A stretch of 64,000 nt of DNA from Pontimonas salivibrio (GCF_002950575.1 NZ_CP026923.1:1550001-1614000); one strand, 5' to 3'. Counted from the stretch's first letter, positions 1-64,000 are shown. The notes: generated by a model from the sequence alone, not told the origin. Translations and numbers: made by a program.

Positions 1-341
1 TGGCGCTCCACCGGGTCCGCGGTGGGAACCTGAACCACCCCGCCATTGGCGGGGCCTTCCAACTCCACACCGTGGGAGCCAATGAGCCACCACTTCGGGT
101 CGGCTTCTGACACTTGGCGCAGGTTTGCAAGACCACGACCAGACACCAGCGCCACGGTGGTCTGTGGAGCAGCCGCCAAAGCTTCCACCGCTGCCCTGGC
201 CTTGGCGGTCATCCTCGCATCGTCTGGAACATCCACCAGGGGTGCGAGGGTTCCATCAAAATCGAGAGCCACCAGTAAGGGTTTAGCTGTCGCAGCGCGC
301 TGAAGCGCCCGCTCGATTGCCGCATAGTTCTGATCAGTCAC
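1..341 (-). CDS. otsB: Trehalose-6-phosphate phosphatase, 5' part only
   Basis: HAD-superfamily phosphatase that removes phosphate from trehalose 6-phosphate, the second step of the OtsAB trehalose pathway in the cytoplasm. Visible here are about 113 N-terminal residues beginning at a GTG codon (341-339). The catalytic HAD motif I (DFDGTLAP) lies near residue 24 and motif II (ALVSGRG) near residue 60. The rest of the gene lies beyond the left edge. It starts 16 nt after the otsA stop, so the two are almost certainly co-transcribed. No strong ribosome binding site is seen before the GTG. The family is certain from the motif and context; the exact start is less so. Confidence 0.88.
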   Translation of the reverse strand, partial: MTDQNYAAIERALQRAATAKPLLVALDFDGTLAPLVDVPDDARMTAKARAAVEALAAAPQTTVALVSGRGLANLRQVSEADPKWWLIGSHGVELEGPANGGVVQVPTADPVER

Positions 342-357
342 CGAAGGGCACCAACGT

Positions 358-1833
358 TTACCGGCGAGGCTTCGGGGTATGTGGGGTGACGGCATCGAGA
401 AAGCCGGTCGCCCAGCGTCGCACGTCGTGTTCTTCCACGGTGGCACGCAACTCGGCCATCCGCCTGGTCGCTTCAGCCACCGGCATGTGTGCTGCCGCCA
501 CAAACGCTTCTTTCATCCCATCGATGTCGTGGGGGTTCACCATCAAGGCCTGATCTAACTCGTCGGCTGCCCCCGTGAACTCACTCAACACCAGCACCCC
601 TTTGTTGTCGGTGCGTGCCGACACAAACTCTTTGGCCACCAGGTTCATCCCATCGCGAAGCGGGGTGACGACCATGACGTCACAGGCGAGGTAGAGGGCC
701 ATCATTTCTTCACGTGACATGTTTTGGTGCAAATAGACAATGGCGGGGCGATCCAAATGCCCAAAGTCCCCATTGATACGCCCAACCTGCAATTCAATGT
801 CGTCGCGCAGTTCCCGGTAGCTCTCCACACGCTCCCTCGACGGGCTTGCCAGTTGCACAAACACTGCGTCGCTGGCCTGCAGGGTGCCCTCTTCCAAGAG
901 TTCACCAAAGGCTTTCAGTCGATGACTGATGCCTTTGGTGTAATCGAGGCGGTCCACGCCCAGAAAAATCGTGTTGGGGTTACCCAACTCTTCGCGAATT
1001 TCCCGCGACCGTGCAATGACTGAGTCAGTCGTTGCCATCTCAACAATGGCCGCCTGGTCCAAAGAAATGGGGAACGCATCCACCCGCACTTCACGAGTTT
1101 TACTGGCCGTTACCGGAGGGGCGTGGGGGTCGCGGGGAAGTCGGGCGTCGACGGGCACCCGCACGATCGGTTTATTCATCGAATAGCCAAAATTCCGTCG
1201 CACCGCCTGTCGCATATTGGATGCGTCAGCTACACGTTGGAACCCCACCACGTCGGCGCCCAACAGCCCGTGCAAAATTTCTTGCCGCCAGGGCAACTGG
1301 GCGAAAAGTTCATAGGGGGGAAAAGGAATGTGGTGGAAATAGCCGATGCGCAGGTCAGGCCGAAGGCCCCTCAGCATTTGCGGGACAAGTTGAAGCTGGT
1401 AGTCCTGCACCCACACGAAACCGTCCTGCTCGGCAACGGATGCAGCCGCTTCGGCAAAACGCTGGTTCACCCGGGTGTAGGAGTCCCACCATTCGCGGTG
1501 AAACTCGGGAGGAACAATCACGTCGTGGTACAGCGGCCAGATGGTCGCGTTCGACATTCCTTCGTAGTGTTCAGCCAGTTCCTGTTCGCTCATCGACACC
1601 GGCACATAGTGGGTCTTATCGAGGCTGAAAGGTGCCAATTCAGTATCTGCTCGGCCGGGCCAACCCACCCAGGCCGCTTCGCGGCCGGCCATCACCGGCT
1701 GAAGGGCGGCCACCAGGCCGCCAGGACTAGTCACCCACTGGTCTTCACCATCAGCGGTCGGTTTTGCATCAATGGGTAGACGGTTAGAGACGATCACAAA
1801 ATCAACACGGGGTGTGCGGGTAGTGCGAGCCAT
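358..1833 (-). CDS. otsA: Alpha,alpha-trehalose-phosphate synthase (UDP-forming)
   Basis: GT20 glycosyltransferase joining UDP-glucose and glucose 6-phosphate into trehalose 6-phosphate, used for osmotic and stress protection. The 491-residue product has the family hallmarks: the N-terminal FVIVSNRLP, the GGLVAAL loop near residue 40, [22 protein letters not shown] in the C-terminal Rossmann fold, and [14 protein letters not shown] near the end. The open frame extends upstream, but the ATG at 1833-1831 (MARTTRT) is preceded by a strong GGGGAGGTGGG ribosome binding site, so I start it there. First gene of an otsA-otsB operon. Confidence 0.95.
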
Positions 1834-1973
1834 CAACTTCCCACCTCCCCGAGCACATTTGACGGCTTTCAGGCTAGCACCGGGCGAATTGTCGGGAAAA
1901 AGACAGCGAGGACTTTGCCAACACGTCACCTTTTAGTCACCTCGCTCCAAGTCGACCGCGGGAGGATGACGTC

Positions 1974-2834
1974 ATGGTTCAGATTGGAATGAGCACCAGC
2001 TGCACACACAGCTATCCCCTGGAGGAAACCTTCCGACTGTCGGCCGATATCGGCTTTGACGGCATTGAAGTGATGGTCATGCACGACCCGCGCACCCGCA
2101 GTGCCGAAGCGCTCACCACGTTGGCTGCCGAATATTCACAGCCCATCCTCTCCGTTCACGCCCCCGTGCTGTTGGCGACCAGTTTTGTGTTCGGGCTTTC
2201 CGCCAAATCGAAGCTGGAAAAATCGGCGCAACTCGCCCGCGCTGTTGGCGCCCCCACGGTCGTTGTTCACCCACCGTTTCGGTGGCAGGGCGGCTACAGC
2301 AAAGTCTTTGCAGAAATTGTTGGCGAAATCGCCCACGACTACGGTGTCGAAATCGCGGTCGAAAACATGTTTGGTTGGAATGCCGGCCGTGCACACCTCG
2401 ATGCCTACGCCCCCACGTGGAACCCAGGCGCCCTGCCGATCGATGCGCTCACGTTGGACTTTTCCCACGCTGCCCTCAACGGCTCCAGCGGTTTAGATCT
2501 CGCCCAAGATTGGGGCGAGCGTCTTCGACACGTGCACCTGTGTGATGGGACTTTTCCTGATGACAACCCCCACCTTTTCGATGAGCACCTCGCCCCGGGT
2601 GACGGATCTCAACCCATTGGTGGAGTGTTGGAACAACTCACCCAGTCGGGCTTTGACGGTGCGGTGATTGCCGAAGTCTCAACCGCTAAAGATCGCACCC
2701 GGGCGGCAAAAGTCGAGCGTCTCACGCGTACGCTGGAATTTGCCAAAAGCCAGCACAGCCACGCGGTCACCACACTTCCACTGGCTCAACCTCTTCCCGA
2801 ACGGGAACAGGTTGTGTTAGCCAAGGCCAGCTGA
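1974..2834 (+). CDS. Sugar phosphate isomerase/epimerase-like TIM barrel protein
   Basis: Protein of 286 residues of the AP-endonuclease-2/xylose-isomerase-like TIM barrel family (PF01261 type). Motifs include IGMSTSCTHSYPLEE at the start, GFDGIEV, SVHAPV, VVHPPFRWQGGY, VENMFGW, LTLDFSHA and HVHLCDG; the His/Glu/Asp set fits a metal site. The GGAGGATGACGTC ribosome binding site supports the ATG. It sits head to head with otsA over 140 bp. Members act as isomerases, epimerases or dehydratases on sugars or inositol; the substrate cannot be read from sequence. It is only distantly similar to the oiaC gene at 10.9 kb. Confidence 0.8.
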   Translation: MVQIGMSTSCTHSYPLEETFRLSADIGFDGIEVMVMHDPRTRSAEALTTLAAEYSQPILSVHAPVLLATSFVFGLSAKSKLEKSAQLARAVGAPTVVVHPPFRWQGGYSKVFAEIVGEIAHDYGVEIAVENMFGWNAGRAHLDAYAPTWNPGALPIDALTLDFSHAALNGSSGLDLAQDWGERLRHVHLCDGTFPDDNPHLFDEHLAPGDGSQPIGGVLEQLTQSGFDGAVIAEVSTAKDRTRAAKVERLTRTLEFAKSQHSHAVTTLPLAQPLPEREQVVLAKAS

Positions 2835-2920
2835 ACCAAAGCGCACTGAAACAAAGCACACTGCGCTGGCAGAAACGCCCAGCCCTCTGATTCACCCGGG
2901 TCACCTCCAGGGGTTTTCGC

Positions 2921-2926
2921 TAACCT
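2921..2926 (+). promoter_or_regulatory. -10 box (TAACCT) of a leaderless promoter
   Basis: TAACCT is followed by exactly six bases (GGGGCC) and then the ATG at 2933. This TANNNT-N6-start layout is the actinobacterial leaderless pattern and supports the small gene downstream as real. Confidence 0.5.
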
Positions 2927-2932
2927 GGGGCC

Positions 2933-3133
2933 ATGCGCCGGTTTCTTTTTAGTAGCAGTGTGATCTCCGCGGTTGCCTCCGGAGCGGGTTTACTGCGCCA
3001 AACCATCAAAAACCCGTGGAGTTGGCGCACGGCATTGCTCTGGATTAGTTGGGTGATTTCGGTGGTGTTGGCGGTGACCAGTGTGATTGACCGGGGACGA
3101 CTCCCCGACGACATCACTCAGGGCACACGCTAA
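2933..3133 (+). CDS. Small hypothetical membrane protein
   Basis: 66-residue protein of unknown function. Residues about 6-22 are weakly hydrophobic and 33-53 (LLWISWVISVVLAVTSV) form a clear membrane segment, followed by a charged tail. It has a leaderless-type start (TAACCT six bases before the ATG). Its last four bases overlap the end of the convergent LysE gene. It looks like a conserved small actinobacterial protein rather than a random frame, but no function can be assigned. Confidence 0.6.
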   Translation: MRRFLFSSSVISAVASGAGLLRQTIKNPWSWRTALLWISWVISVVLAVTSVIDRGRLPDDITQGTR

Positions 3134-3768
3134 GGCGAGCTCAACGCGTCATAGAGCATGTACACGCCCAAGCCACCAAGGGCTACCCCACCGCCAGCGC
3201 GTACCGCTTCTAGTCTCTTTGCCGAACCGGCAAACCATTCGCGGGCAAAGCCCGCGCCTACAGCCCACACCGAATCGCTGGTGATGCCAATCACCAGAAA
3301 CACAGCGCCCAAAAACAACATTTGCCACACCACGGAAATGCCGTTGGGGGTGACAAATGCGGGCATGGTGGCGACAAAAAAGACCAACGTTTTGGGGTTA
3401 GTGATGCCCACGCCGATGGATTCCACAAACAACCTTGACCCTCGCGGTTTGGTGCGCACTTTCTCCACTTTGGTGTGATCTTTCCGAGCGATAATCGCTT
3501 GGAGGGCGAGAAGCAAAATAATGATGGCCCCACCCAGCTTGAGGGCGAAAAACAGTGGTGGCACAGCAATGACTAGTGCTCCAAGACCGAGGGCGACGGC
3601 GAGTATTTGAATGCCCACCCCGGCACCATTACCCAACACGCTAATCAGGGCAGCGCGTTTACCCCAGGCCAGGGCCCGGCCGATGGAGTAGAGGACGCTT
3701 GGCCCGGGGATGACAATAATCACCAACGACAACAGGGTGAAGGCTAAAAGGTTGGACGCAGTGATCAC
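3130..3768 (-). CDS. LysE/RhtB family amino acid exporter
   Basis: Polytopic membrane exporter of the LysE/RhtB family, normally exporting amino acids or derivatives. Family signature VIIVIPGPSVLYSIGRAL lies near the N-terminus, with a second block GVGITNPKTLVFFVA in the middle; about five to six hydrophobic segments over 212 residues, the usual length. A TTG at 3807 would add 13 residues, but the GTG at 3768 lies six bases after a TACACT -10 box and gives the standard family N-terminus, so I prefer it. The substrate is unknown. Confidence 0.88.
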   Translation of the reverse strand: MITASNLLAFTLLSLVIIVIPGPSVLYSIGRALAWGKRAALISVLGNGAGVGIQILAVALGLGALVIAVPPLFFALKLGGAIIILLLALQAIIARKDHTKVEKVRTKPRGSRLFVESIGVGITNPKTLVFFVATMPAFVTPNGISVVWQMLFLGAVFLVIGITSDSVWAVGAGFAREWFAGSAKRLEAVRAGGGVALGGLGVYMLYDALSSP

Positions 3769-3774
3769 TAGGCG

Positions 3775-3780
3775 AGTGTA
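3775..3780 (-). promoter_or_regulatory. -10 box (TACACT) of leaderless LysE promoter
   Basis: On the minus strand TACACT is followed by six bases (CGCCTA) and the GTG start at 3768. No ribosome binding site precedes this GTG, consistent with a leaderless transcript. Confidence 0.5.
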
Positions 3781-3849
3781 GGGCCAGGTGGACGACACGG
3801 TGGCCAATTAGGCTGGAAGTACCCACAGCAACACAGGACGGGGGAAACG

Positions 3850-4152
3850 GTGTCAACACTGAGCGTGGTCACGGACGTGTTCTTGTCTAAAAGAGAAGCG
3901 CTCGCCCAACTCGAAGTGGTTCTGAATGTGCGCGCCGACCGGCGCGACCCCACCAACCCCTACCTGTTTATGCCCACTGGCACCGTGCTCACCATTGAGG
4001 TGCCCAAGTTTGGCGAAGACCTCCCCCTCACTTTGGACCTTCGAGCCGATATTCCACACGCTGTGTTGGTGGAACAGGCTGAGTCGTTGGCGAAGCAGCT
4101 AGGTGACGATTTGGGGTGGAGTTGCATCATTTTGGAGGGTCAGCCCGAGTGA
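3850..4152 (+). CDS. Hypothetical protein upstream of K+ channel
   Basis: 100-residue soluble protein with no recognised family. It begins with a GTG preceded by GGGGAAAC, and ends in a GTGA overlap with the downstream potassium channel, implying translational coupling. The sequence is mixed alpha/beta (TVLTIEVPKFGEDLPLTLDL in the middle, a hydrophobic C-terminal strand). The coupling suggests it may act with or regulate the channel, but this is inference only. Confidence 0.65.
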   Translation: MSTLSVVTDVFLSKREALAQLEVVLNVRADRRDPTNPYLFMPTGTVLTIEVPKFGEDLPLTLDLRADIPHAVLVEQAESLAKQLGDDLGWSCIILEGQPE

Positions 4153-4871
4153 GAGCACACGCCTGGGAGCGGGCAACAGAAATTCCCCTGCTCATTGCCG
4201 GTTTTCTGTTCCTGTTTTCCTACTCATGGCAGGTTCTCGCCGACCCTTCACCGGAGGTCTATTTTGCGTGGGAACTTGTGGCGATTGTGGTGTGGGTGTT
4301 TTTCGGCGCTGACTATGTAGTGCGGTTGATTCTCGCCCGCCAGAGGGTGCGCTGGTTTTTTCGCAACATTCTGGATTTTCTTGTACTGGTCCTCCCACCC
4401 CTTCGACCACTGCGCCTGGTCCGACTCTTGGTGTTGGTGCGTGTCTTCAGGCGAAATGCCCCACGTCTGATTCGAAACCGGATTTTGGCTTTTGCGTCGA
4501 TTGCCACCGTGTTACTGGTTTATATCGCTTCCCTCGCGGTGTTGGAAGCGGAGCGAAACGTCGGAGCAATCACCACGTTTGGGGAAGCATTGTGGTGGTC
4601 ACTGGTAACCGTGACCACCGTCGGTTACGGCGATTACACACCGGTGTCGTTCATTGGCCGGGCGATTGCAGTCGGCCTGATGCTGGGTGGCGTGGTGTTG
4701 GTGGGCATCATTGTCGGCACCTTGGGCTCCTGGATTATTCAAAGTGTCAGCGAAGACAACGAAGAAGCCATCGACGAAACGACGGATGCCGTCATTGCCC
4801 TGCGCGATGAGGTCCGGCAACTACGCGCGGCGCTAGAAGACCAAGGCGTTGACACCGAAAAACGCCTCTAA
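4149..4871 (+). CDS. Voltage-gated-like potassium channel
   Basis: Six-helix cation channel of 240 residues. The pore selectivity filter TVTTVGYGDYTP is present near residue 155, followed by the last membrane helix. An arginine-rich helix (RPLRLVRLLVLVRVFRR) resembles a voltage-sensor S4. The C-terminus is a short coiled-coil-like tail (DAVIALRDEVRQLRAALE) that could drive tetramerisation. The GTG at 4149 overlaps the previous stop as GTGA, so I use it instead of the upstream in-frame ATG at 4116, which would lie inside the previous gene. Role: K+ flux and membrane potential. Confidence 0.9.
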   Translation: MRAHAWERATEIPLLIAGFLFLFSYSWQVLADPSPEVYFAWELVAIVVWVFFGADYVVRLILARQRVRWFFRNILDFLVLVLPPLRPLRLVRLLVLVRVFRRNAPRLIRNRILAFASIATVLLVYIASLAVLEAERNVGAITTFGEALWWSLVTVTTVGYGDYTPVSFIGRAIAVGLMLGGVVLVGIIVGTLGSWIIQSVSEDNEEAIDETTDAVIALRDEVRQLRAALEDQGVDTEKRL

Positions 4872-4986
4872 GAACACCTCCAAGAACGCCTCACGTTTTT
4901 GGGTTCTCCACAAACCCATCGCCGGGGCACACATATATCCCAGACACCCCTATCCCGGACAGTCATAGGACTGTGCAACGCTGGAG

Positions 4987-5016
4987 GCCTTGGCAGCGCA
5001 CGCCTTGGCAGCGCAC
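4987..5016. repeat. Perfect 15-bp tandem duplication
   Basis: Two adjoining identical copies of GCCTTGGCAGCGCAC (4987-5001 and 5002-5016) in the 181-bp gap between the K+ channel and the hydrolase-OsmC gene, just before the latter's CGAGGAG ribosome binding site. The start of the same gap has an imperfect duplication of AAGAACRCCTC. Probably replication slippage in the leader; no function is evident. Confidence 0.7.
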
Positions 5017-5052
5017 ACCGGGGCGCGCACCGAGTCATTCGAGGAGTAGCCG

Positions 5053-6270
5053 ATGAGAAGCGAAGAGTTTGTTTTCGAAGGATCCATGGGGCCACTATCG
5101 GGAAGGCTGAGCCTGCCCGATCGCCCCGTCACCCACAGTGCACTGTTCGCGCACTGCTTCACCTGCTCCAAGGACATCCCTGCGGCGAAGCGCATCACCA
5201 GTGCCCTCGCCGCGCGGGGTATCGCGGTGTTGAGTTTTGACTTCACTGGCCTTGGCCACTCGGATGGGGAGTTTGAAAACACCAACTTCAGCTCCAACGT
5301 CGAAGACCTCCGCGCCGCAGCAACAGCACTAGAGACGCGGGTTGCGCCACCCAGTCTCTTGGTGGGCCACTCCTTGGGAGGTGCGGCGGTCATTGCCGCA
5401 GCACCCACACTGCCTTCCGTGAAAGCTGTCGCCACCATTGGGGCACCATCTGACCCCGAACACGTTCAAGGCCTCTTTCGTGATCGGGTCCCAGAAATTA
5501 ACGACCGCGGCTTTGCCGAGGTTGACCTCGCCGGCCGCACCTTCACCATCACCAAGCAGTTCGTTGACGACGTGGGTAGCGCCAATCTTCACGGGGCCCT
5601 GTTGAAGTTAGACGCTGCTCTGTTGATCATGCATTCTCCGGTTGATGAGATTGTGAATGTGTCCAATGCGGCAGAAATCTTCACAGCTGCCCTGCACCCC
5701 AAGTCGTATGTGTCACTGGATGACGCCGACCATTTGATGCGGCGGGTGGCCGATGCAGAATATGCCGCCTCAGTCATCACCGCCTGGGCTGGCCGCTATC
5801 TCCCCCCAGCCCCGCCAGGCAGCGCTCAGAATGCACCCGATGGTGACGTGTTGGTCTCTGAGGTGTCCCCTGACGGTTTTGCCCACGACGTGTTGGTCGC
5901 AGGAACACACCAATTAAGCGCTGACGAACCAGAGGATGTGGGTGGGACAAACACCGGCCCCACCCCTTACCAATTCCTCGCTGCAGGGTTAGGTGCCTGC
6001 ACATCAATGACCATTCGCCTCTACGCGAGGCGGAAAAAGATTCCCCTCGACCACGTGTCAGTGACCGTTCGGCACGATAAACGCCACGCTGTGGAGTGTG
6101 AACAATGCGAAACGACGGAGCCGAAAGTTGACCACTTTCAGCGCAATATTCGACTGACAGGCGAGCTGAGTGAGGATCAAGTGGCCTCGATGTTGGCGAT
6201 TGCCGATAAATGCCCGGTCCACCGCACCCTCGAGCGAAGCTCACACATTAGTACGACGAGAGTGGCCTGA
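5053..6270 (+). CDS. Bifunctional alpha/beta hydrolase - OsmC family protein
   Basis: 405-residue fusion. Residues 1 to about 255 are an alpha/beta hydrolase with nucleophile elbow GHSLGGAAV near residue 100, an acid near HSPVDEIV and a histidine in DDADHLM. Residues about 270-405 are an OsmC/Ohr-type domain with the two redox cysteines in GACTSMTIRLYA and DKCPVHRTLE. OsmC proteins reduce organic hydroperoxides; this fusion is a known architecture. GAGGAG precedes the ATG at good spacing. Likely role: detoxification of peroxides or hydrolysis of activated acyl compounds; the substrate is unknown. Confidence 0.9.
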   Translation: MRSEEFVFEGSMGPLSGRLSLPDRPVTHSALFAHCFTCSKDIPAAKRITSALAARGIAVLSFDFTGLGHSDGEFENTNFSSNVEDLRAAATALETRVAPPSLLVGHSLGGAAVIAAAPTLPSVKAVATIGAPSDPEHVQGLFRDRVPEINDRGFAEVDLAGRTFTITKQFVDDVGSANLHGALLKLDAALLIMHSPVDEIVNVSNAAEIFTAALHPKSYVSLDDADHLMRRVADAEYAASVITAWAGRYLPPAPPGSAQNAPDGDVLVSEVSPDGFAHDVLVAGTHQLSADEPEDVGGTNTGPTPYQFLAAGLGACTSMTIRLYARRKKIPLDHVSVTVRHDKRHAVECEQCETTEPKVDHFQRNIRLTGELSEDQVASMLAIADKCPVHRTLERSSHISTTRVA

Positions 6271-6325
6271 CAGTCACACACCCTGCTTGGTGGTTGTCAG
6301 TGCTTGTGCTCTCAGGCGCTGTGTC

Positions 6326-6709
6326 TCAGGCTTTCTGGCTTGAGACGGGAAACACGAAGAAGCGAAGGCCCGTAAACAGCAGCCCGCCGACCAACACCAG
6401 CACGAGAGCTTCCACCACGTAGTGGTTAAACGACCAGAAGACCGTAAACACTGTTAAGAATCCGAGGTTTAGCAGGTAGCCCACAGTGTGGACAAGCAGA
6501 AACCGCCACGTTGCTTCGCGGTCGTCCCGTCCGCTGCGAAACGCGAAACCGCGGTTGACAAAATAGCTCGCCACGACTGCTGCGGGATACACCAGCGCGA
6601 TTGCGGTGACCGGTGGGACGGCTAGCAGCGTGAGCGCCCAATACGCAAGATAAATGGCCACCGTCATGCCGGCGCCGGTCATCGAATAGCGAACGAGTGA
6701 CGAAACCAT
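6326..6709 (-). CDS. GtrA-like membrane protein
   Basis: 127-residue protein with four predicted membrane segments, of the GtrA/DPMS flippase-related family often tied to polyprenyl-linked sugar transfer. The start LVRYSMTGAGMTV, the middle YFVNRGFAFRSG and the C-terminal LRFFVFP fit the family. The open frame runs 72 codons further upstream, but that part has no membrane segments and contains a hairpin; the ATG at 6709 directly after GGGGAG gives the usual family length. Confidence 0.8.
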   Translation of the reverse strand: MVSSLVRYSMTGAGMTVAIYLAYWALTLLAVPPVTAIALVYPAAVVASYFVNRGFAFRSGRDDREATWRFLLVHTVGYLLNLGFLTVFTVFWSFNHYVVEALVLVLVGGLLFTGLRFFVFPVSSQKA

Positions 6710-6734
6710 CTGCTCCCCAAAGCCTGAATACCCG

Positions 6735-6773
6735 GTATCCCAGTGCGACTGCATCGCATTCGCACTGGGATAC
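6735..6773. repeat. Perfect 14-bp inverted repeat upstream of the GtrA gene
   Basis: Left arm GTATCCCAGTGCGA (6735-6748), an 11-nt loop and right arm TCGCACTGGGATAC (6760-6773) match perfectly. It lies 25 nt before the GtrA start codon and about 125 nt before the divergent cupin gene. There is no T-run, so it is not a classical terminator; it could be an operator for a dimeric regulator or a leader hairpin. Confidence 0.8.
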
Positions 6774-6886
6774 TGCATGTCCCTCGGCTGATCGACATCC
6801 CGCCCATCGACATCACACCCAGCCCCAGACAACACATGGCAATAATCCCCCAAACGTTGGTGCCCACTCCTTGGTGACCTGCTTGC

Positions 6887-6892
6887 TAGCCT
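6887..6892 (+). promoter_or_regulatory. -10 box (TAGCCT) of leaderless cupin promoter
   Basis: TAGCCT is followed by seven bases and the ATG at 6900, with no separate ribosome binding site at normal distance. Confidence 0.45.
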
Positions 6893-6899
6893 TCGGGGC

Positions 6900-7328
6900 A
6901 TGAGTAATTTCAGCGTGACGAACATTGGCCCAATGGATTCCTGGCGGGAACACTTCGGTGGGTTTGTTCCCGAGACCAGCCGCGACGGTAGACGGGTGGT
7001 CGATCACGAGCTGGACACCGAAATCATCGGCTTTACGGCCACCGCTTACGAACCAGGCGAAGAAGCCGGCTACTGGCACAGCCACTCAACGCTCGAAGAG
7101 GTCTACGTCTTTTTAGAAGGCGAAGGCCAAATGGGCCTCGATGACCAAGTCATCGACGTCCACCCCGGAACGGTTGTCCACGTGGGAACGGGCGTCATGC
7201 GTACCTGGCGCGCACTCCCGGACTCCCCCGCCCAGTTGCGCTGGTTGTGTCTGCGTGCAGGGCAGATCCCCCTACCGGCCATTCCGGATGATGCGATTCC
7301 TATTCGCGACATTCCGATGCCCTGGTAG
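6900..7328 (+). CDS. Cupin domain protein
   Basis: 142-residue single-domain cupin. The first cupin motif shows metal-type histidines and glutamate in YWHSHSTLEEVYVFLEGEG; the second motif (HPGTVVHVGTGVMRTW) keeps one histidine. The family includes isomerases, dioxygenases and sugar-binding proteins; the substrate is unknown. The last 17 codons, ending IRDIPMPW, occur again in degraded form at 12.6 kb on the far side of the apionate island, so this 3' end appears to mark an insertion site. Confidence 0.85.
   Translation: MSNFSVTNIGPMDSWREHFGGFVPETSRDGRRVVDHELDTEIIGFTATAYEPGEEAGYWHSHSTLEEVYVFLEGEGQMGLDDQVIDVHPGTVVHVGTGVMRTWRALPDSPAQLRWLCLRAGQIPLPAIPDDAIPIRDIPMPW
7276..7328 (+). repeat. Left copy of 53-bp direct repeat flanking the apionate island
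   Basis: The last 53 bp of the cupin gene including its stop codon. The right copy is at 12611-12663; 49 of 53 bases match, with differences at repeat positions 10, 17, 26 and 42. Weaker similarity, interrupted by a 2-nt insertion, continues about 40 bp upstream of both copies. Same orientation; about 5.3 kb apart. Confidence 0.9.
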
Positions 7329-7394
7329 CGGTTACGCACTCACATTCACTTCCGATCGCGATGTAGTGAGCCCTGCTGGCTGTGGTAACCACCG

Positions 7395-8129
7395 CTAAGA
7401 ACTACTCGCGGCCTTTAGCCTCCGTGCTGCGGTGGTCATGTGCCCGGCCATTGCGGACGCGGCGGCATCACCGTCACGAGCCCTTATCGCGTCATAAACC
7501 TGAGCGTGCTCCCGGAGCGCGACTTCGGCCTGTTCTGAATCTTGAACGGCCCGGTCTGCCCACACGCGTAGGAGAGACCTGATGATCTGAAGAGTGTCCA
7601 GCAAGACGGCATTGGCTGTCGCCTCTGCAAGCTCCAGATGAAATCTCAGGTCAGCCTCTACGAACGCTCCCATATTGTGTAGCGACGACTCCATCGCGGC
7701 CAGGTGTTCCGCGAGGCGCGATACCGACATTTCCGACATTCTCTCGGCAGCAAGTCGCGCCGCATAAATCTCCAGGGCGCCGCGCATTTCAATCAATTCT
7801 TCAGTAGATCGCTTACCGATAAGAATCCCCCACCGCAGACTTTGGGGCAGAAGTTCACTCGTTGAACCCCGCAAGTAGGTACCCGAACCCGGTCGAACAT
7901 CCACAACGCCGAGAATTTCGAGGGCCGCGAGCGCCTCCCGGACCGCTGACCTGCCGACTGCGAGCACCTTCGCGAGTTCCCTCTCGGGAGGAAGGCGGGT
8001 TCCGGGGGAGATTGAGCCGCTGGTGAAGAGGTCCAGCAGGCTTGTCGCAACGGTCGAGACCGACTTCTCGCTGGTTAACGGCGTGAGCGCCCCGCTAATG
8101 TCGGAGCTGTCGTCAGGATAGGCCGGCAT
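7395..8129 (-). CDS. GntR/FadR-family transcriptional regulator of the apionate island
   Basis: DNA-binding regulator of about 244 residues. Winged helix near residues 25-85 (PGTRLPPERELAKVL, GRSAVREALAALEILG, RPGSGTYL) is typical of GntR. The C-terminal all-helical FCD domain carries ligand/metal residues in EMRGALEIYAARLAAERM and DLRFHLELAEAT plus a later histidine. The ATG at 8129 overlaps the end of apnL by 17 nt; longer starts inside apnL are possible. Last gene of the minus-strand SDR-apnL-gntR operon. It probably senses an apionate-pathway metabolite and binds the palindrome at 10724. Confidence 0.88.
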   Translation of the reverse strand: MPAYPDDSSDISGALTPLTSEKSVSTVATSLLDLFTSGSISPGTRLPPERELAKVLAVGRSAVREALAALEILGVVDVRPGSGTYLRGSTSELLPQSLRWGILIGKRSTEELIEMRGALEIYAARLAAERMSEMSVSRLAEHLAAMESSLHNMGAFVEADLRFHLELAEATANAVLLDTLQIIRSLLRVWADRAVQDSEQAEVALREHAQVYDAIRARDGDAAASAMAGHMTTAARRLKAASSS

Positions 8130-9918
8130 GTTTCGACGGTAGCGGATTGGCTGCATCCGGACCGCCAATGTGAACAAACGAGAAAGCACCGACGGTCACT
8201 GAGCCTGATAGTCCGGCGCCTTCATAGCTGAGTGTTCGTTGGTCTGGTGTCAGGTTTGCCGCGAGAATACTCACGTCTTCACCTGAGACAGCGGCAATCA
8301 CATTGATGCCGACCTCCGGTGTCTCAGCGACGGACATGTGGTGGCCCGTCAGTGAGTGAAGGATCGACAGGGCGTGGCCAGCAGGATCCAGTGATCCTTG
8401 AGAGTCCCTTATCCCTCTAGGACCCCATTCCTCGAAATAGCAAATGCTTTCTGCCCCGGCCAAGGCAGCAACTGAAGCAACGACCCAGGCTCCAACAGCC
8501 GCAGAGTGTTGTCGGGGGTCGACTGAGTCAGCAAGTCGCTCGGGGCCATAACCGTGAGTGAGGTTGTCGGGTTCTTCCGGAGGCGGCGTGGTAGCAACGG
8601 CATTGAATCGCGGCCGTAGTGTGACGGGACCGACATGCACCGGGCGTCCACCTGCAATCCGGTGTGCGTTTTTGAGCACTTCTGTCTGAATAGAAAGCGA
8701 TTCAACGATTTGTGATCGCTCCCTGACATGCATTTGAGGCGTGACACTTATTGTGACCGCTGGGGCATCAGCAGGTAGGTGGGAACTCGTACGGTTGAAC
8801 TCGGTGAAGTGGGAACGGGCTCCCGCCACGAGGTCAATACTGAGCCCTCGGCGTGCAACTTCCCCGACAAGCGCTCCCCACAGGTCAGGTTCTGTGACGT
8901 GGCTCTTGGCCCCAAATACTCCAAGGCGCACTACCGAACCGGTGCCAGAAGCCTCAACCAGATCGAGTAGACCGGCAATCTCGTCAGAGCTCTGAACAAC
9001 AAGGCGAACATCCAACGGAAGACCCGCTGTCCTGGCACGGCGAAGGATGGCTGCGCGATTGGCTGACCGTGCATCGATCTCCACGAGCACTGTGGAAGCA
9101 GGCGGTGGCGGCATATCGAGTCCACCCTCCTGGGCTGTGGCAGCGCCCACGGCAATTGCCGGCATTGTCCCGCGGTCAACCAGACGGAGAACAGAGTCCC
9201 TGGTTGATACCGCTTTGGCCACCCGGCGAGCGTTGAGGTGCAGCGCCTGGGTGAATGAAGTTCCTGCCGGCAGGAAGACCGGGAAAGGTTCTTGGAGCGG
9301 AGTGCTGTATGTCTTGAAGGACGCATCGGTCCAATTCCGCTGATCCTCCATCTCGAAAATCTCGCCCTCGAAGGTTAAGTGTGCGTCCACACCGTCGACG
9401 CTCCACCGCATGCCCACGATATCGACGGCCGGCTGGTGGGGGCTGATCTCCTGCGGGAAGGCAGAAACCTCGGAGCGGGAGTCTGAATGAATGACAGTGA
9501 GGGGAGAGCCGGCCACATCCGGAGGATGAAGTACCACCAGTCCGAGCCTGTTACGCCAAAAGTCTGTGATGCACGTTCCACTGAAGACCACTCTTAGGCC
9601 ATCCGTTGCGTCGACTAACAAGGATGCCTCGAGTTCGATGCCGAACCCCGCCATTTGTAGCTTCAGCTCAAGCCCCACCTCGCGAGAGTGCACTTCGAGT
9701 ATCTCTACCGGCAGTGTCTGCCAGTCACGGTCCCTCGCGACGGCACGTATTGCTCGAAGCACCATTGTCCCGTCGAAGCTGAGGTTGGCGAGTTCCTCGC
9801 CCCGTCTCTCAAATGCCCACGGTCCAGCCGACCATTGCTCGGGCGGTGGTTCGGCGAACCCCCATGCTTCATTTGCACGCGCGTGTGCATCGAGGTGAGG
9901 CTCTGCCGGGGTGACCAT
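8113..9918 (-). CDS. apnL: D-apionolactonase (D-apionate lactonase)
   Basis: 601-residue protein that I recognise as the ApnL family, which hydrolyses D-apionolactone to D-apionate in D-apiose breakdown. Shared family signatures are VLRAIRAVARDRDW near residue 55, CITDFWRNRLGLVVLHPP near 140, and FEMEDQRNWTDASFKTY near 210. The rest is a beta-rich N-terminal part and a larger C-terminal region. The ATG overlaps the SDR stop codon (TGATG), so translation is coupled. No signal peptide is seen, so cytoplasmic. Recognition is from memory of the family; it is strengthened by oiaC and apnO next door. Confidence 0.82.
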   Translation of the reverse strand: MVTPAEPHLDAHARANEAWGFAEPPPEQWSAGPWAFERRGEELANLSFDGTMVLRAIRAVARDRDWQTLPVEILEVHSREVGLELKLQMAGFGIELEASLLVDATDGLRVVFSGTCITDFWRNRLGLVVLHPPDVAGSPLTVIHSDSRSEVSAFPQEISPHQPAVDIVGMRWSVDGVDAHLTFEGEIFEMEDQRNWTDASFKTYSTPLQEPFPVFLPAGTSFTQALHLNARRVAKAVSTRDSVLRLVDRGTMPAIAVGAATAQEGGLDMPPPPASTVLVEIDARSANRAAILRRARTAGLPLDVRLVVQSSDEIAGLLDLVEASGTGSVVRLGVFGAKSHVTEPDLWGALVGEVARRGLSIDLVAGARSHFTEFNRTSSHLPADAPAVTISVTPQMHVRERSQIVESLSIQTEVLKNAHRIAGGRPVHVGPVTLRPRFNAVATTPPPEEPDNLTHGYGPERLADSVDPRQHSAAVGAWVVASVAALAGAESICYFEEWGPRGIRDSQGSLDPAGHALSILHSLTGHHMSVAETPEVGINVIAAVSGEDVSILAANLTPDQRTLSYEGAGLSGSVTVGAFSFVHIGGPDAANPLPSKHAGLS

Positions 9919-10670
9919 CAGAGGGTCGTCATGCCGCCGTCAACAGCGAATGACGCTCCGGTCGCGAATGCGGCATCGTCGCTCGCGAGGTACACCATCA
10001 CTCCCGCGATGTCGTCGGGCGAACCGGGACGCCCCAGAGGAATCCGACCAATAATGGCTGCTCTGGCTTGTGGATCTTCGGCAATGGCCGTCACGAGACG
10101 CGTTTCGGTGTAGGCCGGGACCACGGTGTTCACGCGGATGTTGTGGGCGGAATAGGCCGCTGCCGTGGTTCGAGTCATCCCATGGATACCTGCCTTAGAT
10201 GCGCTGTAGGCCGCAAAACTCGCGCCCTCACCGTTTAGTGCGGTCGGGCTACCCGTGAGGATTATCGATCCACCACCCAGCGTCATCATCGCGCGAACCG
10301 CGTGCTTCACGGTAAGGAAAGTGCCGGTGAGGTTGATGTCGATTGTGCGCTTCCAGGTGTCGAGGTCAAGCTCAGCAATCGGTGCGTCCTCACCGAAAAG
10401 TTGCACTCCGGCGTTTGCGACCACGACGTCCGGGCCCCAGCCCGATGCAACGAGATCCTCGAAAGCGCTCACGACGCTTGACTCATCGGCGATATCCATA
10501 CCGACCCCTCGCGCGTTGGGGTGGGCGTCTGCCGCCGCCGTGGCACCTGCAACATCTCGATCGGCGAACACTACCCGCGCGCCCTCTTGGACGAATCGGT
10601 CAGCCACCGCACGGCCAATCCCCTGTGCCGAGCCCGTCACTAGGGCGGTCTTACCGCTTAATCGGGCCAT
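9918..10670 (-). CDS. SDR-family dehydrogenase of the apionate island
   Basis: 250-residue classical short-chain dehydrogenase/reductase. Cofactor motif TGSAQGIG at residues 12-19, an aspartate after the second strand (FADRD) favouring NAD, NAG motif ANAGVQ, catalytic Ser in ILTGSPTAL, and YSASK with Tyr and Lys, followed by RVNTVVPAYTET. First gene of the operon leading into apnL. Known apiose pathways open with a Gfo/Idh/MocA-type apiose dehydrogenase, which is absent here, so this SDR may oxidise D-apiose to the lactone or act later on erythrulose. Function inferred from context only. Confidence 0.9.
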   Translation of the reverse strand: MARLSGKTALVTGSAQGIGRAVADRFVQEGARVVFADRDVAGATAAADAHPNARGVGMDIADESSVVSAFEDLVASGWGPDVVVANAGVQLFGEDAPIAELDLDTWKRTIDINLTGTFLTVKHAVRAMMTLGGGSIILTGSPTALNGEGASFAAYSASKAGIHGMTRTTAAAYSAHNIRVNTVVPAYTETRLVTAIAEDPQARAAIIGRIPLGRPGSPDDIAGVMVYLASDDAAFATGASFAVDGGMTTL

Positions 10671-10723
10671 TTCGGCTCCTCGTCGTTGAACATGGGGACG
10701 CTAGCAGGAAACAGTGTAGGCTA

Positions 10724-10739
10724 AACCGGTCAACCGGTT
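10724..10739. promoter_or_regulatory. Palindromic operator between divergent apionate operons
   Basis: AACCGGT-CA-ACCGGTT, perfect 7-bp arms around 2 bp, 53 bp upstream of the SDR start and 154 bp upstream of oiaC. Its placement in the divergent promoter region suggests the binding site of the island GntR regulator. Binding is not demonstrated; the sequence could equally suit a LacI-type protein. Confidence 0.55.
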
Positions 10740-10893
10740 GTGCAATATGAACAAGTCGTCCGGCCTCATTTCGGGAGAAATCCATGGACCACAACAGCTC
10801 CCTCCAATGCGCGACTAACCCAGGCCCCCGCATCGCGAGCATATTGGCGCAAAGCCCGCAGGCGATAGAACGCGAGCGCTTCGGAGTCTCACA

Positions 10894-11700
10894 ATGATCG
10901 GCCTCAGCACTTACTCGTTCTTCTGGGAACACAAACTGTCGGTGCCGGACGGGCCCAACCTCCAACCACTCGACCTTCCTGGCATGCTGCGAGCTACTGC
11001 CGATCAAGGCGTCCACCTGCTTCAAATTTGCGACTATGCGCCCTTGTTTGACCTAGACGAAAAGGGTTTAGCTGACCTTCGAGGACTCGCAGACAGCCTG
11101 GGCATCCAACTGGAGCTCGGAACACGAGTCGTCACGCCGAGTCACCTCGAGCGGATGCTGACCACCTCGCTCGCCCTCGGAGCTACCTTCGTTCGCAGCA
11201 TGCTCTCCGACGCCAACTCGCGACCCTCAACCCGGGAAGCAGAACGGTGGCTCAGACAAGAGCTCCCCCACTGGGAAGCAGCTGGTGTCACCCTCGCCCT
11301 AGAAACCTACGAACAGATTCCCGTGGCCGAGCTTGTCGACCTCGTGGCCCGCATCGACAGCCCCTCGCTCGGGATTTGCCTCGATCCCGCTAATTCGGTA
11401 GCGGCGTTGGAGAACCCCCGCGACACGGTCGAGCGATGTGCACCCTATGTGGCGGGACTTCACATCAAAGATTTTTCGTTTACTCGGCACGAACAGTGGG
11501 TCGGCTTTCGGCTCTCCGGTACCCCACTGGGACACGGATTGCTCGACTACCGCCACCTGATGGATACCGTTCGTCCCGAGGAACGAGGAATCAACCGGGT
11601 AGTAGAACACTGGTTGCCCTGGCAGGGCACACAAACCGACACAATCCGCCTAGAGCGCGAATGGACCACCACCGCACTCGCCTACATGAAGGAGCACTAA
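10894..11700 (+). CDS. oiaC: 3-oxo-isoapionate decarboxylase (TIM barrel)
   Basis: 268-residue xylose-isomerase-like TIM barrel. Start IGLSTYSFFWEHKLSVP, then LLQICDYAPL, QLELGTRVV, LALETYEQIP, GICLDPANSVA, GLHIKDFSF and a C-terminal VVEHWLPW match what I recall of OiaC, which decarboxylates 3-oxo-isoapionate to L-erythrulose and CO2. Conserved Glu, Asp and His residues suit a divalent metal site. GGAG lies 7 nt before the ATG. Two bases separate it from apnO, so they form one operon divergent from SDR-apnL-gntR. An isomerase of the same fold is the alternative. Confidence 0.78.
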   Translation: MIGLSTYSFFWEHKLSVPDGPNLQPLDLPGMLRATADQGVHLLQICDYAPLFDLDEKGLADLRGLADSLGIQLELGTRVVTPSHLERMLTTSLALGATFVRSMLSDANSRPSTREAERWLRQELPHWEAAGVTLALETYEQIPVAELVDLVARIDSPSLGICLDPANSVAALENPRDTVERCAPYVAGLHIKDFSFTRHEQWVGFRLSGTPLGHGLLDYRHLMDTVRPEERGINRVVEHWLPWQGTQTDTIRLEREWTTTALAYMKEH

Positions 11701-11702
11701 CC

Positions 11703-12560
11703 ATGTCCGACAATCTGACAATCGCCGTAATCGGCGCCGGAGGAAAAATGGGGATGCGTGTCTCCGCCAACCTCATGAAGACCGACCACACGGTGTTCTA
11801 CTCAGAAAACTCCCCTGCCGGTCAAGAACGTGTCACCGACGCCGGGCGAACATTGACGGCCACAGATGATGCGGTGAAGGTGTCCGATGTTGTGGTGCTG
11901 GCCGTACCCGACCTCGCCCTCAGCGCAGTGAGCGATGCGGTTGTCCCGCTGATGAAATCTGGCGCTATCCTGCTGACGCTCGACCCAGCAGCCGCTTACG
12001 CTGGCTTACTCGCTACGCGCGACGACATCATCCAAGGGGTGACACACCCTTGCCACCCGTCAGTATTCGTCGAGCGACACACCCCCGAGGAGTATGCGGA
12101 CACCTTTGGAGGTATTGCCGCAAAGCAAGACGCGATTGCCGCAATCGAGAGCGATAGCACCGTGGCCCGCGACACCCTGGAAGCGGTGGTGAGAGTTATT
12201 TTCGCCCCAGTAGTGGATGTGCACTGGGTCACAGTGAAACAACTCGCCCAACTAGAGCCAACCCTGGTTGAGACAATCGCCTGCATGGTGGGGGCACTGC
12301 TGAAGGAAGCGCTCGACGAAGCGGTAAACACCATGGGAGTTCCCGAACCTGCGGCACGGGCTATTCTGCTTGGTCACACTCAGGTTGCCCTAGCCAACAC
12401 ACTCAAGGGTGATAACCCCTTCAGTGAGGCATGCCTCATCGCAATGGACTATGGCCGAGAAGCGATCATCAAGGAGGATTGGAAGAAAGTGTTCCGCGAT
12501 GACGAGCTGGACAAAAACTTGGCCCGGATGCTCCACCTCGATCACGTGTCCCGAAAATAG
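11703..12560 (+). CDS. apnO: D-apionate oxidoisomerase
   Basis: 285-residue NAD(P)-dependent enzyme related to 6-phosphogluconate/3-hydroxyisobutyrate dehydrogenases. N-terminal Rossmann motif VIGAGGKMGMRVSANL, then DVVVLAVPDLAL, TLDPAAAYAG and THPCHPSVF; the helical C-terminal half has ETIACMVGALLKEALDEAV and ILLGHTQVALANTL. This combination fits the ApnO family, which converts D-apionate to 3-oxo-isoapionate, the substrate of the oiaC product. The ATG follows the oiaC stop by two bases; an upstream extension of the frame lies inside oiaC and is rejected. Confidence 0.8.
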   Translation: MSDNLTIAVIGAGGKMGMRVSANLMKTDHTVFYSENSPAGQERVTDAGRTLTATDDAVKVSDVVVLAVPDLALSAVSDAVVPLMKSGAILLTLDPAAAYAGLLATRDDIIQGVTHPCHPSVFVERHTPEEYADTFGGIAAKQDAIAAIESDSTVARDTLEAVVRVIFAPVVDVHWVTVKQLAQLEPTLVETIACMVGALLKEALDEAVNTMGVPEPAARAILLGHTQVALANTLKGDNPFSEACLIAMDYGREAIIKEDWKKVFRDDELDKNLARMLHLDHVSRK

Positions 12561-12570
12561 ACACGACTCG

Positions 12571-12663
12571 ATGCGCCGGGTCGCTACACACCGGGCAAAT
12601 TCCCCCCACCCGGCCATTCAGGATGACGCGATTCCCATTCGCGACATTCCGGTGCCCTGGTAG
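12571..12663 (+). pseudogene. Degraded 3' end of a cupin gene (right island scar)
   Basis: About 93 bp similar to the 3' end of the cupin gene at 6900-7328. The last 53 bp (12611-12663) match at 49 positions and still encode DDAIPIRDIP-V-PW and a stop. Upstream, similarity fades and a 2-nt insertion breaks the frame. No start or cupin core is left. It lies 10 bp after the apnO stop, so it forms the right edge of the island, displaced from the intact cupin gene by about 5.3 kb. Confidence 0.8.
12611..12663 (+). repeat. Right copy of the 53-bp direct repeat
   Basis: 49 of 53 bases equal the left copy at 7276-7328. Two of the four differences are silent third-position changes (GAT/GAC, CCT/CCC), one changes Pro to Gln and one Met to Val, which suggests divergence between two related cupin alleles rather than a very recent duplication. 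Confidence 0.9.
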
Positions 12664-12724
12664 TTCTCGAAGCCGCTACACGGCACCATCAGGGACTGAG
12701 CCCTTCACCTGTGAGGTGGTGACC

Positions 12725-13105
12725 TTACGTCTGTGAGGGCGACCCCTTGGGCACACCAGGGGGTTTCCCTTCCGGAGTGTCGTCACTTGTTGAGCGGGCG
12801 ATGGCGGCCGAGAGGGCCACAATGCGATCCCGGTCACGTTGGTCTTGTGCCATTTCCTGGTTCCACGACTCGACCTGTCGTGAGAGGGCACGCGGCACGG
12901 GTGAACCTTCAGCGTGGAGTTTTTCCACCCGATCCAACACAGCGCGTCGCTGGCGGGGGGCTAAGACTTTGGTCCACAGCCCATAAATATCCGGGTACAA
13001 CACCTTGTAGACGGTGGCCAGCAGCAGGGCCACTGATCCGAGAAGCACGAGGCGCCCAAAAACTTCCGCAAGCCAGCCCGGCAACACCTGATAGTGCCAC
13101 GGCAC
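12725..13105 (-). pseudogene. C-terminal membrane-anchor part of a split TAXI receptor
   Basis: 126-codon frame whose first half is a membrane helix (FGRLVLLGSVALLLATVYKVL) followed by a charged coiled-coil-like region (RRAVLDRVEKLHAEG onward). It is in the same frame as the TAXI protein just upstream: only one TAA and six sense codons (reading DFYRVG) lie between. Longer TAXI proteins have exactly such a C-terminal tail, with an FY motif then a PGWLA/PFWLA-type helix. The GTG at 13105 has no ribosome binding site. It may therefore be a nonsense-interrupted tail, or a separately translated membrane partner. Confidence 0.65.
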
Positions 13106-13123
13106 GCCAACGCGGTAGAAGTC

Positions 13124-14020
13124 TTACGCAACCGTATTGGCCGAGAGTTGGAGGTCCATGAAGTTCGGAAAAGTGGTGCCTTGCACGGTGGAGGAGGGCG
13201 AACCAAATTGGTCCTGAAGACGCGACGCAATCTGCAGGGTAATTGCTGCCGGCAAATCCTCACGAGCCACCACGGTGACCGGCACACCCACCGTGTGAAG
13301 TGGACCACTGGGGACCGACCCCGCAATGTCGAGAAGACCCGGTGGGATGGTCAGGCTGCGAACGTAACCAATTTCACTCGCCAGCGCTTCGGTGGTGGCG
13401 ATATCGACGAGGGTCAGCTGGGGGTCTGCGGCCAGTTGCCGAACGATGGGGGTGTGAACGGGAAACAGGACTCCCACTACGTCGGTTTCTCCACGTCGAA
13501 CCGACAGGATGCCCTCGTTCAGAGTCCCGTAGCGCGGTTCGACGTCGAGGTCGTAGGCATCAAACACCTCACTGGCGAGTTGATCAAAACCGCTGCCTTT
13601 TACCTGCATCCACACGGAGCGGCCCTCAAGGTCCGACACGGAAAGGTTTGCGCCCAGATCAGTGCGCGCAAATAAGAGCAAAGGCTCCAATTCGATTGAC
13701 CCCAAAGAGGTCACATTGGGGTAGTTTGCGGCGTCGATTTTTTGGGCAATAAACCCGACGTTGACTGGATTGTCGGGGTCTTGGACGCTCTCAATAATGT
13801 TGAGCGTGTCATCTCGGGAAGTAAGTTCCACATCGACACCTTCGGCGGACAGGTGTCGCGCAAGACCGTCACCCGTTTCGTAGAAGAAACCGGCTTTGGG
13901 ACCGGCCTCGATGACAACGGAGCGATCCCACGAAATCGTCGCGGCGATGAAACCCACACCGCCTAACACGAGGGTGAGAAAAAGCCCTGTCGCGAAGAGA
14001 ACACTCCGTGCGATTGGCAC
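13124..14020 (-). CDS. TAXI-family TRAP transporter solute-binding protein (truncated by stop)
   Basis: 298-residue receptor of the TAXI family, which binds small carboxylates for TRAP transporters. The N-terminus has one membrane or signal segment (SVLFATGLFLTLVLGGVGFIAA), then the binding domain with AGPKAGFFYETGDGLA, VNVGFIAQ, GRSVWMQVKGSGFD and RRGETDVVGVLFPV. I start at the GTG at 14020, after AAAGGG at proper spacing. No TRAP membrane subunits are nearby. The frame ends in TAA at 13126-13124, after which the same frame continues with the usual C-terminal anchor of long family members; the unbroken frame would total about 431 residues. Confidence 0.8.
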   Translation of the reverse strand: MPIARSVLFATGLFLTLVLGGVGFIAATISWDRSVVIEAGPKAGFFYETGDGLARHLSAEGVDVELTSRDDTLNIIESVQDPDNPVNVGFIAQKIDAANYPNVTSLGSIELEPLLLFARTDLGANLSVSDLEGRSVWMQVKGSGFDQLASEVFDAYDLDVEPRYGTLNEGILSVRRGETDVVGVLFPVHTPIVRQLAADPQLTLVDIATTEALASEIGYVRSLTIPPGLLDIAGSVPSGPLHTVGVPVTVVAREDLPAAITLQIASRLQDQFGSPSSTVQGTTFPNFMDLQLSANTVA

Positions 14021-14066
14021 TCGAGGGCCCTTTCTTCCGTGCTCCCAGCATTCCACCGAAGCGGCC

Positions 14067-14104
14067 CTACGCTACCGTTTTTACCGTCACTACGCTACCG
14101 TTTT
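14067..14104 (-). promoter_or_regulatory. Duplicated promoter-like element upstream of the TAXI gene
   Basis: Two identical 15-bp copies (plus strand CTACGCTACCGTTTT) at 14067-14081 and 14090-14104, 23 bp apart. On the minus strand each reads AAAACGGTAGCGTAG, containing GGTAGCGT, a typical actinobacterial extended -10. It sits about 47-84 bp upstream of the TAXI start, suggesting a duplicated promoter or two operator sites two helical turns apart. Confidence 0.5.
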
Positions 14105-14192
14105 GCACCCCTCAACTCCACGTCTAGTCCTCTAGGCAAGGGGTTTTTGGGGTCATTTTCACCATGATTGATGCAGTCTCCGTGTCACGCTG

Positions 14193-14227
14193 ATAGTCGC
14201 CGGGGAAACTCCCAGCGGGACGACTAT
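14193..14227 (-). terminator. Hairpin just after trhO
   Basis: Arms ATAGTCG (14193-14199) and CGACTAT (14221-14227) enclose a smaller CCG/CGG stem. It starts four bases beyond the trhO stop. There is no U-tract, so termination is plausible but not certain. Confidence 0.4.
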
Positions 14228-14230
14228 GCG

Positions 14231-15124
14231 CTAGCGAGAGACCAAAGTCTCGGCTGCTCGGTGGTGAGCGCAGTAGAGCCCCCCAGAGGCGCAACCATCA
14301 CACACGACGAGTTGGGTTCGACAGGCCAAGTCAGAACAGTTTTCCATTCGCGACGATGGCTCACCGCACTGACTACACCGACCAATCACGGCCGCATCCT
14401 CAGAGAAGGTGACCGCTTTTCTGTTGTCGAACATGTAGAGGGCACCCTCCCAGAGACCAGAGTCACCAAACTTTTCCCCGTAACGGACAATGCCCCCATC
14501 GAGTTGATACACGTCTGTGAAACCGCGTTTAATCATCATCGCGGAGAGCACTTCGCATCGCACGCCACCCGTGCAGTAGGTCACCACGGGCTGATTCTTT
14601 AAGTGGTCGTATCTGCCACTTTCTAGCTCGGTAACAAAATCTTTCGACGTTTTCGTCTCAGGAACCACGGCGTTCGTAAACCGACCAATTTCTGCTTCCC
14701 ACCGATTACGCCCATCAAAAAACGTGACGTTTTTCTCCGCAACAAGGTCGTGAAGTTGTTCCGGGGTGAGGTGTGTACCACCACCGACCACACCGCGCTC
14801 ATCAACTTCTAACTCACCGGGTGCACCAAAGCCCACCAACTCGTCTCGGACCCGCACCTGAAGGCGTGGGAAATCATCCGGCGAGTTCCCCTCGGACCAT
14901 TTGAAGTCGATGTCCTCAAAAGCGGGATATTCCCGGGTTTTACGCCGGTATTTCTTTACTGCATCAAGTTCCCCACCGACGGTGCCATTAATACCGTCTG
15001 GCGAAATGAGGATGCGACCACCTAGCCCCAACGATTCACACAAATCTCGCTGCCACAGCCGCACCGCTTCCGGATCGGCAAGCGGCGTGAAGGCGTAGTA
15101 GAGGAGAACTTTGTAAATGGCCAC
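14231..15124 (-). CDS. trhO: tRNA uridine(34) hydroxylase, rhodanese domain
   Basis: 297-residue member of the TrhO/YceA family, which hydroxylates U34 of tRNAs toward 5-methoxyuridine-type modifications. N-terminal acylphosphatase-like part ([17 protein letters not shown]), central rhodanese domain with active cysteine in [10 protein letters not shown], and a C-terminal cysteine-rich zinc-binding tail ([22 protein letters not shown] region). The frame extends to 15301, but the GTG at 15124 is six bases after TACACT and gives the usual N-terminus, so the upstream part is discarded. Divergent from hipB. Confidence 0.9.
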
Positions 15125-15130
15125 ACAGAA

Positions 15131-15136
15131 AGTGTA
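15131..15136 (-). promoter_or_regulatory. -10 box (TACACT) of leaderless trhO promoter
   Basis: TACACT, six bases (TTCTGT), then the trhO GTG. No Shine-Dalgarno sequence is present. Confidence 0.5.
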
Positions 15137-15225
15137 GAAGTGGTGGGGAAGTTTTTTCCCGATGGATAGTGCTGGAGCCCACGCCACTGGATGATGCTCG
15201 TCACGCAAAAGTGCCGCCCTCGTGT

Positions 15226-15268
15226 ATTGCTTTTTCGCAATAGAGAGGGTATATTGTGTTTTCACAAT
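15226..15268. promoter_or_regulatory. hipBA promoter with two palindromic operators
   Basis: Two related 16-bp palindromes: ATTGCTTTTTCGCAAT (15226-15241) and ATTGTGTTTTCACAAT (15253-15268), 27 bp centre to centre, common form ATTGYKTTTTCRCAAT. A promoter overlaps them: -35 TTGCTT (15228-15233), 16-bp spacer, -10 TATATT (15250-15255). This layout is what HipB autorepression would need. Confidence 0.7.
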
Positions 15269-15282
15269 AAATGGAGCGACCC

Positions 15283-15516
15283 ATGACTCTTCCCCCCGCA
15301 CATCTCAACGCACCTGCCGACTTCGGCATGGCACTCCAGCAAGCCCGAATGTCTCGGGCACTGACCCAACAGGAACTCGCCGACCTCGTCGGAGTCCCCC
15401 AAAGCACCGTCAGTCAAATGGAGAGTGGCCAGGCGACCCTTTACTTGCGACGACTCCTCGACCTGGCGCAGGCCACAGGCCTGCACTTCCAGGCAACCTG
15501 GGACGACCATGACTGA
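15283..15516 (+). CDS. hipB: HipB-type XRE antitoxin
   Basis: 77-residue helix-turn-helix protein of the Cro/C1 (XRE) class: [34 protein letters not shown] spans the DNA-binding helices, here quoted only as a region near residues 16-50. Such proteins neutralise HipA and repress their own operon. I use the ATG at 15283 because GGAG sits six bases before it; an ATG at 15271 would add four residues. It overlaps hipA by 8 nt, and two matching palindromes lie over its promoter. Confidence 0.88.
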
Positions 15517-16723
15517 ACTGACCGTCTTGCTCTATGGGACGAAGGTCGGTGTGCTGCACGGAGACAACCGGACATTCGACTTCCACCCGACGGCTGAGGC
15601 GATTGAACGATTCGGCCCAGGTTCGACGCAGCTGTCGCTCGCTCTTCCACTATCCGTTCAACAGCCTCGGCATTTGGCAAAAAGACGCCGGAACTGGTTT
15701 CGTGAGCTACTCCCAGAAGGTGACTTCCGCACGTATTTATCGAATCAGGCAGGACTCATCCAAACGGACACTCTCGGACTTCTCGCCCGCTACGGTCGCG
15801 ATGTTGCGGGTGCCGTGGAAATCCTGGCGGAAGATCAGTCCCCGACGGAAACCCCCACACTTTCCCCCATCGACGAGTCCACCATTCGCGAGTACCTCAC
15901 CAACCCTCTCCTCGCCCCTTTGGGCAACAGGCCACCGGGAGGCAAAACCTCCCTCGCCGGGGTTCAACCCAAAGTGCTCCTCACCCACAGAGAAGGTCAA
16001 TGGCACACCGCAGCAGGCGGTGCGCCCTCAAGCCACATCGTGAAGCCAGAACTCCCGACCCCTCGCCACAGCGCAATCTACGACGAAGAATATGGCCTTC
16101 GGCTCGCCCGGAGGATTGGACTCTTACGCTACGAGACATCACTGCACACTTTCGACTCGCTGGGTGCCCTCGTCATCGAGCGCTACGACCGAGAGGGGCT
16201 CACCCGGGTACACCAGGAAGACTTCAGCCAAATTCTGGGTGCTTCGGGAGTGGAGAAGTATCAAGAATATGGCGGTCGCGTCTCGCTCTCACGCGTGGCA
16301 GAGGCCGTCACTCGGCATCTGCCGTCCCCCGAGCTGGCACAACTCGCGACACTGGTCAGTTTCTCAGTGGCGATTGGAAACCTCGACCTTCACACAAAGA
16401 ACATCAGTGTGCTGCACCCACAGGATCTCCCCGCCCGGCTTGCACCCGCTTACGACTGTCAGCCCCACGCCCATCGTGACGACACTGACGGTCGCATGGC
16501 CCTGTCTGTTGGTGGCGAATACCGGTGGAAGGCCATCACGAGGCAACACCTAGAAGCGGAATTCCGGTCGTGGGGCCTTCGCTCACCAGGCACGCTGATC
16601 GATACAGTCGCCGACGGGCTCCAGGCCGCGGTCTCCGAGGAGGCACCCGACAATCGAGCAGACCCACGCATGCTCCCTATGGTCCACACGGGAATTGAGA
16701 AGCTCCGGGGAGGGGACGCATAA
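15509..16723 (+). CDS. hipA: HipA-type serine/threonine kinase toxin
   Basis: 404-residue HipA family kinase. N-terminal subdomain (LTVLLYGTKVGVL, RRNWFRELLPEGDFR), glycine-rich loop GGKTSLAGVQPKVLL near residue 150, HIVKPE lysine, catalytic loop NLDLHTKN near residue 292 and the metal-binding AYDCQPH. HipA in E. coli phosphorylates glutamyl-tRNA synthetase and triggers persistence. All catalytic residues I can check are present, so it is likely active. The start overlaps hipB (8 nt), so the frame upstream of 15509 is not used. Confidence 0.9.
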   Translation: MTELTVLLYGTKVGVLHGDNRTFDFHPTAEAIERFGPGSTQLSLALPLSVQQPRHLAKRRRNWFRELLPEGDFRTYLSNQAGLIQTDTLGLLARYGRDVAGAVEILAEDQSPTETPTLSPIDESTIREYLTNPLLAPLGNRPPGGKTSLAGVQPKVLLTHREGQWHTAAGGAPSSHIVKPELPTPRHSAIYDEEYGLRLARRIGLLRYETSLHTFDSLGALVIERYDREGLTRVHQEDFSQILGASGVEKYQEYGGRVSLSRVAEAVTRHLPSPELAQLATLVSFSVAIGNLDLHTKNISVLHPQDLPARLAPAYDCQPHAHRDDTDGRMALSVGGEYRWKAITRQHLEAEFRSWGLRSPGTLIDTVADGLQAAVSEEAPDNRADPRMLPMVHTGIEKLRGGDA

Positions 16724-17211
16724 CGTTTTCGCCCCAGACATGGATGGGAACTACGCACTGGTGACCACTTGGTCTGATGCAAGTCAGGCCACCTTGATCT
16801 GCATCACGCCCCCTGTCCGCGTGACACTCACCGCATCTGTCCTGACATTGATTTCTGGGTAATCACCATTTCTGTTTGTCCCGCCTTAACCGCATCCGCG
16901 CGACATCTCTGAGCGAGTCACACCGTAAGCGCGATAGCGACTGGATTGCCTCATGGTTTGACGTTTCAAACCAGAACCCCTTGCGATCTGCTCGGGCTCA
17001 GCTGCCCGCGCGCACCACAAAATCACAACGGACTTTGCATGGTGGGTATGAATCCCTGCCCAGAGCACACGCTCCGCGAACGGTGGACGACTCACACCCA
17101 ATGAACCAATCAGAGTTGACCGCTTAGCAAAATAATTGACTTGCTTCACTTTTCTGGTAGTGTCGCGCGAGTCTTTCGAGGTTTCATTTTTTTGAGTGAG
17201 GGAGTGTTGAA
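16724..17211. other. Long non-coding gap with a palindrome and a strong promoter
   Basis: No convincing gene in these 488 bp; short frames have no family features. It contains a perfect inverted repeat TGGTTTGA-CGTT-TCAAACCA (16954-16973). At its right end is a promoter with -35 TTGACT (17136-17141), 16-bp spacer and -10 TAGTGT (17158-17163), about 50 bp before the PqqD-Tat gene, which also has a GAGGGAG ribosome binding site. Confidence 0.6.
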
Positions 17212-17805
17212 GTGACGCGATGGATTCCAGCAATTGCGCCAGGAGTGGTCTTTGAGAACGTCGGCGATCAGACACTAGTTCTGGTCGGCAACCCACCCCA
17301 AGTGGTTCGTTTGAGTCAGGAAGCAACAGAACTACTCACCCTGATACAACAAAACCCCGGCAACGAAATCGAGCAGACACCCGCACTTAGCCAACTAGTG
17401 GATCTGGGGGTCGTGGACGGTCCCTCAACATCAGCACTGTCAAGAAGAAACGTTCTCCAGCTCTCAGCGGTCGCTGGAGCGGTGGGGCTATCGACGGTGC
17501 TGCTCCCGAACGTAGCGATGGCCTCTTCAACCGAATCATCGCCATTTGATATAACAGGAACGTACCAAATCGATGGCTCCGGCAATGTAGGGCTCCGTCT
17601 CGACCCAGGACCCGTGACGAAAGCACAAGCCGGGAGTCTGACGCTACAGTCGGGTTTCGATACCTTCGGGAGCGGTGGGGAATTTTGGACAACGGTTACG
17701 AGTAGCACCGGTTGGGTTGACCCGGCCGGCGGACCACTCTTAGGCACGTTTACGTTTGATGGTGATGAATACACCGTTACATTTAGGGAAATTTCACCGG
17801 GATAA
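17212..17805 (+). CDS. PqqD-like protein with an internal Tat signal and small secreted domain
   Basis: 197-residue protein of unknown function in three parts. Residues 1 to about 72 resemble a PqqD/RRE-type winged helix (VVFENVGDQTLVLVGNPPQVVRLSQEATELL). Residues about 80-107 are a textbook twin-arginine signal: SRRNVLQL, a hydrophobic stretch and an AMA cleavage site. The last about 90 residues are beta-rich with many Gly, Ser and Thr and no recognised motif. Tat signals normally sit at the N-terminus, so the layout is odd. GTG start with GAGGGAG eight bases upstream and a good promoter suggest expression. No radical SAM or peptide precursor gene is adjacent. Confidence 0.7.
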   Translation: MTRWIPAIAPGVVFENVGDQTLVLVGNPPQVVRLSQEATELLTLIQQNPGNEIEQTPALSQLVDLGVVDGPSTSALSRRNVLQLSAVAGAVGLSTVLLPNVAMASSTESSPFDITGTYQIDGSGNVGLRLDPGPVTKAQAGSLTLQSGFDTFGSGGEFWTTVTSSTGWVDPAGGPLLGTFTFDGDEYTVTFREISPG

Positions 17806-17932
17806 TCACTTTTTGCTCGGGACCTACCGGAGACACGAATGAGAGGCGAAGCTACGGTTCCCGGGGTAATTACCGGGCTACACCACTCCCAAGCGACAGG
17901 TGGCTTCGAGAGGGACTCGAGGACCAACACCG

Positions 17933-18076
17933 TCAATTAGTGGTCCTTTTATCATCCAAAGCCCCCTGCGAAAGCAGTTGGAGCGCCTCGCCTACGGTGA
18001 CTTTTGCCTCACATTCCGTGTGATCAATTATGGTGCCCAAATCCACTTGGACGGTTGACAAGTATTCACGGCACCT
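17933..18076 (-). pseudogene. Possible gene fragment, unrecognised
   Basis: 47-codon stretch ending in TGA at 17935-17933, protein-like in composition (DLGTIIDHTECEAKVTVGEA, then LQLLSQGALDD). No start codon context or family is recognised. It directly follows, in the same frame, the stop of the transposase fragment, but is not similar to transposase. Perhaps the C-terminal scrap of a gene cut by the insertion sequence. The 127 bp to its left (17806-17932) hold only a short palindrome GGTAATTACC (17865-17874). Confidence 0.3.
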
Positions 18077-18208
18077 TCAATGCGGGGCTCTCTTGGGGCC
18101 AAGCCACGCATGCACCGACTGCCTCGACACCCCGAACTGAGCAGCAACCTCGCCCACCCCACGACCATCCGCAATCACCGCAAGCACGGCCTGATAACGC
18201 TGTTCCAT
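18077..18208 (-). pseudogene. IS481-type transposase, N-terminal fragment
   Basis: 43-codon remnant with the helix-turn-helix of IS481-family transposases: MEQRYQAVLAVIADG, GVGEVAAQFGVSRQ, SVHAWL. Similarity ends after HAWL and a stop follows shortly. The integrase core (DDE) is missing, so the element cannot move by itself. The ATG at 18208 is 29 bp from the first of four repeats that look like the transposase-binding end of the same element. Confidence 0.75.
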
Positions 18209-18236
18209 AACACTGATTTCCAAAACATGGAGAAAG

Positions 18237-18323
18237 TGTCAAGCATCACCCGACATAACTGTCAAGCATCACCCGAAACAGTGTCAAGGATCAGGCGACA
18301 TAGAAATGTCAACCATCACCCGA
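18237..18323. mobile_element. Remnant end of an IS481-like element: four spaced repeats
   Basis: Four direct copies of TGTCAAGCATCACCCGA or close variants at 18237-18253, 18260-18276, 18282-18298 and 18307-18323, spaced 22-25 bp (about two helical turns). They precede the transposase fragment, as expected for transposase-binding sites in an IS end. The opposite end is not found in the window. The last copy is 16 bp from the 3' end of tRNA-Lys. Confidence 0.65.
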
Positions 18324-18338
18324 AGTAATACACAGCGC

Positions 18339-18414
<76 letters not shown>

Positions 18415-18607
18415 TCTGGCTCATCACTCGAACCGGTTGATAAGCCTAGCACCCTCCCGAATAGCACCAAGGAGAGCGAGTGTGCCGTTCCGGCGCGGCG
18501 GGAAACACATCCAAGCATCACTCGGCCGACCCTCAGATACGGCACCTACCGTAAGGTTCTAGATAGCTATTGGTTTGGTTTCCACCCACTGTTCCCCTGG
18601 AGGATTC

Positions 18608-19081
18608 ATGTCGTCAAAACTCGCCGCCGGAGATACCGCACCCACCTTTTCCATGCCCGATAAAGACGGCAACACTGTGTCTCTCGCAGACTTTGCGGGC
18701 AAGAAAGTGATCCTCTACTTCTACCCCGCCGCATCAACACCGGGTTGCACAACGCAGGCGTGTGACTTCCGCGACAACATGGCCTCCCTCCAAGGCGAGG
18801 GCTACCACGTTCTCGGTGTCTCGAAGGATGACCTTCCCAAACTGCAGAAGTTCGCTGACGAGGAGCACTTAGGTTTCCCGCTTCTGAGCGACCCGGACCT
18901 CGCCGTTCACAACGCCTACGGTGCCTACGGCGAGAAGTCGATGTATGGCAAAACGGTCACCGGTGTGATCCGCTCAACGTTTGTCATTGACGAACAGGGC
19001 GCTCTTGAACACGCCCTCTACAACGTCAAGGCGACCGGTCACGTTGCAAGCTTGCGTAAGAAGCTCGGTATCGACGCGTAG
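18608..19081 (+). CDS. bcp: Thioredoxin-dependent thiol peroxidase (Bcp/PrxQ)
   Basis: 157-residue peroxiredoxin of the Bcp type that reduces peroxides with thioredoxin. The peroxidatic cysteine is in YFYPAASTPGCTTQACDFRD, with the resolving cysteine five residues on (C-TTQA-C), as in alpha-helical PrxQ enzymes. RSTFVID is the conserved late motif. GGAGGATTC before the ATG at 18608 fixes the start; the upstream ATG at 18575 lacks this. Confidence 0.95.
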   Translation: MSSKLAAGDTAPTFSMPDKDGNTVSLADFAGKKVILYFYPAASTPGCTTQACDFRDNMASLQGEGYHVLGVSKDDLPKLQKFADEEHLGFPLLSDPDLAVHNAYGAYGEKSMYGKTVTGVIRSTFVIDEQGALEHALYNVKATGHVASLRKKLGIDA

Positions 19082-19109
19082 CAACTAGGCCGCTCAGGTA
19101 GGTGGCGCG

Positions 19110-19514
19110 CTAGAGCGCGTCACCGTCACTGAAGTGTTCTCGCACCGTGTGGTTGAACAAGATCAAACCAATCACGGTCACCGCCGGGACCGCTACGGCG
19201 AGCGCCACTAGGGGAATACCAAATTCCCCACTGTCGCTCGCAAGACCCACACCCATTTGCAGCACCTGCCACACCAGTGACGCACTTCTGGCCGCTGTGG
19301 CACCACGCCACAGTCCCACCGTGACCGCTGCCAGGGCCACGGCAAAGCCGGCGACAATGAGCGTCAGGAAAATTGCTGACCCATAAGAATCCGGTGTGGC
19401 AATGAACAGCTCGACCACCAGCACACCGGCGGCAACGAGCAGCGCGAGTGTTTCCAGGGCGGAAATTCCCACCACAACCCTTAATGGAGTCTGAGAATTT
19501 TCCGACTTAGCCAA
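19110..19514 (-). CDS. Hypothetical four-helix membrane protein
   Basis: 134-residue integral membrane protein with four hydrophobic segments (about residues 12-32, 46-66, 76-92, 100-120) and a short charged tail. It is a conserved-looking actinobacterial protein with no known role. Start is TTG at 19514 with AAGGAT seven bases upstream. It is divergent from whiB. Confidence 0.75.
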   Translation of the reverse strand: MAKSENSQTPLRVVVGISALETLALLVAAGVLVVELFIATPDSYGSAIFLTLIVAGFAVALAAVTVGLWRGATAARSASLVWQVLQMGVGLASDSGEFGIPLVALAVAVPAVTVIGLILFNHTVREHFSDGDAL

Positions 19515-19658
19515 AACTTTTATCCTTCAACTCTTGATTGAAGCCCGGGAATGTGTCAGTCTAGCTCCTAGTCTTCGCGACGTTCACATCGGAGTGGGCG
19601 GACTGTGGGTCCCAAAGCGAACAAATCTGGCTCCCACTCCGAGGCCGCGAGACGACAC

Positions 19659-19677
19659 GGATTCGAATGGCGAATCC
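19659..19677. promoter_or_regulatory. Palindrome upstream of whiB
   Basis: GGATTCG-AATGG-CGAATCC, perfect 7-bp arms, 23 bp before the whiB ATG and just ahead of its AAGGAG ribosome binding site. Position suggests an operator or leader element near the transcription start. Confidence 0.4.
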
Positions 19678-19700
19678 CAGACAATACAAGGAGCAACACC

Positions 19701-19949
19701 ATGGACTGGCGTGACCGAGCTGCCTGCCTAACCGTCGACCCGGAACTTTTCTTCCCCGTGGGCAACACTGGACCTGCCGTTGAGCAGATCGACCGCGCAA
19801 AAGCTGTGTGCTCGACCTGCCCGGTCACCGAATACTGCCTGCAGTATGCGCTGGACACCAACCAGGACTCCGGTGTCTGGGGTGGCCTCAGCGAAGATGA
19901 GCGTCGCGCCCTGAAGCGTCGCGCTGCGCGCGCCCGTCGCGCGTCCTAA
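19701..19949 (+). CDS. WhiB-family iron-sulfur transcription factor (WhiB1-like)
   Basis: 82-residue Wbl protein. The four Fe-S cysteines are at CLTVD, CSTCP and YCLQYA; the GVWGGLSEDERR turn and the basic RRAARARR tail complete the family pattern. Such proteins bind sigma factor region 4 and respond to NO or oxygen. Short length and single-turn tail resemble WhiB1. AAGGAGC precedes the ATG at 19701; the longer upstream frame has no support. Confidence 0.95.
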   Translation: MDWRDRAACLTVDPELFFPVGNTGPAVEQIDRAKAVCSTCPVTEYCLQYALDTNQDSGVWGGLSEDERRALKRRAARARRAS

Positions 19950-19994
19950 CGCATCCCATCTTCACGCCGCGCGTCTTCACGCGGGCCGTCGCAT

Positions 19995-20014
19995 CACACC
20001 TTCTCGGTGTGTTT
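19995..20014 (+). terminator. Terminator after whiB
   Basis: CACACC-TTCTC-GGTGTG followed by TTT, 45 bp beyond the whiB stop and before the convergent pdtaS stop. Confidence 0.55.
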
Positions 20015-20029
20015 GGCACCTAATCGGAC

Positions 20030-21574
20030 CTAAACGGTCGGGACTGCTTGGGTGACAGGTTTTTCTTGCAGGTACTGCAGGGGCACATCGATGACGACTT
20101 CGGTCGCCTCGCCCTGGGTGGTGTGCCAAGAAATGGTGCCGCTTAACTCACCCTCGACCAGGGTTCGGACAATTTGGGTGCCAAGGCCTTCGCCGACGAC
20201 CCCATCGGGTAGGCCACTGCCGTTATCGCGCACAACCACCCGAAGGCGGTCTGGCCCACGCTCGGCAGTAATCTGCACGACCCCACCGACCTGGCCTTTC
20301 ACTCCGTGTTCCACGGCGTTGGTGACCAGTTCAGTCAATGCGAGGGCGAGCGGTGTGGCGTATTCACTCGGCAGAATGCCAAAACTTCCATAAAACACCG
20401 GTTTCACGACGGGGTTTGTCCCGGAAGCGACTTCAGCCGCCAGGCTCGATACCCGATCAAAGACGGTGTCGAAGTCGACGTTTTGGCTGAGCCCCTCCGA
20501 GAGGGTGTCGTGTACTACGGCGATGGCGGCGACTCGCCGCATCGCCTGGTTCAGCGCGTCTTTGGCTTTCTCATCAACCGCACGGCGAGACTGGATGCGA
20601 AGCAGCGAGGCCACCGTTTGTAGATTGTTTTTCACACGGTGGTGAATTTCACGAATCGTCGCATCTTTCGTAATCAATTCCCGCTCTTGCCGGCGCAGGG
20701 TGGTCACATCGCGACAGAGCACCACCGCACCGATGCGATCGCCCATCGATTTCAGAGGAATTGCTCGAAGGCTGACGGTGACACCGTTCGATTCAATTTC
20801 ACTTCGCCACGGCGCCCGGCCGCTCACCACCAAGGGCAACGATTCATCAACAATGAGCGTGCCGGTGAGAAGCGACGTGGTCGCTTCAGCCAGCACGCCT
20901 CCTTCTAATTCTTTGTCGTAGCCCAGCCGGCTAAACGCCGAAAGCGCATTGGGGCTGGCAAACGTCACCCGACCGGTCATGTCTAAGCGAATCAACCCAT
21001 CGGACGCCCGAGGTGCACCCCGTGCGGGCGGTGACGGACCATCAGGGTCCGGGAACTGGCCCTCTGCCAACATGCGAAACAGGTCGTTAGCGCACTCGTT
21101 GAAGGTGAGCTCAAGCCGGGAAGGCATCCGCGATTCACTCAGATTGGAGTGGCGTGTCAGCAAAGCGACCGGTTGCCCTGCTTTTTCACCGGCGGCCCTC
21201 GGCGGCACACCCCTGCCGGGGGCGCCCCGCCTCCCCACGGGGACGGCGCGGACGCGGGCTGGAGTGTTTTCATACCAGTCGGGGGCACTGGAGTCGACGA
21301 TGGCGCCTGTGAGATAGGCCTTATCCATCAGCTCTTTCCATTCGGCCCGAGGAGCCGTACCCACAACATCCCGGTAAAACAGTGTCGCTGATGACGAGGG
21401 ACGCAAGTGGGCGACCGCTTCAAAATCACCCTCAGCGTTAGGTACCCAAAACACAATGTCCGCAAAGGCAAGATCGGCCAGTAACTGGCCTTCGCTGATT
21501 ACTTGGTGCAGCCAGGCAGAGTCGGCGTCATTCAAGCCGGCCTGGGCGAATCGCTTATTGCTTGCAAGGGGCAC
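20030..21574 (-). CDS. pdtaS: Two-component sensor histidine kinase, PdtaS type
   Basis: 514-residue soluble kinase: N-terminal GAF-like domain (LLADLAFADIVFWVP), a central PAS domain (LIRLDMTGRVTFASPNALSAF), then a HisKA_2 dimerisation domain with phosphorylatable His in IREIHHRVKNNLQTVASLLRIQ and a HATPase domain (ALTELVTNAVEHG, DNGSGLP). In mycobacteria PdtaS signals to the antiterminator PdtaR. No response regulator is adjacent. I choose the GTG at 21574, just after the upstream gene's stop; a TTG at 21607 is possible. An unusual Arg/Pro/Gly-rich stretch sits between GAF and PAS (about residues 125-145). Confidence 0.9.
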   Translation of the reverse strand: MPLASNKRFAQAGLNDADSAWLHQVISEGQLLADLAFADIVFWVPNAEGDFEAVAHLRPSSSATLFYRDVVGTAPRAEWKELMDKAYLTGAIVDSSAPDWYENTPARVRAVPVGRRGAPGRGVPPRAAGEKAGQPVALLTRHSNLSESRMPSRLELTFNECANDLFRMLAEGQFPDPDGPSPPARGAPRASDGLIRLDMTGRVTFASPNALSAFSRLGYDKELEGGVLAEATTSLLTGTLIVDESLPLVVSGRAPWRSEIESNGVTVSLRAIPLKSMGDRIGAVVLCRDVTTLRRQERELITKDATIREIHHRVKNNLQTVASLLRIQSRRAVDEKAKDALNQAMRRVAAIAVVHDTLSEGLSQNVDFDTVFDRVSSLAAEVASGTNPVVKPVFYGSFGILPSEYATPLALALTELVTNAVEHGVKGQVGGVVQITAERGPDRLRVVVRDNGSGLPDGVVGEGLGTQIVRTLVEGELSGTISWHTTQGEATEVVIDVPLQYLQEKPVTQAVPTV

Positions 21575-21579
21575 AACCC

Positions 21580-22992
21580 TTAGCGTAACGCGGTGAGCTT
21601 TAGCCAACGGCGCCGAAGATTCGCTACCAGTGCGGGAAAGCCTCGCTTCGCCACCTCCGGCGGCCCCTGTGGGTGACTGCGGCTCTTGACTGGTAATTCA
21701 CGCTCGCCCCGTCTTGTGGCGCGAGCCCGGTCCTCCGCGACAGCGGGCGGCGCATTCATCGTGTGAGAAGTGTCTTCTTCACCCCAACGGCTAAGAGTGA
21801 AAGTGGCCAACTCGTGGCGGAGTGCGTGGGCAAAACCCGACTGGGGATTCACATCGATGGGGCTCAGCGCTTTTCGCTCCGCCTCCAGAAACAGTGAGGT
21901 GTCCCGAGGCAAAGCCGCGTATTCACTAAGGCCCGCAAAACGCCACAGTGCTTCACGCAACATTGCGTCATCACCGACTGCCCGTCGGGACGTATCAACA
22001 CCGTTGAGCCACACTCGAACGGGTGTGCCCACTGCCTGGCTTTCTAGTTCAGGCAGTGCCCTCGCAAAGCGGGCGACACCAGCTGGACTGACCCCGCACA
22101 CCGCCACAATGGCGTCTGCTCTGGAGGCGATGTGGGAAGTGATGTCGGCGCCAGTGCTCCTGCGATCCTCGCCACTGAGCGATATATCGCTTCCAGTGTC
22201 GAAGAGCACCGCGTCAAAGAGCTCTCGGAGGATGCCAATGAGGGCATCGAGCGAATCCCGGGGCACTTCACCCGGGATTAAGCCACGCGGTGTGCCTGTC
22301 AGTATCGAAAATTCTGTCGGAGGCGACAAGTATGGACAGACAAGGCGTGTGATGTGTTCAGCGTTTAATTCGCCCTTTCCCGCCAAACGAATCGCGGCGA
22401 GGAAACCCGGGATAGGGTCTAACACCCCCAAGGCGGGGGAAATGACCCCGCCCCTCGCATCCGCATCCACAAGGCACACCGAAAGCCCCTGCCTAGCCAA
22501 CACACTGGCGGTACTCACACACAGCGTGGTTGCCCCGGGGGCACCGTGTGGACCCCAGAACACGGTGAGTGTTCCGCGTCGAGACGTCTGAGGGAGGGAA
22601 CTACCAGGCTCAGCAGCGTGTTGTGGACCAGGCACCCCATCAGGCGAAGCGTCAAGCAGTGGTGAGCCCCCCTTTCCCGCAACGAGGGCTAGAAGGTCCT
22701 CCGGTTGGTAGAGCCGGTGGCCCACCCCACGTTGGTCAGCCCACTGCTCAGCCCCCGCGTGGGTAATGAGCGCAGCCAACATGATTCCACCGCGGTCGGC
22801 TGCCTGCACGAGGTCCGCAGTAAGAAATTTCTCACTCGCTTCAACCACAACGAGATCAAGGCCACCCACCGACACAAACTCTGTCGCTTCACCGGGGTCA
22901 CCACTCACCCATTGTGTGTCAACCAGGCCTTCTGGTAGTCCCTGTTGGACGACGACCCAGTGGGCATCATTGAGGAGAAAACCGGTGCGCAT
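21580..22992 (-). CDS. TadZ/CpaE-like pseudo-ATPase
   Basis: 470-residue MinD/ParA-superfamily protein of the CpaE/TadZ type, which localises tight-adherence pilus machinery at the pole. Receiver-like N-terminal part, then an ATPase-like domain near residue 140. The Walker A reads GPHGAPGATTL: both lysines of the usual KGGxGKT are missing, as in atypical TadZ proteins, so ATP hydrolysis is doubtful. Later motifs VCLVDADARGG and AVLFDTGS are kept. Start overlaps the upstream SAF gene by one base (TGATG). No pilin, TadA or TadB/C genes are visible nearby. Confidence 0.75.
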   Translation of the reverse strand: MRTGFLLNDAHWVVVQQGLPEGLVDTQWVSGDPGEATEFVSVGGLDLVVVEASEKFLTADLVQAADRGGIMLAALITHAGAEQWADQRGVGHRLYQPEDLLALVAGKGGSPLLDASPDGVPGPQHAAEPGSSLPQTSRRGTLTVFWGPHGAPGATTLCVSTASVLARQGLSVCLVDADARGGVISPALGVLDPIPGFLAAIRLAGKGELNAEHITRLVCPYLSPPTEFSILTGTPRGLIPGEVPRDSLDALIGILRELFDAVLFDTGSDISLSGEDRRSTGADITSHIASRADAIVAVCGVSPAGVARFARALPELESQAVGTPVRVWLNGVDTSRRAVGDDAMLREALWRFAGLSEYAALPRDTSLFLEAERKALSPIDVNPQSGFAHALRHELATFTLSRWGEEDTSHTMNAPPAVAEDRARATRRGERELPVKSRSHPQGPPEVAKRGFPALVANLRRRWLKLTALR

Positions 22993-23627
22993 CAGTTTTC
23001 CTTGGAGGGTTCCAGGCGGGGGTCCACCGCAGGGCTCAGTTGAATATCAAAACCGTTTGCCAACGCGTGCACCAGAGCAGGAAGGTCCCGGCTGGTGACG
23101 GCCAAATCGACTCGCACCACTTCTGGATTCGCTGCGAAACCTTCCTCTGCCCGGATTGCCACAATCCGGGCAGCCGGCGCAGCCACAACCGGGATAGCAA
23201 ACTGCTGGTTTTCCATGGGGGCACTAATCCACACATCCACGTAATGGCCTGTGTTGAGCCAGCCCGCACCGCCGCTACTGACTTGCACGCTAAAGGCACT
23301 CTGGTCGGAGGGTGCAGGTTGGACGAAGTGACCCTCGAGTAGGACGCTGCCACGAGAAAGAGTGGTCTCGGCAATCAGGCTCCCGTGTGTGTCAAGAGCT
23401 TCGGGGGTCAGGAGGCCAGGATTACCTGACGGGGTCCCCAAATACACCGTCTGGGTCGACACATCAGCCAATCGCTGCCCCGGGGTCACGTCTTGGGTGG
23501 CGATGAGGTAGGGCTCTAGGTGGTTCACACTGCCGACCACCCACCACACTCCACCCACGGAAATTCCGACAATGCCTAGGCCAAGAATCAACCGAGCCAT
23601 TCGGCCACGCGTCCCTGTTCTACTCAC
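22992..23627 (-). CDS. SAF-domain protein (CpaB/RcpC-like)
   Basis: 211-residue protein with one N-terminal membrane anchor (LILGLGIVGISVGGVWWVVG) and an SAF domain (YLIATQDVTPGQRLADV, LSRGSVLLEGHFV). RcpC/CpaB proteins assist Flp pilus assembly in the periplasm or wall space. Coupled to the TadZ/CpaE-like gene (TGATG). Together they look like a reduced remnant or specialised use of a Tad system. Confidence 0.78.
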   Translation of the reverse strand: MSRTGTRGRMARLILGLGIVGISVGGVWWVVGSVNHLEPYLIATQDVTPGQRLADVSTQTVYLGTPSGNPGLLTPEALDTHGSLIAETTLSRGSVLLEGHFVQPAPSDQSAFSVQVSSGGAGWLNTGHYVDVWISAPMENQQFAIPVVAAPAARIVAIRAEEGFAANPEVVRVDLAVTSRDLPALVHALANGFDIQLSPAVDPRLEPSKEN

Positions 23628-23721
23628 CGAGCACTCCCCTCCACTGTCTCTTCCATTAGTGCATACCTTCAGTGCACATACCTTCTGTGCACTCCAGGGT
23701 GTCTCGCGTGAGGGAGGGTCG

Positions 23722-24270
23722 TCAGAAACTATCCCCAGGTTCTAACCAGCGCAGGTAATCCACGCGCATCAGCGGTATGACGACACTCTCGGGTGAACTC
23801 GAGGGCTCGGACCCCGGGACTGGTCCCCTCGATCTAGTACCGGAAGACGGCAACCCGGGCCTTGGTAGCAACTCCAGATAGTCATCGGCTAGGTGAGCCA
23901 CCACGCCCACGAATTGGCTCCCCCCAACCCCGAGTACTACCCGCGGGTTTCGACGAATACTCTCGGCGACGGCCTGAAACATGCCAACCGTCAACACGGG
24001 GGCCCGGACAGCATTCCCTGTCGAAAGTCCTGTGACCGCAACAATCGCTCGGTAACTGATGACCAGCCCGCGAGGCTCAGTGCCTCTAGTTTCTGCTGAG
24101 AGCCACTGGGCGCCCACCGCCCGGATCGCCACTGTCCACCGCACCCGGCCAGGAAGCTCGATTTCCACCGGCTCCTTGCGCTGACGGTTCACCGCAAAGC
24201 GTTGGGCCAGAGTCGAGGCTCTTTGCACATCGTCTCCCGATGGCGCCAATGTCGCCTCGTGCGACCACAA
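23722..24270 (-). CDS. Hypothetical protein
   Basis: About 182 residues, soluble, no recognised domain. The centre has beta-strand-like segments (VRWTVAIRAVGAQWL, RGLVISYRAIVAVTG), resembling small actinobacterial proteins of unknown role found near secA. The start is uncertain: an ATG at 24354 adds 28 AT-rich codons, while the TTG at 24270 lies nine bases after a TACAAT -10 box; I use the TTG. The C-terminus is Pro/Ser rich before a conserved-looking VIPLMRVDYLRWLEPG. Confidence 0.55.
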   Translation of the reverse strand: MWSHEATLAPSGDDVQRASTLAQRFAVNRQRKEPVEIELPGRVRWTVAIRAVGAQWLSAETRGTEPRGLVISYRAIVAVTGLSTGNAVRAPVLTVGMFQAVAESIRRNPRVVLGVGGSQFVGVVAHLADDYLELLPRPGLPSSGTRSRGPVPGSEPSSSPESVVIPLMRVDYLRWLEPGDSF

Positions 24271-24477
24271 AGCCGCATCATTGTACGAATAATTTTCAGG
24301 TTGCTGGCTGATGTTGTTGAGGTTCACAAGAAAAAGATAAAAAGTAGACAGCATTTTTTTCTCGACTTATCCACATTTTTGCGACACGCTCCCTGGTACG
24401 TCCCCATAACTGGCTACGGTGACCCACACCCGGCCAATCCTCCAACCAGGGGCAGGCGCCCCAGTAAGGACGACGCA

Positions 24478-24945
24478 ATGCCAGATCACGACAGCACTTC
24501 GCACGGATATGTCGCCTGGAATCCAGCCGACACCAGTCCACTCACGAGGTACCGACAAGTAGAAAACTCTGAAGTATTTGGCCCTCAACCCACATCTTCA
24601 CTGGACTTACCCGACCCGAAAGACTTCACCCTCCGGCTGGTCGCCGGAATTATCGAGTGTGTTTACGGACTGCGCGAACCCGCACAGTTTTCCCGGTGGG
24701 TAACCGAAGACGTCTACCGAGTGGTCGCGCTGCGCGCGAAGCGCATGTCAGTAGGCCACGCCCCCGCAGGGTCCACACCGACAAGACCCCAATTCAGTAT
24801 TGGTAACGCCATCGTCAGCACACCCCGTGACGGCGTCGTCGAAGCCTCCGTCATCGTGCGAGGCCCTGCACGAGTCCGCGCTGTCGCCATCCGACTAGAA
24901 GGCATTGACTATCGTTGGCGCGCCACATCTTTCAGCATGCTGTGA
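24478..24945 (+). CDS. Rv3235-family protein next to secA
   Basis: 155-residue protein that fits the Rv3235 family, a small actinobacterial group encoded beside secA. Its conserved core is DFTLRLVAGIIECVYGLREPAQ, WVTEDVY and VRGPARVRAVAIRLEG. Function unknown. AAGGACGACGC before the ATG supports the start; it runs convergent to secA with 25 bp between. The frame is open further upstream but that part is not protein-like. Confidence 0.75.
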   Translation: MPDHDSTSHGYVAWNPADTSPLTRYRQVENSEVFGPQPTSSLDLPDPKDFTLRLVAGIIECVYGLREPAQFSRWVTEDVYRVVALRAKRMSVGHAPAGSTPTRPQFSIGNAIVSTPRDGVVEASVIVRGPARVRAVAIRLEGIDYRWRATSFSML

Positions 24946-24970
24946 TGCGGTGCAGTGACCTGCAGGTGGG

Positions 24971-27811
24971 TTACTTTTTGCGACGTTTCGCGGCCCGGCG
25001 TTGAGCCCGATTCGCTGAAGGTTGCTGGCCCTGCTGACCTCCACCCTGCTGACCAAAAGTACCCCGCGTGGCAGTACCTGGTGGTGGCCCCGCAGTGGTC
25101 TGTCTGGCTGCTGGAGCCCCCACTTGAACCCCTTGCTGGCTTTGGAAGGTTTGGCTCACCGCAGGCGCTGCCGGTGCTTGGACAACCTGACCCGACTGGT
25201 TGCGCACTTCCACATCGCCATCCGCGGTCGGAGCCGTGTAGCTGAGGTTTTGCTGCGGAGCCTGATCCACTAGCCCCTTCGCCGACACGATCGGTCCCAC
25301 CTGGGCAGTGGGCTGTTGGATTTGCACTTCGAGGTTGAACACATACCCGGTAGTGTCTTCGCGAATTTGTCCCATCATCGACTGGAACAGGGCAAAACCT
25401 TCGCGCTGGTATTCCACCAGCGGATCGCGTTGGGCCATTGCGCGCAGACCAATACCGTCTTTCAGGTAGTCCATCTCGTAGAGGTGGTCGCGCCAACGTC
25501 GGTCCACGACGCTCAAGACCACGCGGCGCTCCAACTCACGCATCACCGCAGAGCCCAAAGCTTCTTCGCGCTTTTGATACGCGATGGTGCAGTCCGAGAG
25601 GATTTCTGTGGTGACGTCCTCAACGGTTGCGCGCTGACCGAGCTCCTGAACGAGTTCGTCGATGGTAATGCCAATGGGGTAAAGGGTTTTCAGCTCAGTC
25701 CACAGACCCTCGAGGTCCCAATCTTCCGGGGCAACGTTTTGAAGCTTCTCGGCAATCACCGCGGTGATGGTCTTTTCAACAAACGCCGTCACCTGATCGG
25801 AAATGTCGTCGCCTTCGAGAATTTGTCGACGGTCCTCGTAAATGGCTTGGCGTTGACGGTTCAACACGTCGTCGTATTTGAGAACGTTTTTTCGCACTTC
25901 GGCGTTACGTGCCTCGACCTGCGACTGGGCAGACTGGATCGCGCGCGAGACCACCTTTGATTCGATGGCGAGGTCTTCATCGTCATCGCTTGTGCGCGCC
26001 ATCAGAGACTGCGCAGCCCCCGCATTGAATAGACGCATGAGGTCGTCTTGGAGTGAAAGATAGAAGCGCGACTCACCGGGGTCACCCTGTCGACCCGAGC
26101 GACCACGCAACTGGTTGTCGATACGACGCGATTCGTGACGCTCGGTCCCCAACACGTAGAGGCCACCCACGGCGCGAACCTTCTCGCCCTCCTCCTCACA
26201 GGCAGCCTGAACCCCAGCGAACACTTCATCCCAGGCGGCTTCATACTCTTCCGGGGTGTCCACTGGGCTTAAGCCTTTTTCCGTCATCTGCTGGACGGCC
26301 AAGAATTCTGCGTTTCCACCCAACATGATGTCGGTTCCACGACCAGCCATATTGGTCGCCACGGTTACTGCGCCCAGGCGACCCGCCTGGGCGATGATTG
26401 ACGCCTCACGGGCGTGGTTTTTTGCGTTCAACACTTCGTGTTTCACGCCCGCCTTGGCCAGCATTTGGGAAATCCGTTCGGATTTTTCGACGCTGGTCGT
26501 TCCCACTAAAACCGGCTGGCCTTTCTGGTGGCGCTCGGTAATGTCTCTGGCAACCTGACGGAACTTGGCGTCTTCGTCGCGGTAAATCAGGTCCGACTGA
26601 TCCATCCGAATCATCGGCTTATTGGTAGGAATGGGGACAACACCCAGCGAGTAGGTACTCATAAATTCGCTGGCTTCGGTTTGGGCCGTACCGGTCATAC
26701 CGGAAATCTTTTTATACAACCGGAAATAGTTCTGCAGGGTAATCGTGGCCAGAGTTTGGTTCTCCGCCTTAATCGCGACGCCCTCTTTGGCTTCAATTGC
26801 CTGGTGAATACCTTCGTTGTAGCGGCGTCCGGCGAGAATACGACCGGTGTGCTCATCAACGATGAGCACTTCGCCGTTAATGACGACATAGTCCTTATCG
26901 CGCTTGAACAATGCGCGGGCTTTGATGGCGTTATTCAAAAATGAAATGAGCGGGGTGTTCGCCGACTCGTAAAGGTTGTCGATACCGAGATAGTCTTCAA
27001 CTTTTTCAATGCCGGATTCGAGCACACCCACGGTGCGCTTTTTCTCGTCGACCTCAAAGTCTTCTTCGGGAACCAGACGCTCTGCAATTTTCGCGAACTC
27101 AGCAAACCAACGGTTTGCTTCCCCCGATGCAGGACCTGAAATGATGAGCGGGGTTCTCGCCTCATCGATGAGGATGGAGTCGACCTCATCGACTATGGCG
27201 AAGAAATGCCCCCGCTGGACACGGTCCGCTTTCGCAAGGGCCATGTTGTCGCGTAGGTAGTCGAAGCCGAATTCGTTGTTGGTGCCGTAGGTAATATCCG
27301 ACTGGTACTGCAGGCGACGCTCTTCCGGGGTTTGACCGGAGAGCACACACCCGGTGGACATGCCCAGTGCGCGAAAGACCCGGCCCATGAGCTCAGACTG
27401 ATATTTCGCCAAATAGTCATTGACTGTCACCACGTGCACGCCGCGAGCGGGGAGGGCGTTGAGGTAAGCAGCCAACGTGGCGACCAGTGTTTTCCCTTCA
27501 CCGGTTTTCATCTCCGCGATATTGCCGCGGTGGAGGGCGGTAGCACCCATGATTTGCACATCGAAGTGCCGCAGCCCAATGGTCCTTTTTGCGGCTTCCC
27601 GAACGGCAGCAAACGCTTCCGGCAGCAGGTCATCCAGGGTTTCACCGGCCGCGTAGCGTTCACGAAGGTCGTTTGTTTCGTCCTTCAAGTCCTCATCACT
27701 GAGGGTGACGAAGTCGTCTTCGAGGTGGTTCACAGCTTTCACTGCTTGGTGGAGCTGGCGGAGGACTCGCCCCTCGCCCATACGCAATACGCGCTCAAAA
27801 GGATTAGCCAC
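24971..27811 (-). CDS. secA: Preprotein translocase ATPase SecA
   Basis: 946-residue motor that drives unfolded preproteins through SecYEG. All expected parts are visible: Walker [11 protein letters not shown] near residue 105, [28 protein letters not shown], and [24 protein letters not shown], then the helical scaffold and wing domains. The C-terminal tail is Gln/Pro/Gly rich and ends in a basic [13 protein letters not shown], without the zinc-binding cysteine motif; this is common in actinobacterial SecA1. Confidence 0.98.
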
Positions 27812-27871
27812 GGACTATTTCGCCCCTTACCGAGGTTTGGAAGATTACTGCCTCATGCTACCAACCGCCGC

Positions 27872-28519
27872 TTAGCTCTCCTTCAGAGCAATCACGCCGT
27901 ACTGCCAACCCTTGCGCCGGTAGACCACGCTAGGGCGCTGAGTGTCGGTGTCGATGAAGAGATAAAAGTCGTGTCCGACCAGTTCCATCTTGTCCACGGC
28001 GTCTTCAGCGTTCATTGCCTCGGCGGGAAAGAGTTTCTTGCGAATCACGACCGGGCTTTCCGACTCGTCCATCGCGGCCAAATCTTCTTCACTGATGGTG
28101 GGAATCGCGCCGGTTTCAACACTGCGAATCACTTCGACGCTCGCTGGAGTGATGTCAATGTCGGCAAACGATTCGGCACTGACCTCACCCATTGACTTTG
28201 CACGGTGCTTCGCGTGTTGGGGGTCCCGGCGCTCTTTCGCCCGGCGAAGCCTCCGAACCAAGTGGTCCACAGCTTCATCGAAAGCGGCATATTTGTCGGC
28301 GTTTCGTGCCTCGGCACGAATCACCGGCCCTTTACCAATCACGGTCAGCTCGACACTGTCCTCTGAGGGGCCCTGACGGCTGGAATTTTCTCGGTTCAGC
28401 TTCACTTGGAATGTCATAGCGTTTTCGGCAAGAGCCAGCACCCGATCAGATTTTTCATTGACGTAGTCGCGAAAGCGATCCGGAATGGCAATGTCGTGTG
28501 CGAGAAGAGTGATGTCCAT
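27872..28519 (-). CDS. hpf: Long-form ribosome hibernation promoting factor
   Basis: 215-residue long HPF. Residues 1 to about 105 form the YfiA/HPF fold (ITLLAHDIAIPDRFRDYVNEK, FDEAVDHLVRRLRRAKER) that binds the decoding centre; residues about 155-215 (VVIRKKLFPAEAMNAEDAV, GHDFYLFID, VVYRRKGWQYGVI) are the dimerisation domain that makes 100S ribosomes. GGAGG precedes the ATG at 28519. Upstream of secA, same strand. Confidence 0.96.
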   Translation of the reverse strand: MDITLLAHDIAIPDRFRDYVNEKSDRVLALAENAMTFQVKLNRENSSRQGPSEDSVELTVIGKGPVIRAEARNADKYAAFDEAVDHLVRRLRRAKERRDPQHAKHRAKSMGEVSAESFADIDITPASVEVIRSVETGAIPTISEEDLAAMDESESPVVIRKKLFPAEAMNAEDAVDKMELVGHDFYLFIDTDTQRPSVVYRRKGWQYGVIALKES

Positions 28520-28597
28520 AGCGACCTCCAAGTGTTTCTCACCTGTGGTGTCCCACAGATGCTGTAGCCCCAGCGTAGTCCTCCATTTTTATCGGCG

Positions 28598-29347
28598 TCA
28601 CAAAGGTTTTGCGGCAAACACCACACACCCGACCAGTTGCCCTCCCGCCCTTCGCACGGCCGAAGCAGCCTGCTCGAGCGTGCTGCCCGTGGTGAGCACA
28701 TCGTCGATCAAGACAACCCGGTGGCCTTTCAGCCAGCGTTTTGCCACAAATCGTGAAGGCTTAGCCAAGCGGGTGCTCCTGGAGCGCCGTTTCCTTCGAT
28801 GGGGCCTAGAAAAAAACTGTCCAAGCAGTGACAGACCTCCCCCTCGACGGAGCCCCTGCCCCACGATCACCCTCGGGAGAGCCTGACCCGATGAACTCTC
28901 CGTGGGTGAGCTGCCACTAGCGACACCCTGATGCGTGCCATTCCACGCGTGGGCAGTGGCGTGAGCCAGTGCGAGGGTGGGCTGAACCCCTCGGGCAACC
29001 CACCCACCCAGAGATGACGGTACGGGGACAAGCACTACCAGTCGATCGCTGGAGAAGTTCAGCCGCTCCAGCACCTGCGCCATCAGGTGTCCCAAGGGTG
29101 TGGCGAGCCGACTAGCACCACGGTCTTTCCAGGACACCACTGCCCGCTGCCACGTGCCCTCATAGTCGGCGACAGACCACACTGGAGTGCCCCATAGGGC
29201 TTGCCGCCACGCCAGGGTGGGCTGGTGGTGGCGTGTTGAAGTGGCGGCACAGTGGGAACACCACTGCGTGTCAGGCTCCCCACACCCCACACACGACACC
29301 GGCAGCACAATGTTCACCACCGCGCGAGCAATCGATTCACTGTTCAC
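28598..29347 (-). CDS. ComF-family phosphoribosyltransferase-like protein
   Basis: 249-residue ComF homolog. N-terminal four-cysteine zinc motif (CVGCGEPDTQWCSHC) and C-terminal PRPP-binding motif VVLIDDVLTTGSTLE. ComF is needed for DNA uptake in competent bacteria; in actinobacteria the role is unclear. The frame is open to 29470, but the GTG at 29347 gives the usual N-terminus close to the zinc motif; start uncertain because no ribosome binding site is evident. The 246 bp between this start and lpqB hold no other gene. Confidence 0.85.
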   Translation of the reverse strand: MNSESIARAVVNIVLPVSCVGCGEPDTQWCSHCAATSTRHHQPTLAWRQALWGTPVWSVADYEGTWQRAVVSWKDRGASRLATPLGHLMAQVLERLNFSSDRLVVLVPVPSSLGGWVARGVQPTLALAHATAHAWNGTHQGVASGSSPTESSSGQALPRVIVGQGLRRGGGLSLLGQFFSRPHRRKRRSRSTRLAKPSRFVAKRWLKGHRVVLIDDVLTTGSTLEQAASAVRRAGGQLVGCVVFAAKPL

Positions 29348-29593
29348 GGCAACACTGTGGTGAACAACACCCCGATCAAGTACTCCAACGCCAGCAGTTG
29401 GTGGGTGCTCTTCAATAGGGCCCCTCTGTAGACAACCGGGGTGGTCGGGGGTGGGCAACGGAAGAAACACAGAGTGGATGGCGGTCAGAGGGCGGTAGGT
29501 GGCCTACAGCCGCCTGCGAGAAGGCGCTCGGCGTGGCTCCCGACCGGAAGGCTCTCAGACCGTCGATGCCGATTGGTGGGGCCGCTCCCCCGC

Positions 29594-31300
29594 TTAGCGT
29601 TGGGTGACGAGGACGTTCGCACGCTCACCGGTGGATTGCCAACCGTTACCCCGGGGTTGGAAAATGGTGCCCTGTTCGCTCAGCAGTCGAAGGCCAGACA
29701 CGCCGCCCACTCCGGCAACCAACGTGTGGGGGGCGCCCGGTCGGCCCGCCAAGGTCACTCGCCCGTTGACATCTTGAAGGACTACTTCACCTGCTGGACC
29801 ATCGCGTGTGACAACGGCCACTGTGGTGTCGTCGACAAAAGCGGCATCCACAGCAGTATTCGCTAACGGGCTCAACTCAACAAACTCACCCAGACCTAAT
29901 GGTTCACAGTCCGGCCCACGTTGGATTCCGGCCAACAACACCCGAACGCCTTGGTCGGTTTGCACCAGCAACAACAGTCGGGTGTTATCGCGAGCGATTT
30001 CCATCGTCACCACGCCAGATTCAATCGGTAGGTCCACCGGTAACACTGTGAGGTTGGTCTCCGGATCAACCACAACTCTGGGGAACACCCGAAGCGCGTC
30101 TTCGCCTGGAGTTTGTGTCATCGACCACGTGAACCCACAGGAGTCAATGAAAGGCCGAATGAGGCCTTCTCGCACATCCCACGGCTCATCACTGGCCCCA
30201 CTCTCGGTCACCCGCCACACCCCTTCCTCGCCGAGGACTGCGGCTTGTTGCAGGGACTGATTGAAAAAGACTTTCTCGGGCCTGAGCGACACGATGGCCT
30301 GCTCCAGGCCCTCAATGCTGTCGATGCGCCCCGCCTGAAGGTAACCGAAATCGAGGCCCCGAACGACGAGGCTTCTCGGGTCACGCCCCGAGGTCAGCAC
30401 CGGTTGATTCTCATCGGTGGTGACAATACGAATCGGTGTTTGGTTGTAGGTGATCACCACATCGGACACACCCGAAATTTGCGAGAGGGTGGTGGTGAGC
30501 TGCAGCAACATTCGCTCACGCTGGGTCGCATTGGCATCCACCACTGCTTCATTCACATCGACTTGTGCTTGACCGTCGACCACAGGCACTGGCGAGAGCA
30601 CCAATTGGGTACCAGGCGGGAATGCTGAAGCGGTCACACCACCGCCCAACCAATAGGAGGGTTCATCGAGCAAACCCCGAATCACTTTCGTGAGAACGTC
30701 ACCTCGGGAGGCAAACCACCGCAGGTCCGGCACTAACTCTCGGTAGTCCGACGAGTAGTAGTAGAGCTGGTAGCTCTCAAACGCTTCCACAAAAGCCGTG
30801 TCCGTGAGAATGATGCCATCGGGTGCAGACGCAATTCGCCACTGCCCGTCTTTCTGCTCCAGGGAAAATTCCAACTCTTGAGTGGTGGGTGATGCGGCCG
30901 CTTCATAGCGACCCGAATCATCAACACTGGCAATAATTTGTGCCTCGTAGATCACGCCGGCAGAGCCCTGGTCGATGATGCGCGACTCACCCTGTCGGAT
31001 CAGTGCTGACTGGTTGGGATTCCACTGATCGGCGAAGTCGGCGGTGAGGAAGCTTCTGGCCACCCGGTAGTTGTTTTGAGCTGCAGCACCAGCGGCAATG
31101 AAACCTTGAAGGATGTCACTGGGGCTCGCCCCTGTGGAGGGTCCAGGTGGCAGAAAATCCACGTCATCGTCGCTCACCACGGACTGTGGGTCAACGGCCT
31201 GCACATCCCCCGCTGACGGAATTTGGGTACAACCGGCAAGAAACAGTGCGGCACCGAGCAGGATTGCCGGTATGCGCATGAGGCGTCGAAGGCGAATCAC
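29594..31300 (-). CDS. lpqB: Lipoprotein LpqB
   Basis: 568-residue lipoprotein that modulates the MtrB sensor. Lipobox LFLAGC places the lipidated cysteine near residue 24. The rest contains an N-terminal domain, the GerMN domain (TSG... LVLSPVPVVDGQAQVDVNEAV) and a C-terminal beta-propeller-like region. GTG start overlaps the mtrB stop as GTGA, giving the standard mtrA-mtrB-lpqB operon. Confidence 0.95.
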   Translation of the reverse strand: MIRLRRLMRIPAILLGAALFLAGCTQIPSAGDVQAVDPQSVVSDDDVDFLPPGPSTGASPSDILQGFIAAGAAAQNNYRVARSFLTADFADQWNPNQSALIRQGESRIIDQGSAGVIYEAQIIASVDDSGRYEAAASPTTQELEFSLEQKDGQWRIASAPDGIILTDTAFVEAFESYQLYYYSSDYRELVPDLRWFASRGDVLTKVIRGLLDEPSYWLGGGVTASAFPPGTQLVLSPVPVVDGQAQVDVNEAVVDANATQRERMLLQLTTTLSQISGVSDVVITYNQTPIRIVTTDENQPVLTSGRDPRSLVVRGLDFGYLQAGRIDSIEGLEQAIVSLRPEKVFFNQSLQQAAVLGEEGVWRVTESGASDEPWDVREGLIRPFIDSCGFTWSMTQTPGEDALRVFPRVVVDPETNLTVLPVDLPIESGVVTMEIARDNTRLLLLVQTDQGVRVLLAGIQRGPDCEPLGLGEFVELSPLANTAVDAAFVDDTTVAVVTRDGPAGEVVLQDVNGRVTLAGRPGAPHTLVAGVGGVSGLRLLSEQGTIFQPRGNGWQSTGERANVLVTQR

Positions 31301-33006
31301 GGAGTAACCTCCGCTGCACTGGTCACCTCAGGGTTAACCGAAACAGTGCCGCCCTCTCGCCTGTCGCTGGGCTTTGCATCCGGAGCGGGACCGGAGTGGA
31401 CCGTGGTGCCAATATCTGGGTGGTCGCTCTCTGGAGGCAAAGGCAACGGTGAGTGGGTGACAACTTTGCCGGCACGGCGGGGCAGGGTGAGTCGAAAACA
31501 GCTTCCCTCTCCCGCTACCGACCACACGTCAATAAACCCGCCGTGGGCAATGGCATCCTCTTGGGCAATAGCCAGACCCAAACCGGTACCACCTGTGGTG
31601 CGTTGGCGGGACGGGTCGGCCCGCCAAAAACGATCGAATACTCGGGCAGCTTCCTCCGTCGTCATTCCCACACCCCAGTCTCGAACTGCGACCGACACGG
31701 TGTCTTGATCCGAATCGACAAACGCCACAATCGGCTTGCCTTCCCCGTGGTCGATGGCGTTACCAACAAAGTTCAACAACACCCGCCGCACCCGCCTCGA
31801 GTCTGCCTCCACATCACCGTAACCACCGAGAACTTCTAGGACTAGGGAAGAACCTCGTTGGTTGGCCAGCGGGGCCAACTGTTCCAAGCAATCCTCCAGC
31901 AGTTCCACGAGGTTGACCTGGTCACGATCGAGCGTCACCGCGCCAGCGTCATAGCGACTGATTTCGAGTAGGTCGGTGAGCATCAGCTCAAAGCGTTCAA
32001 TTTGGGCGACTAATAATTCGATACTGCGGCGCGATTGGGGTTCCCACTCGTCTCGTTTGTCGTAAAGAACATCGGCAGCCAACCGGATGGTCGTCAAGGG
32101 TGTGCGCAGTTCGTGGGACACATCGGAGACGAAGTGTTGTTGGAGTTGGGACAGTTTCGCCAATCGAACAATCTGAGACTGCATACTGTCAGCCATCTTG
32201 TTAAACGACCGGGCGAGGGTGGCGATCACATCTTCACCGCGCTCTTCGATGCGCTCCTCCAAATACCCTTCGGCAAGCCGCTCCGCGGTGCGGGCAGCGA
32301 TGCGCACAGGGCCGATTGCCAAGCGCACCACCAGCCAGGTCACCCCGGTAATGAGCACCACAAGGAGGATGGAGCCCACAATAAGGGTTTGTTGCACCAA
32401 CGTCAGCGTCGCCTGCACCCCGGAAAGGTCATAGACCATGTACAGCTCGTATTGTCCGGCACTGGGGACCTGGATAGCCGAACCGGTCACTAACGCAGGA
32501 ATCGCCCCCGCCCCATCACTCAGTGCCACCGACTGGTAGTGCACCCGAGAGGGGTCTTGAACGACAGCTTGTCGAATTTGACTGGACACGACGGAAATAT
32601 CTAAACCGGCAGTCGACGTGGAGGTCATCGTCTGGTCGGTGATTTGTCCAGGTGTTCGCAAAATGGCAAAACCTCCCGCGCCGGGCGATGACTGTGTGGT
32701 GCGGATGGCGGTTTGTGCTGATGAGTTCGCCGTTTCGACGTCGATGGTGCCAGCTTGGGTGACCGAATTGTCAAACAGTGACTGGACCTGTGTGCCTGTT
32801 CGCACGCTTTCCACCACAATTTGTTCGCGGCGGGACTCAAAAAGGCTGTCTTGGATGGTGAGCGACATGTAACCACCGATGACGGTCACCGCCAGACCGG
32901 AGAGCAACCCCGCGACCACGACAGTCCTGGTGAGTAGTGACACCCGCCAGAGCCGGAGGGGACTGGCCAGTGCTCGGCGAAGCCAACGAAGGCTGCCCCA
33001 CATCAT
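31297..33006 (-). CDS. mtrB: Sensor histidine kinase MtrB
   Basis: 569-residue membrane kinase paired with MtrA, controlling cell-wall and division genes. Two membrane segments (about 28-48 and 210-232) flank an extracellular sensor region; HAMP follows, then HisKA with the H-box SDVSHELRTPLTTIR and HATPase motifs NAIDHGEG, DWGVGM, GGTGLGLAI. It overlaps mtrA by 4 bp and lpqB by 4 bp. Confidence 0.97.
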   Translation of the reverse strand: MMWGSLRWLRRALASPLRLWRVSLLTRTVVVAGLLSGLAVTVIGGYMSLTIQDSLFESRREQIVVESVRTGTQVQSLFDNSVTQAGTIDVETANSSAQTAIRTTQSSPGAGGFAILRTPGQITDQTMTSTSTAGLDISVVSSQIRQAVVQDPSRVHYQSVALSDGAGAIPALVTGSAIQVPSAGQYELYMVYDLSGVQATLTLVQQTLIVGSILLVVLITGVTWLVVRLAIGPVRIAARTAERLAEGYLEERIEERGEDVIATLARSFNKMADSMQSQIVRLAKLSQLQQHFVSDVSHELRTPLTTIRLAADVLYDKRDEWEPQSRRSIELLVAQIERFELMLTDLLEISRYDAGAVTLDRDQVNLVELLEDCLEQLAPLANQRGSSLVLEVLGGYGDVEADSRRVRRVLLNFVGNAIDHGEGKPIVAFVDSDQDTVSVAVRDWGVGMTTEEAARVFDRFWRADPSRQRTTGGTGLGLAIAQEDAIAHGGFIDVWSVAGEGSCFRLTLPRRAGKVVTHSPLPLPPESDHPDIGTTVHSGPAPDAKPSDRREGGTVSVNPEVTSAAEVTP

Positions 33007-33707
33007 TCGGCCTGGGTCAACCCCTCAGCGCTGTAAAGCGCCCCCGAGCGATACCCCACACCGCGCACCGTTTCAATTACGACGGGATGATCCGGATCGG
33101 TTTCAATTTTTGAGCGCAACCTTTGGACGTGCACGTTCACCAGCCGGGTATCTGCCTTATAGCGATAGCCCCACACTTCCTCTAACAGTGCCTCACGGGT
33201 AAACACCTGTTGGGGCTTCAGCGCCAACGTAAGCAAGAGTTGGAACTCCAGCGGGGTCAAACTGACCCGCTCACCCGCTCGCCGCACTTCGTGGGCGGGT
33301 ACGTCAATGACCACATCCGCAATTCGAAGTTCCGTGTGATGGGTTTCTTGCGCGGGTCGAAGCCTTGTGCGAATTCTGGCGACAAGTTCTTTCGGGTTAA
33401 ACGGTTTGACGACATAATCGTCGGCACCCGATTCCAAACCGCGCACCACATCGGACGAATCCGATTTTGCGGTCAACATAATGATGGGAATTCCGCTGGC
33501 TTCACGAATCTTTTGACAGACGTCGACGCCGTTCATCCCTGGCAGCATCACATCCAGCAGCACCAAATCAGGCGCACCCGTGGCTAACTGGTCGAGCGCG
33601 GTTTGGCCATCAGGGGCTAAGAAGGTGTCGAAGCCTTCACCGCGCAGCATGATGCTGATCATCTCCGAAAGCGCGAGATCGTCATCGACGACCAAAATGT
33701 TCGCCAC
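33003..33707 (-). CDS. mtrA: Response regulator MtrA
   Basis: 234-residue OmpR-type regulator. Receiver acidic pocket VVDDD, phospho-Asp in LLDVMLPGMNG, conserved MLTAKS Thr and KPFNPKELVARI Lys; winged-helix output with LTPLEFQLL and VWGYRYKADTRLVNVHVQRLR. The GTG at 33707 (MANILVV) has GGAGG eight bases ahead; the GTG at 33716 overlaps that site and is less likely. Confidence 0.96.
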   Translation of the reverse strand: MANILVVDDDLALSEMISIMLRGEGFDTFLAPDGQTALDQLATGAPDLVLLDVMLPGMNGVDVCQKIREASGIPIIMLTAKSDSSDVVRGLESGADDYVVKPFNPKELVARIRTRLRPAQETHHTELRIADVVIDVPAHEVRRAGERVSLTPLEFQLLLTLALKPQQVFTREALLEEVWGYRYKADTRLVNVHVQRLRSKIETDPDHPVVIETVRGVGYRSGALYSAEGLTQAE

Positions 33708-33761
33708 GTCCCTCACCTCCGGCCACTGCGGGTCAACCTAATGGAGCATGAGCCTACACCG

Positions 33762-33789
33762 GTTATCCCCCGGGGAACCGGGGGATAAC
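33762..33789. terminator. Strong hairpin directly after ahcY
   Basis: GTTATCCCCCGG-GGAA-CCGGGGGATAAC, perfect 12-bp arms, 2 nt beyond the ahcY stop and 55 bp before mtrA. No U-run on either strand. Likely separates ahcY transcription from the mtrAB operon, or stabilises the ahcY mRNA end. Confidence 0.6.
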
Positions 33790-33791
33790 GC

Positions 33792-35243
33792 TTAGTAGCG
33801 GTAGTGGTCGACCTTGTAGGGGCCTTCCTTTGCCACACCAATGTAGGCGGCCTGCTCGTCAGACAATTCGGTCAGTTCCACACCGAGAGCATCGAGGTGG
33901 AGCCTGGCAACTTTCTCATCCAGTTTCTTCGGCAACAGGTGCACACCAATGGGGTACGCATCGGGGAACTGGAAGAGTTCGATTTGTGCGAGGACCTGGT
34001 TGGCAAACGAAGTACTCATCACGAAGCTCGGGTGGCCAGTGGCGTTACCGAGGTTCATCAGACGCCCTTCGCTTAGCATCAACACGCTGCGACCGTTGGG
34101 AAGCTGCCATTCGTGCACCTGGGGCTTGATTTCGATGCTGGTTGCGCCTTTGAGGCTTTCCAAACCGGCAATATCGATTTCGTTGTCGAAATGCCCCACG
34201 TTGGCGACAATCGCTTGGTGCTTCATCGCCAAAAGGTGATCGAGCGTGAAGACATCCTTGTTGCCCGTCGAGGTCACGAAAATGTCTACCTGGTCGATGA
34301 CACTTTCCAACTTGGCGACCTGGTAGCCATCCATCGCGGCCTGCAGGGCGCAAATGGGGTCAATTTCGGTGACAATCACGCGGGCACCTTGACCGCGAAG
34401 CGACTCAGCAGAGCCTTTACCCACATCACCGTAGCCGGCAACGAGAGCGACCTTGCCGCCGATGAGGGTGTCGGTGGCGCGGTTTAAGCCATCGATCAAC
34501 GAGTGGCGGATGCCGTACTTGTTGTCAAACTTCGTCTTGGTGACCGAATCGTTGACGTTGATGGCCGGGAACAACAGTGAGCCGGCTTTGAAAAATTCGT
34601 ACAAGCGGTGCACACCTGTTGTGGTCTCTTCCGAGACGCCGATAATGTCGCCAGAAATTTCGGTCCACTTACCTGGAGCCTCAGCGAGGTTCTTTGCCAA
34701 CACACCCAACACCACACGCCATTCGGCAGGGTCAGACGCTTGGGGTTCGGGAACCGCACCGGCTGCCTCAAATTCGACACCCTTGTGCACGAGCATGGTG
34801 GCGTCGCCACCGTCATCCAAGATCATGTTGGGCCCGTTGTGGCCGTGAGCCGACCAGTCAAAAATCTGTTCGGTGCACCACCAGTATTCGTCGAGGGTTT
34901 CACCCTTCCAGGCAAACACGGGGCTACCTTGAGGGTCGTCGACGGTGCCGTTTCCGACCACTACGGCCGCAGCGGCTTCGTCTTGGGTGGAGAAAATATT
35001 GCACGACGCCCAACGCACCTCAGCACCGAGTGCGACGAGGGTTTCGATCAGGACCGCGGTCTGCACGGTCATGTGCAGCGAACCAGTAATCCGGGCACCC
35101 TTTAAGGGTTGGTGGGGACCAAACTCTTCACGAAGAGCCATCAGGCCGGGCATTTCGTGCTCGGCGAGGCGAATTTGGTGGCGGCCTGACTCAGCAAGAG
35201 AAAGGTCGGCGACGCGGTATTGGAGTGGGGTAGCAGTCAACAT
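33792..35243 (-). CDS. ahcY: Adenosylhomocysteinase
   Basis: 483-residue NAD-dependent hydrolase splitting S-adenosylhomocysteine into adenosine and homocysteine, keeping methylation going. NAD motif [10 protein letters not shown] near residue 270, [11 protein letters not shown] and the N-terminal [13 protein letters not shown] block are present, and the C-terminus ends in the cofactor-contacting Lys/Tyr pair (KVDHYRY). AGGAAAC precedes the ATG. Sits upstream of mtrA as in related actinobacteria. Confidence 0.98.
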
Positions 35244-35359
35244 GTTTCCTATTGTGCCACCAGAAAGCTGACAGAGTCGTCACTGAAGGTAAACACTTCG
35301 CCTAGATATGCCGCGTGCGACCCCCGTGACGCAGAGTTACCCAGGGTTACTCGGCAGAG

Positions 35360-36829
35360 CTACTCTGCGGCAATCAGTGCCTGAACTTCTGAGGTGACCG
35401 CGTCCAAGGTGTCCAGTGAGCCTGCTTCCACATTGAGCCGAAGTAAGGGTTCGGTGTTGGAGGCTCGAACGTTGAACCACCACATTGCGGGGCCTTCACC
35501 GGGTCCTGTGACAGTCAACCCGTCAAGGCGGTCAATGGTGGCCCGCTGATCAAAAGCCTGTTCGATGCGCTGGACCACCGCGTGAACGTCACTCACCCTG
35601 GTGTTAATTTCCCCCGACTGGACGTAGGGCATGTAGTCCTTGGCAATTTCACTCAGCGGCACATCCGCAGCACCGCGCTCAGCCAATACGTGCAGGGCCG
35701 CCAACATGCCAGAGTCGGCGCCAAAAAAGTCTCGGAAGTAGTAGTGGGCGCTGTGTTCAGCACCACACACTGCATTAGTTCTGGCCATCACGTCTTTAAT
35801 CAACGAGTGGCCCACCGAAGTCCGCACGGGGATGCCGCCTTCGGCGGCAATCGTTTCAGCCACCACACGCGAACAAATCAGGTTGTGTAACACGGTGGGG
35901 GTGTCCTCACCGGAGGTTTCTCGCACCCTCCGGATTTCTCGTTTGGCGACAATCGACCCGACCACGCTGGGGCTCACCGGCTCACCCCTCTCATCAACGA
36001 CGAAACACCGATCCGCATCGCCATCAAACGCTAAACCAACATCCGCGCCGTGGGCCACAACAGCCTGTTGTAAATCGACCAGGTTTTTGGGCTCCAATGG
36101 GTTTGCTTCGTGGTTCGGGAAGGTACCATCCAGCTCGAAATAGAGCGGAACAACGTCGAGGGGAAGCTCGTCTAAACCCACGCCAGTGCCCAACACGGCC
36201 GGCACCGTATAACCGGCCATCCCGTTTGCCGCATCGACAACCACCTTCAGGCGGCGACCATCCGAAATGTCCACCAGGCTGCGCAAAAACTCTGCGTAAC
36301 CAATCAACACGTCGGTCACCCCTGAAGGCTCCGCGGGGATGGTGACCTGGATGTCCTTGCCCAACCACGCTTTGGCGCGATCGCGAATACCCGATAACCC
36401 GTTATCAAAGCTGACGCCTTTGGCGCCCGCCTTGGCAAACTTGATGCCGTTGTATTCGGGAGGGTTGTGACTGGCGGTAATCATCGCGGCGGCTTCATCG
36501 AAGCGACCGGAGGCGAAATAGACCATGTCAGTCGAGGCCAAGCCCACTGACCGCACATTCGCGCCGGAGTCGCGAGCACCCGCTTCCAACGCTCTGGCCA
36601 GCTCGGGCGAGCTGGGTCGCATGTCGTGTCCAACAATGAAACCTTTACCCTCCAGGCCCAGCTCCGCTACCGCGGCAACCCCTAAGGCGTAGGCGACGAG
36701 TGGGGTGAGTTGGTTTTCCACCACACCCCGAATGTCGTAGCTTTTGACGATTGCGTCCACGGCAGAAATGGCCATGGAGTTGTTGGACCCGTCCGGTAGT
36801 GACTCGGGTAGTGACTCGTGGCTCGACAC
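35360..36829 (-). CDS. manB: Phosphomannomutase/phosphoglucomutase
   Basis: 489-residue alpha-D-phosphohexomutase interconverting mannose (or glucose) 6- and 1-phosphates, feeding GDP-mannose and glycan synthesis. Phosphoserine loop MITASHNPPEYNGIKF, metal loop AFDGDADRCF, sugar-binding GAEHSAHYYFRDFF and C-terminal RASNTEPLLRLNVE are intact. The GTG at 36829 lies six bases after TAGGCT (leaderless pattern); an internal ATG at 36775 is a less supported alternative. Confidence 0.95.
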   Translation of the reverse strand: MSSHESLPESLPDGSNNSMAISAVDAIVKSYDIRGVVENQLTPLVAYALGVAAVAELGLEGKGFIVGHDMRPSSPELARALEAGARDSGANVRSVGLASTDMVYFASGRFDEAAAMITASHNPPEYNGIKFAKAGAKGVSFDNGLSGIRDRAKAWLGKDIQVTIPAEPSGVTDVLIGYAEFLRSLVDISDGRRLKVVVDAANGMAGYTVPAVLGTGVGLDELPLDVVPLYFELDGTFPNHEANPLEPKNLVDLQQAVVAHGADVGLAFDGDADRCFVVDERGEPVSPSVVGSIVAKREIRRVRETSGEDTPTVLHNLICSRVVAETIAAEGGIPVRTSVGHSLIKDVMARTNAVCGAEHSAHYYFRDFFGADSGMLAALHVLAERGAADVPLSEIAKDYMPYVQSGEINTRVSDVHAVVQRIEQAFDQRATIDRLDGLTVTGPGEGPAMWWFNVRASNTEPLLRLNVEAGSLDTLDAVTSEVQALIAAE

Positions 36830-36835
36830 CCAGCC

Positions 36836-36841
36836 AGCCTA
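36836..36841 (-). promoter_or_regulatory. -10 box (TAGGCT) of leaderless manB promoter
   Basis: TAGGCT, six bases (GGCTGG), then the manB GTG. It lies right at the end of the upstream DUF3499 gene. Confidence 0.4.
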
Positions 36842-36842
36842 C

Positions 36843-37070
36843 TCAGTAGAAATCGGGCTCCGGGCGGTAGCGCACCACCTGCCAGCCCTGTGGGGCTGTC
36901 AACGCTGTGGCGTGTGGAGCACACAGGTCATAAGAGTGCGGTTCCGCCTGCACGGCCAGTGGCCCAATCACGACCTCCTGGTCGGCATACACATAGGTCA
37001 GGGTGTGCTGTGCGGTCTGTTCGCAACTGATTTTGCTGCACCGACGCTCGATGGGTCGTCGCTCACGCAT
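36843..37070 (-). CDS. DUF3499-family protein
   Basis: 75-residue actinobacterial protein of unknown role, with two cysteine pairs (RRCSKISCEQ and YDLCAPHA) that may bind metal, and a conserved AGWxV-like end (PQGWQVVRY). The start ATG at 37070 follows CTGGGG, and TAGCCT lies eight bases upstream. Divergent from the small metallopeptidase-family gene; 13 bp ahead of manB. Confidence 0.85.
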   Translation of the reverse strand: MRERRPIERRCSKISCEQTAQHTLTYVYADQEVVIGPLAVQAEPHSYDLCAPHATALTAPQGWQVVRYRPEPDFY

Positions 37071-37109
37071 GATGCCCCAGGCTAGCGCCGACGCCACTAG
37101 CGTGGAGGG

Positions 37110-37532
37110 ATGACGCGCAGCCAATCTTCGCCCCTTCTGGCCGACCACGGTCGAAGCCGCCGACCGGGCCGGTCGCTGGTGGTGGGACCACTCTTGGCTC
37201 CAAAGAGACGCCGTTCGGATGCGTTCATCGACATTGTGGAAGCCATGATGGAACACCTGAAAAAGGTGGCCCCAGAACAGCTTCGAGAAACAATCCTCGT
37301 CATTCACGCCATGCCCGACCAGCCCTCCACACTGCCGGGTGTCGCCCGCTGGAGGGTGGATAAAGCCGCCAACACCGTCCACCTTTTTCGCCTACCCATT
37401 GAACGCCTCGGTCACCACCATCCAGAAGACCGCTGGTTTGAACGCATGGTGGTCGAATCGGTGGTGATTCGGGCGGTAGCGGAACTTACCGGCATGGACC
37501 CTTGGCAGCTCGCACCGGGGCGGGATCGCTAA
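37110..37532 (+). CDS. Metallopeptidase family (zincin-like) protein
   Basis: 140-residue protein of the small actinobacterial metallopeptidase-like family next to DUF3499. The C-terminal block (WFERMVVESVVIRAVAEL, MDPWQLAPGRD) aligns with the family, but the usual histidine before the glutamate is not visible, so no catalytic HExxH is present and activity is doubtful. TAGCGT lies six bases before the ATG, with GGAGGG immediately upstream. The first 35 residues are Arg-rich and variable. Confidence 0.75.
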   Translation: MTRSQSSPLLADHGRSRRPGRSLVVGPLLAPKRRRSDAFIDIVEAMMEHLKKVAPEQLRETILVIHAMPDQPSTLPGVARWRVDKAANTVHLFRLPIERLGHHHPEDRWFERMVVESVVIRAVAELTGMDPWQLAPGRDR

Positions 37533-39091
37533 CGGGCGTAGACGAGAATTTCAGGCGACGCAGCCGGTGGTGGTGTGGCGACAAGGTTGGCCAACTCGCC
37601 GTCCTCACGTAACACCACACCGATAGCCACTTCGACATCGGATTCAAAAATGTATGCCCCGCCCCCTCCGCCGAGGCTGCGCACGCTGAGCCCCTGTGCG
37701 GGCAGATCAATCTCACCCGCAGCGAGCACCTGTTCACCGTCTTCGGAGACTCGGGCAAACTTCAGCGTTCCAGGTTGGTCAGCGTTATTGACCACGTGCA
37801 AAGTCGCATCGGGTCCGCCCGGCACGACCACGCTGCCCGGTCCATTAATGAGTGGGGCGGAGGGCAACCAGGCGAGATCGGTCCGAGGATCACCCACACT
37901 GGAGTGTTTTACGCCCGCAACAATGGGTTGGTCAGATTCGATCACGACAGCGGCGTGGCCTTCGCCGAGGGTGTCCAAGGCGATATCAAATACTCGTCCC
38001 GCCTCGAGCGACACTTCGCTGACCACATCACCGGCGATCGGTCGGATCACCCGCACCACAGCCTGAGCGTCGACCTCCGGCGCCAACAACCTCAACACCG
38101 GGCCAATATCGCTATAGCCGTCTTGGCCACTCACCCGGGCGAGAGCATTTTCGGATTCCAACCACATACCGGGTAACACCCGGAGGGTGGAGGGTGCACC
38201 TTGAAGCCCCACCAGGTCCGCACCGTCAGGATCCAGCCCTCGAATGAGTGCCGTGTGCAGGGTCACACTGACCGGTGTTCCGGCACTGCGCATCGAAATC
38301 ACGGGTGACTCCTCGGCGGGCGCGAGCCCCGAGAGGCTAAACACGCGACGCTCGCCAGGCTGGAGCAAAATTCCTCGCCCGGCCGGCGCAGTGACCGGAC
38401 CAGATTGGCCATACACGCCAAGATCCACGGTGGCCGGCACCGAGCCAGGGTTAGACAGTGAAATGACTCCCTGGCGACCGGTTGAGGTGGACCCTGCCAC
38501 TAACCACCCCTCCGAGACGGGAGTTTGGCAGGTTTGGGCGGCGAGACCCCACGCGAAAATACTGTCAATTCGAGCGCTACTGGCTGCTCCCAAAAAGCCT
38601 GCTTCTGCGGGTTGCTCAAGAAATACGGGTGCAGGCGCTAGGTCACCGTCAGTGCCCGCAAATTCCTGCAAAAAGTCTTCAGACTCCAGGGTCACTTCAG
38701 TGCTCTGTGAACCCAGTCGGGTCAGCTCGGGGTCGGAAAAACCTCGGGGGGTGGTTTCTTGGGCGACGAATGTCAGGAAGGGGCCGGGACAAATCACCTG
38801 CTGGTTGGGTGCCTCCGCGGTAGCCGCAATGGGCTGAAGGGTGGTGGCTGGGCCCGGTAGCGCTGACACCACCGACTGGGGGATGTTTTGGCTCACAGCC
38901 CCAAGCGAACCCGCCAACAGGATAAGCCCCAAGGCTGCTGAGCCAATACGAGCCACTGAAGGTGCCTGGCTATTCCCAAGACCCCGCGAACCTGTTAGAC
39001 CGTGTTGCCCCTGACGGGCTGCGGCATCGGACGCCTGATTGGGCGTATCGGGGTTGGTCGTATCGGGGTTGGTCGAATTCGGCTCAGTCAT
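37529..39091 (-). CDS. DUF5719-family membrane-anchored protein
   Basis: 520-residue protein with a hydrophilic Asn/Thr/Pro repeat N-terminus (about 45 residues), one membrane anchor (IGSAALGLILLAGSLGAVS) and a large extracellular beta-rich region. In actinobacteria it travels with the giant GT2 gene upstream, here overlapping it by 8 bp. Probably works with that glycosyltransferase at the envelope; the role is unknown. GAGGA before the ATG at 39091. Ends 4 bp into the convergent neighbour. Confidence 0.85.
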   Translation of the reverse strand: MTEPNSTNPDTTNPDTPNQASDAAARQGQHGLTGSRGLGNSQAPSVARIGSAALGLILLAGSLGAVSQNIPQSVVSALPGPATTLQPIAATAEAPNQQVICPGPFLTFVAQETTPRGFSDPELTRLGSQSTEVTLESEDFLQEFAGTDGDLAPAPVFLEQPAEAGFLGAASSARIDSIFAWGLAAQTCQTPVSEGWLVAGSTSTGRQGVISLSNPGSVPATVDLGVYGQSGPVTAPAGRGILLQPGERRVFSLSGLAPAEESPVISMRSAGTPVSVTLHTALIRGLDPDGADLVGLQGAPSTLRVLPGMWLESENALARVSGQDGYSDIGPVLRLLAPEVDAQAVVRVIRPIAGDVVSEVSLEAGRVFDIALDTLGEGHAAVVIESDQPIVAGVKHSSVGDPRTDLAWLPSAPLINGPGSVVVPGGPDATLHVVNNADQPGTLKFARVSEDGEQVLAAGEIDLPAQGLSVRSLGGGGGAYIFESDVEVAIGVVLREDGELANLVATPPPAASPEILVYAR

Positions 39092-41966
39092 CGGTGTCCT
39101 CATCTAACACTCGCTGAAGGGAGGACGCGTCGTCGCCCTCTTCTGAGCGTCGACGGGGTGTGCGTTCGGTGGGCAGTGCCAACACACCCCACAGCAGCCA
39201 GGTCACCAGCCACAAGCCATCCGCTCGGGCCTGACTCGGGGTGGGGGGGATTTCTTCGGGGACCTCGGGGTCGCCGAGGTCCACTTGAAAGAGGACTGAT
39301 TCGTCGGTGGCGCCAGATTGGATGAAGTAGGAACGCTGTCCGATCGTTAACGCCGCATCGCTATCGGGGTCACCTCGAAACAAGATGAAGCGAATGCCGA
39401 GATCTCGAAGACTGGCACGCGGGTCAGCGCTAGTAGGTTGAACGATGGTGGCCACGAGCGCAGCGCGCTGTGCTGCCAAGTTGTCGGTGCCGACTGGTCG
39501 CTGACGATAGAGAGAGCTTTGCCGCTCAAGAGTGTTGCCCACCCCGCGCACGATGGAGGTCTCGAATACTTCTGGTGTGGCTCCCTGGGTAATAATCAAC
39601 GTGCCTTGAGCGGGATGTGAACGCGCCTCGGCCGCAACGATGGCCGGCACGGTGCGCGCTTCGGCCCGAGCCTGCACGACTGACTGATCGCCCCAGATAC
39701 CACCGGCGAGGGGGGTGATGGCGGCGAGCGCTGTCACAACCACAGCAACTGAAAGGACCCCGGCGGATGCTCGCCGTGCACCCACACCAGCACCCCAGGC
39801 AAACGATTCCGGCTGAAGCTCGTCCACAGTGGACGCCGCTGCAGCAGCCAGGCCTAAGACAATGACAAACACCGCACTGCCCGGCCAGATGGATACCAGT
39901 TGGGTACCCAAATACCCCTGCGAAATCCCCTCCGCGCTCACTGCGGTCACAAGACCGGCGAAGATAAAAGCACCCAAGGCCACCTGGATATCACCACGTC
40001 GCGTCGAGAAGACCGCGAGCGCTAGGGCCACGAGAGGAATGGCCAACCATAGGGCGATCGTGCTGAGCTCGAAGCTCACCCCACCAAGCTCGGCAGTAGT
40101 GGGGGTTACCGGCCAGCCCAGCAGGTACCACCACCAGTTAGCCTCTCCAGCAGCTTGTGCCACCCCAGGGTCGGCGAGAAATCGCCCTAAACCTTCGACT
40201 AAGCCGATTTCTCCGGGTGCGGCCCAGCGGGGAATCCACCACACGAGAGCGGGGACAAGCGCCAAGGGCAGGGTTCCCAGCAGTGCACGTCCGGGCTGCT
40301 TCCACCCCTTCGCGAGAATCACCACAAGCCAGCCGACCAGGACTGCCGGCCACAGCACGGGGGCCAGTGCGGTGACCAGCGCAGTGGCAAAACCACCGGC
40401 CGCTGCCCGTTGCCAGGAGGTATGCGCGGTCAACATCGTGGCAAACAACCACGGCAGGGCCATGTGGAGGACAACCGCCTGCCAGCGCCCTTCGGTGAGA
40501 GCCAGAATGAATGTCGGCTGCAGGACCCATACGACGGCAAACACGGTGGTGGCCAGTTGGCGTTGCAAAAATTGGGAACCCGCCCACCAGGCGATTAATC
40601 CGGAAATGAGTGGTGCGGCAAACCACAAACCGACTAATGCCAGTGAGGGTGACCACCAGGTGAGGGACCCGATGAGGGCCAGCACCAGATTCGCCGGATC
40701 AGCGGGCACAAGCTGTTGGCCCCACACTTCACCCACTGTGTAAGGCTGTAACCATCGGACCTCAGCCCACAGCGATTCGATGGAGGTCGCCAGAGGCAAC
40801 AGTCCTCCCCCCACGAGGGCGCGAGCGCCCACCAGCGGGCCTGAAATGAGCGCCCCTAACGCTGCTAAGCCCACAATCAGCCAGGCGCCAGCAGGCCAGA
40901 AGGCCGGCCGGGTAAGAGCCCTGGCGGATTCTTCTGCGGAGGCAAAACGCGCTTCGGCGCGCAATTGCCGGCGGCGTCGATGGTCGCCGGGCGACATTCG
41001 AAGCGGGGCGATGGCCGCCCAACTCACCGATTTTGATTGGCCCAAGCGCATTTTGGCAACAATCGCTTGGGGCAGGCGCCAGAGGGCGTAGAGGGTGGCG
41101 ACGATTTCGGATACGGCCAGATCGGGCCGTTTGGTGGCAAATTGCCACGCCGAGCGCACCAACGCGCCAGGCAGAGCCACCACAACGAGGGGAATGAGTG
41201 CCCACCAAGGACTGTAGGCAAAGCGGCGGTAGAGCCAAGTCGCCCGATCTAAGCGGAACATGGTTGCACTGCCAAGGTCTTTGCCGGCGCGCCAATCAGC
41301 GGGCCCGCGTTCCACAAATATGACCGCTTGGGGTACCGCCATGACGCGGTGTCCGGCGAGTCGGGCGCGGATTCCCAAATCGAGAGGAGCATCGAGGGGG
41401 TCAAGTGCGGGATCTGCTCCCCCTAACGCGTCGAACACTCCCAATTGGATGAGCATGCCCGCGTCTCCGACAGCCATCACGTCGCTCATCCGGTCGTATT
41501 GACCCTGGTCGAGTTCACGGTCGACGATGGCTTGACGCTCACCCCACACGGTGATGGTTTCGCCAAATTCGCGCAACCATCCAGGATGGTCTGTCATGCG
41601 CTGTTTAGGTCCTGCCACCACTACCGATGGCGCCCCGTCCACCGCTGAATGTAAGTGCATGAGCGCGTCGTCTTGGGGTGTGGTGTCATCGCGCAACACC
41701 CACATCCATCCGTCTTCGGGAAGTGTCATGCGGGCGACATTGAGCGCTTCCGACCAGCCCATTGCCAGGCGGCCGGGAACGATGGTGACCGTACTGTCTC
41801 GCCCGAGTTGTTCGCGGAACATTTCCTCGGAGGAGGCATCGCCGGTAAGGTCCACCACAACGGTGGTATCGGGGCTTAACCGTTGGGCGCGCAGAGCTTC
41901 AAGGGTCTGGATGAGCCGATCGCCGCGCCTGCGGGCAATGACGACGGCGTGGACCCGGCGGCGCAT
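39084..41966 (-). CDS. Large membrane glycosyltransferase family 2 protein
   Basis: About 960 residues. Residues 1 to about 250 are a GT2 domain (HAVVIARRRGDRLIQTLEALRAQ, WMWVLRDDTTPQDDAL as acidic motif, GIRARLAGHRV). The rest carries roughly a dozen membrane helices and an extracellular tail. Such proteins, paired with DUF5719, are widespread in actinobacterial envelope loci. I start at the ATG at 41966, 7 nt after the whiB stop; the longer frame would overlap whiB. Donor and acceptor unknown. Confidence 0.88.
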   Translation of the reverse strand: MRRRVHAVVIARRRGDRLIQTLEALRAQRLSPDTTVVVDLTGDASSEEMFREQLGRDSTVTIVPGRLAMGWSEALNVARMTLPEDGWMWVLRDDTTPQDDALMHLHSAVDGAPSVVVAGPKQRMTDHPGWLREFGETITVWGERQAIVDRELDQGQYDRMSDVMAVGDAGMLIQLGVFDALGGADPALDPLDAPLDLGIRARLAGHRVMAVPQAVIFVERGPADWRAGKDLGSATMFRLDRATWLYRRFAYSPWWALIPLVVVALPGALVRSAWQFATKRPDLAVSEIVATLYALWRLPQAIVAKMRLGQSKSVSWAAIAPLRMSPGDHRRRRQLRAEARFASAEESARALTRPAFWPAGAWLIVGLAALGALISGPLVGARALVGGGLLPLATSIESLWAEVRWLQPYTVGEVWGQQLVPADPANLVLALIGSLTWWSPSLALVGLWFAAPLISGLIAWWAGSQFLQRQLATTVFAVVWVLQPTFILALTEGRWQAVVLHMALPWLFATMLTAHTSWQRAAAGGFATALVTALAPVLWPAVLVGWLVVILAKGWKQPGRALLGTLPLALVPALVWWIPRWAAPGEIGLVEGLGRFLADPGVAQAAGEANWWWYLLGWPVTPTTAELGGVSFELSTIALWLAIPLVALALAVFSTRRGDIQVALGAFIFAGLVTAVSAEGISQGYLGTQLVSIWPGSAVFVIVLGLAAAAASTVDELQPESFAWGAGVGARRASAGVLSVAVVVTALAAITPLAGGIWGDQSVVQARAEARTVPAIVAAEARSHPAQGTLIITQGATPEVFETSIVRGVGNTLERQSSLYRQRPVGTDNLAAQRAALVATIVQPTSADPRASLRDLGIRFILFRGDPDSDAALTIGQRSYFIQSGATDESVLFQVDLGDPEVPEEIPPTPSQARADGLWLVTWLLWGVLALPTERTPRRRSEEGDDASSLQRVLDEDTDD

Positions 41967-41973
41967 CTCCCCG

Positions 41974-42279
41974 CTAGGCGCGCCGACGCAGGCGACGACG
42001 CTCGCGCTCGGAGAGCCCACCCCAAATGCCAAAACGCTCGTCGTTAGACAGGGCGTACTCCAAGCATTCGGAGCTCACTTCGCACTGTTGACAAATCTTT
42101 TTTGCCTCCCGGGTGGAGCCACCTTTTTCGGGAAAAAATGCTTCTGGGTCGGTCTGTGAACACAGCGCATCTGCCTGCCACGCCAACGCCCCGTCATCGT
42201 GGTCGCGGACTCCTGGGATGCCCAGTTGAACCGGGTCGACAAACCAGTTGTCCGGGACTGAGTTGCGAAATTCCGCCAC
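41974..42279 (-). CDS. WhiB-family regulator (WhiB2/WhmD-like)
   Basis: 101-residue Wbl protein with N-terminal extension. Fe-S cysteines at ADALCSQTD, ICQQCEVSSEC; GIWGGLSERERRRLRRR tail. Synteny (beside the GT2/DUF5719 pair and manB) matches the WhiB2/WhmD locus, linked to division and septation. GTG start with AAAGGAG six bases upstream. Confidence 0.93.
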   Translation of the reverse strand: MAEFRNSVPDNWFVDPVQLGIPGVRDHDDGALAWQADALCSQTDPEAFFPEKGGSTREAKKICQQCEVSSECLEYALSNDERFGIWGGLSERERRRLRRRA

Positions 42280-42325
42280 TCTCTACTCCTTTACTGTTAC
42301 CGCCACAGGCCACGGCACTTCCAGT

Positions 42326-42341
42326 ATTACATCGGTGTAAT
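42326..42341. promoter_or_regulatory. Palindrome overlapping the whiB promoter
   Basis: ATTACA-TCGG-TGTAAT about 47 bp upstream of the whiB start. On the minus strand its end runs into GTAATACT, a possible -10, so a bound protein would block the promoter. The 192-bp gap 42280-42471 holds no gene. Confidence 0.4.
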
Positions 42342-42471
42342 TACCTCCGCGTCAAGTCCGAAAACGCCGGTCTTTTCAAGCTTCACTGGAAGGTGAGAGG
42401 GGTTGGCCTCAATTAAAACCCGGTAAATAGCCGGTTGGCCTGGTGCCTGTGGGGTAAACCCTATTTCGAAA

Positions 42472-43446
42472 TTATTTCCGCGACACGCCGTGAGCGGCGG
42501 AATATTCTCGCCAGGCGGAGCTGACCATTTCCGCCACCGACTGCTGCATGGTCCATCCCACATCGCGGGCTGCGGCCTCACCGGAGGCGACAACCTTCAT
42601 CGGATCGCCTGCCCGGCGGGGCCACGCTTCGGGTTCAAAGTCAATGCCCGTGACTCTCGCCACTTCGGTCATCATCTGCGCCACGCTTGAACCGGTGCCG
42701 CTGCCGAGGTTGTAGGCGCCCTGCAGGGGCTGACCGGAGACAAGCTTTTCAGCCACCTGGACGTGGGCGTCGGCGAGCGCTTGCACGTGAATGTAGTCGC
42801 GAATGCAGGTGCCGTCCGGGGTGTCATAGTCGGTGCCAAACACTCCAGGGGTTTCTCCCCTACCCAACGCGGCGAACACCATAGACAGCAACGAGTAGGG
42901 GCTGGTGTCATAGATACCTGGCACCCCGGATCCCACCACGTTGAAGTACCGAAGCGAACAGTGTTTCAGGCCCGTGGCAACACCCTGGTCGCGCAAAATC
43001 CACTCGCCCACCAGTTTGGATTCACCGTAAGGCGAGGCTGGGTTTTTGGGCGCATCTTCATGAATAACCGGTGCATCCACATCGCCATAGACGGCGGAGG
43101 TGGAAGAAAACACGATGTGTCCAACACCGGCGCGCTCCATAGCTTCCAAGAGTCGAAGCATCCCGACAACGTTTTGGTCGTACGTCAGGAGTGGTTTTTC
43201 GACACTTACCCCTGCGTGTTTAAACCCGGCGAAGTGAATTACCCCGTCCACGTGGTGGCTAAACGCTTCATCGAGTGCACCTGGGTTCGTCACCGACCCA
43301 CGAACAAGGACGACCCCTTCGGGGAGGACCTCTGCCCGGCCAGAGGAGAGGTCGTCGATGACGACGACCTCGTGACCGGCGTTAACTAGTGAGTAAACGG
43401 TATGCCCACCGATGTATCCGGCGCCTCCGGTGACGAGAAATTTCAT
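42472..43446 (-). CDS. galE: UDP-glucose 4-epimerase
   Basis: 324-residue extended SDR epimerase interconverting UDP-glucose and UDP-galactose (or the GlcNAc forms). NAD motif GGAGYIGG at residues 7-14, FSSTSAVYGD with catalytic Ser, YGESK with Tyr and Lys, DYIHV and the C-terminal sugar-binding region are present. The ATG at 43446 is seven bases after TAGGCT (leaderless). Supplies sugars for the glycan cluster. Confidence 0.95.
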   Translation of the reverse strand: MKFLVTGGAGYIGGHTVYSLVNAGHEVVVIDDLSSGRAEVLPEGVVLVRGSVTNPGALDEAFSHHVDGVIHFAGFKHAGVSVEKPLLTYDQNVVGMLRLLEAMERAGVGHIVFSSTSAVYGDVDAPVIHEDAPKNPASPYGESKLVGEWILRDQGVATGLKHCSLRYFNVVGSGVPGIYDTSPYSLLSMVFAALGRGETPGVFGTDYDTPDGTCIRDYIHVQALADAHVQVAEKLVSGQPLQGAYNLGSGTGSSVAQMMTEVARVTGIDFEPEAWPRRAGDPMKVVASGEAAARDVGWTMQQSVAEMVSSAWREYSAAHGVSRK

Positions 43447-43453
43447 GATGCCG

Positions 43454-43459
43454 AGCCTA
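43454..43459 (-). promoter_or_regulatory. -10 box (TAGGCT) of leaderless galE promoter
   Basis: TAGGCT, seven bases (CGGCATC), then the galE ATG. The frame upstream of this ATG has no support. Confidence 0.4.
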
Positions 43460-43578
43460 CCCAGGAGACTGTGGGCGAAGGCAACACGAGAAGCCAGACG
43501 CGCCGGCACAGCCAACGACACCGCGCGGTAAACACCGGAATCAGCAGTGGTCGACTAAGGCCGACGTGTACGGTGCTC

Positions 43579-44799
43579 CTACTGTGGCACCTGCTGTGAG
43601 ACCTGCTGTCGGACCTCACTGGGACTGGCCCACCACAGTTCACCTGATCCTTCCAAAGTGAGCGGTGATTCTGATTGGCTGACCGCCCAGGCTTCACCGC
43701 GGCTCGCGGTAATCGATCCACGGGGTCCACGCACCTGCCAACTTCCCGCAGTGCATAAGACGATGCTGGGGCCGCTTAGCGTAATGCGCTCTTGAAGCCC
43801 ACTGCCGTGCAACCTGGACAACTGAAAACCGTGACCGGCCGGTCGATAAGTACTCACCCCGGAATCATCCACCTCTGGGGTCAGGCGTGGCGCATCGCCT
43901 GGCTGCAAGACGACCACGTCTAAAAACGCCTCCACATCGACGTGTTTTGTGGTGAGACCACCGCGGAGGACATTGTCACTGGGGGCCATTAATTCCACGG
44001 CGTAGCCCTCGAGGTAAGCGTGCGGGACTCCCGCATCAACAAACAGTGCCTCGCCGGGGTCGAGGTCTACCCGGTGGAGCAACATGGCCACGGCGATTCC
44101 CGCGTCCCCGGGGAAATGTTTCTGCAAGCGCAAGATGGTGTCGGTCGCGAGGCGTACAGGGTTGTGTCCTGTCATGCCCTCTGCACGGTCACCTTGGGTA
44201 ACTGGTGCTTCAGCGAGTTGACCCAATTGACCCACCAACTCCAGAACATCTTCGCCGCCACGCAACAACCACCCCAGTGTCTGCGCAATACCGTCCTGCT
44301 CGAGGCGAGAAATGTAGTCATCGACGGCGGGCGCATCGCTTCTGCCTCGAAGCTCAGTGAGTGCGTCAATCGTCTGGGTCACAGGGCGCACACCCGCTAA
44401 GGCGTGGAAGCCTCCCTCTAAGGCGACAACGAGTTCCGGTTTTGCGAAACGGTCTTTGAATAACCGGTTACTGGCATCAAGTGAGACCCCCTGTTGAACT
44501 TCACGGTCGTAGCCTTCGTGGGCCTGCTCGGTGCTGGGGTGCACCTGCAGTGACAGCGGCATGGTGGGGGCTAAGACTTTGAACAGATAGGGCAAATCGG
44601 AACGCGCGTCGTAGCGCTGCAACCACTGCGCCAATGGCCCCCCGTCAGCAGCCAGGGTGCTGGGGCGCACCGGGTGGACACCCAGCCACCATTCGGCTTC
44701 GGGTTTGTCTGAGGCGCTCCACCCGAAAAGCTCCGAAATGGCGCCGCTTCCTCCCCACGGGTAGTGGGCGAGGGTTCGGCTCAGTTTCGCTATTGCCAT
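43579..44799 (-). CDS. manA: Mannose-6-phosphate isomerase, class I
   Basis: 406-residue type I phosphomannose isomerase interconverting fructose 6-phosphate and mannose 6-phosphate. Zinc-site region LSLQVHPSTEQAHEGY near residue 88, KPELVVALEGGFHALAGVRP, and a C-terminal cupin with GVPHAYLEGYAVELMAPSDNVLRGGLT. The start overlaps the end of the ParB-like gene upstream by 10 bp. Its product would feed manB and, by inference, the nonulosonate genes at 45.8 kb. Confidence 0.95.
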   Translation of the reverse strand: MAIAKLSRTLAHYPWGGSGAISELFGWSASDKPEAEWWLGVHPVRPSTLAADGGPLAQWLQRYDARSDLPYLFKVLAPTMPLSLQVHPSTEQAHEGYDREVQQGVSLDASNRLFKDRFAKPELVVALEGGFHALAGVRPVTQTIDALTELRGRSDAPAVDDYISRLEQDGIAQTLGWLLRGGEDVLELVGQLGQLAEAPVTQGDRAEGMTGHNPVRLATDTILRLQKHFPGDAGIAVAMLLHRVDLDPGEALFVDAGVPHAYLEGYAVELMAPSDNVLRGGLTTKHVDVEAFLDVVVLQPGDAPRLTPEVDDSGVSTYRPAGHGFQLSRLHGSGLQERITLSGPSIVLCTAGSWQVRGPRGSITASRGEAWAVSQSESPLTLEGSGELWWASPSEVRQQVSQQVPQ

Positions 44800-45734
44800 G
44801 TGGTCCCCGCCTGATGGTGCCAGCCGTGTCGGCTGAGAAGATTAAGCGCACCACGGTTGTGCTGGTAGGTCTGGCCCACCACGGCCACTCGACCGATGGC
44901 GTCTCGAAGGGATTGTTCAAACTCGGCCGCGACGATGTCCCTGGCAGTCGAGGTCTTCTTAATACGCTCCAGCTGGTGGTGCGCTAAGCGCAACCGCACC
45001 ACCTCGAGTGAACCTTCACGAAGCTCTGTCCTGGCCGGTTGGCGTTTACTGGCCTTTTCGTGCCACGGAATGTCGCGCATGATGCGCTCCAATTCGCTCA
45101 CCTCGGCTTGGGGTAGCGACACTGACCATTCTCGAACCACTTTCATGCCCGCGGGAAGCAGTGGTGCCAACCATGAGCGGGTGGGTTGGGAAGTACTGGG
45201 CGTGACCACAATGGTGTCGACCCCGGTGTGGGCCATCGCCCGGTCAAGCTCGGCGTCCATTGCCAAGAGGGCCTGCTCGGGCAAGCCCGCGTCGACAAAC
45301 CAGCGCCGCTCGAAGGGCCGAAGCCTTTTCGACATGCGCACATCAATAGCAATCGTCGCTTCGTTGCGCGCTAGGGCGATGGCGAAACGGTGGGCACCAT
45401 CCAGCAGGCTGCCTCGGGGTGAAATCCCGATCGGAAAATCGGGATCCAACCCGACGTCCTTGACCGCTCGGGCTAGGTCTTTAAAGGCCACCAAGGTGTC
45501 TTTATTGGCCCGCAGTGATTGCATGGTGTGGTACCAGGAGGTTTCTTTGGTGGCGCGTGTGGGGGGTTTATCCCGCAGGAGTTGCTGAGCCACAAGGCTT
45601 CGAAGGAGGACGTCGTAGCGGCCAAAAACACCGCCTTTCCACTGGGCGTGCAATAGCGCACCCAAAGGAAGTCGGGTCTGTAGAACAGGCCCCAGATTGG
45701 CTGAAAGCCAGGGAGCCACACCGGTCAGGCTCAT
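44790..45734 (-). CDS. ParB-like nuclease-fold protein of the glycan cluster
   Basis: 314-residue hypothetical protein. One part resembles the ParB/Srx fold (DFPIGISPRGSLLDGAHRFAIALA), otherwise no recognised domain. Such proteins occur inside bacterial polysaccharide loci, where they may handle nucleotide-like substrates or phosphorylated polyols; this is inference. Coupled to manA by overlap; divergent from the cytidylyltransferase fusion. Confidence 0.65.
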   Translation of the reverse strand: MSLTGVAPWLSANLGPVLQTRLPLGALLHAQWKGGVFGRYDVLLRSLVAQQLLRDKPPTRATKETSWYHTMQSLRANKDTLVAFKDLARAVKDVGLDPDFPIGISPRGSLLDGAHRFAIALARNEATIAIDVRMSKRLRPFERRWFVDAGLPEQALLAMDAELDRAMAHTGVDTIVVTPSTSQPTRSWLAPLLPAGMKVVREWSVSLPQAEVSELERIMRDIPWHEKASKRQPARTELREGSLEVVRLRLAHHQLERIKKTSTARDIVAAEFEQSLRDAIGRVAVVGQTYQHNRGALNLLSRHGWHHQAGTTWQ

Positions 45735-45817
45735 GATGATTTAGCCTAGCCCGGCCAGTCCCTCTCACCCGGCCAGGCTGGCAGGGCGATTTTCGGGGCA
45801 CAGCACAGTGGTGCGGG

Positions 45818-45823
45818 TAGTCT
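45818..45823 (+). promoter_or_regulatory. -10 box (TAGTCT) of leaderless cytidylyltransferase promoter
   Basis: TAGTCT, six bases (TAGCGA), then the GTG at 45830; no ribosome binding site. Confidence 0.5.
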
Positions 45824-45829
45824 TAGCGA

Positions 45830-46966
45830 GTGAGCACAGTCGCCATCATTCCCGCCCGGGGCGGCTCAAAAGGGATTCCCGATAAAAACCTGCAGCCTGT
45901 CTACGGGGTGCCACTTGTCGCGAGAGCCATAAGAAGCGCGCTAGCGACAAGAGGCATCGACCGGGTCTTCGTGTCGACTGACACGGAACGCATTGCGTCT
46001 GTCGCGCAATCCAATGGCGCCACAGTGATCAATCGGCCACCAGAGATCTCGGGTGATGAAGCCAGCAGCGAATCTGCTGTCCTCCACGCCCTCGAATCAA
46101 TTCCCGATGCCGACGTTGTCGTGTTCATCCAGGCCACGAGCCCTTTTATTGACCCGAAGGATTTGGATGAGGCGATCACGATGATGAAATCGGGTCGGTT
46201 CGACGCAGTGTTTTCGGCGACAGAAGATCACGGTTTTCGTTGGGAAGAGCGCGGTGGGGAATTTGTCCCCGTAGGTCACGAAGCAAGCTCCAGACCCCGA
46301 CGTCAAGATTTGCCCCACCGGGTCATCGAAACGGGAGCGTTTTACCTTTTCCGGGCACAGGGCATCCGCACAGCGGGCTCTCGTTTTCACGGCCGAATTG
46401 GTTGCGTCGAAGTGGGTCGGCGGGAATCTCTCGAAATTGACACCCAGGAGGACCTACAACTCGCCCGTGAATTAGCCATGTCAGGCGAATCCACCACCCG
46501 CGTTGGACCCATCGACGCTGTCGTGTTCGATTTTGACGGTGTTCACACCGACGACCACGTCTTCGTCACACAAGACGGTGTGGAGAGTGTGCGGGTGAGT
46601 CGCCGAGACGGCTATGGAATCACTCTTCTGAAGAAAGCCGAAATTCCTCTACTGATTCTCTCTACAGAAAAAAACCCTGTGGTCACTACACGGGCCAAAA
46701 AATTGGGAGTCGACGTCCTGCAAGGACAAGACGACAAAGCCACTGCGCTCACCCAGTGGGCAAAAACACACGACATTGATTTACAACGCGTCGCCTACCT
46801 CGGCAATGACGTCAATGACGCACCCGCATTGGGCGTGGTCGGGTGGCCGGTGGTCACCGGGGATGCGCACCCCGACGTGAAACCGCTCGCTCGGCTGGTC
46901 CTGGAGTCACACGGCGGACGTGGAGCCGTGCGAGAATTAGCTGATTTGATCCTAAAGAGAAGATGA
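45830..46966 (+). CDS. Acylneuraminate cytidylyltransferase - HAD phosphatase fusion
   Basis: 378-residue two-domain enzyme. Residues 1 to about 215 are a CMP-sugar synthetase of the NeuA type (AIIPARGGSKGIPDKNL, VFIQATSPF, EIDTQEDLQLA). Residues about 225-378 are a KdsC-like HAD phosphatase (VVFDFDGVHTDD with motif I aspartates, ILSTEKN, AYLGNDVNDAPAL). The pair suggests removal of phosphate from a nonulosonate 9-phosphate and its activation with CMP. The downstream NeuB-type synthase is coupled or nearly so. The sugar could be Neu5Ac, Kdn or a relative; manA nearby favours Kdn by inference. Confidence 0.88.
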   Translation: MSTVAIIPARGGSKGIPDKNLQPVYGVPLVARAIRSALATRGIDRVFVSTDTERIASVAQSNGATVINRPPEISGDEASSESAVLHALESIPDADVVVFIQATSPFIDPKDLDEAITMMKSGRFDAVFSATEDHGFRWEERGGEFVPVGHEASSRPRRQDLPHRVIETGAFYLFRAQGIRTAGSRFHGRIGCVEVGRRESLEIDTQEDLQLARELAMSGESTTRVGPIDAVVFDFDGVHTDDHVFVTQDGVESVRVSRRDGYGITLLKKAEIPLLILSTEKNPVVTTRAKKLGVDVLQGQDDKATALTQWAKTHDIDLQRVAYLGNDVNDAPALGVVGWPVVTGDAHPDVKPLARLVLESHGGRGAVRELADLILKRR

Positions 46967-46974
46967 GGGTGGTC

Positions 46975-47850
46975 ATGAGTGAAAAAGCGGTAGCAATTGG
47001 GAACCACATGGTGGGTCCCGGCCACCCCAGCTATGTCATTGCTGAAATTGGCATTAACCACAATGGCGACATTGACGTGGCAAAAAAACTTATTGACGTT
47101 GCCGCTGTGTCTGACTGCCAAGCGGTCAAATTCCAAAAACGCACTCCCGACATTTCCACACCCGAAGCGCAGAAGAACGTCCAACGGGAAACCCCCTGGG
47201 GCACCATGACGTACCTGGAATATAAACACCGCGTGGAATTTGGTGACGATGAATACACCGAAATTGCCCGCTACAGCAAAGAAAAGGGCCTTGACTGGTT
47301 CGCCTCACCGTGGGATGTCCCCTCCGTGGAGTTTCTTGAACGACACAACGTCATTGCCCACAAAATTGCCAGCGCCTCCGTCACCGACATTCCGCTACTC
47401 GAAGCACTCAAAGCAACCGGTAAACCGCTGATCCTTTCCACAGGAATGTCGACCATGGACGAGATTGACACCGCGGTGGAAACTCTCGGAACAGACAATT
47501 TGGTGTTGATGCACGCCACCTCCACCTATCCTCTGGACCCGGCGGAAGCGAACCTCCGCATGATTCACACACTGCGTGAACGCTTCGGTGTCCCGGTGGG
47601 CTATTCGGGTCACGAAACGGGCCTTCAGGTCTCACTTGCTGCCGTCGGGTTAGGGGCGAACGCCCTCGAGCGTCACATCACGCTCGATCGCGCGATGTGG
47701 GGAACAGATCACGGTGCCTCCTTGGAGCCCACCGGTCTCACCCGCCTCGTGCGTGACGTTCGGGTCATCGAATCGGCCCTCGGTGATGGCATCAAACGCG
47801 TCTACGAATCAGAAGAAGGCCCCCGCCAAAAACTTCGACGAGCCGTCTAA
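46975..47850 (+). CDS. NeuB-type nonulosonate (sialic acid/Kdn) synthase
   Basis: 291-residue synthase condensing phosphoenolpyruvate with a mannose-type sugar. TIM-barrel motifs: VIAEIGINHNGD, AVKFQKR, KIASASVTDIPLLE, LILSTGMSTMDEI, GYSGHETGL, LERHITLDRAMWGTDH. Normal NeuB proteins are about 340-350 residues with a C-terminal SAF (antifreeze-like) domain; that domain is absent, the protein ending soon after the barrel. ATG at 46975 has GAGGGTGG upstream; an ATG at 46963 overlapping the previous stop is possible. Confidence 0.88.
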   Translation: MSEKAVAIGNHMVGPGHPSYVIAEIGINHNGDIDVAKKLIDVAAVSDCQAVKFQKRTPDISTPEAQKNVQRETPWGTMTYLEYKHRVEFGDDEYTEIARYSKEKGLDWFASPWDVPSVEFLERHNVIAHKIASASVTDIPLLEALKATGKPLILSTGMSTMDEIDTAVETLGTDNLVLMHATSTYPLDPAEANLRMIHTLRERFGVPVGYSGHETGLQVSLAAVGLGANALERHITLDRAMWGTDHGASLEPTGLTRLVRDVRVIESALGDGIKRVYESEEGPRQKLRRAV

Positions 47851-47895
47851 GTCAGCTAATCCCCCCAACACCAGGGTTTCTGGGAGAATAGGCGC

Positions 47896-48600
47896 GTGCC
47901 CACCGGTAGGACTGGATCACAGCCCGCGCTCACAGAGCCGCGCTGTGTTGTTGTCGTCCCCCTGTTCAATGAGGCATCGGTCATTGACGGTGTCGTCACC
48001 GAATTGCGGGAACACTTTGACCGAGTGGTCTGCATCGATGACGGCTCCCACGATGACGGCCCTGATATTGCCCGCAAGGCGGGCGCCATAGTGATTTCCC
48101 ACCCCATGAACCTGGGTCAGGGTGCTGCCCTACAGACGGGGATCACCTGGGCGCGCAACAAGGGCGACATGGACTACCTGATCACTTTTGACGGTGACGG
48201 CCAACACCGAGTAGCTGATGTGGTCGACATGTTGGCTTTTGCGAGGCGAAAAGACCTCGCCATTGTGTTTGGGTCACGTTTTCTTGACAAGCGCACCAAA
48301 CCGGGCTTTGCCAAAAAAGTGGTGCTAAAAGTTGCTGTCCTCATCACCAGGGTGGTCACGGGCCTGCAACTCACCGACGCCCACAATGGCTTGCGAGTGA
48401 TCAGGGCTGACGCCCTGGAACACGTCAACCTCATCCAAGACCGGATGAGCCATGCCACAGAAATTGTCCACCAGCTCGCAAAAACCAAAATGAAGTGGAA
48501 GGAATACCCGGTCGAGGTCCTCTACACCGAGTACTCGAAGCGCAAAGGCCAGTCGCTTCTGAACTCCATCAACATTCTTTTCGACCTGATTGTCCGCTAG
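47896..48600 (+). CDS. Glycosyltransferase family 2 (polyprenyl-phosphate type)
   Basis: 234-residue GT2 enzyme like dolichol/polyprenyl-phosphate glycosyltransferases: VVVVPLFNEASVI, VVCIDDGSHDDG, MNLGQGAALQTGI, ITFDGDGQH (DxD), then TDAHNGLRVIR. No membrane tail, but the DUF2304 membrane protein follows, a frequent partner. GTG start with a GAGAAT box six bases before it. Likely charges a lipid carrier with a sugar. Confidence 0.88.
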   Translation: MPTGRTGSQPALTEPRCVVVVPLFNEASVIDGVVTELREHFDRVVCIDDGSHDDGPDIARKAGAIVISHPMNLGQGAALQTGITWARNKGDMDYLITFDGDGQHRVADVVDMLAFARRKDLAIVFGSRFLDKRTKPGFAKKVVLKVAVLITRVVTGLQLTDAHNGLRVIRADALEHVNLIQDRMSHATEIVHQLAKTKMKWKEYPVEVLYTEYSKRKGQSLLNSINILFDLIVR

Positions 48601-48614
48601 AAGAGGAACCCCTC

Positions 48615-48962
48615 ATGCCTTCACAGTGGTTACTGCTCATCGCCCTGATCCTCATCAGCTTTTACCTGCTGAAATCCAAACCGAGTGCCAAGACCCAAGC
48701 AGTGCGTCGCTTAGTGTTAATTCTCGCCCTCATCAGTGGGGCAATCTTGGTCATTGTTCCCGACCTCCTGTTCACCACCGCGTCACTACTGGGTGTGAAA
48801 GAAGGCTCCGACCTGCTGCTGTATTTGTTCATCGTCGCAATGATGTTTTACATCGTTCACCAATATCGACGAATGCTCTCCATGGATAAAACCAACACTG
48901 ACCTGGCCCGCGAAATTGCTCTGCTGCGGGCCGAAATGGACGAAAAAACCTCAACCCGATAG
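48615..48962 (+). CDS. DUF2304-family membrane protein
   Basis: 115-residue protein with three membrane segments (about 5-20, 32-52, 70-88) and a C-terminal coiled coil (TDLAREIALLRAEMDEK). DUF2304 proteins sit beside GT2 genes in glycan loci and may anchor or assist them. GAGGAA precedes the ATG; 14 bp after the glycosyltransferase. Confidence 0.85.
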   Translation: MPSQWLLLIALILISFYLLKSKPSAKTQAVRRLVLILALISGAILVIVPDLLFTTASLLGVKEGSDLLLYLFIVAMMFYIVHQYRRMLSMDKTNTDLAREIALLRAEMDEKTSTR

Positions 48963-49013
48963 GACCCACACGTTGACCCCTCCGAGGGCCAACGTCGTCT
49001 GATTCGCTGCTGC

Positions 49014-51047
49014 CTACTCGACTCGAACGAGGGAGCCCACGTCGAGGGTGGAATTGCTTTGCAGGTCAGAGTTCAACGCGAGGATTGTCGTGGTTGACAC
49101 GTCCCGCAGCTCAGCAATCAACGACACCGTGTCGCCTGCTTCCACCTTGTGGAATTTTTGCTCCTGGGAGTCCGATCCAACAATGAGGCGTTGGCCGATA
49201 ACAATGAAGTTGACGTTTCGAATGTTGTTGTCATCCCGAAGTTTCGACACGGTCGTGCCGTTTCGATAAGCAATTCGAATCAACGTGTCACCGCGTTTGA
49301 CCACATACACTTTGTCCGCGTCCCCCTGCTGAGTAACGAGAGGCTGCAACACGCGGTTCGCGCTCGACGAGCTCTCCTCGCTGGATTCTTCAGAACCAGA
49401 ATCGTCAGAGCTCGTGTCTTCCGAGCTCGTGTCTTCCGAGCTGGAGTCCTCGCTTGAATCACCGGAATCGTCACTCACTGTTGTGGCCGCCTGATCCTCT
49501 ATTCCCAGTGAGGAAAGCGAGACGTGTGAGGCGTGGGGCTCGATGGGGCTTTCAAACTGGGGAACCTCACCGGTTTTGGTGATGGTCAGTTGCTGACCGA
49601 TTCGGATGAAAGACCCATCACCGGGCAGGTTATTTTCTTCCACCACTTTGCTGACACTGACACCATTACGGCTAGCAATTGCCCACACCGTGTCACCCGA
49701 GGCGACCGTGTGATTGGTCACAAAAGTTTGTGGCGCGCTGGTTTGAACAATTTCCAAGGAATCCCAGTCGTCCATGTCGTCGGTGTGGAACGCCTCGCCT
49801 TTGGCGGTCAACACCGCGAGGCGACCCTCATCGGTCTGGCCAAACTGGGCAATCCGGTTCGCACCACCCACATCGGGCACACGACCGACCCGCAACCAGT
49901 TCACCCCGTCGGTGGAGCGGGCGAGGTAGCCATCTCCATCAACGGCAAGCAAAGCGTCGTCATAGCTGGTGATGTACGTACCAAATTCTTTGGTGGGGTT
50001 GAACCAGTAGTTGTAGAGGCGCCAGAAGTTGCGGTTTCCATAACTGGAGCAGGAATCACCCGTGCCGGTGAGGTTCACCATGGCCGCGTCGTTGGGAGCA
50101 TAGGGCGTGTAGTAGTACAGACCGGCGGTCGCTTGGTTTTTAATGGTCACCGGCGAGGTGCCACAAGACGAGCGGGGGTGCCAGCGCACGTTTGACTGCT
50201 TGCCCACCGGGTACCAGGTGAAAAAGCGACTGGTGCCGGGAGGGTTGGCGTAGCGTTTGAACTGTTTCGCGGCGTTGTAGACCTGGTTATAGAAGCCGAA
50301 GTATCGCTCATCGCAGGGTGCCGTGTCGGGGCAGGCATACCCGGTGGCTTTATCGAAGCGCCAACTAGATGGCCAGGTGTGGGTGACAAGACCCATTTCT
50401 TTTTGCAGCAAGACGATGAGTACTTCGACGGCGACACCACACGCTTCAGACACTTTGTACAAAATCTGCGCGGCGGTTTCATCGTCCTTGCCGTCATACG
50501 CCTGACAGAGCGCCGTTTGGTCACGATCGAACGTGTCTTCTGTGAATTCATTCAGACAGACATAGTCGTCACGACAGTTGGAGATCTTGCTGTCCAGAAA
50601 ATCTTGAATTTCGTCTGCACTCATCGAGCCGCGTTGGAAAAACTCTTCATCCGAAATGATGTCGCCCGGATCAAACGCCTCCCCTAAAGGGAACACCCGA
50701 ATGGTCCAGTCCTTACCATCATCGCTTCTGGCAAAAGAGAAAAACGATGTCGCGATAAAACGCTCACCGGTCCACATCAGAGACGTCACACCATTTTTGC
50801 CAAGCGCCACACCGGAGTCGACCCAGGTGCCATCAGCGCCGTCACCATCAGACCACCACAGGGTGCCCTCAGAGTCAGCGCCCACCACGGTCGTGCCATT
50901 GGTTGCTGCGTGTTGAAGATCCGGGGTGGGCTCGGATGCGTAAGCACTCGGGGCGCTCAAGCCACTAAGCGGGTAGCCACCCACAGCGACCAGCACTCCG
51001 AGCAGGAGCCCAGCAGCAGACAACACAAATCTCTTCACGAAAGCCAC
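49014..51047 (-). CDS. Secreted LysM-repeat cell-wall protein
   Basis: 677-residue exported protein. Signal peptide about residues 1-38 (LLLGVLVAVGGYPLSGLSAPSAYA). A first region of about 100 residues, then a cysteine-containing domain common in actinobacterial wall proteins (SCRD, LIVLLQKEMGLVTHTWPSSW, GYACPDTAPCDERYFGFYNQVYNAAKQF) that looks lysozyme-like. Three LysM repeats follow (HTVASGDTVWAIASRNGVS, YVVKRGDTLIRIAYRNGTT, HKVEAGDTVSLIAELRDVS), the first and second separated by a very acidic Ser/Asp/Glu linker. Probably binds and may cleave peptidoglycan. On the opposite strand to its neighbours' flow toward export. Confidence 0.85.
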   Translation of the reverse strand: MAFVKRFVLSAAGLLLGVLVAVGGYPLSGLSAPSAYASEPTPDLQHAATNGTTVVGADSEGTLWWSDGDGADGTWVDSGVALGKNGVTSLMWTGERFIATSFFSFARSDDGKDWTIRVFPLGEAFDPGDIISDEEFFQRGSMSADEIQDFLDSKISNCRDDYVCLNEFTEDTFDRDQTALCQAYDGKDDETAAQILYKVSEACGVAVEVLIVLLQKEMGLVTHTWPSSWRFDKATGYACPDTAPCDERYFGFYNQVYNAAKQFKRYANPPGTSRFFTWYPVGKQSNVRWHPRSSCGTSPVTIKNQATAGLYYYTPYAPNDAAMVNLTGTGDSCSSYGNRNFWRLYNYWFNPTKEFGTYITSYDDALLAVDGDGYLARSTDGVNWLRVGRVPDVGGANRIAQFGQTDEGRLAVLTAKGEAFHTDDMDDWDSLEIVQTSAPQTFVTNHTVASGDTVWAIASRNGVSVSKVVEENNLPGDGSFIRIGQQLTITKTGEVPQFESPIEPHASHVSLSSLGIEDQAATTVSDDSGDSSEDSSSEDTSSEDTSSDDSGSEESSEESSSSANRVLQPLVTQQGDADKVYVVKRGDTLIRIAYRNGTTVSKLRDDNNIRNVNFIVIGQRLIVGSDSQEQKFHKVEAGDTVSLIAELRDVSTTTILALNSDLQSNSTLDVGSLVRVE

Positions 51048-51106
51048 GGTAAGGCCGATAAGACCCTAAACCTTGGATTGAAGGCGTGTTTCGCCCAACG
51101 TCTGAA

Positions 51107-52129
51107 CTACTGTCCAGGCTGAAACAGGTCCCGAAGTGCGTCAAAGAGGCCCCTGCGGTAACGGCGGTAGTCACCCGTGAGGTAGTGCCAGATGATGGGT
51201 AGTAGCCTCGCCCCCCGCGAAGCGGGAAGGCTTTCCTGCCAGGCATAGTGGGCGATACGTCCCATCAGAAGCTTTTTGGCTTGCGGTGTTCCCGACCACG
51301 CCGGGGATTCGAGGTATTCAGCGAGACCTGTGTGCCTGGTCTTATGGCGTACCCGAAAAGCACTTTGGGGTTCACCAAATCGCTCGCGTAGGCGCACAAG
51401 ACCAGACTTTTCGGCACCAATTTCATTGCCACCGTGTTGGCGATAATGCTGAAAGACCCGCGGGTCAAGCAACAGCCCGTCCTGGCTTGCCGCCACCAGA
51501 GCCCACCACTCATCGTGCACGTAGCCTTCCGGGATGGGACCCGCCTGATCGATGAGGTCGCGTCTTAGCAGTGCCGTCTGCCCGGTGACAAGATTTCTTC
51601 GCACCAGCGCCCTCATACCCCGACCAGAGACCAGGTGGACTCGCTCCATCGTCGTCATCCGCAGGCTTTGGAGAACCCGAAGACCCTTTTTTTCGCCTTC
51701 CTCATCGACTAGGTCAGCATCAGAGTGCACCATCAACAGGTCAGGTAGCGCCTCAAAATGGGCGGCCAGGGTTTCTAATTTGTGGGGTAGCCACCAGTCA
51801 TCCTGATCGGCCAGCGCGACCACATCAGCGGTTGTGTGCTTCAGGGCGTTGGCGAAATTGGCGGCAGCGCCTGCCGGCTGGTCGTGTGTCACGACGGTGA
51901 GGGTGATCCCAGCCGCCTTGCAGGGACCCTCCACCATGGCTTTGGCGATCGACACCGTGTCATCAGTGGAGTGATCGTCGGAAATCACTATTTCGTCTGG
52001 CAAGCGGCTTTGGCCAAGAATGCTCTGCACCTGTTGGCGAATAAAAAGCTCACCGTTGTAAGTGGCCATCGCCACAGCGAGACTCAGGTGATCAGAACGC
52101 TGGGACTCAGTAGTGGGGGTGTCAGACAC
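51107..52129 (-). CDS. Glycosyltransferase family 2
   Basis: 340-residue rhamnosyltransferase-like GT2: LAVAMATYNGELFIRQQVQSIL, IVISDDHSTDDT, ALADQDDWW, and a C-terminal basic region. Probably adds a sugar (perhaps rhamnose, since rfb genes are present) to the surface polymer. GTG start; 5 bp after the larger glycosyltransferase gene on the same strand. Confidence 0.88.
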   Translation of the reverse strand: MSDTPTTESQRSDHLSLAVAMATYNGELFIRQQVQSILGQSRLPDEIVISDDHSTDDTVSIAKAMVEGPCKAAGITLTVVTHDQPAGAAANFANALKHTTADVVALADQDDWWLPHKLETLAAHFEALPDLLMVHSDADLVDEEGEKKGLRVLQSLRMTTMERVHLVSGRGMRALVRRNLVTGQTALLRRDLIDQAGPIPEGYVHDEWWALVAASQDGLLLDPRVFQHYRQHGGNEIGAEKSGLVRLRERFGEPQSAFRVRHKTRHTGLAEYLESPAWSGTPQAKKLLMGRIAHYAWQESLPASRGARLLPIIWHYLTGDYRRYRRGLFDALRDLFQPGQ

Positions 52130-52134
52130 CTTTG

Positions 52135-54642
52135 TTACCTCGATCGGGGCACGATTCGGCGTTTAATGGCCCGAAGGATGAGGCGGAACTCCCCGCGGGT
52201 CAGACGCTGCAAGCCCCTGCCAATATCGCCAGCTCGAAAACGAGTTTTTCTGGGTCGAAGTGGGGAGAAACGCATGGTGCCTTCGCGCGGTGCGGGGGCC
52301 GGCTCGTCGGGGTGACCGACACCGGCAACATAACCAAGCAATGGTTCGAGCACACGGTGCCAGCGATAGGACTCTCGAACGCGAGTGATGTTCTTGATGG
52401 CTTTTTTCCGAAACGCCTCATCCGTGAGAACTTTTTCCAGCGCGTCAGCGAGCGCAGTCGCGTCATCGGCTGGAACCACAATGCCTAACTGTTCCCTTTG
52501 CACCAGTTCCGCGAAATGGTCACCCTCGGTGAGCACCATGGGTCGCTTCGCCCACAGGTAATCCAACACTCGGGTTCTAAACGAGAAGGTCGTCTCAAGG
52601 TGGGCGCGGTGTGTGGATACTCCCGCATCTGACTCAAGGAGGTAGTTGTGCCTTGTGGTGTAGTCCACCCAGGAGTCGTTGAAAAACACGTGGCTGTCCA
52701 ACACACCTAACTGCTTGGCGAGTGTTCTCGACTCTTCGACGATGGGCATTTCGGGAACCCCAGGGTGGGGGTGTTTGGTGCCTTGGAAGAACAGTGTCAC
52801 CCGCGGCTGCCTATGGGCGAGTTCTGCAACAGCGCGTATCAGTGTTTGGGGGTCGAACCAGTTGTAAAGTCCCCCACTCCAAATCAGCACCAGGTCATCT
52901 GATTCGATTCCTGGCACGACACCGCGCAACACGTCGGCGTCGTGTGTGGGTTCGTCGTCTGGAATTCCAAACGGAACGACACCGATGAGCCGCTCCAGGT
53001 GGGGGTCGTCTCGGTAGCTTTGGGGGTTTACCCGACCCAGTGTGGTCAGTTGACCCAAATAAAAATGTCGCTGGCGCTCTGATGCACACAGGAAGTAGTC
53101 ACCCCGGCGGAGCTGGTCGGTGATGGATTGTGTGGCGTCGGCGACGTGGGCCGACCATTGGTCTTCGGGGAGGTGTCTGGCCTGTTCGAGTTGTTCGATA
53201 TGCATCGGGTCGTAAATGTCGACAATGAGCCGTTTGGTACTGCGCTGGAGGGCATCGAAAAGGTCGAGGGCGTGGCCTTGGAAGATGATCACATCGGCCC
53301 AGGCTTCCCAGGGGCTAAACGCTTTGTTGTCACCTGGTGTGACGTGGACGACGTCGAATCCGGTGTGTTCGACATCCCCCAGTTCGGTGAGGGTCATCAG
53401 GGTCACTTCGTGGCTGGGCGCGAGCGCTCTAGCCATCTGCCAGGCGCGAATTCCTGGGCCGGAAAGCTTTTGACCGAGTGGATCACCGGTGATGATCAGC
53501 ACACTCGTTGTGGGGGGATCACTCACCACGTCGAAGGCCGCCTGCAAATGGTCATACCCACGAAGGTACCCGGGCTCTGTCGACATGGGTGCTTCCGGCT
53601 CGCCAAATAGCTTCCACATCCAGTTGTCGGAGACCACCCGCGAGGCTTGAATCTGTTGGCGTTTGGCTTTGAGTGCGGGCAGCATTTCCAGAAACTGATC
53701 CGTGGCAAAGAGCGGGACCAACGCGAGAGGGTCCACGGCTTCTGGTTCGGGGTCACTGCGGCGAATATCAAACGACGTGGTGTCCACACCGGTCCTGGTG
53801 ACGGCTCGCCTGGCCGACATCATCATCGCCGCCGGTAACACGGTGCGAAGTTTTTCTTCACCCAGGTTTTTGTAGAGGCAGGCGAGAGCGTTTCGCTCGA
53901 GCAGGAATTCTTCTTTGTGGCTACCGATGTTCGTCATTGACTGGTGGTGTTTGTGAAAGACCAACGATTCGGGTTCGTACTGGTACACCCACCCGGCGAG
54001 GTTTAACCGCCAACCAAAGTCGACGTCTTCGAAAAACATAAAGAAGTCCTCATCGAAGCCCCCCAACGCATCAAAAACGTCTTTTCGCACCAGCATGGCT
54101 GAGCCGGTCCCAAAGAGCACCGGACCCGCAGTGGCTTCTTTTTTTCTCGACGCCGGGTGGCCAGACAGGGGCCGGTACCCCATCCCGTACCAGGTGAGGC
54201 CGGCACCGGCATAGTCGATGGTGTTGCCTTCCCAGTCCAACACGCGGCTCGCCACCGCACCCACTTGGGGGGTGCGATAAAGCGCTTCGACGCCGTGGGT
54301 CAACCACCCGGGGTCGGGTTTGGCGTCGTTGTTTAAAAAGGCGACGACGTCGCCCTGTGCGTTTTTCACACCCAGGTTGCAGCCACCCGCAAAGCCGAGG
54401 TTTTCAGCCGATTCCACCAGGGTGATCGAGCCGGTACTCAAATCGGTGCTCGAATCAGCGCTCGAGTCAGCGATGGGGCGGAGCTTTTCTAGCGAGTCAT
54501 CGCCAGAGGCGTTATCGACCACCACAATCTCGAGAGCGTCTTTGGGCCAGTCCAAACCGCGAAGACCCTCAATGGCCACAAGGGTGTCATCGACACCTTT
54601 GTAGTTGACTAAGACGACGCTCACCAGGGGATGGTTCGTCAT
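52135..54642 (-). CDS. Two-domain glycosyltransferase (GT2 + GT4)
   Basis: 835 residues. Residues 1 to about 300 are GT2 (VSVVLVNYKGVDDTL, IVVVDNASGDDS, FLNNDAKPD, FMFFEDVDFGWRL). Residues about 380-760 are GT-B/GT4-like (VIFQGHALDLFDAL, LIVDIYDPMH, VLIWSGGLYNWFDPQTL, SDAGVSTH). Two transfer steps in one protein suggest building a disaccharide unit. The C-terminal 60 residues are basic. Confidence 0.88.
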   Translation of the reverse strand: MTNHPLVSVVLVNYKGVDDTLVAIEGLRGLDWPKDALEIVVVDNASGDDSLEKLRPIADSSADSSTDLSTGSITLVESAENLGFAGGCNLGVKNAQGDVVAFLNNDAKPDPGWLTHGVEALYRTPQVGAVASRVLDWEGNTIDYAGAGLTWYGMGYRPLSGHPASRKKEATAGPVLFGTGSAMLVRKDVFDALGGFDEDFFMFFEDVDFGWRLNLAGWVYQYEPESLVFHKHHQSMTNIGSHKEEFLLERNALACLYKNLGEEKLRTVLPAAMMMSARRAVTRTGVDTTSFDIRRSDPEPEAVDPLALVPLFATDQFLEMLPALKAKRQQIQASRVVSDNWMWKLFGEPEAPMSTEPGYLRGYDHLQAAFDVVSDPPTTSVLIITGDPLGQKLSGPGIRAWQMARALAPSHEVTLMTLTELGDVEHTGFDVVHVTPGDNKAFSPWEAWADVIIFQGHALDLFDALQRSTKRLIVDIYDPMHIEQLEQARHLPEDQWSAHVADATQSITDQLRRGDYFLCASERQRHFYLGQLTTLGRVNPQSYRDDPHLERLIGVVPFGIPDDEPTHDADVLRGVVPGIESDDLVLIWSGGLYNWFDPQTLIRAVAELAHRQPRVTLFFQGTKHPHPGVPEMPIVEESRTLAKQLGVLDSHVFFNDSWVDYTTRHNYLLESDAGVSTHRAHLETTFSFRTRVLDYLWAKRPMVLTEGDHFAELVQREQLGIVVPADDATALADALEKVLTDEAFRKKAIKNITRVRESYRWHRVLEPLLGYVAGVGHPDEPAPAPREGTMRFSPLRPRKTRFRAGDIGRGLQRLTRGEFRLILRAIKRRIVPRSR

Positions 54643-54728
54643 CAGATACTCACATTCCAGCCGAGGGTGGGGGACCTGCCATACTTACCCTACGGTCTCA
54701 GGCTTGCCCACCGTGGGAGGATTCCGCT

Positions 54729-56087
54729 ATGGATAACAGCCAGGCACGCTCCAGGCTGGGTAATTTTCTCCACCTGCGAGAGGCCATTAACGACTCTGGA
54801 CTCTTTGACTCACGTTGGTATCGCCAACACAGTGTGGAGGCCAGGCTGTGGCCATCAGCTCTTGTGCACTACCTGATTCGAGGCTGGCACCAAGGCTTGG
54901 ACCCCTCGCCACGCTTTGACACGAGTTTTTACGTGGAGCGCTACCGGGATGTCCGAGGCTCTGGCGCTAACCCACTCATGCACTACGTCTTACACGGAAA
55001 AGAGGAGGGCCGTTTGGCTACCCAATCTGGGGCAATTTTGCGCGAATCGCTCCACCCTGAACTCAGCCCCCTGCCCATCTTTGCCGTGCCGGGGACACCA
55101 GGCTCCAGGCTGAGCGTCGTCATCGACGACCACACCCCGAAGCTTCTTGGCCTGGGGTACACCCCACTATTAGCTCTGGCGGCTCAGACTGCCTCCGCCG
55201 CCGGCTGGAGCCTTCGCATCGTGGTGCGAAGCACCACGATTCCCACCGCAGATATCTCTGCGGCGCTACAAGCCGTCATGCCCGATAAGCGACCGCTGTT
55301 GGATATTGCCCGACGCGAACCCGGGCACACCGACGATGTTGACACCCTGGAAGGCGAACACTGGTGGGCCAGTTCGGTCAGTAGTTACCATTCCCTGGCT
55401 CGCCTTGTTCCCGCACGCCACTTGCACTGGGTGCTCGGCGCTCACGAACCACAGCGTCTCGCCGCGGGCGAACTTCGACTCCTCGCCGAGCAAGCCTTAG
55501 CCGATCCCCACACACGCACCGTCGTGATCGGTGGGGCAGTAGACGCATCGGATCTGGCCTGTGAGCAGACACGAATCGATTCGCTTCCGGCGCTCATGTC
55601 TCTCCCCGAGGGCACAAAGGGCGGGTCCCGTCTGGGAGTCATTGTCGATCAGGCCTCACCCGAAAGCCTCGTGTCCAGAAGCGTCCAGGTCATTGACGAG
55701 TGTCTCGCCCGCGGGGTTTCAGATGACACTGTCGAGGTGGTGTTCATCGGTTTAGATACCGCGCCCGTGACACTGCTCGGCTCACAGCTCGCCGGCCAAC
55801 AACCCACCTCCACCCCACAGCAGTGGGCTACAGCGCTTGGCAGCGTGGACAAAGCGGTAGTCCTCAGAGCAGGGACAGAAGGCTCGCTTCTCCTCGACGA
55901 ATTGGGCGCCCACGGCATCTCCTGCATAGATGCCACCCCACACAGCAGCCCCAGTGCAAGCGACATTGACGGTGTCGTCGATGCTGTTGGTGCCCTCCTT
56001 CAAGGAGCGGCCACACCCACGACATCGTCAACGAGTTGGGAAGATGTGACCGCGTCAGTGTTGGCGGCCATGGGAGGCAGTGCGTGA
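54729..56087 (+). CDS. Glycosyltransferase-associated protein with DxxYY-type repeats
   Basis: 452 residues. The first 95 residues hold two copies of a repeat often attached to polysaccharide glycosyltransferases (FDSRWYRQH...ALVHYLIRGWHQGLDPSPRFD and FDTSFYVERY...PLMHYVLHGKEEGR, described by their ends). The remainder has a GT-B-like feel but no clear catalytic motif. GGAGG lies before the ATG. It is coupled to the next gene by GTGA overlap, so the two probably act together. Confidence 0.72.
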   Translation: MDNSQARSRLGNFLHLREAINDSGLFDSRWYRQHSVEARLWPSALVHYLIRGWHQGLDPSPRFDTSFYVERYRDVRGSGANPLMHYVLHGKEEGRLATQSGAILRESLHPELSPLPIFAVPGTPGSRLSVVIDDHTPKLLGLGYTPLLALAAQTASAAGWSLRIVVRSTTIPTADISAALQAVMPDKRPLLDIARREPGHTDDVDTLEGEHWWASSVSSYHSLARLVPARHLHWVLGAHEPQRLAAGELRLLAEQALADPHTRTVVIGGAVDASDLACEQTRIDSLPALMSLPEGTKGGSRLGVIVDQASPESLVSRSVQVIDECLARGVSDDTVEVVFIGLDTAPVTLLGSQLAGQQPTSTPQQWATALGSVDKAVVLRAGTEGSLLLDELGAHGISCIDATPHSSPSASDIDGVVDAVGALLQGAATPTTSSTSWEDVTASVLAAMGGSA

Positions 56088-57241
56088 GCACTTCTGGCTA
56101 CAGGGTGCTGGCCGCCATGCCGTGGGAGAAGACTCTGGTGGAGCGGCTTCGGGAACTGAAAGCGGGCACCACCCGTGTGGGGTATGTGTATGAGCGGGCG
56201 GAGCCTGGCACCTTCCGCTACCGCTGCTACAACATGGTCCAGGCACTCAACAGCCACTCTGAAGAATTCTCCGCAGGCTATTTCTTTCTCTACGACCTGC
56301 AATCAATTGACAACCTGGTCGACCATTTAGATGTTCTCGTCTTGGTGCGAGTGCGCTACGACTCTCACGTCGACCGGTTGGTGCGCCAGGCCCGGATCAG
56401 GGGCATCCCGGTGCTCTATGACCTAGACGACAACATTTTCGATGTCGAATCCACCCCGTTACTGGTCTCCAGTCTTCAACAGGGTCTGAGCCGTTACGGC
56501 CGGATCGAAAAGTGGGTGGGTGTGGTCGGTCGCATCCGAGAAAGCCTCGAGTTGGTCGATGGCATCATCACCACCACGTCGTTCCTTCAAGGCCAGCTAG
56601 AAGACACTTTTGATGTCCCGGTGTGGGTTCTGCCGAACTTTTTAAACCACGAACAGTGGGACTATTCCGAAACCCTTCGCAGTGAGGCTCTCCAGCCCGA
56701 CGCCGAAGCGCCGATCATTGGGTACTTCTCTGGCAGCGCATCACACAACCGCGACTACCAGATCGCCACAGAGGGCTTGCGAGCGGTGTTGGAGGCCTAC
56801 CCGCAGGCGAAGCTTCGCATCGCCGGGTATTTAGATATTCCCGCCGCGTTGGAAGATTTCTCCACACGCATTGAGCGCCTACCGTTCATGGACTTCCTCG
56901 GCCTGCAGCGAGCCATTGCCGAAGTAACCCTGAACCTCTCCCCCATCCAGCACAACGTCTTCGCGCACTCCAAATCAGAGCTCAAGTATTTTGAAGCCGC
57001 AGCGGTCGGCGTCCCCACGGTCGCCTCCCCTGCGCCCGTATTCACCGAGACCATCACCCCCGGCGACAACGGCTACCTTGCCGATGCCGCCCAGTGGTCA
57101 GAGGTACTGCTCGAGGCCCTCGCCGATACTCCTGACAGGAACAGAGTCGCCGAGCGGGCACTCGCCCACGTGGGCGAGCACTACCTGGCAGCAACCATGA
57201 CCCCTCGAATTACTCACGTGTTGGGCCAGCTAGGCTCTTAA
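56084..57241 (+). CDS. Glycosyltransferase family 4-like protein
   Basis: 385-residue GT-B enzyme: VLVLVRVRYD and VLYDLDDNIFD in the N-terminal half, IIGYFSGSASHNRDY, LRIAGYLDIP, and the donor-binding KSELKYFEAAAVGVPTVASP. The GTG at 56084 overlaps the previous stop and follows GGGAGG, so the longer frame is not used. Likely transfers a sugar to the growing polymer. Confidence 0.85.
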   Translation: MSTSGYRVLAAMPWEKTLVERLRELKAGTTRVGYVYERAEPGTFRYRCYNMVQALNSHSEEFSAGYFFLYDLQSIDNLVDHLDVLVLVRVRYDSHVDRLVRQARIRGIPVLYDLDDNIFDVESTPLLVSSLQQGLSRYGRIEKWVGVVGRIRESLELVDGIITTTSFLQGQLEDTFDVPVWVLPNFLNHEQWDYSETLRSEALQPDAEAPIIGYFSGSASHNRDYQIATEGLRAVLEAYPQAKLRIAGYLDIPAALEDFSTRIERLPFMDFLGLQRAIAEVTLNLSPIQHNVFAHSKSELKYFEAAAVGVPTVASPAPVFTETITPGDNGYLADAAQWSEVLLEALADTPDRNRVAERALAHVGEHYLAATMTPRITHVLGQLGS

Positions 57242-57280
57242 TATCGTGTGGCAGGAGCCACGTGGGAAGGACACCACCCT

Positions 57281-59077
57281 GTGACCGAGCGCAACGCTGA
57301 CTCTGTTTCAAACCCTGACGCTGTTTCGAACCCTGACGGCGAATCAACCCCTGACGCTAATTCTGGCAGTGACGCTGTGTCGAATCCGGACGCCGCTGTG
57401 AACAGCACAGAGAAAGATTCACCAGAAGAGTCGACTAGTGGCGCATCCGATGAGGTCACCGGGCCGAGGCGGAAAGCCGTTCCCACCGCAGTGAGTATCG
57501 GCTCTGTGTGGGCGTCACTTCGCCACAGCAGGCTCGCTGGGGCGATCCTCGTGTTTGTGTTGGGTGTGGTGAGCCTTGGCGCCTGGGCAATGAGTTCACC
57601 TTCCGGTTCGGAACCGGACTCTGATTTCCATTTGGCATCGATCTGGTGCACCACGGCCGAGCCTGGGAGTCCGTGTGATTTGGAAGAGCGGCGCAACCGA
57701 AAAATGGTTCCCACGGCGTTGATTGAGGCACGGTGTTTCAGCCAAGATCCGACCGCGAGCGCTGCCTGTCAGCCGCTAATGACGACCGCTGATGACCGTG
57801 AGACGATGACCAACCGGCTCAACATTGTCGAATCGAAAGCGAACTACCCCACCGGTTTTTTCCTCACCTACAACCAGTTTGCTGACACCAATGTGGACAC
57901 CAGCGTGTTCACCATGCGGATGGTGGGCGCGACACTGTTCGTGGGCTTAAACGTGCTCTTGTGGTGGTTACTTCCGATTCGGTTGAAAAGCCCGCTCGCG
58001 TGGGCGTGGATGGCGACACTCATCCCCTTGGGGATGTTCATCATTCCGTCAACGAACCCCAGTTCGTGGTCGCTGATTGGTGTCGGCTCGGCCTGGATTG
58101 CGCTGTTGGGGTATTTGGAATCGACGAACTATCGCAAGTGGATTTTGGGGGGAATGTTCCTCGTCTTCGTGTTGCTGGCAGTCGCATCCAGGACTGACGC
58201 CACACTCTTTGCGATTGCCACCGCCGGTCTCGCGATTTTTGTCACCGATGCACCCTTCAGGCAGTTGGTGAAGCGGCTCTGGATTCCCGCTGTCGGTGCT
58301 CTTGCCGCCGTCGGGTGGTTGTTCGTTCAAGGCGGTGCCATCGGGGTTCTCACTGAAGGTGTCGGTGGGGATGGTGAACCCTTCGACTGGCAGCTTCTCT
58401 GGCACAACTTCATCGAAGTCCCCGGGCTGTGGATGGGAGCTTTTGGAATTTGGCCGTGGGGGTCGCTCGGGTGGTTGGACACCCCCATGCCCCAACTCGT
58501 CGCTTTCCTTGCCTTTGGGGTGTTTATCGCCCTGTTGGGCCTCGGCATTACCGGCTCCACGTGGAGGGTGCGCGCCGTCACTTTCGTGATTCTTGCGATG
58601 ATGTGGGTGTATCCGCTGTTTATCCTCCAGCAGGCAGGTTTCCTGGTCGGTGCCGGATTCCAGTCCCGCTACGGACTACCACTACTGGTCGTCCTCTTAG
58701 GGGTTGCTGTTCTGCGCTCTGAGGGCACACCGGGGATCATCCAGAAGTTCTCGCAGCGGGCGTGGATTGCTGGAGCTCTCGCGATTGCCAACTCGGTGGC
58801 GCTCCACCACAACATCCGTCGTTACACGACGGGTCTTGACGAGCGTGGTTTTGATCTAAACGCCGGCCGCGAATGGTGGTGGTTTGGTCTTCGAGAATCT
58901 GCCATCACCCCCATGTCGGTCTGGTTTATCGGCTCGATAGCTTTCGCGGCAGTGGCGTGGATTGTCGTGGTCTACGCCACGAAGGCCTCCGACCAGGCTC
59001 TTCGACTCCACAGCCAGGACCGTCCAGTTGGCGACGAGCCGGTAGTCGCGGCTCAGTCTTCAGCGTTAGCGCGGTAA
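57281..59077 (+). CDS. Polytopic membrane protein, DUF2142-like
   Basis: 598-residue protein with a low-complexity N-terminus (repeated SNPD/TPDA units over about 50 residues) and roughly ten membrane helices, resembling DUF2142 proteins of polysaccharide loci. A longer start at 57248 is possible; the GTG at 57281 has AAGGA upstream. It converges with the ABC ATPase gene and overlaps it by 25 bp. Role in polymer assembly unproven. Confidence 0.78.
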   Translation: MTERNADSVSNPDAVSNPDGESTPDANSGSDAVSNPDAAVNSTEKDSPEESTSGASDEVTGPRRKAVPTAVSIGSVWASLRHSRLAGAILVFVLGVVSLGAWAMSSPSGSEPDSDFHLASIWCTTAEPGSPCDLEERRNRKMVPTALIEARCFSQDPTASAACQPLMTTADDRETMTNRLNIVESKANYPTGFFLTYNQFADTNVDTSVFTMRMVGATLFVGLNVLLWWLLPIRLKSPLAWAWMATLIPLGMFIIPSTNPSSWSLIGVGSAWIALLGYLESTNYRKWILGGMFLVFVLLAVASRTDATLFAIATAGLAIFVTDAPFRQLVKRLWIPAVGALAAVGWLFVQGGAIGVLTEGVGGDGEPFDWQLLWHNFIEVPGLWMGAFGIWPWGSLGWLDTPMPQLVAFLAFGVFIALLGLGITGSTWRVRAVTFVILAMMWVYPLFILQQAGFLVGAGFQSRYGLPLLVVLLGVAVLRSEGTPGIIQKFSQRAWIAGALAIANSVALHHNIRRYTTGLDERGFDLNAGREWWWFGLRESAITPMSVWFIGSIAFAAVAWIVVVYATKASDQALRLHSQDRPVGDEPVVAAQSSALAR

Positions 59078-59787
59078 GCAGCGACCACGTCAGCACCAAC
59101 ACCGGACGTCTGTAGTACACCTTTTTCGATCCAGGACACCCGGTCACAAATATCGGCGACGACGTCGAGTGCGTGGCTCACCAAAATGATGGTTTTGCCT
59201 TCTTTTTTGAGGTCTAAGAATTTGGCGAAACTTTTTTGTTGAAATTCTTCATCACCCACGGAGAGCACTTCGTCAACAACCAAAATGTCGGGTTGGACGT
59301 GGATGGCGACAGAGAAACCCAGCCGGACATACATGCCCGAACTGTAGTTTTTGACCGGTTGGTCGATGAAACGCTCCACACCAGAAAAATCAATAATCGA
59401 GTCGAGTTTCGACTCGATTTCCTTTCTCGACATCCCCAAAATGGAGCCGTTCAGGTAAATGTTTTCCCGGCCCGAAAGCTCGAGGTGAAAACCGGAGCCC
59501 ACTTCTAACAGGGACGCCATTTTGCCGTTGTAGGTGATGGATCCTGAGGTGGGCCAATATATTTTCGCCAAACACTTCAACAGTGTCGACTTACCGGATC
59601 CGTTACTGCCGATAATTCCGTAGGTCTGGCCGGCGGCCACATCGAAGCTGACGTTTTTTAGCGCCCAAAATTCGTCGTGACGGGAGGTGCGCCCGCGCAT
59701 GACCGCAGACTTTAGCGTCTGGTTTCGCTCATGGTAGAGGCGGAATTTTTTGGAGACATCGTCGACGATGACGGCGGGTTCGCTCAT
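59053..59787 (-). CDS. Polysaccharide ABC transporter ATPase (Wzt/TagH type)
   Basis: 244-residue ATPase energising export of a lipid-linked polymer. Walker A GSNGSGKST near residue 55, signature YSSGMYVRLGFS, Walker B ILVVDEVLSVGD. It lacks the C-terminal carbohydrate-recognition domain of long Wzt proteins. ATG at 59787 with GGAG five bases upstream; overlaps the permease gene by 4 bp. Confidence 0.93.
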   Translation of the reverse strand: MSEPAVIVDDVSKKFRLYHERNQTLKSAVMRGRTSRHDEFWALKNVSFDVAAGQTYGIIGSNGSGKSTLLKCLAKIYWPTSGSITYNGKMASLLEVGSGFHLELSGRENIYLNGSILGMSRKEIESKLDSIIDFSGVERFIDQPVKNYSSGMYVRLGFSVAIHVQPDILVVDEVLSVGDEEFQQKSFAKFLDLKKEGKTIILVSHALDVVADICDRVSWIEKGVLQTSGVGADVVAAYRANAED

Positions 59788-60659
59788 ATCAGCTCCGCCA
59801 ATCTTTTCTCCGTTTTGGTGAAGTAGAACAGACCCAGGGCGAAAGTACCCAACGCCCACAACAGTGCGGCAATCACTGCCGATGGGGCGGGCCAGGTGTT
59901 GTGATACAGCAAGTCTCTAAAGATTGACACGTAAGGCTCCATGGGGTTTAGCCGGTAAACGTCAGCCAGGGTGACAGGCGTACCCAGTAGGCCACCCCAG
60001 CGCTCAGATTGGTTATCCACCAAGGAGATTGGGTACAAAATTGGCGTGAGATAGAACCAAAACTGCAAGATGACGGTCAACAGGTACGCCAAGTCCCGAA
60101 AGAAGACATTCGCGATGGCCAAAATCATCGCCAACCCGGCCGCAAAAACGGCGAGCACCAACATAAACAGTGCAACCATCGGCAGCCACGGCAACACAAA
60201 TGCTCCAAAAATGGACAGTGCAATGACCAGCACCACCATTTCAAAACTCCAGTTCACTACTCCGGCACCTGTCAGTGACAGTGGTAGCACCAGACGCGGG
60301 AAATACACCTTCTGGACGAGGCTCGAATTGTCGACAATGGAGCGCACCCCTTGGGTGATTGTCGACTGGAAAAACAACCACGGCAACAGCCCACAGACCA
60401 ACCACAGCGCGTAGTTGTCTAAACCGCTCGGGTCGCCAATTTGGGCGGGCACTTGGAACACGACGGAGAAAATGAACGTATAGACGATGATGGCGGCGAT
60501 GGGGTTGGCCAAACTCCACAGTTGGCCAAGAGCTGTCCGCTTATATTTTCCGCGCACTTCACGCTGGGTGAGATTCCACAACAACTCACCCGAGTTGAAC
60601 ACATCGCGGAAATAGGTCCTGGTCCAACTGACCGGTTGGGGGGTGCCTGATTTAGCCAT
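59784..60659 (-). CDS. Polysaccharide ABC transporter permease (Wzm/TagG type)
   Basis: 291-residue ABC-2 permease with six membrane helices: [25 protein letters not shown] near the start, the PRLVLPLS loop, [12 protein letters not shown] and FYLTPILYP are family marks. Pairs with the ATPase to move the finished glycan across the membrane. The ATG at 60659 overlaps the end of rfbA by 8 bp; the longer frame runs inside rfbA and is rejected. Confidence 0.92.
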
Positions 60660-61515
60660 CCACCAAGCCTTCGAGGTAGTGACCGTAACCAGACTTTCGA
60701 AGCGGGGCAGCCAGTTCACGCAGCTGCTCGGTGGTGATCCAACCAGCCCGCCACGCGATTTCTTCGATGCAGCCGATTTTGAGGCCTTGGCGCTCTTCAA
60801 TGACGCGCACATATTCACTGGCTTGCATCATCGATTCAAACGTTCCAGTGTCCAACCACGCAATGCCTCGGTCGAGTACTTGAACTTGGAGACGACCGCG
60901 CTCCAAATAGTGCTCGTTGATCGTGGTGATCTCTAGTTCACCCCTGGCACTGGGGGCAATCGTTTTCGCAATGTCGACGACGTCGTTGTCATAGAAATAC
61001 AGACCCGGAACGGCGAAATTGCTTTTCGGCTTTTCGGGCTTCTCCTCGATAGAGAGTGCCTTCATCTGGTCGTCAAAATCGACCACACCGTAACGCTCAG
61101 GATGTGACACGTGGGAGGCGAAAATCAACCCGCCCTCAATGTCGGTATTTTCTCGAAGCGATGAGCCAAGGCCTGTTCCGTGGAAAATGTTGTCGCCCAA
61201 CACGAGGGCAACCGAATCTGAACCGATGAATTCTTCGCCGATGATGAACGCCTCGGCGAGGCCGCGTGGCTCATCCTGAACGGCGTAAGAAATAGTCATC
61301 CCCAACTGGCTGCCGTCACCCAGGAGGTCTTTAAACGACTGGTTGTATTCCGGGGTGGTAATCACCAGAACATCATCAATACCGGCCATCATCAGCGTGG
61401 ACAGCGGGTAGTAGATCATCGGCTTGTCATAAATGGGCATCAGCTGTTTCGAAATGCCCCTCGTGATGGGCCACAACCTGGTGCCAGAGCCACCCGCGAG
61501 AATGATGCCTTTCAT
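60652..61515 (-). CDS. rfbA: Glucose-1-phosphate thymidylyltransferase
   Basis: 287-residue nucleotidyltransferase making dTDP-glucose, the first step to dTDP-L-rhamnose. [21 protein letters not shown] at the start, [29 protein letters not shown] and [14 protein letters not shown] are all conserved. ATG overlaps the rfbC stop (ATGA). Confidence 0.97.
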
Positions 61516-62099
61516 TTGACCGGCTCCTTTGCGCTCACGTGGGGCAACAACCCCGCAGCGTGAGCGTCACTCAGTGTGGGGGCATCCTGATCTTTCGGGG
61601 AGAGCAGCAGTTGATCAGCAGGCATCCCGAAATCGATACCGATTTCTGGATCGAGGGGGAAAATTCCGTTTTCTTTATCCGGGGTATACACGTCGGAGAC
61701 CAGGTAACACACGGTGGTGTCATCATCTAGGGCCACAAAAGCATGCCCCACCCCGTAGGGCAACAACATGGCGTTTCTCGCCGCAGCAGAAACATCGATG
61801 GCTTCCCACTGGCCGAACGTGGGCGAATCGACGCGGATATCGACCACGACATCTCGAATACGACCCGTCATGCAGGTCACCAGTTTCGCCTGTCCCGGTG
61901 GCACCTCGGCGTAGTGAATACCGCGCACCACACCGCGGGATGAGCGAGAGACATTGGCTTGCCTCACCGGGAAGCGATAGCCGGTGTTCGCTTCGATGTG
62001 ATCGAAGCGAAACCATTCGGCAAATTCGCCGCGGTCGTCAGCGTGGACAACGTTTCGTACTTCAAACGCGCCGGCGATTCCCAGGGCAACGAATTCCAC
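61512..62099 (-). CDS. rfbC: dTDP-4-dehydrorhamnose 3,5-epimerase
   Basis: 195-residue RmlC-type cupin epimerase, third step of dTDP-rhamnose synthesis. [28 protein letters not shown] contains the catalytic His region (described in part), followed by [15 protein letters not shown] and the late Tyr in [19 protein letters not shown] start six bases after TAGAGT. Confidence 0.94.
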
Positions 62100-62105
62100 C
62101 CCCGA

Positions 62106-62111
62106 ACTCTA
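62106..62111 (-). promoter_or_regulatory. -10 box (TAGAGT) of leaderless rfbC promoter
   Basis: TAGAGT, six bases (TCGGGG), then the rfbC GTG. Presumably drives rfbC-rfbA and the ABC exporter. Confidence 0.5.
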
Positions 62112-62207
62112 CCAACGCTCTGGCCCATCACTGCGTGGGCACTCGCCAACCAGCAAGGGGAAGTAGGCGACAAAGCATCACCACACACTGCCTGGAAACT
62201 CCGCAAC

Positions 62208-62238
62208 TAGACTGGGGGCGCTGTTAATGAACGCCCCG
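62208..62238 (+). promoter_or_regulatory. rfbB -10 box and leader hairpin
   Basis: TAGACT (62208-62213) is a plausible -10; directly after it GGGGCG (62216-62221) and CGCCCC (62233-62238) can pair around an 11-nt loop in the rfbB leader, 23 nt before the GTG. Confidence 0.35.
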
Positions 62239-62261
62239 TTCCCGACCTGAGGAGTACCACC

Positions 62262-63245
62262 GTGAAACTTTTCGTCACCGGTGGTGCCGGCTTTATCGGG
62301 TCAAACTTTGTGCGAATGGCCCTCGGTGGTCGACTTCCCGGCCTAGAAGAAGCAGAAATCACCGTCTTTGATGCCCTGACCTATTCCGGGACGCTCACCA
62401 ACCTCGAATCGGTGGCCAACCACCCGCGTTTTCGCTTCATCCAAGGCGACATTAGGGACATGCCCGCACTGCTGGAGCATGTGGCAGGCCACGACGCAAT
62501 CGTGCACTTTGCGGCAGAAAGCCACGTCGATCGAAGCGTGTCTGACGCAGGAATCTTCGTGGACACCAACGTTGCCGGTACCCAGAAACTTCTAGAAGCC
62601 GCGCGCCAGCTGGGCACGGACCGTTTCCTGCAGGTATCAACCGACGAAGTGTATGGCTCGATTGATGAGGGTGAGTGGGATGAGGAAGAACCCCTGCTTC
62701 CCAATTCACCGTATGCGGCCAGTAAGGCCGCATCAGATTTAATGGTCCGCGCGTACCACCAAACCCACGGTTTAGACACCGTGATGACCCGGTGTAGCAA
62801 CAATTACGGCCCCCACCATTTTCCAGAAAAGGTCATTCCGCTGTTTGTCACCAACCTTCTCGACGGGCACCCCGTTCCGCTCTATGGCGACGGTGGCAAC
62901 CAGCGCGATTGGCTCCACGTGGACGACCACTGCCGCGGTATCGCTCTAGTGCTCCAAAAAGGCACCAGCGGTGAGGTCTACAACATTGGTGGCGGCACGG
63001 AGCTCACCAATAAAGAACTCACTCACATGCTCTTAGGTCTCACCGGTCGAGACGATTCCTTCATCAGCCACGTGGAAGACCGGCTCGGACACGACCGTCG
63101 CTACTGCGTCAGTATCGACAAAATTTCTCGTGAACTCGGCTACGCCCCCGAAGTTGATTTCCAGGAAGGCCTCGCCGACGTCGTCCAGTGGTATCGCGAT
63201 AATCGCGGCTGGTGGGAACCCCTCAAAGCCCGCGCAGCACTCTAA
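62262..63245 (+). CDS. rfbB: dTDP-glucose 4,6-dehydratase
   Basis: 327-residue extended SDR, second step of dTDP-rhamnose synthesis. TGGAGFIGSNFVR at the start, FAAESHVDRS, STDEVYGSID with the catalytic Thr/Asp/Glu, PYAASKAASD with Tyr and Lys, RCSNNYGPHHFPEK and DWLHVDDHCRGI. GTG start with GAGGAG eight bases upstream. Followed by rfbD after 25 bp. Confidence 0.97.
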   Translation: MKLFVTGGAGFIGSNFVRMALGGRLPGLEEAEITVFDALTYSGTLTNLESVANHPRFRFIQGDIRDMPALLEHVAGHDAIVHFAAESHVDRSVSDAGIFVDTNVAGTQKLLEAARQLGTDRFLQVSTDEVYGSIDEGEWDEEEPLLPNSPYAASKAASDLMVRAYHQTHGLDTVMTRCSNNYGPHHFPEKVIPLFVTNLLDGHPVPLYGDGGNQRDWLHVDDHCRGIALVLQKGTSGEVYNIGGGTELTNKELTHMLLGLTGRDDSFISHVEDRLGHDRRYCVSIDKISRELGYAPEVDFQEGLADVVQWYRDNRGWWEPLKARAAL

Positions 63246-63270
63246 GAGCGTCTGGGAACCAGGAGCTTTG

Positions 63271-64000
63271 ATGACTCGCATTCTCCTCACCGGAGCCGGT
63301 GGCATGTTGGGCCATGACCTGCAGTCTGTCCTCGCCGACTATGACCTCACCGCCATGAGCCGGGCAGAGCTGGACATCACCGACCAGGATGCGGTGAACC
63401 AGGCAGTCGCCGGGCACGACGTTGTCGTGAACGCTGCCGCGTATACCCAGGTCGACCAGGCGGAAGCAGAACCCGAAGAGGCAATGCGGATTAACGCAGA
63501 AGGACCTGCTGCGCTTTCGCGTGCCTGTGCGACCCACCACGCCCGGCTCATTCACGTCTCCACCGACTACGTCTTCGACGGGAATGCCACCACCCCCTAC
63601 CCGGAGGGCACTCCCCGTAACCCCCAATCGGTCTACGGCAGGACGAAAGCTGCTGGCGAAGAAGCACTCGAAAAGATTTACCCGGAAGGATCCCTCATCA
63701 TTCGCACTGCCTGGTTGTATGGGAAACACGGCACACATTTCCCGGGAACCATGCTGGAGTTATCCAAAACCCACGACACGTTGAGTGTCGTGACCGACCA
63801 GGTCGGCCAACCGACCTGGTCTCGAGATTTAGCACGGATGATTCGCACCCTGATTGATTCAGACATTCGCTCCGGAATTTTCCACGGCACCAATTCGGGG
63901 CGCACCAGTTGGTATGATTTTGCGAAAGAAGTCTTTCGCCTTGCGGGGCTCGATCCAGAGCGCATAAAGCCCACCACTTCTGATGCATTTGTGAGACCCG
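63271..64000 (+). CDS. rfbD: dTDP-4-dehydrorhamnose reductase, 5' part
   Basis: Final step of dTDP-L-rhamnose synthesis. The visible 243 residues show LLTGAGGMLGHDL, VVNAAAYTQVDQAE, HVSTDYVFDG, YGRTKAAGEEA with catalytic Tyr and Lys, IIRTAWLYG and TSWYDFAKEVF. AGGAG lies five bases before the ATG. Only the C-terminal end is cut off by the window edge. Confidence 0.95.
   Translation, partial: MTRILLTGAGGMLGHDLQSVLADYDLTAMSRAELDITDQDAVNQAVAGHDVVVNAAAYTQVDQAEAEPEEAMRINAEGPAALSRACATHHARLIHVSTDYVFDGNATTPYPEGTPRNPQSVYGRTKAAGEEALEKIYPEGSLIIRTAWLYGKHGTHFPGTMLELSKTHDTLSVVTDQVGQPTWSRDLARMIRTLIDSDIRSGIFHGTNSGRTSWYDFAKEVFRLAGLDPERIKPTTSDAFVRP

Follow-up and report, generated by a model that had tools for sequence, protein, structure and literature searches.

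A putative reduced D-apiose/D-apionate catabolic cassette in Pontimonas salivibrio

We found in Pontimonas salivibrio a five-gene segment that, judged from sequence comparisons, is quite probably a horizontally acquired, reduced cassette for D-apiose/D-apionate catabolism. This reading is based on intact genes, likeness to operons of Pantoea, Erwinia and Shinella, gene linkage across 80 actinobacterial loci, phylogenetic trees, catalytic residues and a candidate operator. Weighed against it were an ApnL-like protein scoring below 750 bits, a glutamate difference at strand beta-7, and the lack of LerK, LerI and transporter orthologs. Apiose is a plant cell-wall sugar.

P. salivibrio is a small coastal-sea bacterium. 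Its genome is a single contig of 1,760,810 bp, the size published for strain CL-TW6T (PMC6106888), and the window, by which we mean the whole 64,000-nucleotide stretch analysed, covers C1:1550001-1614000. Domains were assigned with Pfam and NCBIfam, and these assignments agree with the gene names at the family level. As originally predicted, positions 7395-12560 hold five genes in two divergent operons (SDR-ApnL-GntR on the minus strand and OiaC-ApnO on the plus strand); all are intact and in the predicted layout, with the start sites of ApnO and GntR corrected. The features are as follows.

7268..7328, plus strand: cupin 3' end (gene 6900-7328), left border of the probably acquired segment, 61-nt direct repeat
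7395..8129, minus strand: GntR-family (FCD/FadR-type, NanR-like) regulator (Pfam FCD 4e-25, GntR 1.4e-16)
8113..9918, minus strand: ApnL-like putative D-apionolactonase, actinobacterial clade, 601 aa (NF049900, 179.5 bits, cut-off 750)
9918..10670, minus strand: classical SDR, proposed D-apiose 1-dehydrogenase (adh_short_C2 1.1e-58)
10726..10737, no strand: CCGGTCAACCGG, probable operator for GntR within the divergent promoter (lying in the 16-bp stretch AACCGGTCAACCGGTT, 10724-10739)
10894..11700, plus strand: OiaC-like putative 3-oxo-isoapionate decarboxylase, xylose-isomerase-like TIM barrel, 268 aa (AP_endonuc_2, clade, metal quartet)
11703..12560, plus strand: ApnO-like putative D-apionate oxidoisomerase, Rossmann + PGDH_C, 285 aa (PGDH_C 7.4e-57)
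12603..12663, plus strand: duplicated cupin 3' end, right border of the probably acquired segment, 61-nt direct repeat

The three minus-strand genes overlap start-to-stop. The SDR stop and ApnL start share 1 nt (TGATG), and the GntR reading frame reaches 8189, with the ATG at 8129 the likelier start, giving a 17-nt overlap with the ApnL stop. OiaC and ApnO are separated by 2 nt; a long ApnO frame beginning at 11436 is spurious, and the gene starts at the ATG at 11703. A second TIM-barrel gene is present in the window at 1974-2834. The grouping is far beyond chance, as the same genes are clustered in dozens of actinobacterial genomes.

The D-apionate pathway was reportedly characterised by Carter et al. 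2018, and for ApnL, ApnO, OiaC, LerK, LerI, DerI and ApsD we use nomenclature and reactions that are established knowledge from that work. In the literature searched, with this founding study outside the search, no characterised enzyme of the actinobacterial clade was found. In the proposed route, the SDR would convert D-apiose to D-apionolactone with NAD+, as its conserved linkage suggests, and the ApnL-like protein would open the ring to yield D-apionate, a family-level assignment for a divergent clade. By clade and context, ApnO would then oxidise and rearrange D-apionate to 3-oxo-isoapionate, which OiaC would convert to L-erythrulose and CO2. The original prediction had the island turn apionolactone into L-erythrulose plus CO2; clade, context and residues support this ApnL-ApnO-OiaC sequence, and its starting point is moved one step back, to the SDR and D-apiose. 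With the core enzymes intact, an apiose route in Pontimonas is plausible.

Linkage was surveyed in 80 actinobacterial ApnL loci, in which ApnO and OiaC were each found at least 57 times, LerK and RpiB 48 times each, LerI 47 times and an MFS transporter 32 times; these counts are lower bounds, some loci being cut by contig ends. The same gene set recurs in 20 Microbacteriaceae neighbourhoods. SDR-ApnL-GntR/OiaC-ApnO-LerK-LerI-RpiB cassettes of Microbacterium, Curtobacterium, Arthrobacter, Humibacter and Plantibacter share with Pontimonas the gene families, the ApnO/OiaC clade and the operator palindrome, whereas Pontimonas lacks their transporter, LerK, LerI and RpiB. Many land actinobacteria appear to use the full gene set for apiose breakdown, and by gene content the Pontimonas cassette is a reduced member of this recurrent actinobacterial variant of the known pathway.

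The OiaC-like protein has its closest plasmid-borne relatives in Erwinia sp. E602 and Pantoea sp. At-9b. The gene order there is MFS, a dihydroxyacetone-kinase-family protein (LerK), a TPI-like protein (LerI), OiaC and ApnO, with RpiB divergent. OiaC and ApnO are orthologous between these operons and Pontimonas, adjacent and in identical order. The Pantoea/Erwinia operons carry MFS, LerK, LerI and RpiB beside this pair as well as a SorC-type regulator, all missing from Pontimonas, which in turn adds the SDR, ApnL and GntR genes. The alphaproteobacterial D-apiose cluster of Shinella HZN7 contains ApnO, a ribose-type ABC transporter, a Gfo/Idh/MocA dehydrogenase, ApnL, NanR, OiaX and OiaK, and its ApnL and OiaX exceed the NCBIfam cut-offs for D-apionate lactonase and OiaX. 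Common to both systems are ApnL and ApnO homologs, a NanR/GntR-type regulator and a presumed entry of D-apiose via the lactone. Shinella differs in having the Gfo/Idh/MocA enzyme, the kinase/RuBisCO-like OiaK-OiaX pair and a CUT2 ABC transporter, while Pontimonas has the SDR and OiaC and lacks the OiaK family. The D-apiose cluster of strain LCG007 has the same gene types as that of Shinella HZN7 (PMC11747546). The occurrence of such pathways in the sea is supported by a marine Rhodobacteraceae isolate that carries a related ApnL/ApnO/OiaK/OiaX cluster and can grow on D-apiose (PMC11747546).

Pontimonas OiaC is 46-48% identical to the Pantoea/Erwinia proteins encoded in LerK-LerI-OiaC-ApnO operons, and Pontimonas ApnO is 59-61% identical to Pantoea/Erwinia ApnO and 40% to Shinella ApnO. 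The active-site check proposed with the original prediction came out in its favour. OiaC is a xylose-isomerase-like TIM barrel whose metal quartet E137/D164/H190/E238 is kept in all relatives, with one gap at E238, and which belongs to the clade linked to LerK and ApnO; no curated NCBIfam family model for OiaC matched these proteins. ApnO combines a Rossmann domain with PGDH_C, belongs to the pathway-linked clade, and conserves G11/G13/G14/G17 of the NAD motif (GAGGKMG), H115/H118, E185/E190 and H225; its sequence relatives 5t57 and 3c24 are without assigned function. In trees, both proteins fall among LerK-linked actinobacterial sequences, inside the LerK-operon clade and apart from Shinella-type ApnO and generic TIM-barrel proteins, the OiaC tree being a quick version with poorly resolved deep forks. 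For these two enzymes the pathway reading, with apionate and 3-oxo-isoapionate as substrates, is probable.

Sequence alone does not reveal substrate specificity, and the cassette could conceivably serve a different sugar acid, branched or unbranched, its ApnO and OiaC homologs having shifted in specificity; the missing transporter, LerK and LerI and the seawater habitat would fit this. However, Pontimonas ApnO and OiaC lie within the clade tied to LerK/LerI/RpiB operons, the regulator site is kept, and a substrate switch confined to one reduced member would call for an extra step. We consider a different sugar acid improbable.

The SDR is the proposed first enzyme of the D-apiose route. Its S141, Y155 and K159 are kept in 70/70 sequences, and Asp37, of the NAD type, in 69/70. 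It is present in 69 of the 80 actinobacterial ApnL loci, and in ~53 it is the immediate same-strand neighbour of ApnL. A Gfo/Idh/MocA dehydrogenase gave one weak match in the 80 loci (25% identity), and no D-apiose dehydrogenase of this ApsD type was found in the Pontimonas island. As a conserved companion of ApnL in loci that essentially lack Gfo/Idh/MocA enzymes, the SDR probably oxidises D-apiose itself, replacing the alphaproteobacterial enzyme.

Pontimonas ApnL belongs to a divergent clade, being 26-29% identical to alphaproteobacterial ApnL. Against the NCBIfam D-apionate lactonase model NF049900 it scored 179.5 bits, below the curated equivalog cut-off of 750. Alphaproteobacterial controls from Shinella, Ensifer, S. 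meliloti, Roseibium and R. phaseoli spanned 808-1054 bits (Shinella 813, S. meliloti 834, R. phaseoli 1054), and more distant alphaproteobacterial ApnL proteins also fell short (Paroceanicella 621, Mesorhizobium 478 bits). By these scores, Pontimonas ApnL lies in a sister clade outside the curated family. Placement in sister clades had been named as one outcome that would count against the original prediction; it applies to ApnL, whereas ApnO and OiaC lie inside the erythrulose-operon clade.

The Pontimonas protein nevertheless carries the motif and pocket residues of the ApnL family. The motif F-E-x-E-D-Q-R-N-W is invariant and common to Pontimonas and alphaproteobacterial ApnL, and both clades keep E189, E191, D192, R194, N195, W196, D198, K202, Y204, E373, N375, R376 and H397. 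E496, at beta-7, is clade-specific, occurring in 75/81 actinobacterial and 0/7 alphaproteobacterial sequences. A lactonase assignment resting on the shared motif residues therefore seems reasonable, while a glycosidase-like activity is conceivable for the actinobacterial proteins.

A sequence search of the PDB found no ApnL relatives. An AlphaFold model made with 35 family members as input had a pLDDT of 92.2. Its N-terminal sandwich gave weak matches to galactose mutarotase (Foldseek, VIA-align), and its C-terminal barrel with a side domain resembled GH79, GH51 and GH30 enzymes of clan GH-A (Z reaching 22.9, ~4 Å, ~318 residues, 8-11% identity). ApnL is thereby predicted to consist of a mutarotase-like domain and a clan-GH-A-like barrel. 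The catalytic positions of clan GH-A lie after beta-4 and at the end of beta-7, and the acid/base glutamate is usually preceded by Asn. By strand order in the model, rather than by residue superposition, E373 follows beta-4 and E496 ends beta-7.

Actinobacterial ApnL-like proteins might accordingly be glycosidases, such as a cytoplasmic apiofuranosidase, instead of or besides lactonases. ApnL would then free apiose from imported apiosides, and the SDR would make a lactone that opens spontaneously. The best matches of the predicted barrel are indeed glycosidases (GH79, GH51 and GH30, Z 20-23), carboxylates occupy both the acid/base (E373) and nucleophile (E496) positions, and the distribution of E496 and the score under the lactonase cut-off point the same way. 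However, E373, N375, R376 and the FExEDQRNW motif are also found in alphaproteobacterial D-apionate lactonases without E496, E373 is preceded by Thr and not by the usual Asn, E496 is lost in some cassette members, and the residue equivalence comes from strand order. On balance, a glycosidase is unlikely. Also rather unlikely is a broader proposal: that actinobacterial ApnL is a functionally distinct enzyme with both carboxylates on a clan-GH-A-like scaffold, which may cleave apiosides or act on the lactone by a glycosidase-like mechanism, and is paired with a new, non-homologous SDR D-apiose dehydrogenase. In that case actinobacteria would enter apiose catabolism by a route of their own, assembled separately.

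The regulator also links Pontimonas to the other cassettes. GntR orthologs with 46-65% identity occur in 53/80 actinobacterial ApnL loci, and the core CCGGTYRACCGG of the palindrome in the Pontimonas divergent promoter is also seen ahead of the same genes in other genomes. Counted in other actinobacteria, CCGGTYRACCGG has nine occurrences in the 99 kb that lie upstream of cassette genes, against a single one in 1.5 Mb of other sequence (Fisher p 1.3e-10; with Curtobacterium loci collapsed, 3.8e-7), and the sites precede SDR, MFS, LerK or GntR. These sites probably tie both Pontimonas operons and the distant loci to one GntR regulon. GntR would control both operons by binding the palindrome, presumably with de-repression by a pathway intermediate.

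The island had been described as lacking a transporter and an erythrulose kinase, which its gene content bears out: no transporter, LerK, LerI or RpiB was found within 7395-12560. Genome-wide, no ortholog of LerK or LerI and no relative of the cassette MFS transporter was detected in Pontimonas, and the cassette-type CUT2 binding protein had only distant paralogs there (≤28% identity). OiaK, searched through its DUF1537 N-domain (PF07005), is absent from the genome, while control genomes gave matches; the kinase/RuBisCO-like OiaK-OiaX/OiaT route is thus unavailable to Pontimonas. The suggested search of the genome for a kinase, isomerases and a transporter was partly rewarded, yielding one DhaK+DhaL pair, one TPI (33% identical to LerI) and one RpiB, all outside the cassette, but neither LerI nor the cassette MFS. 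The Dak1 protein is a stand-alone DhaK; it and the adjacent DhaL are encoded at C1:1219.5-1221.2 kb, in an operon that also holds a CUT2 ABC transporter, an FGGY kinase, a BtpA/SgcQ protein and a beta-hydroxyacid dehydrogenase. Uptake and L-erythrulose use would depend on genes elsewhere, with this CUT2 transporter and DhaK-DhaL pair as candidates; DhaK/DhaL may phosphorylate L-erythrulose, although it more probably serves its own locus. A complete pathway from D-apionate to D-erythrose-4-P (LerK, LerI, DerI) was not found in Pontimonas, and without LerK, LerI and cassette transporter orthologs L-erythrulose may have no outlet. Its fate is the weakest part of the model.

The absence of MFS or ABC transporter, LerK, LerI and RpiB from the cassette, and the presence of the cassette in only one genome of the genus, would suit a decaying remnant, an upstream half that persists unused in an incomplete pathway. 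Such decay is very unlikely, however, given that all five genes are intact, that starts and stops overlap, and that the catalytic residues and the perfect palindrome of the operator have been kept in a streamlined 1.76-Mb genome. The reduced cassette remains our preferred reading.

The segment is bordered by a 61-nt direct repeat (7268-7328 and 12603-12663, 90% identical), the second copy lying just after ApnO; the two copies of this cupin end resemble the congeners to about the same degree. The cupin gene occurs in 16/19 genus genomes, P. salivibrio included. ApnO was not found in the 18 other genus genomes, several of them incomplete, apart from one 31% fragment at E 4.9e-4. Among 250 sampled Microbacteriaceae genomes, 44 carry ApnL, and all of these except Pontimonas are ~2.6 Mb or larger. 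No clean empty site was found in the congeners, where the cupin is common and the surrounding gene order is not conserved. Absence from 18 congeners and flanking by a duplicated 61-bp cupin end indicate that the cassette was probably acquired horizontally, at the cupin 3' end.

These results define an apiose/apionate cassette that recurs in actinobacteria and has a regulator site open to testing, and they predict an SDR-type D-apiose dehydrogenase in place of the known Gfo/Idh/MocA enzyme. With its predicted glycosidase-like fold and clade-specific glutamate, ApnL poses a concrete mechanistic question. For Pontimonas, the results suggest that a streamlined marine bacterium keeps only the core of a plant-sugar pathway.

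The borders of the island are marked by the duplicated 3' end of a cupin gene, the cupin itself being found genus-wide. The repeat unit corresponds to this gene end, and its second copy lies beyond the far side of the island.

7268-7328 and 12603-12663: 61-bp direct repeat, copies on opposite sides of the island
13124-14056 (-): TAXI-family solute-binding protein, part of 12725-14056 (-)

Beyond a single stop codon, the TAXI reading frame carries on into a membrane/cytoplasmic segment of 126 aa, and the whole region looks like a single TAXI-TM protein that an in-frame stop has interrupted. None of the 18 congeners has this TAXI gene. A HipA-like kinase gene (15425-16723, +) also lies near the island.

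Other features were found in the window and, as sugar locus L058, elsewhere in the genome (C1).

1974-2834 (+): second xylose-isomerase-like TIM-barrel protein (AP_endonuc_2)
5053-6270 (+): fused alpha/beta hydrolase and OsmC domain
42472-47850: sugar epimerase, phosphomannose-isomerase-like, CMP-sugar transferase-like and NeuB-family genes
C1:1210700-1230600: L058, apart from the island

The TIM-barrel gene has no link to the island. The gene content of 42472-47850 suggests a nonulosonic-acid glycan locus. L058 contains a CUT2 ABC transporter, DhaK and DhaL, together with a beta-hydroxyacid dehydrogenase, a BtpA/SgcQ TIM barrel, two FGGY kinases, and DeoR and SorC regulators.

Finally, the ApnL beta-7 glutamate (E496 in Pontimonas) is missing from a few actinobacterial homologs (loci L106, L149, L151, L158 and L164); judging from these sequences, this residue is therefore not strictly required within the actinobacterial ApnL clade.
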